Origin: Mucilaginibacter sp. OK283
GTDB taxonomy: Bacteria > Bacteroidota > Bacteroidia > Sphingobacteriales > Sphingobacteriaceae
Direction of reading: 5' to 3'
DNA: 64,000 nt
NCBI RefSeq assembly: GCF_900110415.1
Contig: NZ_FODR01000014.1
Span: 124,001 to 188,000 of the forward strand
Shown here: one piece after another, positions 1-64,000 of the stretch
Position numbering within the stretch: the stretch's first letter is position 1
How the letters are laid out: each line of letters starts with the position of its first letter
The notes under the pieces: model-generated
The model's input: only the letters and a program-made list of their open reading frames with translations
Databases searched by the model: none
What the model was told of the DNA's origin: nothing
Translations under genes and position numbers: made by a program

Positions 1-159
1 CCAGCGTGCGCAGGTTGCGGACTTGAAGTTTGCTTGGTTCAACAAAAAAAATGCATTCTGTCTATCACCGTAGATGAAGTAATACAATCGGTATTTAAAA
101 TATTAAACAACAAGGCACCTGTTTCTTCGTCCATTTTAACCGCTGCTGTACAATTATGA
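1..159 (+). CDS. C-terminal end of a probable GT9 (heptosyltransferase-like) glycosyltransferase, cut by the window edge
   Basis: The first reading frame is open from base 1 to TGA at 157-159 and gives the last 52 residues of a protein. The tail is cysteine-rich and contains CILSITVDEV, which resembles the C-x3-IT-x-EEV end seen in ADP-heptose:LPS heptosyltransferase-type GT9 enzymes. Its stop codon overlaps the ATG of the next gene (ATGA, 156-159), which supports real coding and translational coupling into the polysaccharide operon. Only the tail is visible, so the family call is tentative. Confidence 0.5.
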   Translation, partial: PACAGCGLEVCLVQQKKCILSITVDEVIQSVFKILNNKAPVSSSILTAAVQL

Positions 160-1352
160 AAGTACTCCACGTAATTAGCAGTATGAACCCCGAAACTGGT
201 GGCGTATGTGAGGCGGTGAGAATATGCGCAGGCGGTTTGCAAAAGCTGGGTATACAAAACGAAGTTGTTAGTGTAGACGAAGATATTTTTAACAAAACAG
301 ACATCTTTCTTCAGCACGCATTAGGCCCGGCAGCAAACGCCTGGCATTATAGCAAATTATTATTGCCGTGGCTTTCTGCCAATATTACCCGGTTTGATGT
401 TGTAATAGTTCACGGCCTTTGGTTGTATCATGGTTTCGCCGTTTATAAAGCATTTAACGCGTTAAAGACAAGCGGTATTAAACCAAAACTATTTGTGATG
501 CCTCATGGCATGCTTGACCCCTATTTTCAACGGGCAAAAGGCCGGAGGATAAAAGCAATCAGGAATGTAATTTATTGGAGCTTAATTGAAAAAAAACTTA
601 TTAATAGCGCAGATAAAATTTTATTTACATGCGAAACTGAGCTAATTCTTGCCCGGCTGCCTTTCTGGCCATATAAACCAAAATCTGAGACTGTTGTTGG
701 CCTGGGGGTAATAGCTCCTCCCGCCTACAATATTAAAATGGCTGATGTTTTTAAAAACACAGTACCAGGATTAAATGATAGTCCGTATTTGCTTTTTCTC
801 AGCAGGATACACGAGAAAAAGGGGGTCGATTTAATTATTGATGCATACAAACAAATCGCCAAAAGCCAATTAAGTTCAATAAACGGTAAGGTTAGCAACC
901 TACCTAAACTTGTAATTGCCGGCCCGGGCCTCGACAGTAATTATGGAATACAAATGCAACAAACAGTTGCCGAATCGACACTCCTAAAAAACCTTGTTTA
1001 TTTTCCGGGTATGCTTACCGGCGAGGCCAAATGGGGAGCATTTTACGGGTGCGAGGCGTTTGTGCTGCCAAGTCATCAGGAAAACTTTGGAATAGCTGTA
1101 GTGGAAGCTTTAACATGTAATAAGCCGGTGCTCATATCAAACCAGGTAAACATCTGGCGCGAGTTATGCGAAGCCGGTGGTGCATTGGTTGCCGACGATA
1201 ATAAAACCGGGACTTATGATATGCTTAGTACCTGGCAGAAGTTATCATTAGTAGAAAAACAAAAAATGGGAGTCAACGCCCGGCGTTGCTACGACCAACA
1301 TTTTGAAGTGAATGCAGTCATCAATCGTTTTCAAGAGGTTTTATTCAATTAA
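156..1352 (+). CDS. Glycosyltransferase family 4
   Basis: A 398-residue cytoplasmic glycosyltransferase with the GT-B layout. The N-terminal half opens with KVLHVISSMNPETGGV, a glycine loop typical of acceptor-binding domains. The C-terminal half has the nucleotide-sugar-binding region with LLFLSRIHEKKG (the R/K pair) and an E-x7-E motif at E309 and E317 in HQENFGIAVVEAL. It should transfer a sugar from a nucleotide donor to the growing lipid-linked exopolysaccharide unit. The ATG at 156 overlaps the upstream stop (ATGA) and is the natural start. Donor and linkage cannot be read from sequence. The neighbours (acetyltransferase, GMC oxidoreductase, GT2, WcaI-like enzyme, gmd) place it in an exopolysaccharide cluster. 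Confidence 0.9.
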   Translation: MKVLHVISSMNPETGGVCEAVRICAGGLQKLGIQNEVVSVDEDIFNKTDIFLQHALGPAANAWHYSKLLLPWLSANITRFDVVIVHGLWLYHGFAVYKAFNALKTSGIKPKLFVMPHGMLDPYFQRAKGRRIKAIRNVIYWSLIEKKLINSADKILFTCETELILARLPFWPYKPKSETVVGLGVIAPPAYNIKMADVFKNTVPGLNDSPYLLFLSRIHEKKGVDLIIDAYKQIAKSQLSSINGKVSNLPKLVIAGPGLDSNYGIQMQQTVAESTLLKNLVYFPGMLTGEAKWGAFYGCEAFVLPSHQENFGIAVVEALTCNKPVLISNQVNIWRELCEAGGALVADDNKTGTYDMLSTWQKLSLVEKQKMGVNARRCYDQHFEVNAVINRFQEVLFN

Positions 1353-1403
1353 AAAAGTCCAGGGGCAAAATTGCCCGAACATAATCATAATCAAACAGCA
1401 AAT

Positions 1404-1994
1404 ATGTTTTCTTATCATAGTAAGGATAGTGTGGATGGATACTTACGGCCCGTATTTTCATTTTCTAATAAGCTACGAAGGGCCATTTGGAACCTGTGTT
1501 GGTCACTATTGTGCAGATGGACACCCAAGCCGCTGCATAAATGGCGGGTTTTAATTGTAAGAGCATTTGGTGGCAAAATTGGCGATAAAAATATCATCTA
1601 CCCCGATTGCAAGATATGGGCTCCGTGGCTACTGGAAACGGAGGATATTGTTACCATTGGCCCGGGGGTCGAGATTTATAATCCCGGTGGTGTTTTTTTG
1701 GGCCACCATTCAATCCTCTCCCAAAACGCTTACCTATGTGGCGCTACCCATGATTATAACACGGCCGATTTTACATATATCATGAAGCAAATAATCATAT
1801 CACCCTATTCCTGGATATGCTCAAAAGCGGTTGTGTTGCCAGGAGTGTGTTGCATGGATGGGAGTGTTTTGGGAGCTGCATCGGTAACATCACGAGATCT
1901 GGAGCCCTGGACAGTATATGGCGGACACCCGGCCCTGCCTTTAAAAAAACGAACTAACTTCTTAGACAACCTAAACAACAATCAGGATGAGTAA
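1404..1994 (+). CDS. WcaF-type left-handed beta-helix acetyltransferase
   Basis: About 196 residues. A basic, tryptophan-rich N-terminus is followed by hexapeptide-repeat sequence (IGDKNIIYPDCKIW..., VEIYNPGGVFLG, VVLPGVCCMDGSVLGA) and the THDYN segment, whose His is the usual catalytic base in this superfamily. It resembles colanic acid acetyltransferase WcaF and should O-acetylate a sugar in the repeat unit from acetyl-CoA. The open frame extends upstream to a TTG at 1371, but the in-frame ATG at 1404 gives the length normal for the family, so I use it. The end overlaps the start of the next gene by 8 bases, indicating translational coupling. Confidence 0.85.
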   Translation: MFSYHSKDSVDGYLRPVFSFSNKLRRAIWNLCWSLLCRWTPKPLHKWRVLIVRAFGGKIGDKNIIYPDCKIWAPWLLETEDIVTIGPGVEIYNPGGVFLGHHSILSQNAYLCGATHDYNTADFTYIMKQIIISPYSWICSKAVVLPGVCCMDGSVLGAASVTSRDLEPWTVYGGHPALPLKKRTNFLDNLNNNQDE

Positions 1995-3696
1995 ACATGA
2001 TTTCCCTTTTGATTTCGACCTATGCATCATTGGCAGTGGCCCGGCGGGCATTATCCTCGCTCTTGAATATTCGCGGCTAAACCCTCATAAATCTGTTGTA
2101 TTGCTTGAATACGGTGTAAGCGGGCAGCCGGCAGAAAACAGCTTAGATAGTTCCATTACAATAACCAATGTTGAAAATCATCACGCTCCTTCGGAGTGTA
2201 CGAATAAAGGTTTAGGGGGCACATCTGCAACCTGGGGAGGCCGTTGTGTGATGTATGATGATATCGATTTTATTGACCGCCCAATTTTAAACGGCAACTG
2301 TACATGGGATAGCACGTTGTTTAACGAAGTTAAAACCTACGCACCGGCAGCCGCCAAATACTTTGAATGCGGAAATGCCGATTTTAATTTGTCGGCCATA
2401 CCTGGTGTGCGATATAACACTATAGCCGAAGGGTTTAAACAAGGAATAGTAACCGACAACACATTAGAAAGATACAGTATGCCAACCCGCTTTGGCAAAC
2501 GTTATGAGAACGATATCAAAGCGCAAAAAAACCTGACTTTATTGCAGGGATTTGAAGCAAGGGATTTTTGTGCCCCCAACGAAAATGATATAGTTGAGTA
2601 CCTGACAGTAAGAGAAGTAGCTACCAAAATTGAATTCAAAATATCTGCCGGTTCATTTATTATAGCATCAGGCGCCCAGGAAAGCACCCGGATATTACTG
2701 CGTAACACACAGCTATTTAACAATTTAGGCAATACACCACAAGCTTTGGGGAAATATTACCAGGGCCATTTATCGGGAAAAATTGCCAGCGTTAAATTTT
2801 ATGGTAATCCCAAAAAAACAGACTATTCTTTCATAAAACATGCTGATGGAACTTATACAAGGCGCAGATTTCAGTTTTCGACCGATTTTTTAAAGGCTAA
2901 AAACCTGTTAAACACAGCTATGTGGCTGGACAACCCTTTATACTTTGATCCTAAGCACCGGAGCGGGGCGATGTCTTTTATGTACATGGCAATGATAACT
3001 CCGGTACTTGGCAAAAAACTGGCGCCGCCGGCAATTGCACATTCAATTACCAAAGGCAAAGTAACCAGGGTCCCCGCACATATAGGCAATATTATAAAGG
3101 GATTACCAAATTCGCTGTTAAAACCTGCTGCCATTTTCTATAAAAGGTACTGCGTTAAACGTAAACTGCCCGGTATATTTCTTTACAGCCCTAAAAACAC
3201 TTATGCGTTACATTTTCACGCCGAGCAAATACCTTCTGCAAGCAATTGCATGGAACTGGCTGCCGACGGTGAAACCTTACAAATTAATTATTCAGTTACC
3301 GATCAGGACGTTTCGTCGGTGATTGAACTGCACGATGTACTCGATAAGTGGTTAAGAGATTGCGGTTGCGGCGAACTTGAATATTGGTTTGACAAAAACC
3401 AGTTACCTGCAGCAATTAAAAGCATGACTAAAGACGGGTTACATCAATCCGGAACAACAAGAATATCCGACTTTCCTGATAGTGGCGTGGTTGATAAAAA
3501 CCTGAAGCTTTGGGGCACCGGCAATGTATATGTATGTAGCAGTTCGGTTTTTCCCACATCCGGACAAGCAAATCCAACCTTTTTTTTAGGTGCATTTGCT
3601 GTACGACTGGCAAGCTATTTAACTGATGTATCACAAATCGATCTGCAAAATAATCACGAGGCTAATGACGCCGGAGTTTTAATATTACAAAAATGA
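1987..3696 (+). CDS. GMC-family FAD-dependent oxidoreductase
   Basis: 569 residues. The N-terminal Rossmann segment has the dinucleotide-binding motif GSGPAG followed by an acidic strand end (VVLLEYG). The loop GLGGTSATWGGRC is typical of GMC oxidoreductases. Near the C-terminus, the His of LHQSGTTRI (about residue 486) and the Asn of QANPT (about 529) form the expected catalytic pair. The family oxidises alcohols or sugars with FAD. In this operon the likely substrate is a sugar hydroxyl of the repeat unit, but that is inference. It overlaps the acetyltransferase by 8 bases and the GT2 gene by 4 (ATGA, 3693-3696), so it is translated as part of the same unit. No signal peptide is visible, so it is cytoplasmic. 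Confidence 0.88.
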   Translation: MSKHDFPFDFDLCIIGSGPAGIILALEYSRLNPHKSVVLLEYGVSGQPAENSLDSSITITNVENHHAPSECTNKGLGGTSATWGGRCVMYDDIDFIDRPILNGNCTWDSTLFNEVKTYAPAAAKYFECGNADFNLSAIPGVRYNTIAEGFKQGIVTDNTLERYSMPTRFGKRYENDIKAQKNLTLLQGFEARDFCAPNENDIVEYLTVREVATKIEFKISAGSFIIASGAQESTRILLRNTQLFNNLGNTPQALGKYYQGHLSGKIASVKFYGNPKKTDYSFIKHADGTYTRRRFQFSTDFLKAKNLLNTAMWLDNPLYFDPKHRSGAMSFMYMAMITPVLGKKLAPPAIAHSITKGKVTRVPAHIGNIIKGLPNSLLKPAAIFYKRYCVKRKLPGIFLYSPKNTYALHFHAEQIPSASNCMELAADGETLQINYSVTDQDVSSVIELHDVLDKWLRDCGCGELEYWFDKNQLPAAIKSMTKDGLHQSGTTRISDFPDSGVVDKNLKLWGTGNVYVCSSSVFPTSGQANPTFFLGAFAVRLASYLTDVSQIDLQNNHEANDAGVLILQK

Positions 3697-4577
3697 TATC
3701 GGTAATTATACTTACAAAAAACGAAGAAACGGACCTGCCCGCGTGCTTAAATTCGTTAACCTGGACAGATGACATTCATGTTATGGATTCCTTTAGCACG
3801 GATAAAACCTGCGAAATTGCCAGGCAACATGGTGCAAAAATTAGCATGAACGCATTTGAAAGCTTCGGGAAACAGCGCAACTTTGCACTCGAAAATATTG
3901 TTTTAAAACATAATTGGGTACTGTTTTTAGATGCTGACGAAGTTAGTACCCCCGCATTTGCCAATGCTATTAAGTTGGCTATCGATAACGCCGACGAAGA
4001 AACAGCCGGCTTTTACTGTTGCTGGAAAATGATGCTTGAAGGCATATGGCTTAAAAGAAGCGACAACTTCCCCAAATGGCAGTTGCGCTTATTGCGTAAA
4101 GGCCGGGTAACTTTTAAAGATTTCGGGCACGGTCAAAAAGAAGACAAGGTAATTGGGAATGTTTTATACATAAAAGAGCCTTATACGCACTTCGGTTTTT
4201 CAAAAGGGTGGTCTCATTGGATTGAAAGGCATAACCGCTATTCATCACTGGAAGCAATTGCGCGACTGGATATATGCCCGCCGTTTAAAAACATATTCAG
4301 TAAACATGGAAGCACACGAAATCCGGCATTAAAATCCTGGATGATCAAAGTACCCGGCTGGCCGTTATTAAGATTTATATATACATACATATTCAGTTTG
4401 GGCTTTACTGAAGGCTTACCGGGACTTATTTATGCTATTAATCTCTCTTTTTATGAGCATATGATTATGATTAAAACCAGGGAAATTTTATCACAAAGGC
4501 ATAAAACGTCTAAAGATATCGGCCAGAATTCTATCGCGATAAGTAAACAAGAATCTCCCGAATTGGAACTCATTTAA
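3693..4577 (+). CDS. Glycosyltransferase family 2 (WaaE/KdtX-like)
   Basis: 294 residues with a GT-A fold. The opening ISVIILTKNEETDLPACLNS and the following WTDDIHVMDSFSTDKT are typical of the WaaE/lgtF-like GT2 group. The DxD metal and donor motif is D80-A81-D82 in LFLDADE. The later HWIERHNRYSSLEA segment is common in this subgroup, where a membrane-associated tail follows (here around WPLLRFIYTYIFSLGF). It should add a hexose during repeat-unit assembly at the inner face of the membrane. The start ATG overlaps the stop of the GMC gene. A 195-base gap separates it from the next gene, so this may end the first transcription unit. Confidence 0.88.
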   Translation: MISVIILTKNEETDLPACLNSLTWTDDIHVMDSFSTDKTCEIARQHGAKISMNAFESFGKQRNFALENIVLKHNWVLFLDADEVSTPAFANAIKLAIDNADEETAGFYCCWKMMLEGIWLKRSDNFPKWQLRLLRKGRVTFKDFGHGQKEDKVIGNVLYIKEPYTHFGFSKGWSHWIERHNRYSSLEAIARLDICPPFKNIFSKHGSTRNPALKSWMIKVPGWPLLRFIYTYIFSLGFTEGLPGLIYAINLSFYEHMIMIKTREILSQRHKTSKDIGQNSIAISKQESPELELI

Positions 4578-4772
4578 CAGGTTTACAATAATATCGTTTT
4601 TTAAAACCGCGCAACATGGCTATGAATATCGATAAGTAAGCGGTTATTTGTCAAAAACCCCTACAAACGCAATAGTCCATCAGCCATTATATTATATAAA
4701 TAACAACGGCCATTACCATAGGCGCCTGGAAGACCAGCACTCAGGCATTAACTTTACTTGCACTTATATAAA

Positions 4773-6065
4773 ATGACAATTTCAAAAAACAAGAGTGTTA
4801 TCATTATAGGGATAAACTTTTCACCAGAGCTAACCGGTATTGGAAAATATACCGGCGAAATGGTTGAGTGGTTAACCGAGAATCATTTTTTGTGCACAAT
4901 GGTTACAGCTTTCCCCTACTATCCTTATTGGCAAACTCAAAAGCCGTATAAAAATCGTTTTTTTAGCCGCGAGACATTAAAGAATGGTAAGTTAAATATT
5001 TATCGTTGTCCGCTGTATGTACCAAAACAACCGAGCGGCTTAAAAAGACTTATTCACGAATTTAGTTTTTTTGTATCCGCTTTTGTGATGGTAATCTACC
5101 TGCTTTTTAAGCCCAAAAAAGACTATATTTTTTGTATTGCTCCGCCTTTTCACCTTGGTTTTTTGGGATTGATATACAGATTTTTCAAAGGGGGTAAAAT
5201 CATTTATCACATACAGGACCTGCAAATTGAAGCGGCCCGCGACCTGCAAATAATTAAATCGGACAAAGCTTTTAAAGCACTGTTCGCGATGGAACGGCTA
5301 ATCATGAAAAAGGTGGATTACGTAAGTACTATATCTACCGGAATGCTTAAAAAGATCTCAAAAAAAACTGTAAAGGACATATTATTCTTTCCCAATTGGG
5401 TAGATACCACTGCCTATTGCCCGTTATATGACAACGCAGAAATGAAAATATTGTGGGGGTTTCACGAAGACGATAAAATTGTTTTATATTCAGGAAGTAT
5501 AGGAGAAAAACAGGGATTAGAAAGCATCCTGACCGTAGCAAAACACCTGGAGTCATCTACGTTTATAAAATTTGTCATTTGCGGAACCGGGCCATACAAG
5601 GAGAAACTTATAGCAAAAGCTAAAGAGCAAAAACTTGACAATGTGCATTTTTTGCCCTTACAACAGCCAGACCAATTCAATAATTTTCTTAACATGGCCG
5701 ATATTCATCTGGTACTCCAAAAAAAGAGTGCAAGCGACCTGGTTATGCCCTCAAAATTAACCACTATTTTGGCAGTAGGCGGGCTGGCGCTTATAACTGC
5801 CGAACCTGGTACAAACCTTTTTGAAATTGTTAACGACAACAAAATGGGTGTTGTTATCGCTTCAGAAAATTTAAGTTCTCTCGAAAACGCTATTTTAAAG
5901 TTCTGTACTTCAGATAACTCAATATTAAAGCTCAACGGACGCAAATACGCCGAAAATTATTTGAACAAGGATAGTATACTTAATAAACTCTTTAATAAGT
6001 TAGAAAACCGAACGCCTGTTGATATTGATGAAAAACGGCCTCTTGAATACCTGGAATTAAAATAG
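4773..6065 (+). CDS. WcaI-type colanic acid glycosyltransferase (GT4)
   Basis: About 430 residues. The N-terminus FSPELTGIGKYTGEMVEWL matches the WcaI-like group of GT4 enzymes. A hydrophobic stretch (about residues 100-115) and the IYHIQDLQIEAARDL segment are also characteristic. The C-terminal domain has the donor-binding region IVLYSGSIGEKQGLE and an MPSKLTTILAVGG loop. It probably adds a sugar in colanic-acid-like polymer synthesis. I choose ATG 4773 over the upstream TTG at 4758 because the TTG adds only five residues with no recognisable ribosome site. It shares the strand and theme with the genes at 156-4577. Confidence 0.87.
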   Translation: MTISKNKSVIIIGINFSPELTGIGKYTGEMVEWLTENHFLCTMVTAFPYYPYWQTQKPYKNRFFSRETLKNGKLNIYRCPLYVPKQPSGLKRLIHEFSFFVSAFVMVIYLLFKPKKDYIFCIAPPFHLGFLGLIYRFFKGGKIIYHIQDLQIEAARDLQIIKSDKAFKALFAMERLIMKKVDYVSTISTGMLKKISKKTVKDILFFPNWVDTTAYCPLYDNAEMKILWGFHEDDKIVLYSGSIGEKQGLESILTVAKHLESSTFIKFVICGTGPYKEKLIAKAKEQKLDNVHFLPLQQPDQFNNFLNMADIHLVLQKKSASDLVMPSKLTTILAVGGLALITAEPGTNLFEIVNDNKMGVVIASENLSSLENAILKFCTSDNSILKLNGRKYAENYLNKDSILNKLFNKLENRTPVDIDEKRPLEYLELK

Positions 6066-6177
6066 TTGCTCCCATATCAAACAGGCAACACTTTTTTTAA
6101 TAATTATAAAAACGAATAAAAAAACACAACCAATGATGGCGCCTCACGTATAAAGGTTAATTAAAAGAGCGAAACAA

Positions 6178-6426
6178 ATGCAACTTTTCTTAACTTGTGC
6201 TTCCGTAATGGCTACGTCCCAAAATCAAAAAGCTTACGTTACCGATATGGAACGTGATCTGACATTTTTCGGTTCAGTAAAATCGTTAACCGAGCATAAC
6301 GGGATACTCACTATTTGCATGAGTGAAGCGGCTGTTTATGAATACTCTTCGTCAAATTACCTGTACCAGGAAGTCGAAATTTCCTTTTCAAGGCCTAAAA
6401 GTGTTATTCATATAGAAGAGGCTTAA
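6178..6426 (+). CDS. Small hypothetical protein (82 aa)
   Basis: I do not recognise this protein. It is a short ATG-started frame of 82 residues, soluble, with mixed beta-type sequence (for example ERDLTFFGSVKSL and LYQEVEISFSRPKSVIHI). A second in-frame Met at residue 11 could be the true start, since the first ten residues (MQLFLTCASV) read like weak upstream sequence. It lies alone between the WcaI-type gene and gmd on the same strand. Its codon use looks like that of its neighbours. It could be a small regulator or a chance frame. Confidence 0.4.
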   Translation: MQLFLTCASVMATSQNQKAYVTDMERDLTFFGSVKSLTEHNGILTICMSEAAVYEYSSSNYLYQEVEISFSRPKSVIHIEEA

Positions 6427-6651
6427 TTCTAATCTTACTTAATTTTCATTCTTTTTTTACAATGCTAACTTGTCGGCGTTAACAGTCTGTGCTACAGTAT
6501 TGTTAGCTCTGGTATTTATTTCGCATTATTGCCACCTATCGCGTCAGCAAATAAATAAAAGTCTCGAAATTTCCAGTTAAAGAAATCCCTTTGTTTAATT
6601 ACAAGGTAACTGCCTTGCGCAATAATCTAAATCAATAAAACGCTACATTTC

Positions 6652-7767
6652 ATGAAGAAAAAAGCATTAATAACAGGTATAACAGGCCAGGACGGCGCCT
6701 ACCTGGCCGAATTATTATTATCAAAGGACTATGAAGTTCATGGTATAAAACGAAGAAGTTCGCTTTTTAACACCGAGCGTATTGACCATTTATACCAGGA
6801 TCCGCATGATGAAGACAGACGTTTCATTATGCATTATGGCGATTTATCCGACTCAACTAACCTGATACGCATCATACAACAAGTTCAGCCGGACGAAATT
6901 TATAACCTGGGTGCGATGTCTCACGTTAAAGTAAGCTTTGATACCCCAGAGTATACAGCCAATGCTGATGGAATTGGCACCCTCCGGCTCTTAGAGGCTA
7001 TAAGAATTTTGCAACTCACAAAAAAAACCAGGATTTACCAGGCTTCAACTTCAGAGTTATATGGACTTGTACAAGCCGTACCGCAATCAGAAACTACACC
7101 TTTTTACCCGCGGTCGCCTTATGCTGTGGCCAAATTGTACGCGTACTGGATAACTGTTAATTACAGGGAAGCATATAACATATTTGCGTGTAATGGCATC
7201 CTTTTTAACCATGAAAGCCCCTTACGCGGTGAAACTTTTGTTACCCGCAAAATTACACGGGCAGCAGTAAAAATTGCGTTAGGACTTCAAAATAAACTAT
7301 TTCTTGGAAACCTCGATTCGCGGCGCGACTGGGGACATGCCAAGGACTATGTTGAAGCCATGTGGCTTATTTTACAGCAGGATAAACCAGAAGACTATGT
7401 AATTGCAACAGGAGTAACTACAACGGTAAGAGATTTTGTTAAAATGGCTTTCCAGGAACTCGGTATAGAGATAGTGTTTGAAGGCGAAGGTGTCGACGAA
7501 AAAGGATATGTATCGGCTTGCCACAATATGGATTATCTGATTGAAATTGGTAAAGAAATAATCTCGGTAGACCCTGCTTATTTCCGCCCTACCGAAGTGG
7601 AACTATTAATTGGCGATCCAACTAAAGCTATTGAAAAACTGGGATGGAAAATCAAATATGATTTAAAAATGCTGGTTAATGACATGGTAACGTCTGATAT
7701 AACTCTTTTCGAGAGACAAAAGCTGTTAAAAGACATGGGATACGAAATTAAGAACCAGTTTGAATAG
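6652..7767 (+). CDS. gmd: GDP-mannose 4,6-dehydratase
   Basis: 371 residues, the normal length for Gmd. The NADP-binding motif is TGITGQDG at residues 8-15. The catalytic tyrosine and lysine are Y157 and K161 in SPYAVAK, and TSELYG supplies the catalytic Thr/Ser region. [11 protein letters not shown] is the usual C-terminal signature. It converts GDP-mannose to GDP-4-keto-6-deoxymannose, the precursor of GDP-fucose and other 6-deoxy sugars, which fits the exopolysaccharide cluster upstream. No fcl (GMER) gene follows inside the window; the cluster ends here and gives way to mobile-element debris. Confidence 0.96.
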
Positions 7768-8005
7768 TTCATTAGATACTTAATATTGTAATTGTAAGTA
7801 CCGCCTTCTTTTTTGTGGTGTTTAAGAACCACTTCCTTATTTGTAGCCATGCTTACGAAGTTGGCTGTAAAACATTTTCGTTAGTTGAGCAGATTTCGGT
7901 GTTAACACTATACACTATCTCTCAACTGACGAATTATATTTTTATGGAATTGCTCTCAGGGCATAAAAAAGCCCTTCTACAATAGTAAAAGAGCTTTTCG
8001 AAAAA

Positions 8006-8040
8006 GGGGGTAAATGATGGGGCTCGAACCCACGACCCTC
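8006..8040 (-). other. 3' fragment of a tRNA gene, probable attachment (att) scar
   Basis: Read on the minus strand, this stretch carries a T-arm with the GTTCGAGCC loop (stem GTGGG/CCCAT) followed by an acceptor-strand-like CATTTAC. No matching 5' acceptor half (GTAAATG) or D-arm lies upstream, so it is not a complete tRNA gene. Tyrosine-recombinase elements in Bacteroidota often integrate into tRNA 3' ends and leave such a fragment at the far junction. The isotype is not decided. No second copy of this fragment was seen in the window. Confidence 0.6.
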
Positions 8041-8111
8041 GGTACCACAAACTCATGGTACATTATCCTAAAGACCTATTTTTCAACAACTTGACAGCCG
8101 ACTAAAACATC

Positions 8112-8132
8112 TTGTAAAACAGTTGTAAAACA
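8112..8132. repeat. Two direct repeats TTGTAAAACA, 11-bp period
   Basis: TTGTAAAACA occurs at 8112-8121 and again at 8123-8132, about 70-100 bases from the tRNA fragment. Short direct repeats at this distance are what arm-type integrase sites look like, but no integrase gene is left in the window, so the role is inferred. Confidence 0.4.
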
Positions 8133-8346
8133 AGAGACCTGTAATGTCGATTAATCAAAAATAACATTTTTTTCTGTTCCTTGAAAGTAATTGTTAACGA
8201 AGTATACGCGTTGCGACTGGATTCTCGCTAAGTTTTGCAAGAAAACTGGTTGAACTATGGCGTACGAACATCCAACTTATAATGGTGGAGTGATAACAGG
8301 CTGACCGAGAATTCAGGGCATTCTTAATTTTTGTTAAATTAGTGGT

Positions 8347-8705
8347 ATGCCAAGCAAATTTAAACCACAAAATAATAGACAGTTATTTTTTTTCTACCAC
8401 CGAGTGTAGATGATTTTATTCCCGAGGGGCATTTAGCGAGAGTAATTGATGAAATAGTGGAAGCTTTGGACACTAAACCAATTGAGAATAAGTATCATTT
8501 TCGGGGTCAAAAGAGCTATCATCCTAAAATGCTGATCAAACTCCTGATCTATGGATATTCAACCGGCGTATTTTCAGGTAGAAAAATAGCGATGAAATGT
8601 GAGAGTGAAACTGCCTTTATGTATTTGACTGGTATGTACCAGCCCGATTTTAGAACCATCAATGATTTCAGAAAAGGTTATATAACTGATTTCTTTCATC
8701 GCACC
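8347..8705 (+). pseudogene. Broken IS1182-type transposase, N-terminal part
   Basis: A transposase start MPSKFKPQNNRQL begins at ATG 8347. After a run of eight T (8386-8393) the frame changes and continues as FLPPSVDDFIPEGHLARVIDE, then KMLIKLLIYGYSTGVFSGRKI and FRTINDFRKG, which is the DUF772-type N-terminal domain of IS1182-family transposases. Restoring the family-like reading needs a one-base insertion or two-base deletion in the T run. Homology stops near 8705; what follows does not look like transposase, and the catalytic DDE domain is absent. The element is dead. The apparent GTG start at 8457 is only where the second frame first offers a start codon. Confidence 0.75.
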
Positions 8706-8787
8706 GTTGTCCCGGCAAAAATTACTAATAGCTATCGCACACTAATATTTAAAAAGCTTGCTGGACCACTATGCAACAAAACCATCC

Positions 8788-8814
8788 CGACCCACTACGG
8801 ATCGGGGTGGGTCG
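8788..8814. repeat. 8-bp inverted repeat (REP-like hairpin)
   Basis: CGACCCAC (8788-8795) and GTGGGTCG (8807-8814) are perfect inverted arms around an 11-base loop. There is no T tract, so it is more like a repetitive palindrome or element end than a terminator. It lies just past the truncated transposase. Confidence 0.4.
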
Positions 8815-8883
8815 CCATGCCCTGTTCATTCGCAACTTTTCAGAATGTATTTAAGCGTCCTGTAACGCTGATCACTTCAACTT

Positions 8884-8990
8884 ACTGAACGAAATATCCA
8901 AGGTTCCTGTTTTCTGCCTCGTCGATAAATGCATCCAGTTTTGTTGTGTTGAATTTTTCCTTTAATGCCTGTTCAGTTGCCTTGAGTTGA
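8884..8990 (-). pseudogene. C-terminal gene fragment, unknown family
   Basis: On the minus strand the frame reads DQLKATEQALKEKF, then TKLDAFIDEAENRN and ends LGYFVQ with a TAA stop at 8884-8886. The helical, charged sequence looks like a genuine protein tail, but the frame has no start. It abuts the plus-strand fragment that follows at about 8990. I cannot name the family. Confidence 0.4.
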
Positions 8991-9235
8991 TCATTCAGAC
9001 ACTAAAGGCTGATGCGCCTGACGACGAGCAGTTTCGAATGTTTGTTGTTTCGGCAAGTTATCATGGAAACTATCAGGCAAGGATTATCCTTCGTTATCAT
9101 GAAGAAGGCGAAAGAAGTATTAGGATCATCCATGATTACCAGTTGGAGCATTTAACCCTGCAAACCGGAACGGATTATTGGAATGCTGCTACCAGTGTAG
9201 TTAACGACGCAGGAGAAATAGATAACAGTGCATAG
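8987..9235 (+). CDS. Hypothetical protein fragment (82 aa)
   Basis: The frame runs from a TTG at 8987 to TAG at 9233-9235. It contains FRMFVVSASYHGNYQARIIL and SIRIIHDYQLEHL, which read as beta-rich protein sequence, but I do not recognise it. The open frame extends upstream only to about 8966, overlapping an opposite-strand fragment, so this is probably the C-terminal part of a gene whose front was lost. The 258 bases after it hold nothing I can identify. Confidence 0.3.
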   Translation: MIIQTLKADAPDDEQFRMFVVSASYHGNYQARIILRYHEEGERSIRIIHDYQLEHLTLQTGTDYWNAATSVVNDAGEIDNSA

Positions 9236-9493
9236 TTACCTATTGTCAACAATATCGGTAATTTGTTTGTCGTTGACCTGGAGACAACAATCAGGTAAAA
9301 AACAAGGAATACGAAATCAAAAAAGGCTTTACCAGGAGTATTTAAAAGACTGGTCGCTCGCAAGGGTAACAGCTGCAAACCAGCATGGGGACCATTAGAT
9401 ATTCACGAAAGAGCCACTGCGATATCGCAGTCGGCAATTGCTCATTGGAGTTATTAATATCACAAATAACACTGATATAGTTACTTACCTGGC

Positions 9494-11179
9494 TTACATA
9501 TTAGCCCTAAACAAATGAATTATAGGTATCAAATCAAAAAAGTTGCTTACATCTAACAATGCGCTTGTTCCTGTATGCGCAATATCATTACGAATCTTTA
9601 CAAGGGTTCCTACTTTTCTTAAATAGGTGTCGTCTTTGCTAAACTTAAATGCCATGATAAAGGAAAGTTTCGTTAGCGTAGCATATTGCAATGAAGCATT
9701 GGTATCTAATTTTTCTAAATAGTTTCCATTGACAGTATCAGCATGGAAGGTCATGTGATAAGTACTACCAGTCTTTGCATGAATGGTGGTACCGGTTAAA
9801 TCGACAATACTTTTGGCGTTACTATCAAAAACAATCTCATTGTAGTTTTCAATGATCTGAAAATAATTCATGTATGCCGCTTCAAACATCTCCAGTCTGA
9901 TTAGCTCAAATGACCGCTTTAGCCCAAATTCGGAAAACGTCAAAAAACCTGCATCTGTAAATGTCGTTTGTGCGATAGCATTTTGATGTGCTGTGAAAAT
10001 ACTTTTAAGATAAATTCTATCAAAACATACTTTAACCTGTTCTTTAAAAGCTTCGTAATTTTTCAAGCTCAAATCATCAGGGATCAAATATTCCGGTGAC
10101 TCTTTAATATAGTACCCGTCTGCCTTCAGCGCTAATAATTGCTTCATATTCCAGGCTTTATTAGATGCTGTAAAAATTATCACCTGGGTGCCTTCGTTAC
10201 GAGCTTTGATCTCCCTTAAAATTTCCGTTCCGCTATAACGATCAATTGGTAATACGATGCCCGCAATATCCTCTTTTAGGGGAAGCAATCTTAAGTCCAA
10301 TAAAATAAGATCCCAATCTTTTCCGATTTCATCGCGAATACGTTTAAAAAATTCAGTTTCAGATAACCCATCCCCGGTGATCGACATAACCGTTCCACCT
10401 TTAAATATTACAGATAGAGCGCTTGTCCATCCCTTAAAGCCTTCATCATCGATATAAAGTATCTTTTTACGAATAGCATCTATAGTATTTGGCCCGGCAA
10501 GTTGAGCTGGGCTACCCACACCGGCAGAACCAGTAGCCGCTTGCCTGGCCAAAGCCAAGGCTATTGCGCTGTTTTTAGCGCGAAGGTATTTAAAATACAG
10601 CGTTTTCGATTTTAAATAGGCAGGTGCGGTGGTGCTTAAACTTGCCAGTTTTGCAACACGGTCTAATTGATAAACGCCCCATTCATTAGCAAGGGAATGG
10701 GGGCCCATAGTTTCAGGCTTATTTATAATCAGATTATTAAGAACATTTAAATAATTTTCAGTTCTTAATGGTTGTATGGCATAAAGGTTTGCCCTTATTT
10801 CATCGAGATCTTCAGGACAAAGCAGGCAACCTTCCGTAACTGCTATTAACGGATATTTTTCGTTGCGCGATAGTAAAAGAGTTTCCAGAGATTTGTCGGA
10901 AATGAAAATTATTGGAACCAAATAATCATCACTTATTTCATTTGAAAACCTGATATGTAAACCGAGTTTAAATCCAATTTGATTATTGGGGGTTTCACCC
11001 AATGACACAGGGATAAGGATTTTATCGATTTTATTTTTTTGAAATTTGGGTATTATAAAACCATCCGTCTCAGGCTCATCGACGAGTTCATGAAAATCAA
11101 GAGATTTCACCTTTAACTCGTCGATTATTTTTTTAGTGAAGGTATTCGCCTGGTCATTAACTATATATATTTCGCCCAT
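9494..11179 (-). CDS. Receiver-domain protein with a C-terminal HEPN RNase-like motif
   Basis: 561 residues in three parts. Residues 1-160 have alternating beta/alpha sequence (IYIVND, IDKILIPVSL, VPIIFIS, LIAVTEG) like a degenerate receiver or sensor domain without phosphorylation residues. Residues 238-365 form a canonical receiver domain: acidic pair D244/D245, phospho-acceptor D295 in LILLDLRL, T337 in IIFTAS and K359 in YYIKES. The tail is helical and ends with RNDIAH (R530 to H535), matching the RNxxxH consensus of HEPN ribonucleases. The model is a phosphorylation-gated RNase or abortive-infection effector; catalysis is inferred from one motif. No histidine kinase is adjacent. The ATG at 11179 lies inside the end of the upstream frame (23-base overlap), so the two genes form a coupled unit. 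The setting is a decayed mobile-element zone. Confidence 0.7.
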   Translation of the reverse strand: MGEIYIVNDQANTFTKKIIDELKVKSLDFHELVDEPETDGFIIPKFQKNKIDKILIPVSLGETPNNQIGFKLGLHIRFSNEISDDYLVPIIFISDKSLETLLLSRNEKYPLIAVTEGCLLCPEDLDEIRANLYAIQPLRTENYLNVLNNLIINKPETMGPHSLANEWGVYQLDRVAKLASLSTTAPAYLKSKTLYFKYLRAKNSAIALALARQAATGSAGVGSPAQLAGPNTIDAIRKKILYIDDEGFKGWTSALSVIFKGGTVMSITGDGLSETEFFKRIRDEIGKDWDLILLDLRLLPLKEDIAGIVLPIDRYSGTEILREIKARNEGTQVIIFTASNKAWNMKQLLALKADGYYIKESPEYLIPDDLSLKNYEAFKEQVKVCFDRIYLKSIFTAHQNAIAQTTFTDAGFLTFSEFGLKRSFELIRLEMFEAAYMNYFQIIENYNEIVFDSNAKSIVDLTGTTIHAKTGSTYHMTFHADTVNGNYLEKLDTNASLQYATLTKLSFIMAFKFSKDDTYLRKVGTLVKIRNDIAHTGTSALLDVSNFFDLIPIIHLFRANM

Positions 11180-11423
11180 GTCGTAATATTGATTGTATGA
11201 TTTTTTCTAAATGGTTTAATAATACTCCAGGTGCACTACTATGAGCCGCAGTTTCAAACTTAGCCATAACGGTCGTTCCAGACTCTGCGAGCATAGCAAA
11301 TTGAGCTGTAAGTTCTTTTATTTCCGGCAGTTTATCCTTAAAGCTATATGAATTAATTAATGAGGAGATCTGAGCGGATATCAAAGACAGATCCTGAGCA
11401 ATAAAACTTTTACCATAAGTCAA
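11157..11423 (-). CDS. Small helical partner of the receiver-HEPN protein; true start unclear
   Basis: From a TTG at 11423 the frame encodes 88 residues, mostly helical (SLISAQISSLINSYSF, LLNHLEKIIQSILRHG), with no recognised domain. The frame stays open upstream to 11540 with protein-like sequence (RLFYSNLKDFLYHF, NETGNAQVKIL) but contains no ATG, GTG or TTG. An ATG at 11557 begins MENDFDAKAKARL in another frame and stops at about 11516; a one-base shift would join the two. The gene is therefore either frameshifted, 5' truncated or uses an odd start. Its last 23 bases overlap the receiver-HEPN gene, which suggests a regulatory or antidote-like partner; that role is inference. Confidence 0.5.
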   Translation of the reverse strand: MTYGKSFIAQDLSLISAQISSLINSYSFKDKLPEIKELTAQFAMLAESGTTVMAKFETAAHSSAPGVLLNHLEKIIQSILRHGRNIYS

Positions 11424-11603
11424 AATCTTAACCTGTGCATTCCCTGTTTCATTAAAATGATAGAGAAAATCTTTCAGATTTGAATAAAATAAGCGTTTAT
11501 TGATTCGACTTATATTTACAGCCTCGCTTTTGCTTTGGCATCAAAATCGTTTTCCATGATGTGCGTAATTTTTGTCCTTAAATGGTGTTGAAATAGTTTT
11601 GAA

Positions 11604-11629
11604 ACAGCACCCCGTTTACAGAGTGCTGT
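11604..11629 (-). terminator. Hairpin downstream of the SSB gene
   Basis: ACAGCAC (11604-11610) and GTGCTGT (11623-11629) form a 7-bp stem just after the SSB stop codon. There is no strong T tract on the minus strand, so termination is possible but weakly supported. Confidence 0.35.
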
Positions 11630-11639
11630 AGGATGGGTT

Positions 11640-12035
11640 TTAGAATGGCAAATCATCATCACCGCCACCTGCTCCAACGGCTTTCTTTTCAGCCTTTTTA
11701 TCTTTTGGGGGATCGTTTGGTTTTACACCAGTGGAGCCGAATAGCTTGACGGTATCAACAGCGCATACAAGGTCAGCTTGTACTTTTCCATCGCGGTTTT
11801 CCCATGTTTGGGCTTCGACCCATCCTGAAATTTCGACTATTGCGCCTTTGGTGAGGTACACAGCCAAACCGGGATTTATCCAGTATGAGCAGTTTACAAA
11901 AGCGGTCTTTTCCTTTTTTTCGCCTGCTTTGGTTTTGTACCGCTGGTTCAGGGCTACGGTAAAATTGGTTACTTGTTTGTCGCCTGAAACTGTCCTTGTT
12001 TGAGCGTCTGCGGTAATTCTTCCTGTGAATAACAT
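11640..12035 (-). CDS. ssb: Single-stranded DNA-binding protein, mobile-element type
   Basis: About 131 residues. The OB-fold begins MLFTGRITADAQTR and continues through VTNFTVALNQRYKT, then WINPGLAVYLTKGAIVEISGWVEA. A short Lys/Asp-rich linker leads to the acidic C-terminal tip DDDLPF, the docking site for SSB partners. The reading frame extends upstream to 12239, but that sequence is not SSB-like. The ATG at 12035 matches the family N-terminus and follows an A-rich leader. It is shorter than housekeeping SSBs and resembles the SSBs carried by Bacteroidota plasmids and conjugative elements, in line with the element debris around it. Confidence 0.88.
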   Translation of the reverse strand: MLFTGRITADAQTRTVSGDKQVTNFTVALNQRYKTKAGEKKEKTAFVNCSYWINPGLAVYLTKGAIVEISGWVEAQTWENRDGKVQADLVCAVDTVKLFGSTGVKPNDPPKDKKAEKKAVGAGGGDDDLPF

Positions 12036-12547
12036 AATTTTTGTTTTTTTAATAAATGAATAAATCTGTTTTGCTTTCCTTATCCCGCTTTGCTTTTCCT
12101 GATTATTTTTAAAAAAGGGAAAAAAGAAAGCCATAGGAAGTGCCGGCTCATAGCCAGAAGGAAACGGAATAAGTCCCGAAGGGTGGATTGGTGAGGTACG
12201 AGCCAAGCCATTATGCCGTAGTCTTTTGGCGTACTCCAAAAAAGGAATACGGCAAGACCTTAGCTGCGCTTTTTACCCGTTTCGACTAAAAATATTAATG
12301 AATGACGACAATGACGAACTCATTTACGCTGAAAACAAATGGAAGAAAACCCTAAAGCACCCGGATTCCTGACATCCAGTCAACACTATTTTTTGCTTCT
12401 GTGCTTATATTTGTGTTGCAAGGATCAGCAACTACCTTTCTCCCGCAAGCACCAGTAAATCACTGTAATCTCATAGAGAACCATTTCTGCTTTCAGCGCA
12501 TTCTAAGGGACAAGATCTTTAGCATTTCACTTAAAATATTTTCGTAA
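12036..12547. other. Intergenic region between SSB and sigma factor genes
   Basis: 512 bases without a convincing gene. It must hold the divergent promoters of the SSB gene and the sigma factor gene. A 24-codon ATG frame at 12298-12372 is too short to support. A TATATTTG box at 12406-12413 is the only clear promoter-like element seen. Confidence 0.5.
12406..12413 (+). promoter_or_regulatory. Candidate Bacteroidota -7 box (TATATTTG)
   Basis: TATATTTG fits the TAnnTTTG -7 consensus of Bacteroidota primary promoters and lies 134 bases before the sigma factor ATG. No good TTTG -33 box is found at the usual 19-base spacing, so support is modest. Confidence 0.3.
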
Positions 12548-13408
12548 ATGAGGCAACTTAAAATTAGTGAGTCAATCACCAATCGTGAGACAGCATCGTT
12601 GAATCAGTATTTGTCAGATATCGCAAAGATTCCGATGGTTACTCCGCAAGAAGAGGTGACGTTGACACAAAAAATCAGGGAAGGCGACCAGGCAGCGTTA
12701 GAAAGATTAACAACTGCCAATTTAAGGTTCGTAGTTTCCGTAGCAAAACAATATCAAAGTTCAGGGCTGACACTTGGCGACCTGATCAATGAGGGCAATG
12801 TTGGTTTAGTTAAAGCGGCCAAGCGTTTTGATGAAACAAAAGGATTTAAATTTATATCCTATGCTGTATGGTGGATCCGGCAATCCATCTTATCGGCTAT
12901 AAATGAACAATCGCGCATGATTCGGTTGCCGTTAAACAAAGTTGGGGATATTTCAAAGATTGCAAAAGCGGCATCCAAACTGGAACAACAGTTTGAGCGC
13001 CAGCCAACACCGGAAGAAATAGCCGAGAATCTGGAATTAACCGCAGAAAAGATCAGTGACACGTTAGGGCATTCCGGCAGGCACATTTCTTATGATTCAC
13101 CATTTTCCAGTGAAGAGGAAAACACGTTACTGGATGTGCTGCACAGCCCCGAACCTGCTACAGATAAAGGCTTAATGACCGAATCGCTATCATTGGAGGT
13201 ATCCAATTGCATGCGTGTGCTTGGCGAAAAAGAAAAAGATATATTGTCCCTTTTCTTTGGACTGGGTACACAACAGGCCCAAAGCCTTGAAGAAATTGGC
13301 GATAAATATAACCTTACCCGCGAAAGAGTAAGACAGATTAAAGACAAAGCACTTTCCAGGCTTCGGGAAAATTCACGGGCCTGGGTGTTAAAGGGCTATT
13401 TAGATTGA
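12548..13408 (+). CDS. RpoD/SigA-like sigma-70 factor (accessory paralogue)
   Basis: 286 residues, the compact length of Bacteroidota primary sigma factors. Region 1.2 is SLNQYLSDIAKIPMVTPQEE. Region 2 contains LRFVVSVAKQYQSSGLTLGD and the -10 melting segment ISYAVWWIRQSIL. Region 3 has the PTPEEIAENLELTAEKI segment and region 4.2 the LTRERVRQIKDKALSRLR helix. Several positions differ from the near-invariant housekeeping protein (for example SKIAKAASKLEQQFERQPTP and the SFSSEEENTLLD area), and the context is an element border. I therefore read it as a second, accessory sigma rather than the essential rpoD, although that cannot be settled here. A strong terminator follows directly. Confidence 0.85.
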   Translation: MRQLKISESITNRETASLNQYLSDIAKIPMVTPQEEVTLTQKIREGDQAALERLTTANLRFVVSVAKQYQSSGLTLGDLINEGNVGLVKAAKRFDETKGFKFISYAVWWIRQSILSAINEQSRMIRLPLNKVGDISKIAKAASKLEQQFERQPTPEEIAENLELTAEKISDTLGHSGRHISYDSPFSSEEENTLLDVLHSPEPATDKGLMTESLSLEVSNCMRVLGEKEKDILSLFFGLGTQQAQSLEEIGDKYNLTRERVRQIKDKALSRLRENSRAWVLKGYLD

Positions 13409-13411
13409 CAA

Positions 13412-13445
13412 AAAAACTCCTTGCGACAACAGGGAGTTTTTTTTT
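13412..13445 (+). terminator. Rho-independent terminator after the sigma factor gene
   Basis: AAAACTCC (13413-13420) pairs with GGAGTTTT (13433-13440) and is followed by further T residues, only a few bases after the sigma stop codon. Confidence 0.85.
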
Positions 13446-13592
13446 AATTATCCTGGCGGGATTGCCGAATGGCGCATTAGGGATTGAAATGGCATCCTTC
13501 GACAGAAGATATAATGGAAAGCCCGACCGAAGGGAATGCCATAATGTTTTAAATTTCCTTAATTAAGCAAATTAAGAAGCTTTGAATTCTTA

Positions 13593-14213
13593 TCATATTT
13601 GATCGGAACCCGCCATAAATGCCCAATTCACGATTTGGCCGAGCGTTCCGAGAATGGCAGACCTACCTTCTTCGGTTTTCAGGTTAATGTCTGCAAATTG
13701 ATGTCCATTATTACGGGTATGCAAAACGATATAATAAATTCCGCCGACCAGGAGAGCTGCTACAGCCCGAAAGTTGACATGCGAATTTTCAAAATGCGGA
13801 TCGGTCATTTCTAAAAAATCCTGCCCGATGCTTTCCCTTGCGTTATGAATGCTTTGCATCATTTGACTTGTTCCGGAAAGTTCCATCAAGATCAAATTTT
13901 GCATTTCCTGTTCTTTGGAAAAGAACTTAAATAATTCCTGCAAAATGTCCGTTATGACTAACTGGCTATTGCCAGGACTGGCATCTTTTAGCAGTGATTT
14001 CAGATGCTCCGAAAAGACCATCCAATAATCATTTTCAGTAACATAAGCTTCCGTAAGGTTATCTAAATTACCAAAGTAACGATATACCAATTTTCTATCA
14101 ACACCTGCCTCGCGAGCAACATTACTGATGCGGACGTCCTTAAAACCCTTTGTTTTAATGATCTGACCTACAGCATCGATAAGCTTTCGCTTGGTTTGTT
14201 CTTTATCTTTCAT
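13593..14213 (-). CDS. TetR/AcrR-family transcriptional regulator
   Basis: About 206 residues from MKDKEQTKRKLIDAVG. The N-terminal helix-turn-helix is VRISNVAREAGVDRKLVYRYFGNLDNL, the standard TetR signature, followed by an all-helical ligand-binding region. The open frame extends to 14264, but the ATG at 14213 gives the typical TetR N-terminus. The SDR gene at 14315-15079 lies upstream on the same strand 101 bases away, so the two may be co-transcribed, with the regulator controlling the dehydrogenase. The effector is unknown. Confidence 0.85.
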   Translation of the reverse strand: MKDKEQTKRKLIDAVGQIIKTKGFKDVRISNVAREAGVDRKLVYRYFGNLDNLTEAYVTENDYWMVFSEHLKSLLKDASPGNSQLVITDILQELFKFFSKEQEMQNLILMELSGTSQMMQSIHNARESIGQDFLEMTDPHFENSHVNFRAVAALLVGGIYYIVLHTRNNGHQFADINLKTEEGRSAILGTLGQIVNWAFMAGSDQI

Positions 14214-14314
14214 TGGATAAGGTTTAAGGTTATCCCTGTTGCACCTAATAATGTCAATAAGCAAACCTTCCGTCAGCTTATACCATTCTTTTTTCCTGCT
14301 TAACCGACAAAAAA

Positions 14315-15079
14315 TTAAAACCGCAACGTGGAAAGAAGCCCGCCATCGACCGATAATATTTCTCCGTATAAATAATCAGAATCTGCTGACGCCAAAAAGA
14401 GAGACGCTTTCGCGATATCATCCGGTCTGCCAAACCGTTGTGCTGGTATTCTTTTGAAGGCTTTTACAATCGGTGAGTCCTCGTCATTTATGAATGGTTG
14501 AACCATGGGGGTTTGAATTAAACCGGGTGCGATCGCATTAGCTCTTATGCCATCATGCCCCATCTCAGCATTAATTTGCTTTGTAAAGCCGACTATGGCG
14601 TGTTTAGATATGGTATAGGCCATTCCCGCACCTCCGCCAATCAGGCCCGCATCCGAGGCCATGTTTACAATAACTCCATATTTATGGTCGATCATGCTTT
14701 GCAGAACATATTTAGTCACCAAAAAAGTTCCTACAACATTTACTGATAGTATCTTTCTTAACAGCGGCAAATCTGTTTGTGCCATGGGGATAAGATTGTC
14801 AAATACCCCGGCTGTATTGCAAAGAATGCTTATTTTTCCATACGCATTAATGGCTTGTTCATAAAGGGTTATTACTTCCTGTTCGTTGCTGATATCGGTG
14901 GTTCTACCTATCGCATCGCCTCCGCCCACTTTAATTTCTGATACTGTTTCCTGTAATTTTTCAGACTGAATATCGGCGGCGATTATTTTAGCACCTTCCC
15001 TGGCAAACAGTAAGGCCTGAGCCTTGCCTATGCCAGATGCCGCACCCGTGATCAGAGCCACTTGATTTGCTAATTTCAT
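14315..15079 (-). CDS. Short-chain dehydrogenase/reductase
   Basis: 254 residues. The NAD(P)-binding motif TGAASGIG is at residues 11-18. CNTAG replaces the usual NNAG at about 87-91. The catalytic residues are S142 (NMASDAG), Y155 and K159 (YTISK). The end carries DGG in the common SDR C-terminal pattern. It is a soluble NAD(P)-dependent oxidoreductase of the classical SDR type; the substrate cannot be deduced. The first 16 codons of the longer open frame are dropped in favour of ATG 15079, which starts MKLANQVALITG in normal family alignment. Confidence 0.9.
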   Translation of the reverse strand: MKLANQVALITGAASGIGKAQALLFAREGAKIIAADIQSEKLQETVSEIKVGGGDAIGRTTDISNEQEVITLYEQAINAYGKISILCNTAGVFDNLIPMAQTDLPLLRKILSVNVVGTFLVTKYVLQSMIDHKYGVIVNMASDAGLIGGGAGMAYTISKHAIVGFTKQINAEMGHDGIRANAIAPGLIQTPMVQPFINDEDSPIVKAFKRIPAQRFGRPDDIAKASLFLASADSDYLYGEILSVDGGLLSTLRF

Positions 15080-15164
15080 TTCTTTCTTATTAAGATCTTT
15101 TAATTTATTGCATAAAAAGAAACCCACTTAAAACAAACTTCTGGTTCTAAGTGGGCTTCCGGTA

Positions 15165-15458
15165 TTATTTGAAGGCGATTATTTCCGCCAATTCTATAGA
15201 CGGCTCTGGTTCAAACAGATCGTCCGCTGCCGACATCAGGGCGGCAACAAGTTTTCCGCTCAAATGGGTCTGGCGGCTTTCTTCTGATTCAAATGTATCG
15301 AAGATTCCGAAGGTGGTAGGCCCCAGTTTTAAAGCATACCATGAAACGGTTCCAAGTTCCTGTTGAACCAGCGGTAATGCATTAATCAATAATTCTGCTA
15401 ATTCGTTTTCTTTTCCGGGTTTGGCCTCTAATTTGGCCAGGATCGCTAATTTAACCAT
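15165..15458 (-). CDS. Antibiotic-biosynthesis monooxygenase (ABM)/quinol monooxygenase family
   Basis: 97 residues, the usual length of single-domain ABM proteins. KLAILAKLEAKPGKENELAELL and the following QELGTVSWYALKLGP, TFGIFDTFESEE and HLSGKLVAALMSAADDLF are the ABM signatures. These dimeric alpha/beta-barrel enzymes oxidise quinols or other aromatics, often without a cofactor. The ATG at 15458 overlaps the stop of a 38-codon small frame (15451-15567), and an ECF-type promoter copy lies further upstream at 15616-15641. It therefore appears to belong to the regulon of the divergently encoded ECF sigma factor at 15786. Confidence 0.85.
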   Translation of the reverse strand: MVKLAILAKLEAKPGKENELAELLINALPLVQQELGTVSWYALKLGPTTFGIFDTFESEESRQTHLSGKLVAALMSAADDLFEPEPSIELAEIIAFK

Positions 15459-15567
15459 TGTGTTTATGTTGAATTGATTTATTTGATTGAGGAATTATCT
15501 CGGCTAAGATTACGCTGATACAGCCGAGCATGATCATTCTTGTGATAAAACAGATAAAAATTTCCAT
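15451..15567 (-). CDS. 38-residue predicted membrane peptide upstream of the monooxygenase
   Basis: This short frame starts at ATG 15567 and ends with TAA at 15451-15453, overlapping the monooxygenase start by 8 bases. The peptide has one hydrophobic helix (MIMLGCISVILAEII) with a polar, His/Asn/Lys-rich tail. It is the first frame after the ECF-type promoter at 15616-15641, so it would be translated first and could couple translation to the monooxygenase. No homologue is known to me; it may also be a leader without a product role. Confidence 0.4.
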   Translation of the reverse strand: MEIFICFITRMIMLGCISVILAEIIPQSNKSIQHKHNG

Positions 15568-15615
15568 AGATTTCGATTTTTGTAAGGGTATCCAGTTGTT
15601 TTTAATACCCTGATA

Positions 15616-15641
15616 GACGATGCAGGCCGCCTCACCTTACA
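15616..15641 (-). promoter_or_regulatory. ECF sigma promoter copy D (monooxygenase unit)
   Basis: On the minus strand TGTAAGG (15641-15635) is followed by exactly 15 bases and CGTC (15619-15616), continuing TATCAGG. The same pattern with the same spacing occurs five more times between 15.7 and 23.5 kb. It reads toward the small frame at 15567 and the monooxygenase. Confidence 0.75.
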
Positions 15642-15737
15642 GCGGATTGAAAAAAAATTCAAAATGGCCTCTGTGAAAATATTTACAAACTGTATATCAG
15701 TTAATTATGAAAAAAAATTAAATATTATTATTTTCAG

Positions 15738-15763
15738 TGTAAGGATATGGTTGCAGCAACGTC
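15738..15763 (+). promoter_or_regulatory. ECF sigma promoter copy A (sigma gene itself)
   Basis: TGTAAGG (15738-15744), 15 bases, CGTC (15760-15763). The -10-like element ends 22 bases before the ATG of the ECF sigma gene, which implies positive autoregulation, common for ECF factors. Confidence 0.75.
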
Positions 15764-15785
15764 CGTGTGATAAAACAACTACTAT

Positions 15786-16358
15786 ATGTTAGGGACTAAC
15801 AGGAAACTTGACCCGGGGCTTTGGGTCAAAAACTATGCGGATTATTTGTATAACTTTTCGATACAGAGGGTTAATGATGAGGACATGGCGAATGACCTGG
15901 TGCAGGATACATTTTTATCGGCTTTGGAAAATGCCGAAACCTTTGCCGGCAACAGCAGCGAATTAACCTGGCTTAGGGCCATACTTAGAAACAAAATAAT
16001 CGATTACTATCGAAAAAAGTCTTCCGGCCTGAACGCGGTGACCGAGCGGCGGGATTTTGAAGAAAACCCGGTTGAATATTTCGGAGAGGACGGGATCTGG
16101 AAAGCAGAATTCGCGCCGACGCCTTTCGGGCATGACGGGCACCAGCGTTTAGATAAGAAGGAGTTTTATACTGTACTGGAGTTTTGTATGGAAAAATTAC
16201 CTGCCTTATGGATGTCCATCTTTCGTATGAAACACCTGGATGAGGAAAAAACGGATGTGATCTGCAAGGAACTGCGGGTAACCTCATCCAACTATTGGGT
16301 GATCATTCACCGCGCCAAACTGAGTTTAAGGGAATGTTTGCAAAAAAACTGGATATGA
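15786..16358 (+). CDS. ECF-type RNA polymerase sigma factor
   Basis: 190 residues with two domains. Sigma2 includes YADYLYNFSIQRVNDEDMAND, LVQDTFLSALEN (the core-binding helix) and TWLRAILRNKIIDYYRKKSS. A charged linker of about 50 residues follows, then sigma4 with FCMEKLPALWMSIFRMKHLD and the DNA-recognition helix VTSSNYWVIIHRAKLSLREC. It should direct RNA polymerase to the TGTAAGG-N15-CGTC sites, one of which precedes it. Its stop overlaps the start of the anti-sigma gene (ATGA, 16355-16358), the usual arrangement for a sigma and its inhibitor. Confidence 0.93.
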   Translation: MLGTNRKLDPGLWVKNYADYLYNFSIQRVNDEDMANDLVQDTFLSALENAETFAGNSSELTWLRAILRNKIIDYYRKKSSGLNAVTERRDFEENPVEYFGEDGIWKAEFAPTPFGHDGHQRLDKKEFYTVLEFCMEKLPALWMSIFRMKHLDEEKTDVICKELRVTSSNYWVIIHRAKLSLRECLQKNWI

Positions 16359-16654
16359 AAAAGTGGATCAACAATTTAAGGCTGAAGGCTAACGGACAAA
16401 AATACACTTGCCGCCGCGCGACCTATTTTATCGAAAAGCGGCACGAAAAAGCATTGAATATAAATGACCTGACCGAGTTATATATGCATTTGATCATTTG
16501 CCCTTTCTGCCGCCTTTACAGGATACAAAGCGCTATGATCCACAAAATGCTCCGGAAGATCATCCGGACAGAATCAGCTAATACCGTTGCCATGAACGGC
16601 GATGTCAAAGTGCAGCTACAGCAGATAATCGACGAAAAAAACAGAAATATTTAA
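16355..16654 (+). CDS. Zinc-finger (ZAS-type) anti-sigma factor, soluble
   Basis: 99 residues from the ATG that overlaps the sigma stop. The sequence has C (in KYTCRRA), then HLIICPFC, which is the HxxxCxxC core of ZAS anti-sigma domains. No transmembrane segment follows, so it is predicted to be cytoplasmic rather than membrane-anchored. It should bind and silence the sigma factor encoded just upstream until a signal acts, possibly redox or metal state through the cysteines; the signal is inferred. The frame also opens at 16295, but that part lies inside the sigma gene and is not used. Confidence 0.8.
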   Translation: MKKWINNLRLKANGQKYTCRRATYFIEKRHEKALNINDLTELYMHLIICPFCRLYRIQSAMIHKMLRKIIRTESANTVAMNGDVKVQLQQIIDEKNRNI

Positions 16655-16661
16655 TTTTCAA

Positions 16662-16687
16662 TGTAAGGATGGTCACCCGGCCTCGTC
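16662..16687 (+). promoter_or_regulatory. ECF sigma promoter copy B (DUF6799 and SnoaL-like genes)
   Basis: TGTAAGG (16662-16668), 15 bases, CGTC (16684-16687), continuing TGTCAGG. It lies just after the anti-sigma gene and 41 bases before the ATG of the DUF6799 gene. Confidence 0.75.
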
Positions 16688-16728
16688 TGTCAGGTCAAAG
16701 ATTAATTCCAAACATTAAAATTAAAAAC

Positions 16729-17022
16729 ATGAAAAAATTGATGATGGCTGCATTGGCCCTGACCTTAGGCTGCAGCGCAATGGCACAAACCAAAGCTGAC
16801 ACGACCCAAAAACCGGAGAACTTTGTAATGCGTTACCACGGTAAAATGATGAAGATCGTTGACGGAAAACCAACACCGATGACCGAAACTATTACGCTGA
16901 ACAATGGCGCTAAGGTAGCAGTTGACGGATCAGTTAAATTGCCAAACGGTAAGAAACTGAAGATCAAAGAAAATCAAAAAGTAACCATGAGCGGCAAAAT
17001 GTCGATGGCCACCGGTAACTAA
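16729..17022 (+). CDS. Secreted DUF6799 protein
   Basis: 97 residues with a signal peptide (KKLMMAALALTLGCSAMAQ, cleavage after AMAQ). Two short beta repeats follow: VMRYHGKMMKIVDGKPTPM and ETITLNNGAKVAVDGSV, then KLPNGKKLKIKENQKV. This looks like DUF6799, a small periplasmic family of unknown function in Bacteroidota. The ATG at 16729 is chosen because it begins the signal peptide; the earlier TTG at 16669 lies within the promoter. It directly follows ECF promoter copy B, so it is a predicted target of the sigma factor. Confidence 0.7.
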   Translation: MKKLMMAALALTLGCSAMAQTKADTTQKPENFVMRYHGKMMKIVDGKPTPMTETITLNNGAKVAVDGSVKLPNGKKLKIKENQKVTMSGKMSMATGN

Positions 17023-17085
17023 TCATTTATCCGTTTAGCAAAGTCTGGCACCTGCCGGACTTTGCTGATTTAAATACATAAGCAC

Positions 17086-17469
17086 ATGTCAACAACTCAA
17101 AATAATCCGTTAACCACGGAACAGATCGCTCAGCAGTTTTTTGAACTGGTATCACAAGGTAAATTCGAAGAAGCACAAAATACTTACTTTTCACCTGAGA
17201 TCATCAGCATCGAAATTCCCGATGCCGACGGATTCCGAAAAAAAGACCAGAGCCTTGGGGCCATTGCCGCTAAACGTGAGGCATTCCAGGCCATTGTGGC
17301 CAGTGTGGAAGGCTTAAAAACAGGCCAGCTGATCATCCAGGGTAATTCCTTCGCCTTTGCTTTCGAACTTGATTTTACCGTAAAAAACGGCGGCCCGCAA
17401 CGCCTCGCAGAAATTTGCGTTTACCAGGTCGAAGCTGGGCAGATTATCGTAGAGCAATTTTTTAATTAA
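17086..17469 (+). CDS. SnoaL-like / NTF2-fold protein
   Basis: 127 residues with the layout of a single SnoaL-like domain: helical start LTTEQIAQQFFELVSQGKFEEAQ, then FSPEIISIEIPD and beta strands GQLIIQGNSFAFAFELDFTV and AEICVYQVEAGQIIVEQFF. Such cone-shaped proteins bind small hydrophobic ligands or act as isomerases or hydrolases; no specific activity can be assigned. No signal peptide is seen. It lies 63 bases after the DUF6799 gene and ends at a strong terminator, so both probably form one unit from ECF promoter copy B. Confidence 0.75.
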   Translation: MSTTQNNPLTTEQIAQQFFELVSQGKFEEAQNTYFSPEIISIEIPDADGFRKKDQSLGAIAAKREAFQAIVASVEGLKTGQLIIQGNSFAFAFELDFTVKNGGPQRLAEICVYQVEAGQIIVEQFFN

Positions 17470-17493
17470 TATAGCCGATCCCTTTAATTGAAG

Positions 17494-17526
17494 ACGTCTG
17501 GCAACCTAATTGCCAGACGTTTTTTT
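17494..17526 (+). terminator. Rho-independent terminator
   Basis: ACGTCTGGCA (17494-17503) and TGCCAGACGT (17511-17520) form a perfect 10-bp stem followed by a T tract. It sits between convergent genes; the T tract favours termination of the plus-strand unit. Confidence 0.9.
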
Positions 17527-17543
17527 ATTGATGGCCGAATCGT

Positions 17544-18827
17544 TTAGAGCTCCGGATCATTAGCCAGGGTGGCAGCCATCTCCGGACTCAAATCATATTT
17601 ATTCTGTAGTGCGGCATTCAGATATTTATTGGCATCATAGCCCTTACCCATACCTTTCAGCAGGCTACCGATATAAAAAAGTTCCAGTCCTTCCAGTGGC
17701 CTTCCGGCAACATATTGTTCGTAAACCCGGTAAGCCTCATTCTTTTTATTGTTTTTGAAAAGCGCATACGCCAGCCATGCATAAGTCTGCGGAGTAGCGC
17801 GGTTAAGCAGTTCAGCCCTGGCCAGTTTTTCAGCTTCGTTTGGCTGGTGAAGAATGCCTGTATAAATTTCGATCAGGTATTTATTGTACATCATACCATA
17901 ACGCGGATCGGTTGCGGCATGGACAAAAGCGGCGGCATACTTTTTTTGCATTGATTTATTACCGGATTGTTGCGCCGCCTGATACATTTTAAAAAGAGGG
18001 TCGGGAAGTTTATTGTGGGAAAGGACGAAGTTAAATAAGCGGTTTGCCGCCACCGGATCATGGTCATGCACTAAAGCGATCCAGCCTATTCCTAAAATAC
18101 TATGAAAATCAACACTGTTTATCCTAACACATTCCTTATACGCACTGAGCGCCTTTTCCAGATCGCCGGTATGTAAGTACAGATCGCCTTGATTGGACAG
18201 CGCAATATCCTTCAGGTATGGCCCTTTAGCCAATGCTACCGCTTTATTGATGGCGCTTAACGCACTGTCAGTCATTCCCAGGAGATGGTCATATTTTGCG
18301 CGCCTGAAGTAGTAATTATAATCCTTGAACGGCTTTAATTGGGCGAGATAAAATTTGGCCTCGTTATAATGGCCCAGTTCAAAGCTGACGTCAAAGGAAA
18401 CATTATTACTGGTATAATTTTTAATGCCCAGCATTTTTGCCGAATCCAGTAGTAATTGCGCGCTGCTGAAACGGTGTTGCAACATCGCGGCAGCTACCAG
18501 GGCCAAATCTGCCGATGCTAATTTATGGCGATAAGTATTACTGATAGACCTGTAGATACTGTCAGCAGATCTGGCATCGTTAATATCACCAAAGTGATGA
18601 AAACGCATGATGAGCGTCGCGGCATACCTGGCTTCACTGGTATTTTGCTGGTTCTTCGGGTCAATTCTCCGCTGCCAGAATTTCATATCGGTATTGTTAT
18701 CGGCAACAGCTGCAGGTATGGTATAATGGTTTATCAGGCTGTCGAGATATATTTTGCCAACCAATGGCTGGCGCTTACAGGAGCTAAAGACCAAGGTCAC
18801 TGCAATAAGAGGGAAGAAAATTTTCAT
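17544..18827 (-). CDS. TPR-repeat lipoprotein
   Basis: 427 residues. A lipoprotein signal (IAVTLVFSSC, lipobox Cys near residue 17) is followed by a long helical solenoid of TPR-like repeats, for example YLKDIALSNQGDLYLHTG then LEKALSAYKECVRINSV, and ATPQTYAWLAYALFKN. It is probably anchored in the periplasm-facing membrane as a scaffold. It is the last gene of the minus-strand run DUF4331 pair, HupE-like, TPR, with 152 bases between it and the HupE-like gene, so it likely shares ECF promoter copy C. Function is unknown. Confidence 0.8.
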   Translation of the reverse strand: MKIFFPLIAVTLVFSSCKRQPLVGKIYLDSLINHYTIPAAVADNNTDMKFWQRRIDPKNQQNTSEARYAATLIMRFHHFGDINDARSADSIYRSISNTYRHKLASADLALVAAAMLQHRFSSAQLLLDSAKMLGIKNYTSNNVSFDVSFELGHYNEAKFYLAQLKPFKDYNYYFRRAKYDHLLGMTDSALSAINKAVALAKGPYLKDIALSNQGDLYLHTGDLEKALSAYKECVRINSVDFHSILGIGWIALVHDHDPVAANRLFNFVLSHNKLPDPLFKMYQAAQQSGNKSMQKKYAAAFVHAATDPRYGMMYNKYLIEIYTGILHQPNEAEKLARAELLNRATPQTYAWLAYALFKNNKKNEAYRVYEQYVAGRPLEGLELFYIGSLLKGMGKGYDANKYLNAALQNKYDLSPEMAATLANDPEL

Positions 18828-18979
18828 GATTACATTTTTAAATAAGCATCCGTTAACCGGCTGTCAGGCAGGAAATATCAAGCCGCACTATTGTTTAATT
18901 CAATTGGCTTAAGAAACCATTCAAGGGGAGCCGGTATAGTTTCCGCAGGGCATTGTGGTTTCCACGCCCTCAAAAGTTG

Positions 18980-19669
18980 CTAAAAGAAAATACGCTGAAT
19001 GGTCCAGAACCCTGCGATAACGACTATAATGGCCGATAACGGCATTACAACGAATTTTCGGTAATTAGGCTTTTTTCCGAACCATTTGGCCAAAAGAAAA
19101 TACGCTGCGACAATAATGGTAAGCTGGCCAAGTTCAACACCGATATTGAACATGATCAGGCTAAACAGATAGGAAGTTTTAGGAAGGCCAAGCGTACTTA
19201 ACACACTTGCAAAACCCAGACCATGGATCAATCCAAATAAAAATACAACACCGATACGTGACGCCTTAAGCTTTGGTGAAAATATATTTTCAAGGGCCAC
19301 AAACAGTATGGATACGGCGATCAACGGCTCGACTATTTTTACCGGAGGCGTAATGACGCCGTACATAGCCAGGCCCAGCGTTATCGAGTGGGCCACGGTG
19401 AAAGCAGTAGCCTGGGTCAACAGCGGTTTGATTTTAGGACTTAAAAGAAATAAACTCAGGATAAAGAGAATGTGGTCGAATCCAAGCGGCAAAATATGGC
19501 GATATCCCAAACCGAGATAAACCAGCGCCGCTTCCCCGCCAGACATTTTCGATAGTTCTTTTACGACCACATGGGCACTCGCGGGTCCGCTCCATATCGC
19601 GATAAGGAAGATAATTATTAGGGCACGGCCCCAAACACTTAAATGCCGGCTTTGTAAAACTTTACCCAT
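18980..19669 (-). CDS. HupE/UreJ-family membrane protein
   Basis: 229 residues. An N-terminal signal or first helix (ALIIIFLIAIWSGPASAH) is followed by about six transmembrane helices. The motif-bearing segments are LGYRHILPLGFDHILFIL, AFTVAHSITLGLA and FGLIHGLGFASVL, with the conserved His residues of the HupE/UreJ group; members are proposed or shown nickel/cobalt permeases. The exact subfamily here may carry another substrate. It lies between the DUF4331 pair and the TPR lipoprotein on the same strand, suggesting a metal- or small-molecule-linked envelope module under ECF control. Confidence 0.82.
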   Translation of the reverse strand: MGKVLQSRHLSVWGRALIIIFLIAIWSGPASAHVVVKELSKMSGGEAALVYLGLGYRHILPLGFDHILFILSLFLLSPKIKPLLTQATAFTVAHSITLGLAMYGVITPPVKIVEPLIAVSILFVALENIFSPKLKASRIGVVFLFGLIHGLGFASVLSTLGLPKTSYLFSLIMFNIGVELGQLTIIVAAYFLLAKWFGKKPNYRKFVVMPLSAIIVVIAGFWTIQRIFF

Positions 19670-19725
19670 TGGATGTTAAAAAAAACAGGCCGGAATCAAT
19701 CCGGCCTGGGTTAAATATTGAGTTA

Positions 19726-20256
19726 TTACCAGGGAGCAGCTTCGTAAGGAAAGGTGCCCAGGAAGGGTTTGTCATTGTGATCTACGTGATCCGAAACTAA
19801 TCCCGGATTAGAAGTTCCGTTCGGTCCTCCCCATATCAGCTTGAAGCTGGCATCGATCACATCGTCGGCCAACCCACGACCTGTAAAGGTCCCGTAGCTG
19901 GTTGTTCCTGCAGTGCTTACATTAAGCACGTCTGTTGCCAGGGTTTGGCTAAACGCCGCCGCGCTTAAGCCGGCAGCATTGGTTGTGAAACCTGGGTTCA
20001 ATGCCATGAGTCGGGACTGGATCGTGGATTGATACGCTGTACCCTGAGCAGAGGGGGCGGTCGCATTGAATTTGTCCTGCTGGGCAGCATTAATAAACAC
20101 AATGTTAACGCCTGGCCGGCCCACCTGGTCACCAGCAACTGAAAATGTAGCACCTGCGTTCGGATCTGACGGCGCTACGTTATGATCTTTATGGCAGGCG
20201 CTGATCGTTAGTACTAGCGCACAGCCGCTCAGTAAAAAATATAGTTTCTTTTTCAT
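19726..20256 (-). CDS. DUF4331-type lipoprotein (C-terminal half-like)
   Basis: About 176 residues from MKKKLYFLLSGC. It has a signal ending in a lipobox (LVLTISAC). The body resembles the C-terminal half of DUF4331 proteins: GDQVGRPGVNIVFINAA, TDVLNVSTAG, GRGLADDVIDASFKLIW and a final SDHVDHNDKPFLGTFPYEA. The upstream gene corresponds to the N-terminal half, so a domain usually found in one chain is made here as two exported proteins. They are 22 bases apart and should assemble with each other; that is inference. DUF4331 has no established biochemical role. Confidence 0.8.
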   Translation of the reverse strand: MKKKLYFLLSGCALVLTISACHKDHNVAPSDPNAGATFSVAGDQVGRPGVNIVFINAAQQDKFNATAPSAQGTAYQSTIQSRLMALNPGFTTNAAGLSAAAFSQTLATDVLNVSTAGTTSYGTFTGRGLADDVIDASFKLIWGGPNGTSNPGLVSDHVDHNDKPFLGTFPYEAAPW

Positions 20257-20278
20257 TTGATTCAAATTTCGGGATTGA

Positions 20279-20941
20279 TTAATTTTTTGTTTTCGTGTCC
20301 AGCCATACATTAATTTTGCCGGTGCTGTTCAGTAAGGATTTCGGTAGTTCCAAAACAACGCTCAATACGTTGGTTCCGGCTAATGAATCTGATCCGGGAT
20401 TGCTGAATGAATTGGCTGCGCCTGTTACCACTTTTACATAAGCGCCAATGTCAAAAAAGAAGGGATCGTCCCGCGGTCCCGCAAAAGCGGTGATACCCTT
20501 GGCAGATGTAGTAACAACAGGTGCCGTGGCGGTGTAAGGTGTTACATCAACAACAGCTGAAGCATTGCCAGTGATCGTACTGGTCGTCCCGGTGCTTTGT
20601 GGTTTATAGGGACCGTAGAAATACATCTTGCCGGCTTTATAAACACACTGGATCACCAGATCTTCCACATTATCGCCTGTGTTATCGATCTTGAATTCAA
20701 TCAGCGTGTTTTCATCAAAACCAGCTGTTTTAGTTGCAGTTGGGCTCAGTAAGCCCTGTACATTCGCCGTGAATACCATTTTGTCAGCATTTACCGGGCT
20801 TTGGTAAACATACAGGTCGGTAATGTCGGTGCTCTTACCAGAAACTGCAGGTGCATCTCCGTGGTCAGAAGCCCATAAAATCCCGCCGCCGAGCAGCAAG
20901 GCTGCGGCAGACAGGGCTGCCACCATTCTTGTTTTTTTCAT
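20279..20941 (-). CDS. DUF4331 protein, N-terminal half-like, periplasmic
   Basis: About 220 residues from MKKTRMVAALSAAALLLGGG, with a signal peptide cleaved near LWASDH. The mature start ASDHGDAPAVSGKSTDITDLYVY is the hallmark of DUF4331 proteins. Later segments are DKMVFTANVQGLLSP, FAGPRDDPFFFDIGAYVKV and VLSVVLELPKSLL. It stops where longer DUF4331 proteins would continue into the part encoded by the next gene. I start it at the ATG at 20941; the frame extends to 20962. ECF promoter copy C ends 39 bases upstream. Confidence 0.85.
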   Translation of the reverse strand: MKKTRMVAALSAAALLLGGGILWASDHGDAPAVSGKSTDITDLYVYQSPVNADKMVFTANVQGLLSPTATKTAGFDENTLIEFKIDNTGDNVEDLVIQCVYKAGKMYFYGPYKPQSTGTTSTITGNASAVVDVTPYTATAPVVTTSAKGITAFAGPRDDPFFFDIGAYVKVVTGAANSFSNPGSDSLAGTNVLSVVLELPKSLLNSTGKINVWLDTKTKN

Positions 20942-20980
20942 ACTTTTCTTATTAAATTTCAATTGTTATTTGCCCTGACA

Positions 20981-21006
20981 GACGATGTCAAAATCCTATC
21001 CTTACA
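20981..21006 (-). promoter_or_regulatory. ECF sigma promoter copy C (DUF4331-HupE-TPR unit)
   Basis: On the minus strand TGTAAGG (21006-21000), 15 bases, CGTC (20984-20981), continuing TGTCAGG. It points at the DUF4331 gene, and the last ten bases match copy B exactly. Confidence 0.75.
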
Positions 21007-21146
21007 ACCGCAGTGGATTATTTTCTATTAAAGAGGAACAGCGGCTGGCGAAGCATTTAAATGTTACTGATTATCAAAAGGGAAGCAGTCGTTTCCGGCG
21101 AAAAAAATAATGATGAAATAATTCAAGGGGTTGGCGGTATGAAATA

Positions 21147-23417
21147 TTATCTGAAAAAATAGCTGATATGAGCAAGGGCGGCGAATTTGGTGCCGGGGGT
21201 AAAAGCTATTCCATCAACAGGAGTCACTTCATTTTTTAACCGGGTAACCGTATCGAACTGGGTTTCTTTCCATTTTACATTAAATATGTTGTTGATGGTT
21301 AAGCCAATCTCATACTTGCGTTGCGTGTAATTAAGAACCACGTCATTGATAAAATAGCCTATTGCCGTCAGGCTGTAATCTTCGTTTGCCGGTCTTTTTG
21401 AAAGATAGCGGTATCTGAAGCTGGCATTTATGCCGCTTTTACCGGAATAGGTTATTCCGGCTGTACTGCTTAATACAGGCGCAAGTGGTATATAGTTCTG
21501 TCCATCAGGCTCGTCGATTGCCCGGCCATGCGCATAATTCAAATCCAGGTCGAAGAGGATCGACTTTACCGGTTGGTACCTTGCCGACAGGTCAGCTCCG
21601 ACGCGCCGGGTCCGGCCGCTGAAATCGACTGTGCCTCCGTCGCCACCATAGACAAATTCCTTTTGAAGATAGATATACCACAGTGAAGCATTGAACAGCA
21701 AGTTGTCAAAAGGTTTATACACGACCCCGAAATCGCCGGTATAAGCCGAAGGCAGCGTGCCTGTTCCCTTTTCAGCTACAACTACCCTGGCATCGTTGGA
21801 ATGAAAACCTTTGCCTAATGAAAGGTATAATTCCGTTTTGGAGGACAGCTGCTCATAAAAGTTCAGCTTGGGACTGAGCGAATGGTTAGAGGCCCTGTAT
21901 TTCCCGGTCCCGTTAAAAGTGGTATCACCTGCGAAAAGGTTTTGATAATGGTAAGCAAACTCATCAAATCTAAGCCCGGCATTGATACTGAACTTTTCGT
22001 TGAACTGAAAAGTTTCAGAAACATAAGCCCCTGTATTCAATTCGTTTATATTACCTAACTTGATCCTGTTCAGTAAGGTATACCTGTTTTTAGTATGCGA
22101 CAGTTCAGAGCTGTCGGTGACATCAAGCCTGGCATCCAAACCAATTTTGGAAGTTAATTTTATGTTGCCGAGGTAATGTTCATACAGGTAACTGCCATGG
22201 TAGCCGTACAGGTTGCGCTTTTCTTTTTGCCGTATTTCATCACCGTTTACCGGGTCTTCCAGGAAGAAAGTAAAATCCGTATGCAGGTCAAACTTATAGC
22301 GGGAATAGTAAAACTGATTTTTTAAGATACCGTTATTTTTGAAAGAGGTGATGAATTGGGCGTTAATATTGTTGCGCGAGGTCACCCCGCCCTCATTCGG
22401 ATCAAGAGCGCCGTAAAAGCCGACGATACCCTGGTCAATGGCCTGATCAGGGATCTGGCCGGAAGCAAACCAGCTACTGTGAAACACCGAAGCGGATAGT
22501 AAAAGCCGTGTATTACCGGAAAGCCGGGTACTGAATTTGGAGAATATATTCAGCCTGTTGAAATGCTGCGGGTTATCGAAATAGCTATTACTGAACCGGT
22601 ATTCAGATGCCACATACCACGACTGGCCTTTTGCTTTGTATCGATCTCCCAGCAGGTCAACCATGGCCAGCGCCCTATAAGTATCAAATTGTCCTCCTTC
22701 CACCCGGATTAAATTGCCAGAGATAGCATCCGCAGTATGAAAATCAACAAAACCCGAAGTAACCAGGTCGCCTTTTTCCGCATCATAAGAACCTTTTTTA
22801 TAATCGGTGCTTTCGATGGTTTCAGGAATAATAAAATGGCTATCGGCATAACCCTGCCCATGCGCATGAGATACCATATTGATCGGCATACCATCTACAT
22901 TCAAGCTGATATCTGTGCCATGATCTGCATCGAACCCGCGTAAAAATATCTGTTCCGCTTTTCCGCCGCCCTGGTGCTGACCGATGAATAAGCCCGGAAC
23001 GATACGGAGTACTTCCTGTGAATTTGATACGCCACGCATTTTAATATCGGCATCGCTTATCGTTTTATAAGGGTTACCTGAATTTGCATAAACCACTACA
23101 TCGGAAAGCTGGGTCTCATGAACGGCAAGCTCAATGACCTCTCCCGGATAGGTATTGTGCAATAAAATTTGCTTCTTTTCATAGCCAACAGCAGAAATGA
23201 TGATGGCCGTTTCGGCAGCGTTCACTTTGCCAAACTTAAATTGGCCATTTTCACCAGAAAAAGTGGTCCTGCTCCCTGGATTAAGTACGACAGTTGCTCC
23301 GCTTAAAGGAGCGCGGGTAAGACTGTCAACAATAACGCCGCTAATGGGGCGGTCCTGAGCGAGCAGCGCCAGACCGGGCAAGCATAACAGTAAAATAGCA
23401 GTTAAAAAAATCTTCAT
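21147..23417 (-). CDS. TonB-dependent receptor with carboxypeptidase-regulatory-like N-domain
   Basis: 756 residues: signal peptide to about residue 20 (LLCLPGLALLAQ), a carboxypeptidase-regulatory-like beta domain (PISGVIVDSLTRAPLSGATV), then the plug (ISDADIKMRGVSNSQEVLR, FLRGFDADHGTDISLNVDG) and a 22-strand barrel with a C-terminal aromatic end (ISYFFR). The plug has a striking His-rich stretch, NMVSHAHGQGYADSHF, which could bind a metal or metal chelate; that is inference. Such receptors import ligands across the outer membrane using TonB energy. ECF promoter copy F (23452-23477) lies 34 bases upstream. Its direction and position link it to the DUF4331/HupE-like unit downstream. Confidence 0.92.
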   Translation of the reverse strand: MKIFLTAILLLCLPGLALLAQDRPISGVIVDSLTRAPLSGATVVLNPGSRTTFSGENGQFKFGKVNAAETAIIISAVGYEKKQILLHNTYPGEVIELAVHETQLSDVVVYANSGNPYKTISDADIKMRGVSNSQEVLRIVPGLFIGQHQGGGKAEQIFLRGFDADHGTDISLNVDGMPINMVSHAHGQGYADSHFIIPETIESTDYKKGSYDAEKGDLVTSGFVDFHTADAISGNLIRVEGGQFDTYRALAMVDLLGDRYKAKGQSWYVASEYRFSNSYFDNPQHFNRLNIFSKFSTRLSGNTRLLLSASVFHSSWFASGQIPDQAIDQGIVGFYGALDPNEGGVTSRNNINAQFITSFKNNGILKNQFYYSRYKFDLHTDFTFFLEDPVNGDEIRQKEKRNLYGYHGSYLYEHYLGNIKLTSKIGLDARLDVTDSSELSHTKNRYTLLNRIKLGNINELNTGAYVSETFQFNEKFSINAGLRFDEFAYHYQNLFAGDTTFNGTGKYRASNHSLSPKLNFYEQLSSKTELYLSLGKGFHSNDARVVVAEKGTGTLPSAYTGDFGVVYKPFDNLLFNASLWYIYLQKEFVYGGDGGTVDFSGRTRRVGADLSARYQPVKSILFDLDLNYAHGRAIDEPDGQNYIPLAPVLSSTAGITYSGKSGINASFRYRYLSKRPANEDYSLTAIGYFINDVVLNYTQRKYEIGLTINNIFNVKWKETQFDTVTRLKNEVTPVDGIAFTPGTKFAALAHISYFFR

Positions 23418-23451
23418 ATTTATTTCAGGGAATATCCCATATGAAGGAATG

Positions 23452-23477
23452 GACGACGATATGAAATATTCCTTACA
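23452..23477 (-). promoter_or_regulatory. ECF sigma promoter copy F (TonB receptor)
   Basis: On the minus strand TGTAAGG (23477-23471), 15 bases, CGTC (23455-23452). A second CGTC three bases nearer gives an alternative spacing of 12; only the 15-base one matches the other copies. Confidence 0.65.
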
Positions 23478-23495
23478 TTATATAATGAAATGGGT

Positions 23496-23521
23496 TGTAA
23501 GGTATAGGCAGGCATTACGTC
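23496..23521 (+). promoter_or_regulatory. ECF sigma promoter copy E (DUF3095-like gene)
   Basis: TGTAAGG (23496-23502), 15 bases, CGTC (23518-23521), continuing TGTGAT. It diverges from copy F and lies 66 bases before the ATG at 23588. Confidence 0.7.
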
Positions 23522-23587
23522 TGTGATCTAAACCCTGTCTTGCATCCTGCTATTTAATGTCGGGGATTACAGGATAAATTTAACCCA

Positions 23588-24046
23588 ATGCATTTATTAA
23601 ATGATCTAATTGCACCGAACGAGTATTTTTACGCCCGGCTTCCGATCAATCAAATTCCTTTAGGCGAGATTTTGTTAAAGGATGAATTATTTTTTACGGT
23701 TCCGGAAAACTGGCATGTCATCGTTACGGATATTAAAGGTTCAACAGAAGCAGTTGCTGCCGGCTTACACCAGCAAATAAACCTGGTGGCAACGGGCAGT
23801 ACTGTCGCCAGCCTGAATATCGCGTTTAACAAAGGTATTGCCATACCTTTCTTTTTTGGAGGTGACGGAGCTACATTTCTTGTCCCGGCTTCGTTAAAAG
23901 AAGAATTGTTAAAATCGCTTCAGCTTTACAAACACAATACCATGATAAATACACACCTGGAACTGCGGGTGGGTGAAGTGTTTGTTCAGCAGATTTATGC
24001 CGCCGGATTTAAGCTTCGGTTGTCAAAATTTGGAAGCTCAGACTAA
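23588..24046 (+). CDS. DUF3095-like protein, truncated after the N-terminal third
   Basis: 152 residues. The sequence WHVIVTDIKGSTEAVAAGLHQ and then IPFFFGGDGATFLVP are the hallmark segments of DUF3095, a family related to nucleotide cyclases. Family members are usually well over twice this length, so the C-terminal part is missing; the frame stops at TAA 24044-24046 soon after LELRVGEVFVQQIYAAGFKLRL. The following bases contain no continuation I can see. It may still be expressed from ECF promoter copy E, but as a fragment its function is doubtful. Confidence 0.65.
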   Translation: MHLLNDLIAPNEYFYARLPINQIPLGEILLKDELFFTVPENWHVIVTDIKGSTEAVAAGLHQQINLVATGSTVASLNIAFNKGIAIPFFFGGDGATFLVPASLKEELLKSLQLYKHNTMINTHLELRVGEVFVQQIYAAGFKLRLSKFGSSD

Positions 24047-24142
24047 TCCGACTTACAGATTTGATAATCAAGTAAGGGTTAAAATATTTAGGATAAGGTG
24101 TAGATTAAAAAGTGAAACAATGTAAAATCCAGGGGTGGCAAC

Positions 24143-24304
24143 TTGCTGTTTCGCAATACCTTTGTTGTAGTCTTGTTTATGGTCTCGATCATATTGCTGG
24201 TAGGCACTGTCGTAATCTATAACCAGTTTAAACTCATCAGAGACAGGAATCCCGGTTTCGAGAAAGGCAACTTGTTGTATATTCCAATAATAGGAGACAT
24301 CTGG
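24143..24304 (+). pseudogene. Fragment of an FtsX-like ABC permease
   Basis: The frame reads FRNTFVVVLFMVSIILLVG and VIYNQFKLIRDRNPGFEKG, then NLLYIPIIGDIW, typical of the inter-domain region of Bacteroidota MacB/FtsX-like permeases. It begins and ends without proper gene ends; after GDIW (about 24304) the sequence changes abruptly into an opposite-strand sigma-factor fragment. Confidence 0.7.
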
Positions 24305-24541
24305 AGACGAGCAAATAATTCTCTAAACCAACGGGAAGAGTCAGGTACGTCCGCTTTTCCCAAAGTTTTATAAAAATATCCTGAACGATTCCCTCGCATG
24401 CAGTCTCGTCACAAAGGCGTTTATAAGCTGCATTAAAGAGTTTATTCCAAAATCTATTATAAACAGCTTCGAACGCTGCCTTATCACCCTATTTAATAAC
24501 ACAGCAAGTTCTTTATCGCTAAGGGCCGAAAATTCGAGCAT
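24305..24541 (-). pseudogene. Frameshifted N-terminal fragment of an ECF (FecI-like) sigma factor
   Basis: On the minus strand ATG 24541 gives MLEFSALSDKELAVLLN. One missing base in what would be an AAT-CAG junction shifts the frame, after which it reads DKAAFEAVYNRFWNKLFNAA, then YKRLCDETACEGIVQDIFIK, LWEKRTYL and ENYLLVS, the sigma2 region of a FecI-like factor. The rest is lost at the junction near 24305 with the permease fragment. Two decayed ends meet here, which marks a deletion scar. Confidence 0.7.
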
Positions 24542-24670
24542 TGGTTTATTAAATTAAACAGCGGGCAACTGAATATTTTTTAAAGTACGTATTATTTTGC
24601 GAGTTTAACAAAACAGAAAAAGAGAATGCAATACTTTCATGCCGACTGTATTTGGAAATATTCATTAGCA

Positions 24671-24730
24671 CTTTTTGTTTCTATAATCAAACGGCACTTT
24701 CCTATAAATTATAACGGGTTTGCTATAATT
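24671..24730 (+). repeat. 60-base promoter copy, near-identical to 38861-38920
   Basis: This 60-base stretch differs from 38861-38920 at only four positions by eye. Both contain CTATAAATTATAAC and TTTGCTATAATT. In the second location it is the upstream region of a TonB receptor gene; here the following gene has decayed. Confidence 0.85.
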
Positions 24731-24792
24731 TAAAGAAAAGGAATAACTCATAAAAATACATTTACATCAATAAATAAAAATGGCTTGTATCA

Positions 24793-24882
24793 ATGACTGA
24801 AGTTATTCTGTTGGTTGTTCTAATAATAATGGCTACGTTGTCCTTATTGCAAAAAAATAGACAATGAGTGGTATTGTTAAGG
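24793..24882 (+). pseudogene. Decayed 5' end of a TonB receptor gene
   Basis: Aligned with the start of the receptor gene at 38983, this stretch keeps the ATCAATGAC start context, TTGCAAAAAAATA at the signal-peptide end, and GAGTGGTATTGTTAAGG (GTGGTACCATTAAGG in the other copy), but the frame is broken. Together with the promoter copy at 24671-24730 it is the relic of a paralogous receptor. The remainder up to 25103 holds nothing else recognisable. Confidence 0.6.
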
Positions 24883-25103
24883 TATAAGTAGCCGATAATA
24901 TCACAAATACTAATGCTGCGGAAGACAGTACAAATGATTCGGACAATGAGTTTTTTACAGACCCTACGTAAAACCATCATGGTTAAGTAATATCGAAAGA
25001 AGCTTAAGCTAAATACATACAATGCCTTTCGCCATGATTCATAGGCGTACCGCTCTAACATTCATAAAAAATAGTCGAAGTAAGCCCCAATTAGTCTCAT
25101 GCT

Positions 25104-26156
25104 ATGAAAAAAACCATTTTTATCAGTAAATATCATTGGCTTCTTCCGATAGTTATCTGGATTGGCGTGTTTTTTTTGCTATTCTTATTTCAAATCATGA
25201 TTTCATATGAGGAACTGGATCGAGGAAAGGTTCTCAATACATTTTTACTAATCCAATGGGCAGTGTGTCTTTTTTTTGTCCATACTTACTTTTTATTGCC
25301 AATCATCCGTAGAAAAAATGGAAAATTGATTTATATACTGTTGCTGATTACCGGCTTAATATTGCATGTATTAATACTGATTAATCTTCAGCCGGATGTG
25401 TTCAGCCTGTCTGCAAAAAATATCCTGCCGTTAAAATCCAGAGTTTCTGGTGAACCGTTGTTTTTTCCGTTAGCACCTTACGTAATTGTCATATTTCACA
25501 GCTATTGTTATCGCCTATATATTGATCAAGTTAAGCAGAACCATATCCTGAAAGAGCTGGAAACTGTCAATGTTAAGATGGAGCTTCAGTTCTTAAGGTC
25601 GCAGATCAGTCCACATTTTATCTTCAACCTCATCAATACACTGGTTTCCCTGGCGCGTAAAAAATCCGAATTATTGGAAGATTCGCTGATCAATCTCGCG
25701 CAGTTATTGCGTTACATGCTTTACGATATTAATGACCAGCATATCCCACTGAATAAAGAAATAGAATATTTAAAAACCTATGTCGACTTGCAGCTGCTCC
25801 GTTTCGGAGATGGTATTAGCTTCAATTTGTTAGTTAATGGCAGCTTTGAAGGCTATAATATTGAGCCGATGATACTCATCCCATTTATAGAAAACACCTT
25901 TAAACATGGTACAGATTCCGTTGCCCATCCGCTAATCGATGTAGCCATTTGTGTTAATGAAAAGAAAAGAATTTTAAATATGACCGTCAAAAACAGCGTG
26001 AATAAAATTTCAAAAAACCAGGATCACAGACAAGGCATCGGTTTGGCAAATGTTCAGCGGCGGCTAATGCTCCTATACCCTGGAAGGCACCAAATTCTGC
26101 TATCAGAGACAAATGATACTTACAATGTCAATTTAGAAATTAGCTTATCAACATGA
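25104..26156 (+). CDS. LytS/His_kinase-family sensor histidine kinase
   Basis: 350 residues. Four transmembrane helices (about residues 13-130, e.g. LPIVIWIGVFFLLFLFQIMI and ILLLITGLILHVLILI) are followed by a linker helix and the kinase core. The phospho-acceptor is H171 in SQISPHFIFNLINTL. The ATP-binding N box is IPFIENTFKHG, and a late glycine-rich GIGLANVQRRL completes the ATPase. It should sense an envelope signal and phosphorylate the LytTR regulator encoded immediately downstream; the genes overlap by ATGA (26153-26156). It follows the decayed receptor relic, matching the layout at 37.5-39 kb. Confidence 0.92.
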   Translation: MKKTIFISKYHWLLPIVIWIGVFFLLFLFQIMISYEELDRGKVLNTFLLIQWAVCLFFVHTYFLLPIIRRKNGKLIYILLLITGLILHVLILINLQPDVFSLSAKNILPLKSRVSGEPLFFPLAPYVIVIFHSYCYRLYIDQVKQNHILKELETVNVKMELQFLRSQISPHFIFNLINTLVSLARKKSELLEDSLINLAQLLRYMLYDINDQHIPLNKEIEYLKTYVDLQLLRFGDGISFNLLVNGSFEGYNIEPMILIPFIENTFKHGTDSVAHPLIDVAICVNEKKRILNMTVKNSVNKISKNQDHRQGIGLANVQRRLMLLYPGRHQILLSETNDTYNVNLEISLST

Positions 26157-26860
26157 ATTGCTTAATAGTGGAAGATGAACTTCCTGCGCTGGAATTACTT
26201 GCTGACACCATACGTCAGGTCCCCTTCCTGAATCTTTTAGGAACCGCGAGAAATGCTTCAGATGCCATGAGCTGGCTGGATTTGTATAACATTGATCTGA
26301 TGTTCCTCGATGTTGAGATGCCCGGGATAACGGGATTGGAGTTTTTACGATCCCTTACTCGTCCTCCTTTAGTTATCCTTGTTTCTGCTTATGAGCAATA
26401 TGCGTTACAGGGTTTTGAACTAAACGTTGTAGACTACCTGGTAAAGCCGGTTCCTTTCTCACGGTTTTTAAAAGCGGTCCGTAAGGCTCAAAGCATTTTA
26501 AAAAACCTGCACACGGTGGGTACTCTCACACCATCTGAAACCGAATATGTATTTATCAACGCCAATTATTCCCTGGTTAAGGTTATTCTGTCCGACATCA
26601 TGTATGTTGAGGGGCTTAAGGACCATGTAAAGATTCACCTTGTTTCCGGAAAAACGGTCATCACCCGTCTTTTATTAAAAGACGTTGAGGAAAAGCTCAG
26701 TTCCGGAAAATTCATGCGTGTACACAGGTCATATATCATAGCCCTTGATAAATTGGATACCATACAAAAGACCCAGGTTATGATCCAGGGCATAGAAATT
26801 CCTGTTAGTGATGGTTATCGCCAACAATTACAGCACTACGTTACAAGTAGAAATTTCTAA
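26153..26860 (+). CDS. LytTR-family response regulator
   Basis: 235 residues. Receiver domain with acidic E7/D8, phospho-acceptor D53 in LMFLDVEMPG, and K in YLVKPV. The C-terminal LytTR DNA-binding domain contains DIMYVEGLKDHVKIHL, VITRLLLKDVEEKL and FMRVHRSYIIALDKL. LytTR proteins bind pairs of short direct repeats upstream of target genes. Its kinase is the overlapping upstream gene. Nearby candidate targets are the repeated promoter at 24671-24730 and the minus-strand genes at 27-31 kb; this is inference. Confidence 0.93.
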   Translation: MNCLIVEDELPALELLADTIRQVPFLNLLGTARNASDAMSWLDLYNIDLMFLDVEMPGITGLEFLRSLTRPPLVILVSAYEQYALQGFELNVVDYLVKPVPFSRFLKAVRKAQSILKNLHTVGTLTPSETEYVFINANYSLVKVILSDIMYVEGLKDHVKIHLVSGKTVITRLLLKDVEEKLSSGKFMRVHRSYIIALDKLDTIQKTQVMIQGIEIPVSDGYRQQLQHYVTSRNF

Positions 26861-27286
26861 AGTGTCGCGGGCTGGCACAAAGCTTATTCTACGTTATCGA
26901 AGGAGAAAAAGATGCAAGTTGATTGATGCTATGACTGTTATAGCGTTAAAGTAAATTTATAATTCTGATAGCCCAGGTTATGTAACGATAGACTCATCAT
27001 ATAATTTTGGTAAGCTACTTGTTTTATGAGTAGCAAGCTGTTACGATGTGGGCGTAATATAAAGCTCGGACCTTTAGTAAGATGAGAATACCGGACGAGA
27101 AGATAACGCCAGGTAACAAAACTGGAAAGCCTTGATGGCCACAAATACGTTGTTGTGTACCCAAGGCCCGGCAAAGAGGACAAATAAAAAAGCGAATTGT
27201 CTCCTGGATTACTTAAAGTCGCCCGGCTTAAGCTGGTCGGGACTCATGTGCTTAGGATTGCCAATCAAAAATCCGCCTGCTTTTGA
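26861..27286. other. Intergenic region, nothing recognised
   Basis: 426 bases between the plus-strand regulator and a convergent minus-strand gene. The short frames inside it have no protein-like character, and no clear terminator or RNA was recognised. Confidence 0.5.
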
Positions 27287-28522
27287 TTAATGTTTATGCG
27301 AAGGTGGTCTTTTGGAACTGTTTGCGTTGAAGACGTAACCTAAGGAAAAATTAAAATTCAAACCGCTAATGGCATCAATTTTTCCTAGTGAGGCAAATTT
27401 TGCAGATTGAATATATCGAAGGTTGGTACCTAAAACTAATCTTTTCATAATCCTGAAGTCGATACCTGATCCTAATGTCATCTGCAACGGATGACGGTAG
27501 TCTGAATTGAGATTTGGCATGTTGCCGCCTTTAACCTTTGCGCCGGCCGCAAAGATCCAGATCAATCCGCCCCCAGCCATCACATAAGGATGTATGACAC
27601 TACCAGATAGTAATTCATGTTTAAGTCCTAAACTAATCGGTACAATAAGCCCGCCGCCGACTTTGGTTGTTTCGCCTGCACTTTCGTTTTTTCTTGGAAC
27701 GCTTAGGTTACCAACTCCCACAAACCAAGCTGTAGAATTGCTGAACCATTTCGTCAAAGTAAAAGCTTTGATCGAATGTGCATCACTGAGGTCCATATTA
27801 GTACCGTCTTTTATATTCGTTTTAACTGATCCGAACATGTAGAGTCCTCCGGCGCTGAAATCGATTACCCAGCGTTTATAAAAACTATATTGCATGACAG
27901 AGTCAGGAGTAGGCTCTGCCAAATCATCGGCAACCCATAAATTGTATTTTTTCGATGTCTTTGTTTTGGCAGCAAGCATCTCCTTCAAATTCTGCGAAAG
28001 CTCCTGCGACATCGAGACTACTGAACGGCTTTCAGCTATCAGGTCAGGATATTTAATCTTTAGATTTTCAACCAGGCAATAACCCCCTGTGTCGCTAACA
28101 ATATAAACGCGATTTCTGTCATGCTGAAAATCTTGATAAGTATCTGCAATAATTGTGTTTAAGAATTCAATGTCGTTCTCGACTGCATCATCGGCACAAC
28201 TCCATTGGCCACGTAGGCCAGCGGGGAACAACATGTTACAGGGATATTTAGAAAGCTGTTTTTGGGCCAACAGGTAGGTCTCATTTGCATCACTTCCATT
28301 TTGGTGAAGCACAATGACTAACGGAAGATTGGTGGTTTCCTGTTGGTCATTAATGTTGGTGTAGTACAAGTAACTTCTGTTTTGCCCGTTAATTTTTTTA
28401 ATAAACGTCTGCTGTGCTCTCAAAGCGTGCGAGGCTACGGTTAACACCGCAGTCAGTACTACGATGTGCCTGATTATACAGGTTCTATAGAGACAAAATC
28501 TATGCGTTATTGAATTGTTCAA
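27287..28522 (-). CDS. Esterase-like domain fused to an outer-membrane beta-barrel
   Basis: 411 residues. After an N-terminal hydrophobic signal (IVVLTAVLTVASHALRAQ) comes an alpha/beta-hydrolase-like part of about 200 residues resembling polyhydroxybutyrate depolymerase/feruloyl-esterase proteins: LPLVIVLHQNGSDANE, NMLFPAGLRGQWSC, NRVYIVSDTGGYCLVE. Where the family has the GxSxG nucleophile elbow, this protein has SDTGG, so the serine appears lost. From about residue 220 the sequence becomes alternating beta strands (FSAGGLYMFGSVKT, WFVGVGNLSVP, IHPYVMAGGGLIWIF, LNFNFSLGYVF) like an 8-stranded barrel. It may be a binding protein displayed at the outer membrane rather than an enzyme. It stands alone. 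Confidence 0.65.
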   Translation of the reverse strand: MNNSITHRFCLYRTCIIRHIVVLTAVLTVASHALRAQQTFIKKINGQNRSYLYYTNINDQQETTNLPLVIVLHQNGSDANETYLLAQKQLSKYPCNMLFPAGLRGQWSCADDAVENDIEFLNTIIADTYQDFQHDRNRVYIVSDTGGYCLVENLKIKYPDLIAESRSVVSMSQELSQNLKEMLAAKTKTSKKYNLWVADDLAEPTPDSVMQYSFYKRWVIDFSAGGLYMFGSVKTNIKDGTNMDLSDAHSIKAFTLTKWFSNSTAWFVGVGNLSVPRKNESAGETTKVGGGLIVPISLGLKHELLSGSVIHPYVMAGGGLIWIFAAGAKVKGGNMPNLNSDYRHPLQMTLGSGIDFRIMKRLVLGTNLRYIQSAKFASLGKIDAISGLNFNFSLGYVFNANSSKRPPSHKH

Positions 28523-28570
28523 AATGGTCTTTAATTAAATGCTTTTAATTGGTGGTTAATAGGTTGAACA

Positions 28571-28634
28571 GTTTGCTTAGCAAACCGAGCTCCATTCCAC
28601 TATTGGATGGGATTGTCCTCAACGCAGCGTTGAG
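28571..28634. repeat. Two palindromes between the esterase-barrel and Kelch genes
   Basis: GTTTGCTTAGCAAAC (28571-28585) has 7-base arms round one base; CTCAACGCAGCGTTGAG (28618-28634) has 7-base arms round three. They could end transcription of the DUF4270-Kelch unit or bind a regulator of the next gene. No T tract is present, so the role is open. Confidence 0.45.
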
Positions 28635-28709
28635 ATGCCCAGCGTCGCGAACTATGTCTCAGCGCTGCGCTTATCTTTCAATGCAAAAAAAATTAATAGT
28701 GGTCAAGTC

Positions 28710-29717
28710 TTAATCATCATCATCGACAGCATTTGGATCAAATACCCAGGTATCATCTAATCTGGTACTGCCGTTATTACCCGTGGTCACATAGGCGAGG
28801 TTTTTAATGGTAAATGCTACACCGTAAGCACGATTAGTACCTTCAAATGTATCGACCTGAGTCCAAAAATCTTTAACAGGGTCGTATCGCCAGGTATCAT
28901 TCAAGGCAGAATACTTCATTCCACAGGTTATATAACCATTGCCTCCGATTGTAAAGGCCATAGTATTTGACCGGCTGAGGTCATAATTGTCATCATCATT
29001 TTTTTCATCATTATCATCGTCATCAAATCTGTTAAGATCGCGTTTTATTATCCAGCTGCCGTCCACTGGGTTAAACTCATATAGTTCAGGAGTGTACGAA
29101 CCATTGTTCGTACCACCTCCAACATATACATTACCGTTAACAGTAAATGTAAAAGCGCCTGACCGTTTAACCGTGAGGCTATTTTCCTTTTTCCAGGTAT
29201 CGGTGTTAGGATCATAGCTGTAAAAATCCGATTGTTCTTTACTATCATTATCTTTCCCCGTTCCAACATAGCCTTTGTTATTTAATGAGAAGGCTACTGC
29301 ATCATAGCGGCCGACATTGATTGGCATGTCTGCTATCTTTCGCCATGAATTAGTAGACGGAGTATATTCCCAAAAATCCTTTAACGCAGTATCCCCATCG
29401 TAGCCCGTACCAAAATACCCTTTTTCGTTTATAGTAAATGCAACACCATTACTCCTTGCCTTACCCGGAAAGACGGCCATAGGGTACCAGGTTTTTTTGT
29501 CTCCATCAAACATCCATACATCATTAAACCGATCATCCCCGTCATATCCTGTACCAACATAGGCTTTATTGTCTATCGTAAAAACGAAAGCGCCATTTCG
29601 CGGTTCCCCTTCAAAATCGGCCGATCTGCTCCACGCCCCGTCCTTATCGCTGTCTTCTTTTTTGCAACCCACCAACGTGGTAAATAATAACATTATCCAA
29701 TAAATGCTTCTTTTCAT
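28710..29717 (-). CDS. Kelch-repeat lipoprotein
   Basis: About 335 residues. A lipobox (LLFTTLVGCKKED) is followed by about six Kelch-type blades of roughly 50 residues, each with an A/G-F-x-x-x-x-N/G-K-x-Y-V/F-G-T-G segment and a W/Y-x-x-D motif, forming a beta-propeller such as the galactose-oxidase-like fold. A run of Asp-rich sequence (DDDDNDEKNDDDNYD) inserts between two blades, and the C-terminus is also acidic. I prefer the ATG at 29717 (MKRSIYWIMLLF); the frame extends to 29768. The DUF4270 gene ends only 15 bases upstream of the longer frame, so the two are co-transcribed. The product is probably surface-exposed and calcium- or polymer-binding. Confidence 0.82.
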   Translation of the reverse strand: MKRSIYWIMLLFTTLVGCKKEDSDKDGAWSRSADFEGEPRNGAFVFTIDNKAYVGTGYDGDDRFNDVWMFDGDKKTWYPMAVFPGKARSNGVAFTINEKGYFGTGYDGDTALKDFWEYTPSTNSWRKIADMPINVGRYDAVAFSLNNKGYVGTGKDNDSKEQSDFYSYDPNTDTWKKENSLTVKRSGAFTFTVNGNVYVGGGTNNGSYTPELYEFNPVDGSWIIKRDLNRFDDDDNDEKNDDDNYDLSRSNTMAFTIGGNGYITCGMKYSALNDTWRYDPVKDFWTQVDTFEGTNRAYGVAFTIKNLAYVTTGNNGSTRLDDTWVFDPNAVDDDD

Positions 29718-29783
29718 CTTTGTCTGTTTTATAGTCATATAAATTGATTCTTTCATTCTGCGGGTCAATTATTAACCGGTATT

Positions 29784-31151
29784 TTAGTCCGGAATCTGGT
29801 ACTTGGTATATTTAATTTTGAGTTTGATTTTTGCCTGAGGACTACCTGGCGAGCCGAGGACAACCCGCTCAACAGAAGTTGGAAGCGTTGAAAGGGGTAC
29901 ACTGATCAGTAAAGAGAGATCTGCGTTATTAGCTGTTTTCCTTAAATTATTAAGGAACTGCGTAATGTTAAAAACATACCGCATTTTGCCCTGTATATCA
30001 CCATCATAATTTTTCTGTAGTATTGCGGCCTGGTCACCCTCCCCGTAGAAATTGTTAATTGTTGATTGCGGTTTATTTCTCTTGTTAGCAACGAACAAGT
30101 TGAGTACTGCAGGTGGATCAAAAACGTTATTTGCATCCTTGGGAATTTCAATGATTAATGTTGCCTGGTTGATTGCATTGACCTTTTCATTCAGCCACTC
30201 CAGTATAAAAGGGAATTTGACTTTGGTAACCAATCCAATTCCAGATTGGACAAAACACCTATTGCCAGTGGCGGTATAAGTAAGAGGCTTCTTTCTGATA
30301 ATGCTTTCTATCGCGGTACCGGTACGGTTACCGGTTATCCCGTTAAACTGCAGGGCGGAATTTGTCAGATTAAAATCAATCGACTTCGCTTCCCTGTTTC
30401 CCTGATCTGTCTCTTCTGAATAATAAACCTGAACTGAAGTACGGCTGGCCTTAAAATTAAGTACATTATTCCCTGTGCCTTGACCGGCAATCAACGCGAT
30501 CCCTTTAAAATAATCATCGAATTTATCCTGCGTGGTAATTACCTGGTCGTTGTCCTTTACAAGATTGAAAAGAGACTCGCCTAAGCTGTTAGTCAGTTTA
30601 ATTGTAATTGAATCAACTCCTTTAGGCCTTGGCCGGAAGCTTTTGCTCCCAAGTAATGTACGTTCAAACCTGACACTGCTGTTATTGTATAATGCAGATG
30701 TGGTGTTGATTAATGACTGTTCATCAGGATCACTCACTTTCAAGTTATCTTTAAGCTTAAGCTTTTCTGCAAGCTGATGAACTTCTATTCTGGACATTTG
30801 GGTAGTATCACCATAGTATGACCCCGAATAGGCCAGTTTAAGGGTCACCGAATCAAATCGCGCCGTCTTTGAATTTTTGAGGTCCGGACGGTTTGCAGGA
30901 ACCGCCAAAGGTAGATATGATGACGTTTCAATCACGCCAAAATCCGGATCATTCAATTTTCCTATCAGTATTGTTCCTGTGCCAGAGGTTTTGATAGAAT
31001 CAAGCAATAAGGTAGCAGCCTGAACCGTCGTCGTGTCGATTTCACTGTAACCCTCACCTGTGTCTTTTCCAAGGTGGATTTCATGAGTATTTTTATTACA
31101 GGCAGTTAGTATCATTAGGAGCACCACGTATATCGTTGCCGTTTTATTCAT
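29784..31151 (-). CDS. DUF4270 lipoprotein
   Basis: 455 residues. The signal ends in a lipobox (VLLMILTACNKN). The body matches DUF4270: early TGTILIGKLNDPDFGVIETSS and FDSVTLKLAYSG, a middle YFKGIALIAGQG segment and a late ATLIIEIPKD. DUF4270 proteins are surface or periplasmic lipoproteins of unknown function, often next to Kelch-repeat lipoproteins, as here. It is the first gene of that two-gene unit. The upstream 565 bases should carry its promoter. Confidence 0.85.
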   Translation of the reverse strand: MNKTATIYVVLLMILTACNKNTHEIHLGKDTGEGYSEIDTTTVQAATLLLDSIKTSGTGTILIGKLNDPDFGVIETSSYLPLAVPANRPDLKNSKTARFDSVTLKLAYSGSYYGDTTQMSRIEVHQLAEKLKLKDNLKVSDPDEQSLINTTSALYNNSSVRFERTLLGSKSFRPRPKGVDSITIKLTNSLGESLFNLVKDNDQVITTQDKFDDYFKGIALIAGQGTGNNVLNFKASRTSVQVYYSEETDQGNREAKSIDFNLTNSALQFNGITGNRTGTAIESIIRKKPLTYTATGNRCFVQSGIGLVTKVKFPFILEWLNEKVNAINQATLIIEIPKDANNVFDPPAVLNLFVANKRNKPQSTINNFYGEGDQAAILQKNYDGDIQGKMRYVFNITQFLNNLRKTANNADLSLLISVPLSTLPTSVERVVLGSPGSPQAKIKLKIKYTKYQIPD

Positions 31152-31716
31152 TGTTTTTATTCGCTGTTTCTTTTTTTAATCAGAGTAGTTACCCGCTATA
31201 CCTGTGCGTGAGAACCGTTACACCAGAATATGACGTGATGATATTTACTATCCGGATATTTCGTAGGTAAACATCCGAAAGCTGCATGTTAATAAATGTT
31301 AAACACGACGAACCCCCTATATTTCTCCGTCCACGGGCTGTTTTTTCGAGAAGATTGAATTTATTTGATAGCTGTTTTCAGGCTAGGACGCCTGGAAGTA
31401 TATCCGTTTCAAATGGGAATTATAGGTTTTAATAGTGAATCAGCGCGAAGCTATCGGCCTCGTTTTCGGAATCGGAAGATTATCGCGCCCCTTATGTTAC
31501 ACCTCTTTGTTCTAACTCTTATATCGAGTAAAAAGATAGCTGTTAATTCGCTGTCTTCTTACTTTAGTGATCATAGGGATTTCCCGATGTTCAATATTGT
31601 ATAACCTGCTTTTTGAGTAGCAATAAGTACCCTGAAAAACAGGCGAAATGTTTGTGCTGTAAAATCAGATCGGGGTGAACTACTGATGAATCTACCCCGA
31701 TCTTAATGGAATTCGT
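31152..31716. other. Intergenic region upstream of the DUF4270 gene
   Basis: 565 bases. A plus-strand open frame at 31365-31604 does not look like protein. The region should contain the DUF4270 promoter and, at its far end, the terminator of the next unit. Nothing else was recognised. Confidence 0.5.
31667..31703 (-). terminator. Hairpin terminator after the small secreted protein gene
   Basis: AGATCGGGGT (31667-31676) and ACCCCGATCT (31694-31703) form a perfect 10-bp stem. Read on the minus strand it is followed by GATTTT, a short T tract, 14 bases past the stop codon of the gene ending at 31717. Confidence 0.7.
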
Positions 31717-32067
31717 TTACTTTTCTTTCTTTAAAACCAGGGTTATGGCATCCCCACCGTTCATGCCCGGCAGTGTCAATGTGATCACATTGTCCTTGAC
31801 CTTACCGGTAACTTTGGTGGTATTGCCCATCAAGTCCATGGTGAACGACAGGTCATCATCTTTGATAACACCATTTTGAAGGGTGACGGACGTTCCGTCA
31901 GGACCTGTAGTTGTTCCCGTTAGCTTTTCGCCATCAACTTTAAATATATAGGTCACGTCGAATTGATTCATTACTTTACCTGTCCATTTACCGGTAATAT
32001 CTGCACCAAAACATGTGGCGATTACGGCGAGAGTGAATAATGCGGTTGTTAGCGATTTTCTGATCAT
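31717..32067 (-). CDS. Small secreted beta-rich protein
   Basis: 116 residues with a signal peptide (TTALFTLAVIATCFG). The mature part is made of short beta strands: ADITGKWTGKVMN, VTYIFKVDGEKLTGTTTGP and DNVITLTLPGMNG, similar to small lipocalin-like or extracellular glycoside-hydrolase-associated domains found in many Bacteroidota. No enzymatic residues can be named. It is the last gene of the ABC exporter run (45 bases after the permease gene) and ends at a hairpin. Confidence 0.65.
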   Translation of the reverse strand: MIRKSLTTALFTLAVIATCFGADITGKWTGKVMNQFDVTYIFKVDGEKLTGTTTGPDGTSVTLQNGVIKDDDLSFTMDLMGNTTKVTGKVKDNVITLTLPGMNGGDAITLVLKKEK

Positions 32068-32112
32068 TTCAGTTAATTTAAGTGTTTATAAATTGGGTTA
32101 ATTTGGTTTTGC

Positions 32113-33333
32113 TTATTCATATCGCAGCGCTTCTATCGGGTCAAGTTTTGAGGCTTTTAGCGCCGGGTAATATCCAAAGAACACACCGATCACCGTACAC
32201 ACGGTGAATGAAACGATAATCGACGATTCATTTAAAACAGGGGGCCATGCCAATGCCTTGGCAATGATGAATGCTAAACCCTGCCCAATTACAATCCCGA
32301 TAACCCCGCCTGTAATACTGATCATAATGGCTTCGATCAAAAATTGGTTGAGTATGTCTTTTCCACGGGCACCAATAGACATCCTGAGTCCAATCTCTTT
32401 GGTGCGCTCTGTCACTGAAACATACATGATATTCATGATACCGATACCTCCGATAATTAATGATATACCTGCAATAGCGGTCAGCAGGGCAGTTAGTAAG
32501 CCGGTAATGGTTCCCAATGTTTTGATCAGTTCTGCCTGCGTCCTGATCACGAAATCATCATCTTCCGTAGCACGCAAACGGTGTGTTACCCTCAATATCT
32601 TTGAAATCTCATCTGATGCAGCTTCTGACAGGGCCTCGGATTTTGCCGAAGCGTAGATACTCCCGAAATAAATAGACGCAATTACACGCTTCTGTACTGT
32701 GGTATAGGGTGATAAAATAATATCATCCTGATCCTGCCCAAAAGTATTTTGCCCTTTTACGGCTAAGATCCCGATGACCTGGAAAGGAATCTTGTTAAAG
32801 CGGATGATTTTGCCCAACGGGTTAACGCCTTTCGGAAAAAGGTTTTTCACCACCGTTTGTCCAATTAAACAAACTTTTGCAAAGGTCCTTACGTCCCTGT
32901 CGGAAAACATGATACCATCGCTAATGGACATATTTTTTATAGCGAGATATTGTGAATTTACTCCCTCTATGGTTGTTGGCCAGTTTAACGAACCGTTTAT
33001 GGCTTGCCCTTTGGATTGAGAAGATGGCGAAATCCCATTAATATAAGTAGCACTTTTTTCAATCGCTAATATATCTTTTATCGTCAAGGTCTCTACATTG
33101 GCGCCTTGCAGCCTTGCACCACCAGGCACATTACTGTTAGGCATTACTGTGATCAGGTTGGAACCTAACCCTGCAAGAGAATTATGTATGCTTATTTTGG
33201 ACCCTGCCCCGATGGCGCCAATGGTAATTACAGCGGCAACACCAATTATGATCCCCAGCATCGTCAATACAGCCCTGAGTTTATTACGCTGTAACGCTCT
33301 CAAAGCAAGTCTTATTAAATTTATTATTTTCAT
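32113..33333 (-). CDS. MacB-like ABC transporter permease
   Basis: 406 residues. The first helix follows LIRLALRALQRNKLRAVLTMLGIIIGVAAVITIGAI, the usual MacB/FtsX start, then a large periplasmic domain of about 220 residues, and three C-terminal helices ending DPIEALRYE. The segment NIMYVSVTERTKEIGLRMSIGAR is the FtsX coupling region. It is the membrane half of a mechanotransmission-type ABC pump with the ATPase, adaptor and TolC-like genes upstream. Unlike E. coli MacB, the ATPase is a separate protein. Confidence 0.92.
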   Translation of the reverse strand: MKIINLIRLALRALQRNKLRAVLTMLGIIIGVAAVITIGAIGAGSKISIHNSLAGLGSNLITVMPNSNVPGGARLQGANVETLTIKDILAIEKSATYINGISPSSQSKGQAINGSLNWPTTIEGVNSQYLAIKNMSISDGIMFSDRDVRTFAKVCLIGQTVVKNLFPKGVNPLGKIIRFNKIPFQVIGILAVKGQNTFGQDQDDIILSPYTTVQKRVIASIYFGSIYASAKSEALSEAASDEISKILRVTHRLRATEDDDFVIRTQAELIKTLGTITGLLTALLTAIAGISLIIGGIGIMNIMYVSVTERTKEIGLRMSIGARGKDILNQFLIEAIMISITGGVIGIVIGQGLAFIIAKALAWPPVLNESSIIVSFTVCTVIGVFFGYYPALKASKLDPIEALRYE

Positions 33334-33343
33334 GATCTATAAA

Positions 33344-34090
33344 TCAATAATCATCTGTTACCGGTAAGGCGGCAAGCATTTCTTTTGCCGATTTCCTGTT
33401 CTTGTGAAAGGTGTCTTTTACCACCCTGCCGTCTTTAAGGATAACCGTCCGGCTACTGAAGGCAGCTATATCTGGTTCATGCGTAACAAATACTATGGTT
33501 TTGCCTTGTACTTCATTAAGTTCCTGCATCAGCGCCATGATTTCGTAGGAGGTACGCGAATCTAGGTTACCTGTGGCCTCATCTGCGAGTATCATCACCG
33601 GCTCGTTAACCAAAGCTCTTGCGATGGCTACCCGCTGCTGCTGTCCACCTGAAAGCTCATTAGGCATGTGATGCATTCTGTCAGCAAGCCTTACAGCCTC
33701 CAATGCGGCTATCGCGCGTTCTTTGCGAATTGCTGGACTAATTGTTGGGTTGTAAAAAAGGGGTAGTTCTACATTTTCGAGCGCTGTTGTTCTGGGCAAT
33801 AAATTATAGGCCTGAAATACAAATCCAATTTTTTCGTTACGCAGTTTGGCCAGCTGGTCGCGGTTCTGCCCCCCAATGTTGACGCCATCCAGCAGATAAG
33901 TCCCTTCGCTTGGTTTATCCAAACATCCAAGTGTATTAAGCAGGGTAGTTTTACCAGACCCGCTACTGCCCATGATGGTGACAAACTCACCAGCCATTAC
34001 ATCAAAGGAGACACCCTTTAAAGCACGAACTATTTCCGTTCCCATCTGGAACTGCCTTTTGATGTCGCTCAGTTCAAGTATCTTTTTCAT
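33344..34090 (-). CDS. ABC transporter ATP-binding protein (MacB/LolD type)
   Basis: 248 residues. Walker A is [12 protein letters not shown], the signature [15 protein letters not shown], Walker [15 protein letters not shown] and the switch His is in IVFVTHEPD. It powers the MacB-like permease encoded 10 bases downstream. Its ATG shares its first base with the end of the adaptor gene (34090), showing translational coupling. The C-terminal 30 residues are charged, as in many Bacteroidota homologues. Confidence 0.95.
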
Positions 34091-35289
34091 TATTGCTTCT
34101 TCTTTGCGCCAGGAGGGGCCGGTAAGATTGAACTGGATTCGGCAACTACACCACCTGGTACAGGCAACGAGGAAACAACCTCATCGCTAGTATTTAGCCC
34201 TTTCAGTATCTCCGCGTGGGTATTGTCATCCAATCCGATTATTACAAGCGTTTGAACCAGTATATTGCCTTTCTTAATCCAAACGGAACCTGCTTTACCT
34301 ACGTTGGAACCGGCTTCCTTTGTTTCCGCTTTTGCCTTGACGGGCTGTAAAACAAATTGCTTGTTTATAATGGAATCCGGTGTAAAGTTCAAAGCTTTAG
34401 AGCTTATCAATAAGGCATTGTTTTGTTCTTTGGTGTAAACGGTAATATTCGCGGTCATGCCTGGCTTTAGCTTCATATCATCATTCGGGGCATTAATGAT
34501 TGTCGTATACGTTACTACATTTGAAGATACTTTAGGGTGAAGCCTTACTTCAGCAACTGTTCCCTTAAATGAATCTTCAATATAAGCATCAACTGTAAAG
34601 GAAGCACGCTGTCCCTTGGCTACATTGCCGATGTCAGCTTCGTCAATGGCAGCCTGCACCTGCATTTTGGTGATATCTTTAGCCAGCACAAATAATGTAG
34701 GCGTGCTAAAGCTTGCAGCCACAGTTTGGCCAATACTAATGTTCCTAGATAATACAACCCCGTCAATAGGTGAATAAATATCGGCATACGAAAGGTTTTT
34801 TGTGGAAGACCTCAGTTGCGCCTCCGCGTTGGCAACCCCCGCAACAGCTGCATTATAAGTATTTAAAGATGTCTCATAATCCAGTTTGCTGATAGAGCCG
34901 GTGGAGTACAACAGTTTTTGCCTGGCAAAATTGCTTTGGTTAAAGATCAGTTGGCTGCGTTGGGTTTGCAGGTTAGCGCGGTTCTGGTCAACTACGGCCT
35001 GTAGCAATGTTTTATCCAGTTGGGCCAGCAATTGCCCCTTTTTAACTCTGGAATTAAAATCCGCATTTACCGCACTAATGGTGCCTGAAACCTGTGTACC
35101 CACTGAAACCGTATCTAACGGCTGAATAGTACCCGTAGCAGTCACCGATTGCGATATATAACCGTAGGTTGGTTTCTCGGTTGGTAATACAATGGGTTGT
35201 TCTTTTTTCTTAAATGCAACGAACCAAACCAGGCCTGCAATTACGATAACCGATAATGTGATCAGTATCTTTTTATAACTTTTTTTCAT
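34090..35289 (-). CDS. MacA-like periplasmic adaptor (membrane fusion protein)
   Basis: About 399 residues from MKKSYKKILITLSVIVIAG, which gives an N-terminal anchor helix. Then come the biotinyl-lipoyl half GYISQSVTATGTIQPLDTVSVG, a helical hairpin (TLLQAVVDQNRANLQTQRSQL), the second lipoyl half (DIYSPIDGVVLSRNISIGQ) and the beta-barrel domain. It links the inner-membrane ABC pump to the TolC-like outer-membrane channel. The frame extends to 35340, overlapping the TolC gene; the ATG at 35289, 17 bases after the TolC stop, is the better start. Confidence 0.93.
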   Translation of the reverse strand: MKKSYKKILITLSVIVIAGLVWFVAFKKKEQPIVLPTEKPTYGYISQSVTATGTIQPLDTVSVGTQVSGTISAVNADFNSRVKKGQLLAQLDKTLLQAVVDQNRANLQTQRSQLIFNQSNFARQKLLYSTGSISKLDYETSLNTYNAAVAGVANAEAQLRSSTKNLSYADIYSPIDGVVLSRNISIGQTVAASFSTPTLFVLAKDITKMQVQAAIDEADIGNVAKGQRASFTVDAYIEDSFKGTVAEVRLHPKVSSNVVTYTTIINAPNDDMKLKPGMTANITVYTKEQNNALLISSKALNFTPDSIINKQFVLQPVKAKAETKEAGSNVGKAGSVWIKKGNILVQTLVIIGLDDNTHAEILKGLNTSDEVVSSLPVPGGVVAESSSILPAPPGAKKKQ

Positions 35290-35305
35290 CTTATTTCTTG
35301 GACTG

Positions 35306-36688
35306 TTAAAGTTTAACGGGTTCACCTTTATAGAAATCATAGATCTCTATGGTTAATGCGGCATTATATTTTGCCTGTATATATTGTTGTAATGCCTGTA
35401 TGTAAAGTGTTTTCTGCTGTAAGAACTCCACCATATTAGAAACCCCTAATTTGATCTGCTCATTCGCTACCCGGTAAGTTTCCTGGTTGGATTTAAAAGC
35501 TTCTTCGGCGGCGTCAAACTGGTTCTGCGCGTTAATCACATTGATGTATGCCTTTTCGATATTTAATGAAAGGGCCGTCTTGGTATCTTTAAGGGTTAGC
35601 TGTGCCTGGTCGATATTGATCTTTGCCTCGGCTACATTTGTTTTATTGAGCCTTTTAGTAAAAATCGGCACGGATAAAGAAAGGCCGACCTGCTGATTAA
35701 AGCCATTACTCAACTGCGTAAAATAACCCGGTGTTGACCCGGCATAACTCGACCCTATAAAACCGGAGGCGGTTAACGTAGGTTGGTAGCCGGATTTGGC
35801 TTTGTTTAAACCCACTTTCGCGATATCAATCCCCAGCTGGCTGTTTTTTACTTCAGGGCGGTTCGCAAGCGCTATTTGCTGAACCGAATACAAGCTAACG
35901 ATCGCTTTTTTTGAAAGGATAGTATCCGGTACCACGATATCAAACTGAGTGGAAGTAGGTACTTGCAATAGCTGCTTTAAATTAATCAGATCCTGCCGCT
36001 GCGCGTTCTCAGAAGTGATTAGGGAATATTTATCATTGGCATATTGCGCCACCAGTTGTGTTACATCCTTCTTGGCAATGCTGCCGGCTTTAAACCGTTC
36101 ATTGGCCTGATCAACCTGTGCCTTAGAAGTGCTAAGGACATTTTGCTGATAAATGATTGTTTCCTTATCCAATAGTACGTTCAGATAATATTGCGTGATC
36201 TGAAGGGTAATATCGTTTTCCTGTTGTAAAATGCTCAGGTTAGCGGATTCTACCGATAAGTTTTTTTGCTGTATATCGCTTCTTAAATATCCTCCTTGGT
36301 ATAATGTCCAGGAAGATGTTAAACCATAATTGCCTGAGCCAAATACGCGGGACTTGTAATCTCCGGAAGTGCCTGCTGGGGTATTATTATGGGTAGCGTA
36401 CTGTGTTGCCGAACCATATAGGTTAGGTAATACTCCCGCCTGGGACAGCAGCAATTCTTGTTCACTTGTTTTTTGGCTAAGTCTGAGGCTGTTTAGTTGA
36501 ATGTTATTCTTTTTGGCATAATCGAGACAGGTTTGCAGATCCCATTTAAGAGAGGCCATCTGGGTTGTATCCTGCGCAATTACTGGATTCATAGGAATGA
36601 CAATACAGCAAAGCCCCATGAGTAGGTACGGCATTATTTTAGTCATTACATTGATGATATTTTCTTTGATCCTTAACATGAGTATCAA
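35306..36688 (-). CDS. TolC-family outer-membrane efflux protein
   Basis: Up to 460 residues; the ATG at 36646 (MTKIMPYLLMGLCC) may be the true start, as it begins the signal peptide ending near NPVIAQ. Two long repeats of coiled-coil plus beta strands follow, the layout of the TolC trimeric channel (KWDLQTCLDYAKKNNIQLNS; ANRPEVKNSQLGIDIAKVG). It provides the outer-membrane exit for the MacAB-like pump encoded downstream. A LytTR regulator gene ends 97 bases upstream on the same strand. Confidence 0.93.
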   Translation of the reverse strand: MILMLRIKENIINVMTKIMPYLLMGLCCIVIPMNPVIAQDTTQMASLKWDLQTCLDYAKKNNIQLNSLRLSQKTSEQELLLSQAGVLPNLYGSATQYATHNNTPAGTSGDYKSRVFGSGNYGLTSSWTLYQGGYLRSDIQQKNLSVESANLSILQQENDITLQITQYYLNVLLDKETIIYQQNVLSTSKAQVDQANERFKAGSIAKKDVTQLVAQYANDKYSLITSENAQRQDLINLKQLLQVPTSTQFDIVVPDTILSKKAIVSLYSVQQIALANRPEVKNSQLGIDIAKVGLNKAKSGYQPTLTASGFIGSSYAGSTPGYFTQLSNGFNQQVGLSLSVPIFTKRLNKTNVAEAKINIDQAQLTLKDTKTALSLNIEKAYINVINAQNQFDAAEEAFKSNQETYRVANEQIKLGVSNMVEFLQQKTLYIQALQQYIQAKYNAALTIEIYDFYKGEPVKL

Positions 36689-36784
36689 AGGAATAAGGAA
36701 TGTTGTACTAAAAAAAGCGTTATAGACACTCAGCAGCAGAACATAGATAGAATGAGGGTTTCAATCTATGGGGCCAGTCTGCAA

Positions 36785-37537
36785 TCAGGTCCATGTCCTT
36801 AAAAAATGAGTGAATACTTCTTTGTACTGTTCGGTTACGTGAATAGTAGTCTGATTGATTTGCACTGAATTTTTGGTAACTGATTTGATTTTATCGAGCG
36901 CAACAATAAAGGAGCGGTGAATCCGAAGAAAATTACTGGGAGGTAATTTTTCTTCCAGATTTTTCAGACTGGTCAATGTAAAGATGGGGTTGGCTTCGTT
37001 AGACAGGTAAACCTTGATATAATCCTTGAAACCTTCGATATAGAGAATGTGACTGATGTTGACCTTGACAAGCTGGTATTCGACTTTAAGATAAATGTAT
37101 TCCTGTTCCGCTAAATAAGCTGCCTGAGTTTGTTGAGTCGCCGGTTGCTGGTTTTCCCGCATGGCAAAGTATTCCTGTGCCCGCGTTACCGCTTTGGAAA
37201 AATCCACAAAATTAAACGGCTTCAGTAGGTAATCTAGTGCGGCCACTTTATAGCTTTCCAACGCATATTGGTCGTAAGCGGTTGTGAAAATGATGCGCAG
37301 GCTTTGCTTATTCGGCGACTGCTCGATTATCCTGGCCAGTTCAATGCCACTAAGGTCAGGCATCCTGATATCCAGAAAAACGAGTTGGATTCCTGGCAAT
37401 TCATGTATCGCTTTTAAGGCCGTTAACGCATTTGAATATCGTCCCGACAACTTCAAAAAGGGTGTTTGGCTTATATACGAGGAGATGCGGTTTAAAGAGA
37501 TCGGCTCATCATCAACAGCTATACAGTTTATAATCAT
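36785..37537 (-). CDS. LytTR-family response regulator
   Basis: 250 residues. Receiver domain with D9/D10 (AVDDEP), phospho-acceptor D56 in LVFLDIRMPD and the conserved K in YLLKPF. The LytTR DNA-binding domain has YIYLKVEYQLVKVNISHI then LYIEGFKDYIKVYL and NFLRIHRSFIVALDKI. The ATG overlaps the stop of the kinase gene by one base (TAATG). It lies directly upstream of the TolC-MacA-ATPase-permease genes on the same strand and divergent to a TonB receptor, so both are candidate targets. Confidence 0.93.
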   Translation of the reverse strand: MIINCIAVDDEPISLNRISSYISQTPFLKLSGRYSNALTALKAIHELPGIQLVFLDIRMPDLSGIELARIIEQSPNKQSLRIIFTTAYDQYALESYKVAALDYLLKPFNFVDFSKAVTRAQEYFAMRENQQPATQQTQAAYLAEQEYIYLKVEYQLVKVNISHILYIEGFKDYIKVYLSNEANPIFTLTSLKNLEEKLPPSNFLRIHRSFIVALDKIKSVTKNSVQINQTTIHVTEQYKEVFTHFLRTWT

Positions 37538-38595
37538 TACAGGGTGAGATTTAATTGTACCGTAAATTCATTGGCTACTTGGCTACTTTCTACTTTTAAC
37601 TGATGCTTACCGGGATAAATAAGATCCAGTCTGCGTTGCGTATTGATCAGTCCAATACCATTACTTTCTTCCAGGTTTTCTGCTTTTTCAATGAAAATCG
37701 AATTGCGTACTTCAATATTTAATGTTCTGCCGATTTGTTTTATACCGATGTAAATGTAGCTGGGATGGATCGAACTAATCCCATGCTTAAATGCATTTTC
37801 GATAAACGGCAGGAAAAGCATAGGTACAACTTTAACATTCCTAAGATTATTGGGTTTGTCAAATATGATCTGAACCTGATCCGTTAGCCTTAATTGCATC
37901 AATTTGATATAATCCTCAACAAAATTGACCTCTTTTTCAAGCGTTGTTTCATCGTTTTTGGTATCATACAATACATAACGCATCATATGAGATAAGGTAT
38001 ATATGGAATCCCCGGCCGACCGGGTATCGGTTTCGGTTAATGCATGGATGGTATGCAAAATATTAAAAAAGAAATGTGGGTTGATTTGCGCCTTTAAGAA
38101 AGCTAACTCGGAACTGATCTTTTCCTTTTCTGAATTTTGTACTTTAAGCTGGTCCTGCTGGATCTTTTGCACTACTGCTATAATGATACCGACTCCAAAA
38201 ACAACCAGCGTAATGATAATGATGCTAAAATCAACAACCGGATCATTTTGAAAATTAATGTGAGCCCTTTGCTTTGCAAAAATTTTCTCCATCATTACCG
38301 GAAGGTTAAGCAACGCACTTATCAGGCGATTAAGCAGCACCATAATTACCAAGGAACACGTTACCAGTACGGCAAACAAAAAACTTTTGCTTTTATAAAG
38401 TATCCGCGGAACGAAAACATTAAGGTTGAGATAAAAAACACCTGCCCATAAAAAATAATTGATTCCCTGCTTTATCCAAAATTGTGGAGGCAAACTTATA
38501 GGCCAGCTAAGCGGTAGGCACGTAATTACCAATAATCCTAATAGCAAAAAAAAATGGACTGATAATACCAGTTTCTTTAATGAGGGTAGCGTCAT
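37537..38595 (-). CDS. LytS/His_kinase-family sensor histidine kinase
   Basis: 352 residues. Four predicted transmembrane helices (FFLLLGLLVITCLPLSW; GINYFLWAGVFYLNLNV; FLFAVLVTCSLVIMVLL; FSIIIITLVVFGVGIII), a coiled linker, then the kinase core with phospho-acceptor H174 in INPHFFFNILHTI, the N box LPFIENAFKHG and GIGLINTQRRL. No large sensory domain is present, so the signal is probably membrane-borne. It pairs with the overlapping LytTR gene. The TonB receptor at 38983 is divergent, 387 bases away. Confidence 0.92.
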   Translation of the reverse strand: MTLPSLKKLVLSVHFFLLLGLLVITCLPLSWPISLPPQFWIKQGINYFLWAGVFYLNLNVFVPRILYKSKSFLFAVLVTCSLVIMVLLNRLISALLNLPVMMEKIFAKQRAHINFQNDPVVDFSIIIITLVVFGVGIIIAVVQKIQQDQLKVQNSEKEKISSELAFLKAQINPHFFFNILHTIHALTETDTRSAGDSIYTLSHMMRYVLYDTKNDETTLEKEVNFVEDYIKLMQLRLTDQVQIIFDKPNNLRNVKVVPMLFLPFIENAFKHGISSIHPSYIYIGIKQIGRTLNIEVRNSIFIEKAENLEESNGIGLINTQRRLDLIYPGKHQLKVESSQVANEFTVQLNLTL

Positions 38596-38982
38596 TGCTT
38601 ATAATTGATGGTCTTTATAAAATTAGCTCATCCGGAATATATATCGCAATTGACAAATTTATCTCAATTAATGTCTATGCAATAGATATAAAGGCATACA
38701 AAATAGATGAAATGATGGTTTTACTCTACGGAATAAATCACGCTGATGCCTTGGCAATTACAGAACCATTGACCGCCTATTTCTGAGATGTTCAGTGCTT
38801 CGCCCTTATTTACAAAAAAATATGTGCCCTGCAAGAAATTTTTAAATATTCGTACTAACGCTTTTTATTTCTATAAACAAACGCCACTTTCCTATAAATT
38901 ATAACAGGTTTGCTATAATTCTTAAACTCCTGATTGCCGCTAAAATTACTTTCGTAGTAATTACTCGAAATAATCCGCATCA
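38596..38982. promoter_or_regulatory. Divergent promoter region of the kinase and TonB receptor genes
   Basis: 387 bases without a gene. Bases 38861-38920 repeat 24671-24730 with four differences by eye and contain CTATAAATTATAAC and TTTGCTATAATT. That conserved block probably holds regulatory sites of the receptor, possibly LytTR repeats. The plus-strand open frame at 38580-38786 is not convincing as protein. Confidence 0.7.
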
Positions 38983-41310
38983 ATGACAAAAACAATACTC
39001 CTGATTGTCCTATTTTTAATAGCAACATCATCCTTTGCGCAAAAAAAATACACGATAAGTGGTACCATTAAGGACGAGGTCACCGGTGAGCAACTAATAG
39101 GTGCTACAGTAAAAATAAAGGAACTTCCGCAAAGTGGGACAGCAACAAACACCTATGGTTTTTATTCCTTATCAGCCGTTGATGGTGAATATACTTTATT
39201 GTTTACTTATATAGGTTATGAAACCGTTGAACGCCGGATTTCTCTGCATCAAAGTCAGACCATTAATATTGGATTATCGCCTAAAAGTGAACTAAAAGAA
39301 GTGGTTATCAGTGCCAATAAACCCAACAATGATAATATCGTCACGCCGCAAATGGGGGTTGAAAAATTAAACATGGCGCAAATTAACCAGGTGCCTGTAC
39401 TGCTGGGAGAAAGGGACGTATTAAAGACCATATCCTTAATGCCGGGCATAAAATCGGCTGGTGAGGGGAACACCGGTTTTTATGTCCGGGGCGGCGCGTC
39501 AGACCAGAATCTGATCCTATTGGACGAGGCCACCGTGTACAATGCATCACATTTTTTTGGCTTTTTCTCAACGTTTAATTCTGATGCTATTAAGGATGTC
39601 AGCATTTACAAAGGCGGAATGCCGGCGGAATATGGAGGCCGGTTGTCATCTGTGCTCGATATTAAAATGAATGAAGGCAATAATAAAAGTTTCACTGTAC
39701 AGGGCGGCTTGGGTTTGATCTCCTCGCGCATCAAAGTCGAAGGTCCCTTAGTCAAAGACAAAGGATCGTTTATGATCAGCGCCAGAAGAACCTATATTGA
39801 CCTTTTCCTGAAGGCTTCGTCTGACTCTACCATTAAGGGTAGTTCGCTTTATTTTTATGATCTTAACGCCAAGGCAAACTATCATTTCGATGACAAGAAC
39901 GCTATTTATCTTTCCGGATATTTTGGAAAGGATGTTTTAGGGTTAAAAAACACCTTTGGCACAAACTGGGGTAATTCTACCGGCACGATTAGATTCAACC
40001 ATTTATTTAGCAACAAGCTATTCTCCAATACTTCCCTGGTATACAGTAACTATAATTACACTATACAAAGCTTTCAAAGCAATGACAATTTTAAGGCTAC
40101 TTCAAAAATTACCGACCTCAATCTGAAAGAAGATCTGCAATATTCGGTTGCAGATAGCCATACGTTAAAGTTTGGGTTGAATGTTTTGCATCACTCGATT
40201 GCGCCGGGTAGTATTAGCACAACATCTTCATCCAGTTTTAACACCAGGAGTACTGAACAACGGTACGGCCTTGAGAATGCGTTGTATCTGAGCGATGAAT
40301 GGAAGGCGAATAGCCAGTTGACATTCTTGTACGGCGTGAGGTTAAGTGGTATGTTCCTTTTAGGGCCGGGGACATTCAGTACCTATGATGCCTCAGGGAA
40401 TATTGTTACTTCTACTACCTATGGCTCGGGACAATCGGTAAAATCCTATTTTAATCTTGAACCCCGCTTTTCTGCCAGTTACCAGCTGAATGATGAGAGC
40501 TCGGTTAAGACATCTTATAACCGCAATACTCAGAATATTCACCTGTTAACTAACTCGACCAGCAGCACGCCTACTGATCTTTATGTAATGAGCAGCAACA
40601 ATATCAAACCTGAAATAGCTGACCAGGTATCTGCGGGGTGGTTTAGAAATTTTAAAGACAATACCTATGAATTTTCGGCTGAGGTTTATTATAAATGGAT
40701 GCAGCACCAGATCGATTACAAGGATGGAGCACAATTGATCGCCAATCAGGATGTGGAGTCGCAACTTACTTTTGGTTCGGGAAGGGCATATGGACTGGAA
40801 TTGTTTTTTAAAAAGAAATACGGCCGTTTTAACGGCTGGATTGGCTATACGTTATCCCGCACAGAACAAAAGTTTGCCGCCATCAATAACGGTAGTTATT
40901 ACCCGGCGCGGCAGGATCGCACACATGACTTATCTGTAGTGGGTATTTATCAGCTGAATAAGCGCTGGTCGTTTTCGGGAGCCTTCACTTATGGAACCGG
41001 GAATGCTGTTAGTTATCCGACCGGTAAATATGAGGTTGGCGGCCTGACTACTTTTTCTTATTCACAGCGTAACGGGTACCGGATGCCCGCATCGAACCGG
41101 CTGGATATAGGCGCCACATTGGAAGGAAAGGAGCACAAAAGATTTCATTCCAGCTGGACATTCGGGATATATAATGTCTATAGTCACCGGAATCCATATC
41201 TTATTACTTTTCGGGATAGCAAGACCGTGCCAAATACTACAGAAGCGGTGGAGACCAGCATTTTTGCAACGCTTATTCCTTCTGTTACCTGGAACTTCAA
41301 ATTTAAATGA
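38983..41310 (+). CDS. TonB-dependent receptor with carboxypeptidase-regulatory-like domain
   Basis: 775 residues. Signal peptide (ILLIVLFLIATSSFAQ), carboxypeptidase-regulatory-like domain (YTISGTIKDEVTGEQLIGAT), plug domain with LLGERDVLKTISLMPGIKS and FYVRGGASDQNLILLDEATV, then a beta-barrel ending in SVTWNFKFK. Together with the DUF4249 gene 9 bases downstream it forms an outer-membrane receptor/lipoprotein pair typical of Bacteroidota. The ligand is unknown. Its upstream region carries the conserved promoter block. A decayed paralogue lies at 24793. LytS/LytTR pairs flank it on both sides. Confidence 0.93.
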   Translation: MTKTILLIVLFLIATSSFAQKKYTISGTIKDEVTGEQLIGATVKIKELPQSGTATNTYGFYSLSAVDGEYTLLFTYIGYETVERRISLHQSQTINIGLSPKSELKEVVISANKPNNDNIVTPQMGVEKLNMAQINQVPVLLGERDVLKTISLMPGIKSAGEGNTGFYVRGGASDQNLILLDEATVYNASHFFGFFSTFNSDAIKDVSIYKGGMPAEYGGRLSSVLDIKMNEGNNKSFTVQGGLGLISSRIKVEGPLVKDKGSFMISARRTYIDLFLKASSDSTIKGSSLYFYDLNAKANYHFDDKNAIYLSGYFGKDVLGLKNTFGTNWGNSTGTIRFNHLFSNKLFSNTSLVYSNYNYTIQSFQSNDNFKATSKITDLNLKEDLQYSVADSHTLKFGLNVLHHSIAPGSISTTSSSSFNTRSTEQRYGLENALYLSDEWKANSQLTFLYGVRLSGMFLLGPGTFSTYDASGNIVTSTTYGSGQSVKSYFNLEPRFSASYQLNDESSVKTSYNRNTQNIHLLTNSTSSTPTDLYVMSSNNIKPEIADQVSAGWFRNFKDNTYEFSAEVYYKWMQHQIDYKDGAQLIANQDVESQLTFGSGRAYGLELFFKKKYGRFNGWIGYTLSRTEQKFAAINNGSYYPARQDRTHDLSVVGIYQLNKRWSFSGAFTYGTGNAVSYPTGKYEVGGLTTFSYSQRNGYRMPASNRLDIGATLEGKEHKRFHSSWTFGIYNVYSHRNPYLITFRDSKTVPNTTEAVETSIFATLIPSVTWNFKFK

Positions 41311-41319
41311 TCAAACCGC

Positions 41320-42126
41320 ATGAAAATAATGAACTTAAAATATCAGATCGTCATACTTTTTTTATTATTCGTAACAATGTCATGTACCAAGGTCATTGAC
41401 CTTAAATTAGGCGACGATACCGGTAAACTGGTTATAGAGGGCAATATTACCGACATGAGTGGTGTTCAATACGTTAAACTCAGCCGTAATGTTACTTTTA
41501 CAACTACAAATACCTATCCTCCTGTAAGTGGTGCGGTCGTTTCGGTTAGTGACGGTAACGGCACTAACTATATGTTTACCGAAGGACCTTCTGGCACCTA
41601 TTCTATCGCCTCAATGAAAGGGATCACAGGTAATACCTATACCATGACCGTTTTAACGGGAGGAAAAACGTATACAGCCAGTTCAACTATGTCCGGGTTG
41701 ATACAATTGGATTCTATAACAGCAAAAACCAGGGAGCTGGATAATAGCAAGAACCAAAAGGAGATCACTGTACACTATCAGGACCCAGCCGGGACAACTA
41801 ACCAGTATCGTTTTGTGATGTATGTAAATAATATCCAGGTGAAACAAGTCTTCGCTTTTAACGATGATTTTACAGACGGTAGATATGTTCATAATAATCT
41901 GCGCGAAGATGATATTGATATTTACCCCGGCGATACCGTAACTGTGGAGATGCAATGCATCGATAAACCAGTCTATACCTATTGGTATACTCTGATGCAG
42001 CAAGGAGGCAGTAACGGCCCCGGAGGGGCAGTTGCGCCGGCAAACCCACCATCCAACATTTCCCCAACTGCATTGGGCTATTTTAGCGCGCATACAACAC
42101 AAAGCAAATCGATTATCGTAAAATAG
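41320..42126 (+). CDS. DUF4249 lipoprotein
   Basis: 268 residues. The signal ends with a lipobox (FLLFVTMSCTKVID). The mature protein reads KLVIEGNITDMSGVQYVKLS and VSGAVVSVSDGNG, then YTMTVLTGGKTYTASSTM and ALGYFSAHTTQSK, the DUF4249 pattern. It is predicted to sit at the outer membrane and act with the TonB receptor encoded just upstream (9-base gap), in the way SusD-like proteins act with SusC. An alternative ATG lies nine bases in. Confidence 0.85.
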   Translation: MKIMNLKYQIVILFLLFVTMSCTKVIDLKLGDDTGKLVIEGNITDMSGVQYVKLSRNVTFTTTNTYPPVSGAVVSVSDGNGTNYMFTEGPSGTYSIASMKGITGNTYTMTVLTGGKTYTASSTMSGLIQLDSITAKTRELDNSKNQKEITVHYQDPAGTTNQYRFVMYVNNIQVKQVFAFNDDFTDGRYVHNNLREDDIDIYPGDTVTVEMQCIDKPVYTYWYTLMQQGGSNGPGGAVAPANPPSNISPTALGYFSAHTTQSKSIIVK

Positions 42127-42215
42127 ACGGTTGACATGGAGTAAGCAGAGTATTCAAGGTGATATAAATGAACGTTTTTATATTAAAATCGAACTTTCAT
42201 CCTATACAGTGGTCG

Positions 42216-42223
42216 TATATTTG
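42216..42223 (+). promoter_or_regulatory. Candidate -7 box of the third kinase-regulator pair
   Basis: TATATTTG matches the TAnnTTTG consensus, 29 bases before the GTG start at 42252. A CTTTC about 17 bases upstream is a poor -33 match, so support is limited. Confidence 0.35.
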
Positions 42224-42251
42224 AATGAACAATATCATAATTTAATTTATC

Positions 42252-43277
42252 GTGGACGAGCAGCACAGGCCATTGAATAAAAATTCCCCCTGGGGATTAT
42301 GGACAAATCCCAGATACAGGTTGTTTCGGCATTTCATTGCCTTATTTGTAATCAGTGCAATGGTTTATAATGTCCCTATTTTGCCTGACGAATCTTTCGC
42401 ATACTATATCAAAATCAGTCTCTTGTCTTTACTGTTGTTCATGTTTTATACGAATATGTACCTTTTGGTGCCGAAGTTTTTGCTGCGCAACCGGTACTAT
42501 GGATATGGCTTTGGGATTGTAGCATATCTTGGACTGGCCTACTTGCTGGTAAGCCATGTAAAACCATATTTGGAAGCTGACCGCAAAGATCAAATATTAG
42601 TGCCCACTATATTTTGGATTGTTGTGCTGGTTGCCGCGTCTACAGCGATCAAACTCTTTCAACGTTGGATAAGAGATTCGGAGCGTATCAATGAACTGGA
42701 GAAAACTACTATACAGGCTGAATTAGAACAGCTCAAGAATCAGATTAATCCACATTTTCTGTTTAATATGCTGAATAATGCTAATTTGCTTACTCAGAAA
42801 GATCCCGTAAAAGCTTCACAGGTATTAATGAAACTTAGCGATCTTTTGCGCTACCAGTTGTATGACAGTACAAGGCCAAAAGTGCTGGTTACGGCCGATA
42901 TTCAATTTCTGACTGATTTTCTTAACCTGGAAAAAATACGCCGGGATAACTTCGATTTCCAAATAAATCAAGAGGGTGAAATTAATGGGGTACAAGTAGC
43001 GCCGTTGTTATTTATTACCTTTGTAGAAAACGCCATCAAACATAATGTGGATGCTGAAAGACTATCTTTTGTTGATTTGAATTTTAAAGTAAAGGGTGAC
43101 GAGTTGTATTTTAAATGCATCAACTCAAAGCCACCGGTGAAAGTGAAAAGCAACCCAGGTGGTTTGGGATTAGCTAATTTAAAGCGAAGGCTTGAATTAC
43201 TTTATCCTGGCCAGCATGATCTGTATGTAAGAGACGAAGCACATCTTTTTTGCGTAGCCTTAATGATAAAGTTATGA
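42252..43277 (+). CDS. LytS/His_kinase-family sensor histidine kinase
   Basis: 341 residues from a GTG start. Transmembrane helices occur around residues 30-130 (HFIALFVISAMVYNVPIL, ISLLSLLLFMFYTNMYLL, VPTIFWIVVLVAASTA). The kinase core has phospho-acceptor H168 in INPHFLFNMLNNAN, the N box ITFVENAIKHN and GLGLANLKRRL. It overlaps the LytTR gene by ATGA (43274-43277). It follows the TonB receptor/DUF4249 pair on the same strand, with a likely own promoter at 42216. Confidence 0.9.
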   Translation: MDEQHRPLNKNSPWGLWTNPRYRLFRHFIALFVISAMVYNVPILPDESFAYYIKISLLSLLLFMFYTNMYLLVPKFLLRNRYYGYGFGIVAYLGLAYLLVSHVKPYLEADRKDQILVPTIFWIVVLVAASTAIKLFQRWIRDSERINELEKTTIQAELEQLKNQINPHFLFNMLNNANLLTQKDPVKASQVLMKLSDLLRYQLYDSTRPKVLVTADIQFLTDFLNLEKIRRDNFDFQINQEGEINGVQVAPLLFITFVENAIKHNVDAERLSFVDLNFKVKGDELYFKCINSKPPVKVKSNPGGLGLANLKRRLELLYPGQHDLYVRDEAHLFCVALMIKL

Positions 43278-43996
43278 ATTGCATCGTAGTAGATGATGAA
43301 CCGCTAGCCAGGGAGGCTATTCAATTGCTGGTTGAAAAAACAAAAGACCTGCACCTTTTGGGTAGCTTCAACAGTGCCAATGCGGCTTCAAAGTTCATGG
43401 CGGACCATGCAGTTGACCTGATCTTTCTCGATATACAAATGCCAGGTATAAGCGGTATCGAATTTGCAAAAACTGTCCCTTATGAAACGTTGGTTATTTT
43501 TACAACGGCGTTCAGTGAATATGCTCTTGATAGTTATGAGGTTGAGGCCATCGATTATCTGGTTAAACCCGTTCAAAGCGAGCGCTTCCAAAAGGCCGTG
43601 AGTAAAGCAGCTTCCTACCTTCAGCTTTTAAAAACAGATCATTCCGGCGATCATATAGAGACGGTAGCTAACGATTACTTTTTTGTAAAAGCGGAACGAA
43701 AAATATTCAGAGTCGCTTTAAAAGATATCCTATTTATCGCGAGCTTAAAAGATTATGTCATATTGCATACCGACGAACAGCGGATTATTACTGCTATGAA
43801 TATAAAAACGATTCACAAACAATTACCTCAGAGCTTTTTTGTACGTATCAGCAAAGGTTATATAATTAATTTAAGGGAAATCGACTCGTTTGATAATAAT
43901 ACTGTTTTTATCCGTAAACATGAGATCCCGATAGGGAATGCTTATCGGAATTATTTTTTTGACGAGTTTGTCGCAAAGAAACTCTTCAGCAGATAA
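43274..43996 (+). CDS. LytTR-family response regulator
   Basis: 240 residues. Receiver with D7/D8, phospho-acceptor D53 in LIFLDIQMPG and K in YLVKPV. The LytTR domain has FFVKAERKIFRVALKDILFI then IASLKDYVILHTDE and SFFVRISKGYIINLREI. The frame opens at 43250, but the ATG at 43274 overlaps the kinase stop and gives the standard N-terminus MNCIVVDDEP. It is the third such pair in the window; its targets are not determined, though the receptor operon upstream is the nearest. Confidence 0.93.
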   Translation: MNCIVVDDEPLAREAIQLLVEKTKDLHLLGSFNSANAASKFMADHAVDLIFLDIQMPGISGIEFAKTVPYETLVIFTTAFSEYALDSYEVEAIDYLVKPVQSERFQKAVSKAASYLQLLKTDHSGDHIETVANDYFFVKAERKIFRVALKDILFIASLKDYVILHTDEQRIITAMNIKTIHKQLPQSFFVRISKGYIINLREIDSFDNNTVFIRKHEIPIGNAYRNYFFDEFVAKKLFSR

Positions 43997-44043
43997 TCGG
44001 GGTAATTTCAAACCATAGTTTATTATTATCTTTTTGGCTTCTT

Positions 44044-44628
44044 TTAGGCAAAGCTGTCTTTTGTTTTATGGTTTAATAATCCCTGACGAAAAAATAAATT
44101 AGCTGATTGAATGGATAGCGGTTTGTCATTGAAAAAATCAGGTGCATTCTCCATTATGTTTTTTAGTAACTGACAATATAGCGTCGTCGCGGCCCCAGCT
44201 TCTATTTCAATTTTGAAAACACCTTCTGACTGGCCATTTTTAACAATCCCAACCAGGAATGGGCTTAAAGTGAACACCCCAAACTCGGCAAGTAAATGAT
44301 ACCCCATGGGCGCCTGCTTTCTTATTCCATGAAAGAATGCAGGCGTTAAAATAGTTAGCATATTTTGAATAACGTTTAAAAAGCGGTCTAATTCATGCAA
44401 AGCATCAGGCTTTGCTCCCTCATCTGGTCTCCATGATAGTATGCTTGTATCAAATAAATTTTTAAGAATACATACAATCAGCATCTCTTTATTTTCGAAA
44501 AAGCGATAAAGCGTTTTTTTAGAAATCCCGCACACGGATGCGATGTCATCCATGGTAACTGCTTGTGGTCCATAAGCAGCAAATAGGGATGTTGCATTTT
44601 CAACTATGTACTTTTCAATATCAGCCAT
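44044..44628 (-). CDS. TetR-family transcriptional regulator
   Basis: 194 residues. The N-terminal helix-turn-helix is VTMDDIASVCGISKKTLYRFFENKEML, with the usual all-helical C-terminal ligand domain. It lies downstream of the RND pump gene on the same strand but beyond a hairpin terminator (44648-44681), so it probably has its own promoter. It may control the pump; the second TetR gene at 50411 is the first gene of that run. Confidence 0.85.
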   Translation of the reverse strand: MADIEKYIVENATSLFAAYGPQAVTMDDIASVCGISKKTLYRFFENKEMLIVCILKNLFDTSILSWRPDEGAKPDALHELDRFLNVIQNMLTILTPAFFHGIRKQAPMGYHLLAEFGVFTLSPFLVGIVKNGQSEGVFKIEIEAGAATTLYCQLLKNIMENAPDFFNDKPLSIQSANLFFRQGLLNHKTKDSFA

Positions 44629-44647
44629 AAAAATTCTTAACTAATTT

Positions 44648-44681
44648 AAACAGGCACTTACCCGGAAGCAGGTGCCTGTTT
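44648..44681 (-). terminator. Hairpin terminator after the RND pump gene
   Basis: AAACAGGCAC (44648-44657) and GTGCCTGTTT (44672-44681) form a perfect 10-bp stem between the pump stop codon and the TetR start. The T content on the minus side is weak. Confidence 0.7.
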
Positions 44682-44700
44682 GTTTAAATTTTTTAGATGA

Positions 44701-47700
44701 TCAATGATGGTTAGACGTTGTTACGAACTGACTGGTGGTCACTTCTTTTTTTGGAAAGCGCTGTCTGAATTTATCGCCGAAACGGTCAACGCAATAGTAA
44801 ACCATAGGTACGACGAAAACAGTAAGGCAAAGACTTGACGATAGGCCGCCTATGATCACCCATGCCAGTCCGTTTTTCCATTCGCTGCCCGCCGCGCTTG
44901 ATGTAGCTATTGGTAACATACCAATAATCATAGCCATCGTTGTCATAAGTATAGGACGTAAACGTTCTTTTCCAGCTTCTATTAACGCCTGCCAACTGGT
45001 ATAGCCCTTCTCTTTAAGGTGGTTGGCAAAGTCAACTATCAGGATAGCATTTTTGGCCACCAGCCCCATTAACATAATCATACCCAATATGGTGAAAATG
45101 CTCATAGAGGATTTGGTTAACGCCAATAACAGAAATACGCCTATGAAGGCCACCGGTAGAGAAAATAATACCACAAAAGGATAAACAAAATTATTGTACA
45201 AGGCGACCATTACCAGGTACATGAGTATTACAGCTGCCATAATAGCGAGTCCCATAGCTCCAAATGAATCGCCCTGACGTTCCACATCGCCGCTCCAGCG
45301 CAAATCAATGCCTGCAGGTAATGGTTTTTCTATCAATAGTTGTTTGATACTATCGGCAACTACACCTGATGTAACTCCAAGCACGTTGCTTTTGACAGTT
45401 ACGGAAGTACGCCTGTCCTTACGTTCCAATACGCTGGGCCCGCTGCCTTGTACCACATCGGCAAATTGTGATAACCTGATCAATTGGCCAGATGCATTGA
45501 TAAACTCAATATTTTTTACATCTTCTACACTGTGCTTGTCAAAATCGTCAAATTTTACCCGGATATCGTATTCGTTGGTGCCCACTCGGTATTTGGCATC
45601 AGTATTACCGGCATAGGCATTTTGCAAAACAGCCCCTACCTGGTTAACGTTCAGGCCGAGCTGGCTCATTTTTTCCCGATTGATCCTTACTTCGGCCTCC
45701 GGATTACCTTCTTCAACGCTTAGCGTAGTGTTAATTGCGCCAGGCATAGCTTTAATTTGCTGCTTCAACTGATTAGCAGTTGCCATCAGTTGGGTGCTGT
45801 TCTCGCCGTTTAATACCAGTTGAATAGGTTCGCCGCCATTAACCATATCTACCATCGTCGGGCTTATCTTCACCCCTGGAAAGTGTTGGGCGATGTCCTG
45901 ACTCTTCTGCAACATTATTTTCTCTGTGGGAAGAGTCCTCTCTTTTTTGTCAACTAAGGTTACCGTCAGCTCTGATTTGTAATCAGAACCTACGCCAGAT
46001 ACCAATGACGATGTACTTGAACCCGCTACGTTACTAAAAACCGTCGTTACGTCTTGTTGTCTGCGGAGGTAGTCTTCTATTTGTAACGTGCGTAAATTGT
46101 TTTGTTTTACAGTTGTATTTTTATCGTACTCCAGCGCAAGTCTGAACTGTCCCTTATCGGTAGCGGTTACAAACTCGCTACCGATAACCCCTAATTTCAT
46201 AACCTGGCTTAGCAATATAAAAAGCAACACTACAAAACCGCTCATAATCAACTTATGGCTGAGCACCCATTTTAAAGCATTGGTGTACCAGTTGGTTAAT
46301 CCGGTAATCATTTTTTCGAATAGTAGAAGGGGTTTATGCTGAAGCTTTCTGTTATCCAGAATGGTTATCTTTCCAAAACGCGAAGCAAGCCATGGCGTAA
46401 GTGTATAACACACAAAAAGGCTCATTAATGTGGCCACCACAATGGTGGATGAATAAGCGCGCAAAATAGAGCCTACCGTATTTTGAATCAGGCAAAGCGG
46501 GCCAAAAACAACCACATCCACCATGGTAATGGCTATGGCCGAGAAACCTATTTCGGAACGTCCATCCAGTGAAGCTGTAACTTTGTCCTTGCCCATTGCT
46601 AGATGGCGATGTATATTTTCGAGTACTACTATGCTATCATCCACCAAAATGCCTATTACTAATGACAAGGCAAGCAGGGTCATTAAATTCAGTGTATAGC
46701 CAAAAAGATACATCGAAATAAAGGTTGCGACAAGTGATGTCGGGATAGCCAGAAGTACGATAAGCGAATCACGGAGGCTGTGCAGGAACAGCAGCATGAT
46801 GATCGCCACCAAAATTACAGCCAGTATCAAGTCATCTACAACCCCGTGTGCGGCTTCTAATGTATAATCAGAAGTATCATCAGCGATAATAAATTTTACG
46901 CCTTTTGATACATATGTTTTTTCAATGCCGGAAATCTTTTGTTTGATCAGCTGGCTGATGGCAACCGCGTTGGCATCGTTTTGTTTTTTAATCAGCAAGC
47001 CAATACCATTTTGCCCGTTATAACGGAACACAGAGGTGACGTCTTTTGTAACATCAGCTACACTCGCTACATCTCTTAACCTGATAGGGCTGCCAGTGGA
47101 AGGCATACCGATTACCAGGTCATTCAATTGCGCTACTGAGCTATATTTGCCCGAAAGGCGTACTGTCATTTGCCCGGTCGACTCGGATTTTACTTTACCC
47201 GCCGGAAGCTCTTGGTTACCATTGGCTACAGCAGCGGTCACATTAAGGATAGAGAGCCCGTAATAGTCCAGCTTACTTTTATTAATGTTCACCTGGATTT
47301 CCCGTTCTTGTCCGCCTATCAACGTAATCTCACCGACACCCGGTATTTGTTGAAACAGTGGATTGATCTGATTTTTGATAATATCATAGAAATCGGCATT
47401 GTCCAGTGATGATGTCGCCATCATTTGCATAATAGGCTGGTCGCTTGGGGTTACTTTGCTGATACTGGATGCTTTTACATCCGTTGGCAAATCGCCTTTG
47501 ATGTTATTTATTTTCCGCTGTGCATCCTGCTGCTTCTCGTCAATATTGCTGCCAGTAACAAACTCGGCGGTTATAATCGATGTACTTTCCAGTGACTGCG
47601 ACGTAATGGTTTTTATACCATCAACTGTGCTCAGCTCGTCTTCTATTTTTTTAGTAACTGTTTGTTCTACGTTAGCTGGCGCGGCGCCTGGGTAACTGGT

Positions 47701-47844
47701 AGTTATCACCAGTGTAGGATTAGAGATATCAGGCAGTAATTCGTAACTCAGCTGCTGATAACAAAACAAACCGCCCCCTATTAGCACCGTGAATATAACG
47801 ATGATGAGTGAGGGTCTTTTTATGGCTATTTCGGTTAATGACAT
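44701..47844 (-). CDS. RND efflux pump inner-membrane transporter (AcrB/HAE1 family)
   Basis: 1047 residues, the full length of the HAE1 family. Twelve transmembrane helices with two large periplasmic loops. The start is SLTEIAIKRPSLIIVIFTVL. Helix 4 holds LALSLVIGILVDDSIVVLEN with the adjacent acidic pair used in proton transfer; the C-terminal half has GLVAKNAILIVDFANHL. It exports amphipathic compounds by proton exchange through the adaptor and TolC-like proteins encoded upstream. The substrate is unknown. Confidence 0.96.
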   Translation of the reverse strand: MSLTEIAIKRPSLIIVIFTVLIGGGLFCYQQLSYELLPDISNPTLVITTSYPGAAPANVEQTVTKKIEDELSTVDGIKTITSQSLESTSIITAEFVTGSNIDEKQQDAQRKINNIKGDLPTDVKASSISKVTPSDQPIMQMMATSSLDNADFYDIIKNQINPLFQQIPGVGEITLIGGQEREIQVNINKSKLDYYGLSILNVTAAVANGNQELPAGKVKSESTGQMTVRLSGKYSSVAQLNDLVIGMPSTGSPIRLRDVASVADVTKDVTSVFRYNGQNGIGLLIKKQNDANAVAISQLIKQKISGIEKTYVSKGVKFIIADDTSDYTLEAAHGVVDDLILAVILVAIIMLLFLHSLRDSLIVLLAIPTSLVATFISMYLFGYTLNLMTLLALSLVIGILVDDSIVVLENIHRHLAMGKDKVTASLDGRSEIGFSAIAITMVDVVVFGPLCLIQNTVGSILRAYSSTIVVATLMSLFVCYTLTPWLASRFGKITILDNRKLQHKPLLLFEKMITGLTNWYTNALKWVLSHKLIMSGFVVLLFILLSQVMKLGVIGSEFVTATDKGQFRLALEYDKNTTVKQNNLRTLQIEDYLRRQQDVTTVFSNVAGSSTSSLVSGVGSDYKSELTVTLVDKKERTLPTEKIMLQKSQDIAQHFPGVKISPTMVDMVNGGEPIQLVLNGENSTQLMATANQLKQQIKAMPGAINTTLSVEEGNPEAEVRINREKMSQLGLNVNQVGAVLQNAYAGNTDAKYRVGTNEYDIRVKFDDFDKHSVEDVKNIEFINASGQLIRLSQFADVVQGSGPSVLERKDRRTSVTVKSNVLGVTSGVVADSIKQLLIEKPLPAGIDLRWSGDVERQGDSFGAMGLAIMAAVILMYLVMVALYNNFVYPFVVLFSLPVAFIGVFLLLALTKSSMSIFTILGMIMLMGLVAKNAILIVDFANHLKEKGYTSWQALIEAGKERLRPILMTTMAMIIGMLPIATSSAAGSEWKNGLAWVIIGGLSSSLCLTVFVVPMVYYCVDRFGDKFRQRFPKKEVTTSQFVTTSNHH

Positions 47845-47908
47845 ATTTATATTTTTTTAATTTTATGGTTTAAAAGCGTGGTGGTAAAAATTCCTCTACC
47901 GGTTTTAG

Positions 47909-48961
47909 CTATTTCACATCTATTTTAGTGCCGCCGGTCAGATTTACTAATCCTCCTGTGATTACGATATCATTGACTTTCAATCCATTGGTTACTTGAA
48001 CATCTGTTTCATTGCTGGCACCGATTTCTATATCGCGAAGTTTCGCCACGCCGTTTTGTGCCACATAAACTTGCGGTTTTTGTGAAGAGCCTAACAAAGC
48101 AGAGCGGGGAATACTGATCGCGTTTTGCAATGCAGAACTGCCGACGATAACATTACCGTACATGCCTGCCCTTAGTGGCGATTGCACGGTGTTGGTTACC
48201 AAAACTTTTACAGTATAATTGTGCGAAGCATCAGCGTTACTGGATATGTAATCTACAGCTCCTTTAAAAATTGTATTAGGGTACACATCCGTTTTTACGT
48301 TCAGGGACATATCTTTCTTAAATTGCATTACATATTTCTCCGGAACGCTTATCTCTAGTTTAAGTGTCGCTATGTCAATAAGCGTAGCCAGCGTTGTTCC
48401 AGGTGATACTATCGCCCCCAAATCAAAGTTGCGTGCCGTTATCACACCGGCAAAAGGTGCCTTGATTGTATATTGATCGATTTGTCTTTGTAATTGCTCA
48501 ATTTGGGCCTGATTAGTAAGTACCTGGGTATGGGCGTTGTCCATTTGCAATTGGGTAACACCGGTCGGCGCCGCGTTATAACGTTTTAATGTGGTTGCCG
48601 CGTTGGCAAGGTTTGCCTTCGCTGAACTGAATTGGGCCTGCAATACAGCATCATTAAGGTGAGCGATCAGCGTTCCCGCAACAACCTGGCTGCCCTCTTT
48701 TATGCCAACGGTGATCACTTTTCCTGATGTTTCAGAAGCTATGGATACTTCCCTGCTTGGCGAAAAGGTTCCAAGGAAGGTGGTTGATGCTCCAAAAGAC
48801 GACTCTTTAACAGTATCGACCTGAACTAAGGCCTTAGCATTGATATTGGCATGGTATACCCTCTCCGTAACTTCTTTCTTATTGGAAGCCAACTTGAATA
48901 TCGTAAGCGCTACTAAGCCCAGAACGGCAATGATGACAATAAGTCTGGTTGTTTTTTTCAT
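47909..48961 (-). CDS. RND periplasmic adaptor subunit
   Basis: 350 residues. N-terminal anchor (LIVIIAVLGLVALTIFKLA), then the lipoyl half-motif GTFSPSREVSIASETSGKV, an alpha-hairpin (LQAQFSSAKANLANAATTLK) and the second half (YTIKAPFAGVITARNFDLG), followed by the beta-barrel. It joins the RND transporter (64 bases downstream) to the TolC-like channel (48 bases upstream). No lipobox was seen, so it is anchored by its helix. Confidence 0.93.
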   Translation of the reverse strand: MKKTTRLIVIIAVLGLVALTIFKLASNKKEVTERVYHANINAKALVQVDTVKESSFGASTTFLGTFSPSREVSIASETSGKVITVGIKEGSQVVAGTLIAHLNDAVLQAQFSSAKANLANAATTLKRYNAAPTGVTQLQMDNAHTQVLTNQAQIEQLQRQIDQYTIKAPFAGVITARNFDLGAIVSPGTTLATLIDIATLKLEISVPEKYVMQFKKDMSLNVKTDVYPNTIFKGAVDYISSNADASHNYTVKVLVTNTVQSPLRAGMYGNVIVGSSALQNAISIPRSALLGSSQKPQVYVAQNGVAKLRDIEIGASNETDVQVTNGLKVNDIVITGGLVNLTGGTKIDVK

Positions 48962-49009
48962 TTTATTATAATTGATATGTGTGTTGTTATTGATTTTTAC
49001 TAATGAGTT

Positions 49010-50356
49010 TTAGTTTTTAAGCAAGGTTCCTTGTGTTTTTTTAAGATTTAATTCTGCTTGCTTGATGTTAATGAGCGCGTTAACGAAATTATTTTGCGCT
49101 GTGTGCAAATCACTGCTGGCATTTATAAAGTCGCTTACCTTTACCAGTCCACTCTTATATTGTGTGTCAATATCCCTCATGACCTTTTGCGCCAGCGCCA
49201 AGTTGCGTTGCTGGTTTTGATAGGTAATAAAGTTGCTTTTCAGGTCTTCGTAGGCATCGGCAAGTTCCTTATTGTTTTGTTGAATGGTCTGCTGCGCCTG
49301 GACTTCGTATTTTTTGATTTCAAAGTCCTTTTGTTTGGCCTGATATCTGATACTGAAACCATCAAAAATGGGAATGGTCAGTTTTAGACCGACGTAGGAC
49401 GACGGATAATATTTACCATTGATGCTTTTAAAAGGGTCGGCATTGGTATAGTTGCCATAAAGTCCATAGCCCCCGTTTAAGGAAAGATTCGGCAAATATC
49501 CAGCTTTGATATTCTGACGCTCCAGTTTGGAAATATTTATATTTTCCATGATCTGCCGATAATTGGTTTTTGAATCTGGATTGAACGTAGGCGTTTGCAG
49601 CAGCGCATTGCTGGCCTCATTATCGGTAAATGGCACTACTGTGATGCTGGTGACCAAGGGCAGGTTCATCAGCGTCTTCAATAAATTATAATACTTCTCC
49701 CGATTATTTGCAAGAGATTGCAGGCTAGCTTTGTCGTTATCGCGGGTTACGGTAAGCCTGTCAACGTCAGTTTGGGTAGCCAACCCGGCCTTCAGCTGCT
49801 GTTGCATACTGGCTAGCAATGATTCCGTATTGTTTAGTGTTTCATTACTTAGTTCAATTTGTTTTAATACTGACTGGATATTGTAGTAGGTAGCTGAAAG
49901 ATTGTAAACCAAATCTTCCTTACTGCTTTGTATTTGTAATTGATTAAGGTTTACAGCCAGTTTTGCAGCTTTTAAACCGATGGTAACCGACGGGTTAAAA
50001 ATGGTTTGATTTAATGTTATTTGTGCATTTTTTGTTTGCGGCACCCCAAACTTTACTGCGCTATAAGTGCCAACTGGTCCGCCAAAAGCTTCTGCCGGAA
50101 TAACGGATGTTTGCACCTGGAAAGAATACTGATATGAAGCACTGCCGTTAATGTTAGGCAACAATGCACTATATTGCTGCTGCACGCCGGCTTTGGTTTT
50201 CTCCAGATCATAATTGTCGGCCCTAAGTTGTAGGCTTTGACGTAAGGCGGTATCTATACATTGCTCTAATGACATTACCTGCTGTGCTCTTGCTGAACGG
50301 GTCAGCATAATAAATACTGGTAATAAGCAGAGTAGCTGGAAAGCTTTATTTTTCAT
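49010..50356 (-). CDS. TolC-family outer-membrane efflux protein
   Basis: 448 residues. Signal peptide (LLCLLPVFIMLTRSARAQ), two coiled-coil/beta repeats (MSLEQCIDTALRQSLQLRA; LPNLSLNGGYGLYGNYTN) and a long C-terminal helix (QYKSGLVKVSDFINASSDL). It is the first structural gene after the TetR gene (54 bases) and forms the outer-membrane exit of the RND pump. Confidence 0.93.
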   Translation of the reverse strand: MKNKAFQLLCLLPVFIMLTRSARAQQVMSLEQCIDTALRQSLQLRADNYDLEKTKAGVQQQYSALLPNINGSASYQYSFQVQTSVIPAEAFGGPVGTYSAVKFGVPQTKNAQITLNQTIFNPSVTIGLKAAKLAVNLNQLQIQSSKEDLVYNLSATYYNIQSVLKQIELSNETLNNTESLLASMQQQLKAGLATQTDVDRLTVTRDNDKASLQSLANNREKYYNLLKTLMNLPLVTSITVVPFTDNEASNALLQTPTFNPDSKTNYRQIMENINISKLERQNIKAGYLPNLSLNGGYGLYGNYTNADPFKSINGKYYPSSYVGLKLTIPIFDGFSIRYQAKQKDFEIKKYEVQAQQTIQQNNKELADAYEDLKSNFITYQNQQRNLALAQKVMRDIDTQYKSGLVKVSDFINASSDLHTAQNNFVNALINIKQAELNLKKTQGTLLKN

Positions 50357-50410
50357 TTTTATATAATTTTATTGTTTAACTTTTTTGTTTAATTGATTCA
50401 AAAAAAAACA

Positions 50411-51025
50411 TTAATTGAAGTTCATTTTCAAAAAATTGATCACGTAAGCCTTTCTATTGCTCATCAATTGAAAATATTGTTCATTGTTAAGCTTTAAGAT
50501 ATTTTGCAGCAAGCCACTTGCCGCAAACGGAAACATACAAATGGCCATCAGCGTCATAAAGATTTGTTTAGGATTCCCGGTGATTTCTTTTCTTTCTACC
50601 GCTTTTTCAATTTCATGAAGCATCGCATCGGTAAGACTGATAATCGTATTATCCATTGGCACCTCCTTCATTAAATTGGGATGGGTATTAAACTCGTTGA
50701 GTATAAACAGATCCAGCCCCGGTTCCTGGCAAACTTTGTCAAAATACTGAGTGACGAAGAATTCCATTTTCTCAACGATAGTTGATCCCTGGTTTGTTAA
50801 CGCTTTTGCCCCTAGATTGATATCATAAAAAACATCCCGTAAGACGGTGAGAAATAGTTTCTCTTTACTACGAAAGTAGTAGTGAAGTGCTGTCCGGGCG
50901 ATGCCCGCTTCATCCGCAATCTCTTGCAGACGGGCCCCCTTTAACCCCTTCTTCAAAAAAACTTTTTTTGCTGCTACCTTAATCAATTTTTCCGGGTCGG
51001 CATAGCTGTCTTTTTTATAAAACAT
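50411..51025 (-). CDS. TetR-family transcriptional regulator (TetR-B)
   Basis: 204 residues. The helix-turn-helix LQEIADEAGIARTALHYYFRSKEKL is a textbook TetR domain. It is the first gene of the run TetR-TolC-adaptor-RND. Upstream, TGAACAATTTTGTTAA (about 51031-51046) contains inverted AACAA/TTGTT arms that could be its operator. The first six codons plus spacer reappear beyond 59118, next to another kinase gene, as part of a direct repeat. Confidence 0.88.
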   Translation of the reverse strand: MFYKKDSYADPEKLIKVAAKKVFLKKGLKGARLQEIADEAGIARTALHYYFRSKEKLFLTVLRDVFYDINLGAKALTNQGSTIVEKMEFFVTQYFDKVCQEPGLDLFILNEFNTHPNLMKEVPMDNTIISLTDAMLHEIEKAVERKEITGNPKQIFMTLMAICMFPFAASGLLQNILKLNNEQYFQLMSNRKAYVINFLKMNFN

Positions 51026-51297
51026 ATTTATTGAACAATTTTGTTAAATACAAAAGTAGAAATTTGTTTTTAAATTCCTACTCGTTGTTCGAAGATTTAA
51101 TTCAAATTTAAATTGAAGCAGATCGTGAATTTTAAATCCTCCAAGTGTTACTAAGTTTGTTTTTAGCGTGGGAAGGGGAAATTGCATGCAAAAAACTCAA
51201 TAGTCTGATTTTCGGCATCTAAAAAAAATAGCTTTATGATGACATTCTTTCTTTCCATAATAAGTTTAATATAGAGTTTTTTATCCAATCGGCAGGG
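51026..51297. repeat. Direct repeat copy 2: TetR-A 3' relic plus spacer
   Basis: This stretch matches 59145-59410. Bases 51214-51297, minus strand, encode LYIKLIMERKNVI...LFFLDA, equivalent to the C-terminal end of the intact TetR gene at 59341, but the stop codon is lost and nothing of the rest remains. Bases 51026-51213 match the spacer of the other copy with scattered differences, including the AACAA/TTGTT inverted repeat. Confidence 0.8.
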
Positions 51298-51326
51298 GGA
51301 ATCATGGAAAGTTTTCTACCGGTGAC

Positions 51327-52037
51327 TTAATGAATATCAATAAAATTCTTATCATGGCTGATGATTTTCCCATCCGCCAATTCAATCGTTCGGTCACTGG
51401 CTTGGGCAAAATCATTATCATGGGTTACTGCAATTATGGTTTGACCAAACTCATGTGCTATCTGTGTAAAAACATCAAATACAATTTTAGTGTTCTTACT
51501 ATCTAAATTGCCTGTTGGTTCGTCGCACATAATAATTGCAGGATCGTTGATAAGCGCCCTGGCAATAGCTACCCGTTGCTGCTGCCCCCCGCTTAGCTTT
51601 GCTGCTGGTTTTAATGCCTGCTCTTTGATGCCTAAAACATCCAGTTTATGGTATGCTCTTTCTTCTACTTCTTGGTAAGTGTATTTTCCCAGCTTCAACG
51701 CCGGGATCATCACATTTTTCAGGCAAGAGAATTCAGGTAACAAGTAGTGGAACTGAAATACGAATCCGATATTCCTGTTTCGTAACGCCGCTAATTCATT
51801 TGTTTTCTTTCCTGTTATTCTTTCATTATTAACAAATAACTCTCCTTCGTAAGACGTGTCCATTGTGCTGAGGCAGTAGAGTAAAGTGGATTTGCCCGAA
51901 CCACTTTTGCCAACTAATGTTAAAAACTCCCCTTTATATGCCTCAAAACTAATATCGTCTAAAACCTTAAATTTAACGGGGTCATAAAAATATTTCCCTA
52001 ATGATTTTGTACTTAAAATAACTTCTTTTTTTTCCAT
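51327..52037 (-). CDS. ABC transporter ATP-binding protein (LolD/MacB type)
   Basis: 236 residues. Walker A GKSGSGKSTLLYCL, signature [20 protein letters not shown], Walker B AIIMCDEPTGNLDS and switch IIAVTHDNDF. It is the last gene of the kinase-LytTR-OMPLA-DUF2147-TolC-adaptor-permease run and energises the permease encoded 7 bases upstream. Confidence 0.94.
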   Translation of the reverse strand: MEKKEVILSTKSLGKYFYDPVKFKVLDDISFEAYKGEFLTLVGKSGSGKSTLLYCLSTMDTSYEGELFVNNERITGKKTNELAALRNRNIGFVFQFHYLLPEFSCLKNVMIPALKLGKYTYQEVEERAYHKLDVLGIKEQALKPAAKLSGGQQQRVAIARALINDPAIIMCDEPTGNLDSKNTKIVFDVFTQIAHEFGQTIIAVTHDNDFAQASDRTIELADGKIISHDKNFIDIH

Positions 52038-52044
52038 GTTCGGA

Positions 52045-53280
52045 TTATTTTCTAAAGATTTCTACAGGGTCAACTCTTGCAGCTTTCCTTGCTGGAAAAT
52101 AACCAGCACAAAGTGTAATAAACAAACCTAACCCAAAGCTTTTTGCAAAAAGTCCGGGTTCAAAACGGATAGGGAAATAACCCACTGGGCCGCCCATGTA
52201 TATTCTTGACATTATTGCAATAAGCACGCCACCAACAACCAGCCCCATTAGGGTGCCAATGAATCCCATTATGAGCGCTTCGGATAGAAAAATCCTGACT
52301 ACATCTTTGCCCGCAAATCCTGTTGCTTTTAATATGGCAATGTCATTTATTTTTTGTGCTATCGTTGAACTGAGAATATTGTAGATACCAAAAGCTGCTA
52401 CTACTAAAATAGAGAGAGAGATAGCACTCATTAATATATCTCTCGTCTTGCCGCTTGCCAATACATCTGCATTCGTAGTTTTCCAGTCTTCTACCTTATA
52501 TGGTGTTAATTGTTGCAACATAACCGCGTACTTTTCACTTTCATTAGGATCGGGTACGTTTATAAAAATATTACTTACGTAGGAAGGCCCTTCTTTTATA
52601 AATTGCTGTGCTGTGGTAATATTCATATAGGATTTTGCATTGTCAGTTATGCTATTGCCGGTTGTAAAAATGCCTGCTATTTTCATTACTTTTACAACGT
52701 TATAGGAAGAAGTTACTGTAATATTATCATTGATTCCAAGGTTTAACTTTTCCGCAATGCCACTTCCTATGATGATACCATTTAAGTTGCCTTGTACCCC
52801 GTTCAAGCTGCCTGCCACTATGTATTTGCCTGTCTTGAACATGGCGTCATATTCAAGTATATTTACACCATTGCCGTCTCCCCTTAACTGTGCCTTGCCG
52901 CGGTTATAAAATGCGTCAAAACCTACCTGTGCAATTGCATTCACAACATAGGGCTGTTTTTTAATTCTCGACAGCAACTGTTCAGGATTAATTATCTTCT
53001 TCGACAGAGTGGTAATCTGAGGATTCACAATAACAGCAACATGTCGAGAATCTGGAAAAGGCATCAGAGGCTGACTCAATTCATCATCCTTATAAATCTT
53101 GATGTGGGCGCTGTTTTTAAACATTTCATCTGTCGAAAAGGAAGAAAAGCCAGATGTCAGTGAATTCATAAATAAAAATATCCCGACACCAAGAGTAACA
53201 CCTAATGCTGCAACGAGTGTTTGTCTTTTCCTGGTAATTATGTGTGTAAAAGCAATGTCTGTATTTATACTGCGTTTCAT
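52045..53280 (-). CDS. FtsX/LolC-like ABC transporter permease
   Basis: 411 residues. First helix after RKRQTLVAALGVTLGVGIFLFMNSL, a periplasmic domain of about 220 residues, then three helices with LVVAAFGIYNILSSTIAQKINDIAILKATGF (the coupling segment) and an ending RVDPVEIFRK. It closely follows the adaptor gene (5 bases). The layout equals the MacB-like permease at 32113, but the sequences are clearly different paralogues. Confidence 0.9.
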   Translation of the reverse strand: MKRSINTDIAFTHIITRKRQTLVAALGVTLGVGIFLFMNSLTSGFSSFSTDEMFKNSAHIKIYKDDELSQPLMPFPDSRHVAVIVNPQITTLSKKIINPEQLLSRIKKQPYVVNAIAQVGFDAFYNRGKAQLRGDGNGVNILEYDAMFKTGKYIVAGSLNGVQGNLNGIIIGSGIAEKLNLGINDNITVTSSYNVVKVMKIAGIFTTGNSITDNAKSYMNITTAQQFIKEGPSYVSNIFINVPDPNESEKYAVMLQQLTPYKVEDWKTTNADVLASGKTRDILMSAISLSILVVAAFGIYNILSSTIAQKINDIAILKATGFAGKDVVRIFLSEALIMGFIGTLMGLVVGGVLIAIMSRIYMGGPVGYFPIRFEPGLFAKSFGLGLFITLCAGYFPARKAARVDPVEIFRK

Positions 53281-53285
53281 TATTA

Positions 53286-54434
53286 TCAGTTTAATTGTGC
53301 TCCTGCCTCTGAAGTATTTGTTTTATTGGCCGCCAGATTTTCTGTAACCAAGACAGTATTTTCATCTATTCCACTTAATACCTGGACCCATTCATTGCTT
53401 ACAAACTTCGTAACAACTTTTACTTTTTCTTTTTGTCCTTTTACCTGCACATATCCTCCAAAATCAAGATATTTTCTAGGAATAAGCAATGCATTTTTTG
53501 TTGTTGTTACTATGATGTTGCTTTGCAATTGTGTGTTTACAATAGTAAAATCTAAACTGTCAGTAAAAGCAAGTTTGCAAATGAATGACTGGGTGCTCTC
53601 ATCAAACGAAGGATAAATCTCCTTAACTGTACCTTTATAGATTTTTTCCTTATTTATGTTCAATTGTATATATGCGATTTGACCGACCTTGATTTTCCCT
53701 ATATTGCCCTCATCAACATTCACTTTCGAGTATATATCATGTATATTTCCAATTAATGCAATACTTTCACCACGTTTTACGTAGTCACCCGGTTGTTTAT
53801 ACTTCTTTAGAATTTTCCCCGCTACAACGGCACTTATTTTGTTTTTGCCAGTAATTAATTCGTATATATTTTTGGTTGCTTGTGTACTGATAGCCTGCTG
53901 ATTGGCTTGCTGTTGCGATTGCTTGTAATTCTCCAAAGCATTTTCATAGTTTGACTTTGAAGATTCATATTGAATCTTGGCATTGTCAAGGTCTATTTTA
54001 GCAATACTGTTATTCTCCCATAATTTTTGATAGCGTTGCAGGTTAGTTAAATCCAGTTCCATCTTTTGTTTGTTGATGTTAATAGTATTTTGTGCCTGCT
54101 GTAAAGCAGGTGCATTGTTTTGTGTGTTTCGATGTGCTATTTTATACAAATCTGTTGCACTTTGTTCATTAAAAGCGGCTTCTCTATTATTAACAATAGC
54201 CAATACATTTCCTGGTGCAACAACATCTCCTTCCTCAAAATTTACCTGTGAAAGATAACCGTCTGCTTGTGCTGTAAGATCATATGTATTGTCAGCCTCA
54301 AGTATGCCCGAAGCAAATACCGTTTCAGTCACATCTTTCCGGATCGGCTTTGTCTCTTCTGTTTTTTTGCCACAGGAATAAAAAAGCAAAACGGGAAACG
54401 TAAGTACTATCGTGCGAATTAATTTCTGATTCAT
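53286..54434 (-). CDS. Membrane fusion (HlyD/MacA-like) lipoprotein
   Basis: 382 residues. The start has a lipobox (LLFYSCGKKTEE). Lipoyl halves are DLTAQADGYLSQVNFEEGD and KISAVVAGKILKKYKQPGD, flanking a long coiled hairpin (IAKIDLDNAKIQYESSKSNY). It bridges the ABC permease and the TolC-like protein; the start overlaps the TolC stop by 4 bases (54431-54434). Confidence 0.9.
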   Translation of the reverse strand: MNQKLIRTIVLTFPVLLFYSCGKKTEETKPIRKDVTETVFASGILEADNTYDLTAQADGYLSQVNFEEGDVVAPGNVLAIVNNREAAFNEQSATDLYKIAHRNTQNNAPALQQAQNTININKQKMELDLTNLQRYQKLWENNSIAKIDLDNAKIQYESSKSNYENALENYKQSQQQANQQAISTQATKNIYELITGKNKISAVVAGKILKKYKQPGDYVKRGESIALIGNIHDIYSKVNVDEGNIGKIKVGQIAYIQLNINKEKIYKGTVKEIYPSFDESTQSFICKLAFTDSLDFTIVNTQLQSNIIVTTTKNALLIPRKYLDFGGYVQVKGQKEKVKVVTKFVSNEWVQVLSGIDENTVLVTENLAANKTNTSEAGAQLN

Positions 54435-55750
54435 TTTATTCTGTTATTAATATCAATTTTTGTTTTGGCATTGAGTACTGTTACCTGCGAAGAAACAAGG
54501 TTATAGTGGCTGCTTACCATTTCATTAAACTTATTAAGTGTTTGTTCAAGGCTTGCCTGTCCTTCAGTGTACAGGTTCAGGTATTTTTGATAATTCTCTT
54601 TTCTTAATAAATATATTTCCTTATTGGCAGTAGCCTGACTTAACGCTTTGTCATAGTCCGTATAAATTTGTCTTACCTGTAAATCTGATTTTATTTTTTG
54701 TTGCTCTGTGTTTTTTTGAGCAAGTAAATAATCATACTTCGCCTTTGAGGTTTGACTCATTGTGTTAGATGATGGGAACGGGATACTAAGCTTTAAACCA
54801 ATATAGCTGCTCGGATACCATTTTACACTACTGTCAAATAATTTACCACTTGTGTTATTTTGCTGACTAGTGCTACTCTGAAAAAAGGAAAGCGCTGGAT
54901 ACTTAGAATACTTTTGCTGTTTCCAATTTGATAAAGCTATCTTTTCCTTTAAAACGCTGTTGGCGAAAGCAACGTTATTATATTCAACAAACGGCTTTGT
55001 GTCAAATTCTGTTAGCGAAAGCTTATTCGCGATCTGTATGTCTTCCTTTTCAGGAATATCACAAAGTATTTTTAATGCTAAATATTGCTGCTTTATCAGA
55101 TATTCAATCTGGTTTTTATTTTCCCGCGTAGTAAGATTGTTTACGTTTGCGTCATTTACATCCTGTTGCTTTATAAGCCCTGCATTATACTTGTTCTTGG
55201 TAATTGCTAATAGACTATCTGAGATAGCTACATTTTGCACGGTGCTAGTCAATTGTTCCTGTAGCGAGACGATATTATAATAACTAGTGGCAATGTTTTC
55301 CCAAAGTTCTTTTAAGGTAAGCTTATTCTCTGACGCATTACTTTCAATATTAAGCTTAGACATTTTTAGATTTTCCCATCCCGTCAGGTTAAAAAGTTTT
55401 ATGTTTATATCATTGCTGAAATTAGTAACATAAGGAACACCCGTCTGCACCTCTTTATATGTCCCTGCCTGACCACCGAACGCCTCTGAAGGGAAAAGGC
55501 TTACGGGTAATTTGGTATTGTGAGTATAGCTAAAAGTGGTATTGCCTGTTGGGTCTGGGACGCTAAGTATGGCTGCCAGCTTTGCTTTTTTGGCCTGGTC
55601 TAACCGGATATAACCGGATTGAACAGAAATACTTTTTGACACTGAATAATTCAATAAGGAGTCAACGGATGTGAATATTTTCTGGGCGTGAACGGAACCG
55701 GAAAGAAAAATGAAACTACCTGTTACAAAGGCCTTAATCTTAATCTTCAT
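54431..55750 (-). CDS. TolC-family outer-membrane protein
   Basis: 439 residues with a signal peptide (AFVTGSFIFLSGSVHAQ). The two helical-hairpin halves (TLKELWENIATSYYNIVSLQ; YTEGQASLEQTLNKFNEMV) and beta segment YPSSYIGLKLSIPFPSSN fit the TolC family. It is 10 bases after the DUF2147 gene and overlaps the adaptor gene, so it belongs to the ABC export operon. Confidence 0.9.
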   Translation of the reverse strand: MKIKIKAFVTGSFIFLSGSVHAQKIFTSVDSLLNYSVSKSISVQSGYIRLDQAKKAKLAAILSVPDPTGNTTFSYTHNTKLPVSLFPSEAFGGQAGTYKEVQTGVPYVTNFSNDINIKLFNLTGWENLKMSKLNIESNASENKLTLKELWENIATSYYNIVSLQEQLTSTVQNVAISDSLLAITKNKYNAGLIKQQDVNDANVNNLTTRENKNQIEYLIKQQYLALKILCDIPEKEDIQIANKLSLTEFDTKPFVEYNNVAFANSVLKEKIALSNWKQQKYSKYPALSFFQSSTSQQNNTSGKLFDSSVKWYPSSYIGLKLSIPFPSSNTMSQTSKAKYDYLLAQKNTEQQKIKSDLQVRQIYTDYDKALSQATANKEIYLLRKENYQKYLNLYTEGQASLEQTLNKFNEMVSSHYNLVSSQVTVLNAKTKIDINNRIK

Positions 55751-55760
55751 CTGCAGGATC

Positions 55761-56150
55761 TTATTTTATTCTTGTTAGGTATACAGTTCTGCTGATCAGC
55801 ATCTTCTTGGCCACCATTTTTAAATGATCTGGGTCAATCACAGTAACATTTACGTCAAGTTGAATATCCGCGTCCTCAGGGTGCATGAGACCTTTGAAAG
55901 TTTTTGAAGGCTCATTGTATTTCAATTTCTTCAGGATAATTACCCCGTTTTTTGATGGCGTATGGCTGTCATTTATTATTTTTCCATAATAGTTACTGTC
56001 TTTAGCTAGATATATTTCGATATCCATGGCTTTATCCTTTAGCCCGATTTTCCAGTTGCCGATAACGCCTTCATTTGTTTGGCAAAAGGCGCCCAATCCT
56101 CCAAAAAGGAGAATAATTAAAACGCTTGCGCGAATGCTTAATGTTGTCAT
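55761..56150 (-). CDS. DUF2147-like secreted protein
   Basis: 129 residues with a signal peptide (ASVLIILLFGGLGAFCQ). The mature part EGVIGNWKIGLKDKAMDIEIY, then NYYGKIINDSHTPSKNGVIIL and KTFKGLMHPEDADI matches the DUF2147 beta fold found in small periplasmic proteins of unknown function. The 10-base gap to the TolC gene places it in the exporter operon. Confidence 0.75.
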   Translation of the reverse strand: MTTLSIRASVLIILLFGGLGAFCQTNEGVIGNWKIGLKDKAMDIEIYLAKDSNYYGKIINDSHTPSKNGVIILKKLKYNEPSKTFKGLMHPEDADIQLDVNVTVIDPDHLKMVAKKMLISRTVYLTRIK

Positions 56151-56293
56151 ATTCTTTTATTTTGGGACAAAGATTTACATATATCCCATTGACAGCAATT
56201 GTACGTTAGCCGAAATGGACAAATTGAGGATTGAACGGGATGAAGAAGCCCAAAACCGTTGGTTTCAGCAGCAATGAAAATAGTGCGACCTTA

Positions 56294-57133
56294 TTAATAA
56301 AATACAAACCTTGATGGTTTTATCGTTATGCCAAGTCTTAACATCTGCCTTTTTTCCTTGTAATCAAGTAAGTTTTCGGCATATCCTGTGAACCACTGAA
56401 GTGTTATATATTGATTTTCATTTTTATTCAGCCGGTAACTGACTTGCGTTTGAAGCGAGCCCCGCCAGTCAAATTTGTGTCCTTTTCGCACGGTTGCGTC
56501 AATCATTAGCCTTTGGTTTAATGTCTTCCATTGGTATGCTACTTCAAGCTTCCCTACATAATCCAGTAAATCGGGGTTGTCGGCTTCATATTGAAAAGGT
56601 ATCCAAAAGTTCAAATACAGCCTTGACCTTTTTGAGGCTTCAATCGCCCAATTGAGTGCAAGCCTGTTCCAACTTCTAGAATAAATACTGTCTTTACCGT
56701 TAGATTCATGCTCGAAAGCTACCGACAGACTTATCAGTTTTTGTTTGTAATAAAAGAATTTACTAATTGCGATTGAGGGATTATAATTTGTTTCTGCGAA
56801 AGGGCTGCTTTTACGGTAAATATCCCAAAAAGACTTTTGAGTATAACTCAGGTAGAGAACGGTGTTAAAGGGCAAAACTGCATTGGTAAGCCGCTGTTTA
56901 AAGCTGATTTGAAATTTGACATCGGAATTATATTTAGTTGGCTGAGTATTGACCGGAACGCCGGTTATAAAATAATTGTCCTTATAAATGGTAAATGACG
57001 GGGAGTTTTTTATAAGGGCACTAATTGAATCCTTCGCCTGGAACGTTTGAGCTTCCGCAATATTACAACAAACAAACAATAGGGCAGTTGTAGAAATTCT
57101 GCCGGCGGCAAGAACAGCAAGGCCCCGAGTCAT
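56294..57133 (-). CDS. pldA: Outer-membrane phospholipase A (OMPLA)
   Basis: About 279 residues from MTRGLAVLAAGRISTTALL, whose signal peptide ends near IAEAQ. A 12-strand barrel with the catalytic triad pattern in HESNG...SRSWNRL: H142, S144 and N156 counted from this start. The C-terminus ends in a Phe-Tyr pair suitable for barrel assembly. OMPLA hydrolyses phospholipids that reach the outer leaflet when the envelope is disturbed, and needs calcium and dimerisation. The open frame begins at 57211, but ATG 57133 starts the signal peptide. It lies between the LytTR gene and the exporter genes on the same strand, an unusual partner set. Confidence 0.85.
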   Translation of the reverse strand: MTRGLAVLAAGRISTTALLFVCCNIAEAQTFQAKDSISALIKNSPSFTIYKDNYFITGVPVNTQPTKYNSDVKFQISFKQRLTNAVLPFNTVLYLSYTQKSFWDIYRKSSPFAETNYNPSIAISKFFYYKQKLISLSVAFEHESNGKDSIYSRSWNRLALNWAIEASKRSRLYLNFWIPFQYEADNPDLLDYVGKLEVAYQWKTLNQRLMIDATVRKGHKFDWRGSLQTQVSYRLNKNENQYITLQWFTGYAENLLDYKEKRQMLRLGITIKPSRFVFY

Positions 57134-57304
57134 ATTAAAAATATTGCGCGCGTGCACTGCTAGTTGATTGCAAATAACGTGTATTTTGGACGTCTTTATG
57201 ATTTGTGGCATAAGTGTTTTACTAAGCAGTAAAACTTTGGAATAATAGGGTAATACGAAAAGAGAATTTGCCTGAACTGGACAAAATGGAACCCGAACGT
57301 ATTT

Positions 57305-58063
57305 TCATTGTGAAAGCCATTCCACAAAAAATGTGGTTTTTAATTTGCCTACCAATATCTGTTCGTTAAACGGCACGCTAAGGTTGATTATAATTTTTCT
57401 GTCAAAGAAATGGGCGGCGTCTTTTATTGCTTTACGATTTACGAGATGTTGCCGGTTGGCTCTGAAAAATGAAGGGGCAAAAAAACTCTCAAGGTCTTCA
57501 AGGCTTTCATTAACGAGAAATCTCTTCTGTCCAAGTGTATAGGCGAAGGTATATCCATCTTCAACAAAAAAAACTGCTATACTGCTGGCTTCCAGTGGAA
57601 TTATTTTATCTGCCTGCCGGATGATTATAGCGCTTTTTTTAGGCGCAATTTTTGTTTCTAAAAGGCTCAGCTGCTCTTTATAATTCTCGTTATTTCTCGT
57701 AAACCTTTTCTCTAGCGTAGTATATTTTGCCAGCGCTTTTTCTATAGTTGCTTTGTTAAATGGTTTCAATATGTAATCAATGCCAGTTGCTTCAAAGGCC
57801 TCTGAGAAATAGTTGTTGTAAGCCGTGCAGAATATAACTGGAACCTGGTTCTTCATTTTTTTTAATATTTCAAAACTAAGGCCATCGCCCAATTGAATAT
57901 CCGAAAAAATAAGATCTGTATCTGTATGGCTTTTAAAGTATTCAACAGCATCTTCAACAGAATGTAGCAATCCATCAATCTCTACATCTGGATTTACTGC
58001 AAGTATGGTCCTTTTCAAATCTTTTGCCGTAAGCTTCTCGTCTTCTATAATTACAACTTTCAT
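57305..58063 (-). CDS. LytTR-family response regulator
   Basis: 252 residues. Receiver with E7/D8, phospho-acceptor D55 in LIFSDIQLGD and K in YILKPF. LytTR part: AIIIRQADKIIPLEASSIA, VFFVEDGYTFAYTL and FFRANRQHLVNRKAIKD, with a more diverged DNA-binding domain than the other three in the window. Its ATG overlaps the kinase stop (58060-58063). The genes for OMPLA and the ABC exporter follow. Confidence 0.9.
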   Translation of the reverse strand: MKVVIIEDEKLTAKDLKRTILAVNPDVEIDGLLHSVEDAVEYFKSHTDTDLIFSDIQLGDGLSFEILKKMKNQVPVIFCTAYNNYFSEAFEATGIDYILKPFNKATIEKALAKYTTLEKRFTRNNENYKEQLSLLETKIAPKKSAIIIRQADKIIPLEASSIAVFFVEDGYTFAYTLGQKRFLVNESLEDLESFFAPSFFRANRQHLVNRKAIKDAAHFFDRKIIINLSVPFNEQILVGKLKTTFFVEWLSQ

Positions 58064-59088
58064 ATTTGAATACCATTTAACAGATGCAATTTAGCAGTGA
58101 ACTCGTCCTTGGTGTCTGTAATTTCTACATCCTTATTTGCAATAATTCTGTAGCGTTGGTTTAGGTTTTTTAATCCGGTGCCAGTGGTTTCCACAGCGTT
58201 TGCTAGCATTTTATTGTTGCTAACCAAGATAGCCCCCCCGCCGATGCAGTTGATCTTTATGCGCAATGGTCTTTTTTCTGTAAATGAGTTATGTTTAAGT
58301 GCATTCTCAACTAATGTTTGCAGGGCATACGCAGGTATTTGCATTTTGTACACATCGTATGGGATGCACACATCAAAAATAACGGAGCTTTCAAAACGTA
58401 TTTTCTGCAAATCAATATAATCGTTGGTAAATTTCAATTCCTGCTCCACTGACACCATGTCGCTTTTATGCATCTGAACAGAATAGCGCAAAAAATCAGA
58501 AAGTTTTATTGAGTAATTTTCAGCTTCATCAGGATTCTCCTTTATTAAAGATTTCAATACGCTAAGTGTATTAAACAAAAAGTGGGGTTGCAATTGCTGC
58601 AACAGCACCTGTTTCTGTGCCTCAAGATTACTCACTTTAAGTTCCTGTATTTCAATTTCAACATTTTTGTTTTTTTGTGTTGCCAATATAGAATTACAAA
58701 TTATTAAAATGATGGCGTTAACGGCAAGCATTGAAACAGAAGGGTAAACAATTAAAATATATTTTCTAAAAAGCAGTTCACCTTCAGAGATAAAAGATGG
58801 TGCCGGAAATAATGCTCTAATAAAAATTAGTAATACTTGCAAAGTGGCCACAAAAGCAAAACTGGAAATATACCATTTCCAATTTTTAGATGCTCTAAAA
58901 TAGCGGATGATGGCAACATTAATGACCCAGAATATAAGTACATTAAGCATAATAGCCAAGCCTGCAAACAAAATATATGAGGACTGTGCCTTGTTAAATA
59001 TGTAAAAGGGTGCAACGCCGTATAAAGCAATTATCGGCGACGAAATAAGAGCAGTTCTGATCAATCTTCTGTATAAATCTCTATCCAT
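58060..59088 (-). CDS. LytS/His_kinase-family sensor histidine kinase
   Basis: 342 residues. Four membrane helices (ALISSPIIALYGVAPFYI; YILFAGLAIMLNVLIFWVIN; FAFVATLQVLLIFIRALF; VSMLAVNAIILIICNSIL), then the kinase core with H169 in LQPHFLFNTLSVLKS, N box TLVENALKHNSF and GTGLKNLNQRY. It pairs with the overlapping LytTR gene. Just upstream, 59118-59144 holds the first codons of a lost TetR gene. Confidence 0.9.
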   Translation of the reverse strand: MDRDLYRRLIRTALISSPIIALYGVAPFYIFNKAQSSYILFAGLAIMLNVLIFWVINVAIIRYFRASKNWKWYISSFAFVATLQVLLIFIRALFPAPSFISEGELLFRKYILIVYPSVSMLAVNAIILIICNSILATQKNKNVEIEIQELKVSNLEAQKQVLLQQLQPHFLFNTLSVLKSLIKENPDEAENYSIKLSDFLRYSVQMHKSDMVSVEQELKFTNDYIDLQKIRFESSVIFDVCIPYDVYKMQIPAYALQTLVENALKHNSFTEKRPLRIKINCIGGGAILVSNNKMLANAVETTGTGLKNLNQRYRIIANKDVEITDTKDEFTAKLHLLNGIQI

Positions 59089-59117
59089 ATCACTACATTT
59101 TTATAAGCGTTCACGTC

Positions 59118-59410
59118 TTATACAGATGCTCTTTTATAAAACATATTTATTAAACAAAATTGTTAAATACAAAAGTAAAAATATACTTTTTAATTCCAAA
59201 TCGTTTTTCGAAAGATTAACTCAAATTAAAATGCAGGAAATCATTGACTTTATATCCCCCAGGTGCTATTAAGTTCGTTTTTAGCGCGAAAACGGGAAAT
59301 TTCTGATAGAGATTAAGATAAAGGATACAATATCTTTAATTTAAGCATCTAAAAAAATTAACTTCATAATGACATTCTTTCTTTCCATAATAAACTTGAC
59401 ATAGGTTTCC
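59118..59410. repeat. Direct repeat copy 1: TetR-A 3' end, spacer and TetR-B 5' relic
   Basis: The copy includes the last codons of the intact TetR gene at 59341, a spacer with AACAAAATTGTT (inverted AACAA/TTGTT arms), and ATG 59144 beginning MFYKRASV then a stop; the intact equivalent begins MFYKKDSY at 51025. The TetR-B gene is thus deleted here and the kinase gene follows. Confidence 0.8.
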
Positions 59411-59946
59411 TTATCCATCGACAGGATGTGGCGAAGGAGTGTCTGACCTAAAAATGGAAAAGAACATAATGAAATTAATGTTATCATGAATTGTGCTGGG
59501 TGGATCGGTTTCATAGCTCCAGCTTTTACTTCACCTTCAATCCCTTCTGTCACATCTTTTACCCTTGCTTCCCGTTCCTCTTTATTTAATGCCAGGGCGG
59601 CCAGTTCAGGATTGGCATTCAATTCCGTAATAATGAACATTTCCAGGTAAGGGTGTTGTAATGATCTTTCTAAAAAAAATTCTATAAACTTTTCGGTTTG
59701 CTCTCTAAACGTGATCGCTTGCTCAGAAATAGATTGAATTTTTGTTTGCATCTCGATCATCGCTTCCTGAAGAACAGTATCTAATAGTTTTTTCCTGCTG
59801 CGGTAATAATAATGTATGGAGGCACGGTTAATTCCGGCTGCATCAGCAATATCTTGTGTAGTAGCATGTATGTTGCCATCTACAAAGAATACCTTCTTTG
59901 CGGTGTCCTTAATAAGTTGTTCCGTTTCTGTGGCTAAAATTTCCAT
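59341..59946 (-). CDS. TetR-family transcriptional regulator (TetR-A)
   Basis: 201 residues. The helix-turn-helix is TTQDIADAAGINRASIHYYYRSRKKL; the C-terminal domain ends VKFIMERKNVIMKLIFLDA. TAACAAAAATGTTA (59957-59970), with arms TAACA/TGTTA, lies upstream of its start and may be an operator. The gene leads the run kinase-LytTR-OMPLA-exporter on the same strand and may regulate it, with 252 bases between it and the kinase gene. Confidence 0.85.
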   Translation of the reverse strand: MEILATETEQLIKDTAKKVFFVDGNIHATTQDIADAAGINRASIHYYYRSRKKLLDTVLQEAMIEMQTKIQSISEQAITFREQTEKFIEFFLERSLQHPYLEMFIITELNANPELAALALNKEEREARVKDVTEGIEGEVKAGAMKPIHPAQFMITLISLCSFPFLGQTLLRHILSMDKETYVKFIMERKNVIMKLIFLDA

Positions 59947-60212
59947 TGATTAACATGTTTAACAAAAATGTTATGCAAAGGTATTGTTTTTTAATCAGCA
60001 TACTATTCAGTTGTAATTCTATGAATATTGATTAAGTAAGGGAAGTCAATCTATTTAATTTGCTTTGGGCGATACCACGATTGAAACCGAAGAAGTCATC
60101 TATTTAATGTTAAGCAAGGTACGATGGTCGACTCGCAACGCAGGATGTCACTAAATTAAACTACATTTCCAGGAATATCAGGAAATTGATTAGAAGGGAT
60201 AATTTATAGTAA

Positions 60213-60756
60213 TTATCTACTTCGTTTGTTTCGTCCACCTGCCTTATTAGAAACATTAGCCTCATACAAGGAAATTACCTTTTTTTGCGTTTCAATAATG
60301 TCTGTTAAATCCTTTAGCTTTTCGCCTTTTGAACTCAATTCGGTTTCAAGTTCGAGAATACGATTTTGAAGTGTCACCATGTCTTTACTGAACATGCTTT
60401 TCAAAGGTTCCTCATTCAAATAATATAGAAACAGATTCTTATTTAGTAGCCTCGAAAATAAAATCAGCTTATCAATATCTACTGATTCTCTTTTATAAAT
60501 ACCAAAGAGTGTTGATTCATAAGGGTCATAAGACAAAATATCCTTATAAATGGCTGCCGCCTCATCGTATTTATCCGGGAATTTCCTCAATGCGAATCCC
60601 AGGTTTAACTTTGCTATTGTAAATCGAGGGCTAATTTCAACGGCCTTTTGAAAGCAATTGATAGCTTCAGGAGTGTCCTGAAATATATCATGATAAATCA
60701 ACCCCAGGTTATTTAAAGCCTCAACATTTTTAGGATTTAAGCGAAGTGCTTTTATG
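60213..60756 (-). pseudogene. 5'-truncated TPR-protein gene
   Basis: The minus-strand frame reads TIKALRLNPKNVEALNNLGL directly after a stop at about 60757, then FTIAKLNLGFALRKFPDKYD and a coiled-coil tail MVTLQNRILELETELSSKGE ending in a basic KAGGRNKRSR. The first readable residues already lie inside a TPR repeat, so the front of the gene is missing. Translation could only start inside the repeat at a TTG (60701). Confidence 0.65.
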
Positions 60757-60894
60757 GTTTATCCAGGTTTAGCATATTCCCCAGGTGAATAACGATGACA
60801 AGAGGACATTCTCGAAAACTTGACCACACCATTCCTGCTCTGCTTTCATTCAATTGTATATGAATGGGTCGAGGGGATACACAGCTAATTTGTT

Positions 60895-61260
60895 AATGAT
60901 TTTGTTCTCCCGGGATTAACTGACGTTGTCTTGTTCTGAAAAGATAATCCATGAATAACAAAATGTTAAAAGGAACTAAATACAGTAAAACAGAAGTGGC
61001 AATTTTTATAATTCCCAAAGTTGTGCTTGATAAGTTTAAGCCAAATCCTGAGAAATAGGAGCCGCACGGTAGGGTTTTAAATTTGAATGGGATGTAGTCA
61101 GAATCAATAGAAGTATCGTGATAGTGACACCTGCAATAATCAGCCCGATTTTTTTAGTGGTTATTGGTTCTAAAGTTTTAGTTGCTTCAGGTTGAATATT
61201 AGCCGCTATATTGTTGATTGTGCATCCCCCATGCCATGTGCAGGCAGCCATCGCCATCAA
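60895..61260 (-). pseudogene. Frameshifted small membrane-protein gene, unknown family
   Basis: A frame from the start region near 61230 reads KTLEPITTKKIGLIIAGVTI then TILLLILTTSHSNLKPYR (one membrane helix) and stops at about 61036. One base away, another frame continues GLNLSSTTLGIIKIATSVLL, YLVPFNILLFMDYLF and ends LIPGEQNH. Joined by a single-base shift these make a plausible two-helix membrane protein. I cannot name it. Confidence 0.4.
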
Positions 61261-61360
61261 TCATAATACTGATGCGTTTATAGTTATTAGAAAAAAGAGC
61301 ATCGATAGATAAATATAACAAGTTAAGCGGCAAATAAATGCCGCTTAACTGTTTCGCATT

Positions 61361-62989
61361 TTAGTAGCCCGGGTTTTGTTCTAAAACCGCATCCTTATTT
61401 AGTTGAATTTCTGAAAGCGGAATTGGCAGTAAAAGATTTTTAGCGACAATCCCAACGGTTGGATGTACTGCATCAGTGGCGTTAAGACGGATAGCACGGT
61501 CAACAAGTGTACCGGTACGCATCAGGGTTAACCTTCTGTTTTCTTCACCTATCAACTCACGCGCCCGTTCATCAAGTATAAAATCCATAGTCATTTGCGA
61601 GCCGGTTACCAGCGGGGCCCGGGCCCGGGTACGCAAAATATTGATACTTGCAGCGGCTTCGGCGTTTTTACCTTGTTTTACCTGGGCTTCCGCCATTAAA
61701 AGGTAAGTTTCACCCAAACGCATCATAATAAAGTCCTTTATCATGGCATAGCCAAAGGTATCATTGGGGTCAAACGCGCCCCATTTAGTAGTGCTTGGGC
61801 AGATTCTGAACAATGTATCGGTACCGGTAAACGGAACCGGTTTACCATAAAGTGCGCTATAGGTGGCGGATGGGTCGTTATAATAATATTGCCTTCTGAT
61901 ATTGTTGTTCGAGTTACGCATATCGCCTGCAGGGTATAAACCATATAGTACCCAGTTACTTAAACGTAATCTTGCAATACTGCGGCCACCCAATGAATCA
62001 CATGGCAACATACCGGGCACCTGGTAATAGGCAGCTCCCCAAACACGGCGCTGCTGCGCATTATCAACGTTGCCGCCTACTACCGTGTTTGGATTTTCTT
62101 GCTCGAGTACCCAAATAGCTTCGGAGCTACCCTGCGAACGGCGCTGATTGCCATACACAAACATATCGGAATAATAATCGCCCCTGCCGCTTGCCCTAAC
62201 ACCATAACGGGAGTTAACGAGGCTGAATTTACCGCTGCTGATAACTGCCTGGGCCTGTTGCTCGGCAAGGTCGTTTTTACCCATGCGCAAATACGCTTCG
62301 GCCAGCAGCTGCATCGCCATGTATTTATTTGCCCGGCCAACAGCTTTGCCCTGCATATTCACTTTGCTGCCGGTACTGTTAAGGTCGGCAAGGTTGGTAC
62401 TCGCATAAGTAAGATCGCTAACGATCTGCGCATTCACGGCATCAAGTGCTGTGCGTGTAAAATTAGCCTTGTAGCCGCTTACCGGGGCGGTAACGAGCGG
62501 CACTTTACCAAAAAGGGTGGCCAGGTTATTGTAAGCATAGGCCCTAAAGAATTTTGCCTCGGCTTCAACCTGTTTTTTGCCTACCAAAGTAATCTTGGTA
62601 GTCGTCGGATTTTCGGCAGAAGCAATAATAATGTTGGCATTGTTAATCAACGCGTAATACTTACTCCAGATGTAAGATGCAGCGGCATCTGTATTGGTTA
62701 ACAGGCTGTAATTATAATAGGGCACTTCAATGCCCTCTTGCTGTGCGGTGGCATTGGCCACATCGGTTCCAACCTGCCAAACGCTTGGCCAACCCTGACG
62801 GCCTGAGTAAGTTAAAATACCGGTTTCATAATTATAGAGGCCAATGGCAGATGCCTCGAATCCTAATGAGTCAGTTAATGTTAACGGCGTATATGAAGAG
62901 TAGGGTTTTTCGTCGAGATAGTTTTTTTTACATGACGTAATTGTCACGGCAAGTATGCATACAACACCCAATATTGAATATTTTTTCAT
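61361..62989 (-). CDS. SusD/RagB-family outer-membrane nutrient-binding lipoprotein
   Basis: 542 residues. Lipobox in ILAVTITSCKKNYLDEKPY, the SusD N-terminal motif. TPR-like helices follow (AKFFRAYAYNNLATLFGKVP) and the C-terminal domain has MIKDFIMMRLGETYLLMAEA, then NAEAAASINILRTRARAP and LDERARELIGEENRR. It caps the SusC-like TonB porin encoded upstream and binds a glycan or similar polymer at the cell surface. No glycoside hydrolase is inside the window, so the substrate is unknown. Confidence 0.95.
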   Translation of the reverse strand: MKKYSILGVVCILAVTITSCKKNYLDEKPYSSYTPLTLTDSLGFEASAIGLYNYETGILTYSGRQGWPSVWQVGTDVANATAQQEGIEVPYYNYSLLTNTDAAASYIWSKYYALINNANIIIASAENPTTTKITLVGKKQVEAEAKFFRAYAYNNLATLFGKVPLVTAPVSGYKANFTRTALDAVNAQIVSDLTYASTNLADLNSTGSKVNMQGKAVGRANKYMAMQLLAEAYLRMGKNDLAEQQAQAVISSGKFSLVNSRYGVRASGRGDYYSDMFVYGNQRRSQGSSEAIWVLEQENPNTVVGGNVDNAQQRRVWGAAYYQVPGMLPCDSLGGRSIARLRLSNWVLYGLYPAGDMRNSNNNIRRQYYYNDPSATYSALYGKPVPFTGTDTLFRICPSTTKWGAFDPNDTFGYAMIKDFIMMRLGETYLLMAEAQVKQGKNAEAAASINILRTRARAPLVTGSQMTMDFILDERARELIGEENRRLTLMRTGTLVDRAIRLNATDAVHPTVGIVAKNLLLPIPLSEIQLNKDAVLEQNPGY

Positions 62990-63005
62990 GTCTTTTACGT
63001 TTAAC

Positions 63006-64000
63006 TTATTTTAAAGAAATATTGGCTCCAAAAACGATGGTGCGGGTTTGCGGGTAGTTATTGGTCCAGTCTCCTGATCCTCGTGTTGAATAATTATCTT
63101 CCGGGTCCCAGCCTATCCATTTGGTGAAGGTGTACAGGTTCCGGCCACTTGCATAGATTGTTAAACCTGCAATATGTAACTGATCGAGTATTCTTTGTGA
63201 AAATACATAGCTTAGGGTGATATCTTTAATGCGGGTGTAGCTGGCATTATGCGGATAACCATAACCGCGGGTGTTGGTATACGATAATGCCTGGAATTGA
63301 TTATTGCCATTTGTTGGTGTCCAATAGCCAATTGCGGCAGGTGTATTTCTACGCCCGGCTTCGTCAGCATAGTTAAAATCAGCGTTATTTTTTAACATTC
63401 CCTGGGCCGTCTGGATAAATACGCTAAGATTAATTTGCTTGTAGTGGAAGGTGTTGGTAATACCGGCTGTCCATTTAGGCGCTGTCTGGCCTAAAATGGT
63501 TTTGTCGTTAGCAGTTATTTTTCCATCACCGTCCAAATCAGCAAATTTAAGGTCGCCCGGCTTAGCGCCGGGGTCTTGTTTTGAAGCATCTTCACCGGTT
63601 TGCCAAATGCCCGTCATCTTATAGTCGTAGATTACGCTTATGGGTTTTCCAAGAAACCAGCGGTTACCCAAATCGTCTTTACCATCTCCGTAAAGGCTTA
63701 TAATTTTGTTTTTGTTGGTTGAGTAAACAATATTGGTTTCCCAGTGAAAATTTTTCAAATCGATGTTATGGGTGTTCAGCGATATCTCCAATCCTTTGTT
63801 TGAGGTTTTGCCAATATTATCAAGCACTGAACCGTAACCGGTAATGCCAGGCAGTCCGCGGCTTAGCAGCAAACCCGACGTATTTGAGCTATATACATCA
63901 ATAGTGCCGGCAATACGGTTTTTGAGCAATGAAAAGTCCATGCCAAGGTTGGTGCTTACAGTGCTTTCCCAATGCAGGTTTGTATTACCCAGATTGCTGG
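63006..64000 (-). CDS. SusC/RagA-family TonB-linked outer-membrane protein, C-terminal part
   Basis: The frame is open to the window edge and ends at TAA 63006-63008, giving the last ~330 residues. GNTNLHWESTVSTNLGMDFS and LLKNRIAGTIDVYSSNTSG are typical SusC barrel strands, as are FKFADLDGDGKIT-like KFADLDGDGKITANDKTIL and the end TIYASGRNLYTFTKWIGWD and TRTIVFGANISLK. It forms an importer with the SusD protein encoded 16 bases downstream. The apparent start at 63941 is just the first Met inside the window. Confidence 0.95.
   Translation of the reverse strand, partial: SNLGNTNLHWESTVSTNLGMDFSLLKNRIAGTIDVYSSNTSGLLLSRGLPGITGYGSVLDNIGKTSNKGLEISLNTHNIDLKNFHWETNIVYSTNKNKIISLYGDGKDDLGNRWFLGKPISVIYDYKMTGIWQTGEDASKQDPGAKPGDLKFADLDGDGKITANDKTILGQTAPKWTAGITNTFHYKQINLSVFIQTAQGMLKNNADFNYADEAGRRNTPAAIGYWTPTNGNNQFQALSYTNTRGYGYPHNASYTRIKDITLSYVFSQRILDQLHIAGLTIYASGRNLYTFTKWIGWDPEDNYSTRGSGDWTNNYPQTRTIVFGANISLK

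Follow-up and report, generated by a model that had tools for sequence, protein, structure and literature searches.

Six copies of a two-block motif around an ECF sigma factor gene

Mucilaginibacter is a soil bacterium, and the window analyzed here, a stretch of 64,000 nucleotides from one of its genomes, contains six copies of the motif TGTAAGG-N15-CGTC around the gene of an ECF sigma factor at position 15786. The locus raises the question of whether these copies are promoters read by that sigma factor and, if so, how its circuit is related to those of other Bacteroidota. The six copies listed in the first-pass annotation are all exact, with zero mismatches, in position and strand (Table 1); three of them run on as T-G/A-TCAGG, as it had noted, and each precedes the start of a gene with the same orientation. 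That annotation had seen no further copy in the window, and the genome-wide scan that it proposed extends this observation, since the six copies are the only exact matches in the genome (G000; 7,185,297 bases) and restrict the motif to 7.9 kb around the sigma factor gene in 7.19 Mb. The pattern read backwards, scanned over the whole genome as a control, has 2 exact matches. If 2 matches per genome is taken as the chance rate, a 7.9-kb stretch should contain 0.002 copies, and the probability of six or more is ~1e-19. Matches with 1 or 2 mismatches were at chance level (12 versus 9.4 expected in one scan and 71 versus 100 for the reversed control in another), which leaves the exact form as the sole informative one; the mismatch search was dropped as evidence.

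The sigma factor consists of region 2 and region 4 only, in about 190 amino acids, as is characteristic of ECF (group 4) proteins, and copy 2 would supply the two-block promoter that such proteins have before their own genes. It scores 71 bits with TIGR02937 (sigma70-ECF; cut-off, 42.9), 52 bits with Pfam Sigma70_r2 (cut-off, 24), and 22.5 bits with Sigma70_r4_2, just below the cut-off of 25.7. TIGR02943 (Sig70_famx1) is its top NCBIfam family, yet membership was rejected at 152.4 bits against a curated cut-off of 162.2, which places the sigma factor close to this family but outside it. The putative anti-sigma factor scores 38.6 bits with NF052368 (antisigmaE), under the cut-off of 50, and the DUF6799 protein contains 7 Met per 77 mature residues. 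A mobile-element reading of the region was rejected on a by-eye list of the long window ORFs, which has no obvious integrase or transfer cluster among them, and the claim is therefore limited to a strain-specific module.

Table 1. Promoter copies and neighboring features in the window. Distances are counted from the final CGTC base to the probable start codon; for DUF6799, the start was taken as ATG 16730, and the mechanical ORF start at 16669 was set aside.
Feature	Position	Strand	Distance to start	Evidence
TetR-type regulator ORF, after the ABM/SDR genes	13593-14264	-		
SDR oxidoreductase	14315-15127	-		PF13561
ABM-domain protein	15165-15458	-		PF03992
Promoter copy 1, TGTAAGG-N15-CGTC-TAT, toward the ABM/SDR/TetR unit	15616..15641	-	~157 nt (ABM)	Exact match
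Promoter copy 2, CGTC-CGT, autoregulatory (predicted)	15738..15763	+	22 nt (before ATG)	Exact match; position conserved in homologues
ECF sigma factor, 190 aa, TIGR02943-like	15786..16358	+		Profile scores
Leu60 codon of the sigma factor, near the end of the specificity loop (FAGNSSE-L-TWL)	15963..15965	+		Homology
Degenerate counterpart of the intragenic promoter, TGCAAGG-N15-CATC, in the CKELRVTSS codons	16263..16288	+		2 mismatches
Putative zinc-type anti-sigma factor (H-x3-C-x2-C), overlapping the sigma gene end	16355..16654	+		HLIICPFC read directly
Promoter copy 3, CGTC-TGT, before DUF6799	16662..16687	+	~42 nt	Exact match
Secreted DUF6799 protein, Met-enriched	16730..17022	+		PF20606, 76 bits
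Tetratrico-type secreted protein, downstream of the DUF4331 genes	17544-18827	-		
HupE/UreJ protein, downstream of the DUF4331 genes	18980-19669	-		PF13795, 152 bits
Two DUF4331 ORFs	19726-20310, 20279-20962	-		PF14224
Promoter copy 4, CGTC-TGT, before DUF4331	20981..21006	-	~39 nt (ATG 20941)	Exact match
TonB-dependent receptor	21147..23417	-		PF00593, PF07715
Promoter copy 5, CGTC-CAT, before the TonB receptor	23452..23477	-	34 nt	Exact match
Promoter copy 6, CGTC-TGT, before DUF3095, divergent from copy 5	23496..23521	+	66 nt	Exact match
Truncated DUF3095 ORF, 152 aa	23588..24046	+		PF11294, positions 1-134 of 378

At the level of sequence, the reading of the six copies as promoters is well supported. 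Binding by an ordinary transcription factor, or by some other DNA-binding protein, would be in keeping with the divergent pairs in which several window targets lie, an arrangement common for operators. However, the repeats are non-palindromic and oriented toward gene starts, their spacer is fixed at 15 bases, and a -10 element of the CGTC/CGAC type is known for ECF sigma factors. In addition, both blocks recur at this spacing before or inside the sigma gene in about 120 homologous loci, and an operator origin is very improbable.

Two paralogous sigma factors and two -10 sequences

TGTAAGG-N15-CGTC belongs to an ECF promoter type found throughout the family, whose copies in the Sphingobacteriaceae mostly read CGAC; the earlier description of a new-looking promoter of the window sigma factor is thus supported, but the motif is not unique to this sigma factor. 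The Sphingobacteriaceae loci contain 230 motif copies with a downstream ORF, versus 0 for the reversed pattern. The genome also encodes elsewhere, out of view of the first-pass annotation, a paralogous sigma factor (C14), which is flanked by TGTAAGG-N15-CGAC-HAA promoters, and from its position the CGAC form is probably autoregulatory. Other CGAC sites of the genome precede genes for MsrA, MsrB, a DUF1223 protein, and a Lys/Met-rich secreted peptide. The -35 block and the spacer are identical in both types. The CGAC promoters around the C14 sigma gene and the Msr genes suggest that two paralogous sigma factors in one cell appear to read different -10 sequences, CGTC-YRT and CGAC-HAA.

This predicted pairing of sigma factors and sites rests on location and co-absence. 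A strain of the same species (G337) lacks the window-type sigma factor, its single match being a 57% paralogue, and it has no CGTC cluster but keeps 7 CGAC sites, as in the Mucilaginibacter genome studied here. The nearest homologue on the tree belongs to another genus (G019), where four CGTC copies near the sigma gene precede genes for a DUF6799 protein, a DUF4331 protein, a CarbopepD_reg protein, and an ABM homologue. The ending CGTC-YRT is found in 10/10 copies of these two loci, whereas HAA is usual elsewhere. The assignment of the motif to the window sigma factor, proposed in the first-pass annotation, therefore gains support from the restriction of the exact copies, the co-absence, the homologous locus in the other genus, and the ~120 loci.

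A single regulon, with the CGTC sites read chiefly by the C14 sigma factor or by both sigma factors and the third -10 base tolerated, would account for the identical -35 and spacer, for a few loci of Arg60 sigma factors (L165 and L137) with one CGTC among their CGAC copies, and for a CGTC copy before MsrB in another locus (L064). It is nevertheless unlikely, because the exact CGTC copies of the genome lie beside the window sigma gene in 6/6 cases, none occurs in G337, which has the C14-type sigma factor only, and the copies of the window and G019 differ also in the bases after CGTC. A point against strict separation is that single loci of some outgroups (L241, L258, and L273) mix CGTC and CGAC, and some cross-reading may occur.

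Two separate readers of CGTC and CGAC would resemble SigW and SigX of Bacillus subtilis, two ECF sigma factors of one cell separated by -10 bases, for which Qiu and Helmann in 2001 reportedly identified CGTA versus CGAC in the -10 element as the specificity determinant. That separation is said to be proven by mutation, whereas the one proposed here is drawn from two clusters and comparative data. Two paralogues differing at defined -10 bases would make a compact, testable case of the insulation of duplicated ECF sigma factors, with the same-species strain that lacks one of them as a natural control.

Residue 60 of the sigma factor, in the specificity loop as placed by homology to sigmaH (PMC6411747), is Leu in the window protein and Arg or Lys in the CGAC sigma factors of the family. 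As a general determinant of A or T in the -10 element, the residue was perfect at first but was rejected on finding distant Lys60 sigma factors with CGTC, and two Pedobacter-group sigma factors with Ser60 keep CGAC, which weakens the rule. The switch from Arg/Lys to Leu/Ser is an association inside the family only, with two events on the tree, and residue 60 is kept as a family-level lead for the choice of -10.

A predicted promoter inside the sigma coding sequence in other families

Other families of Bacteroidota have the same predicted promoter within the sigma coding sequence, 45 to 134 nt (median, ~77 nt) before the anti-sigma ATG, where it is kept by synonymous codon choice. It is present in 68 of 75 eligible genes versus 1.96 expected from codon usage, with genes treated as independent in the codon statistics, and the result is replicated between two separate sets (19/20 and 49/55). 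Of 161 columns, those of the motif rank as the three with the strongest synonymous conservation, and the intragenic copies share the HAA preference of the intergenic ones. The extended motif has a single occurrence in three genomes of the Flavobacteriaceae group, namely the intragenic copy. Upstream and internal copies were found together in 0/206 loci, and on a tree built without the motif columns the promoter position changed state twice.

Because the motif is permitted by the amino acids, and Cys and Asn are nearly invariant for protein reasons, the intragenic copies could be a coincidence of coding in which CKEL-x-IT-x-SN is merely written TGTAAGG...CGTC. Codon choice makes this hardly credible: an xCG codon is used at the variable Ala/Pro/Thr/Ser position in 74/75 genes (11.5 expected), against 12% xCG use over the rest of these genes, AAG encodes Lys in 33/39 (9.4 expected), and TCN encodes Ser in 72/72 (46 expected). 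Coincidence as the source of the +465 matches in distant sigma genes was rejected on these codon statistics. Moreover, genes with the upstream promoter leave these codons unconstrained and show 12 identities for the residue that follows Cys, while the internal class has Lys or Asn alone, a constraint that the inner promoter would place on the protein. It is also quite unlikely that the nucleotide conservation, although real, stems from RNA structure, translational coupling to the anti-sigma gene, or ribosome pausing. The location shortly ahead of the anti-sigma start would suit such causes, but conservation falls on the two blocks known from intergenic copies, with the 15-base spacer and HAA preference of those copies, and the codons between the blocks are not unusually conserved.

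By sequence and position, the outgroup families thus carry a predicted promoter of the PrshA type, inside the sigma gene and directed toward the anti-sigma gene. PrshA of Corynebacterium glutamicum, the nearest precedent found, lies inside sigH, is sigma dependent, and drives rshA alone with measured negative feedback, its transcripts beginning 62 and 66 nt ahead of the rshA start codon (PMC3489674). That case concerns one species and a SigH/SigR-type promoter, whereas here a different ECF clade and several families are involved, and the promoter lies in conserved region 4.2 codons and excludes an upstream copy. The window sigma gene bears only a decayed counterpart; this degenerate site is not expected to be active, which leaves the gene itself without an inner promoter.

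It is considered likely that the inner promoter is widespread over much of the Bacteroidota, that the Sphingobacteriaceae exchanged it for a front promoter, and that a later copy with a changed -10 became the window circuit. In the ancestral arrangement, one DNA stretch would serve two roles, as codons of the DNA-reading helix of region 4.2 and as the switch for the inhibitor gene, so that regulatory DNA would reach into the protein sequence of the very segment with which the sigma factor reads DNA. Most other sampled families would retain this inner promoter into the anti-sigma gene and its negative feedback. Its loss in the Sphingobacteriaceae, with the gain of one before the gene, would be a wiring change from purely negative feedback to self-activation, and the later copy of the front-promoter module would have formed a separate circuit by the change in its -10. 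The mutual exclusion of an inner promoter on the anti-sigma gene and an outer one on the sigma gene makes these loci informative on the evolution of feedback wiring.

Proposed circuit and related systems

The explanation as a whole, with six promoters of the window sigma factor, a diverged paralogous module, and a rewired upstream promoter, is regarded as very probable on the comparative sequence evidence. TGTAAGG would be the -35 and CGTC-YRT the -10 of promoters read by this sigma factor, which the small, co-encoded, and overlapping zinc-type anti-sigma factor would hold until envelope stress. Once freed, the sigma factor may activate its own operon through copy 2, as predicted positive feedback, together with five neighboring envelope units. 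The window module would be a diverged, strain-specific paralogue of the core CGAC module of the same genome, and the change in the -10 element, from A to T at its third base and from HAA to YRT just after it, would stop cross-activation between the two. Since the window targets are mostly of unknown function, the signal is taken from the regulon of the paralogue, and the releasing stress is most likely an oxidant or a metal. For the Sphingobacteriaceae, this predicts an envelope oxidant-defence regulon of MsrA, MsrB, DUF1223, and Met-rich peptides; no ECF regulon of this kind was found described for the family in the open-access literature searched.

The Brucella BcrS-AbcS pair (ECF16) with bcrXQP, which is related to Azospira MrpX, is an autoregulated, HOCl-induced sigma/anti-sigma pair whose targets include a methionine-rich secreted peptide and the methionine sulfoxide reductase MsrPQ (PMC8315932). 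It resembles the CGAC paralogue, which by promoter position would likewise be autoregulated, with Met-rich peptide and Msr targets. However, the BcrS promoter is TGTAAC-N17-CGAA, compared with TGTAAGG-N15-CG(A/T)C here, MsrA/MsrB stand in place of MsrPQ, and the putative anti-sigma factor is of a small zinc type; the window module has no Msr gene but has the Met-enriched DUF6799 protein. Membership in ECF16 (Caulobacter SigF and Brucella BcrS) was rejected, as the promoter departs from the consensus (T/C)GTAAC-N17-CGAA (PMC8315932). RpoE2-HrsE of Haemophilus influenzae, an ECF sigma factor with a small zinc-type anti-sigma factor, controls msrAB in the hypochlorite response (PMC7907618). It would share this type of anti-sigma factor and Msr control with the circuits proposed here, but its autoregulation is reported to be very limited (PMC7907618), unlike that predicted here.

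No paper linking DUF4331 with a sigma factor was found, nor was one naming TGTAAGG among the results listed for ECF sigma factors and Bacteroidetes. A single ECF motif, which contains a CGT box, is described in the transcription start map of Flavobacterium psychrophilum (PMC9723704).

Motif copies in the window and the genome

The first-pass annotation had placed six copies of TGTAAGG-N15-CGTC in the window, with no further copy there, and had proposed them as an ECF promoter. All six are present at those positions with zero mismatches, and no other exact copy occurs in the window or in the rest of the 7.19-Mb genome, where the reversed pattern used as a control matched twice. The copies fall within 7.9 kb, compared with 0.002 expected (P about 1e-19). 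Whole-motif scans allowing one or two mismatches gave counts at chance level, which indicates that the signal is carried by the exact form. The units downstream are an ABM/SDR unit, the sigma gene itself, DUF6799, a DUF4331/HupE unit, a TonB receptor, and DUF3095, the last of which is probably truncated yet retains an exact promoter copy. The proposal that these sites are ECF promoters appears right in substance. Taken as such, the set is an already known type of system; it is set apart by the split between two paralogues and by a promoter embedded in coding sequence. The TGTAAGG-N15-CG(A/T)C motif was not found described among the open-access papers searched.

Features of the window discussed here
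Feature	Position	Evidence
Six CGTC copies	15616-23521	exact matches
ECF sigma factor	15786-16358	TIGR02937 above cut-off; best family TIGR02943, at 152 bits against a required 162
Putative anti-sigma, small ORF overlapping the sigma gene, 3'		zinc-type H-x3-C-x2-C; NF052368, 38.6 bits, below cut-off
DUF3095 ORF	23588-24046	152 aa; covers only positions 1-134 of the 378-position profile
SSB gene	11640-12239	
Extra RpoD-like sigma	12548-13408	

Two sigma paralogues with different motifs

A second sigma, on contig 14 of the same genome, shares 58% identity with the window sigma and is surrounded by copies of the form TGTAAGG-N15-CGAC, of which the genome has seven in all. The copies adjoining this paralogue lie upstream of DUF1223 and of a peptide rich in Met (10 of its 57 mature residues), and MsrA and MsrB are each downstream of a distant one. 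This core regulon of MsrA, MsrB, and Met-rich peptide resembles the hypochlorite defences of Brucella BcrS (PMC8315932) and Haemophilus RpoE2 (PMC7907618). Because of kinship with the CGAC regulon, together with HupE/UreJ and the TonB receptor, we guess that the signal of the window module may be an oxidant or a metal.

Genome G337, of the same species, has the paralogue and lacks the window sigma. It has seven CGAC copies, with full or near identity over all 26 bases in six cases, and a single isolated CGTC copy. Window positions 10001-29900 show only scattered matches to G337, at the paralogue level of 63 to 83%, which indicates that this segment is strain specific; the two genomes are a natural presence/absence control for the window sigma. 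The segment also carries the SSB and RpoD-like genes listed in the table. On the tree, the sigma closest to the window sigma belongs to another genus (G019), and the four CGTC copies near it are upstream of DUF6799, CarbopepD_reg, DUF4331, and an ABM homologue. The bases after CGTC are Y-R-T in all 10 copies of these two loci, whereas most other copies have CG(A/T)C followed by H-A-A, so the diverged module is distinct at two places in the -10 region.

At homologous Sphingobacteriaceae loci, CGAC copies occur before the sigma gene, divergently on its other side, and 3' of the anti-sigma gene. In total, 230 copies had a downstream ORF, compared with none for the reversed pattern, and the Pfam families 3' of them include the sigma itself, DUF1223, Lys/Met-rich secreted peptides, MsrB, AhpC/TSA-type proteins, and ABM, among others. 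At one locus with a CGAC-type sigma (L064, genome G246), a CGTC-TAT copy lies at MsrB, about 13.1 kb upstream of the sigma gene.

Among the family's sigmas with an upstream CGAC copy, all but two carry Arg or Lys at residue 60, close to where the -10 specificity loop ends; the combination is found in 93 of 123 distinct sigma genes, two of which have an extra CGTC copy as well. The four CGTC sigmas of the family have Leu or Ser, and the switch to CGTC requires two changes on the tree. As a general A/T rule, residue 60 was rejected, as two Ser60 sigmas keep CGAC and CGTC copies accompany distant Lys60 sigmas. By homology with Mtb sigmaH, the third -10 base is predicted to lie in a Trp/Ile/Asn pocket adjoining the loop (PMC6411747). 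Given the counterexamples and this pocket, Leu60 as the basis of CGTC specificity is a lead, short of a finding.

A candidate promoter within the sigma gene

Homologues in other families carry an exact copy of the motif at about +465 within the sigma gene, and their codon alignment reads TGT AAG/AAT G.. ... xCG TCN AAY. The whole motif is present in 68 of 75 eligible genes (1.96 expected), namely, 19 of 20 in the first set and 49 of 55 in a second, later one. Codon choice follows the motif: Cys is TGT in 74/75 (46.7 expected), Lys is AAG in 33/39 (9.4 expected), Ser is TCN in 72/72 (46 expected), and a variable Ala/Pro/Thr/Ser residue uses an xCG codon in 74/75 (11.5 expected), with P values that treat genes as independent. 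The top three of 161 columns by synonymous conservation are motif columns, and synonymous sites elsewhere are flat, near expectation. Lys AAA makes the difference in six of the seven genes without the motif; the seventh is a Mucilaginibacter gene (L253). The site in the window gene has decayed to TGCAAGG-N15-CATC. On a few metagenome-assembled contigs labelled Pseudomonadota/Thermodesulfobacteriota (L248, L267, and L278), labels that may reflect binning errors, the motif has the CGAC form, with Thr ACN replacing Ser TCN.

The inner copy shares its blocks, 15-base spacer, and following-base preference (TAA, AAA, CAA) with intergenic copies and is directed at the anti-sigma gene, a median of 77 nt from its ATG. 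Upstream (sigma-strand) and inner copies occur together at none of 206 loci. When the motif columns are excluded from tree building, the distribution of the two states requires two changes, with L087 as the exception. In three genomes of the Flavobacteriaceae group (G526, G454, and G732), the inner copy is the genome's only extended motif. The residue after Cys has 12 identities where there is an upstream copy and no inner one, and only Lys or Asn with the inner copy. Together, these features argue from sequence that the inner copy is a promoter rather than another conserved element. The layout has a precedent in Corynebacterium PrshA, a measured sigma-dependent anti-sigma promoter inside sigH (PMC3489674); no description of deep conservation, dual codon use, or exclusivity of such an inner promoter was found among the open-access papers searched.

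In the widespread, perhaps ancestral, state, released sigma would switch on the anti-sigma gene from within its own gene, as negative feedback, along with its targets. In the derived state of Sphingobacteriaceae, the promoter would stand ahead of the sigma gene, and sigma and anti-sigma would rise together; the window module would be a copy of this state in which both the -10 sequence and the envelope targets are distinct. That the inner state came first is suggested by its occurrence in several families, on a tree whose root is not confidently placed.

At Flavobacteriaceae-type loci, a conserved methyltransferase-like protein (MHFLPEKID...LEIGTYTGYS) is often encoded next after the anti-sigma (L201, L203, L204, L250, L255, L256, L261, L263-L265, L269, and L281). 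At some distant loci (L195-L197, L241, and L248), small secreted Cys-rich (KCG) proteins are encoded 3' of the anti-sigma, followed at some of them by an apparent DUF692 protein, a gene order that, by eye, recalls copper-linked bufferin clusters.
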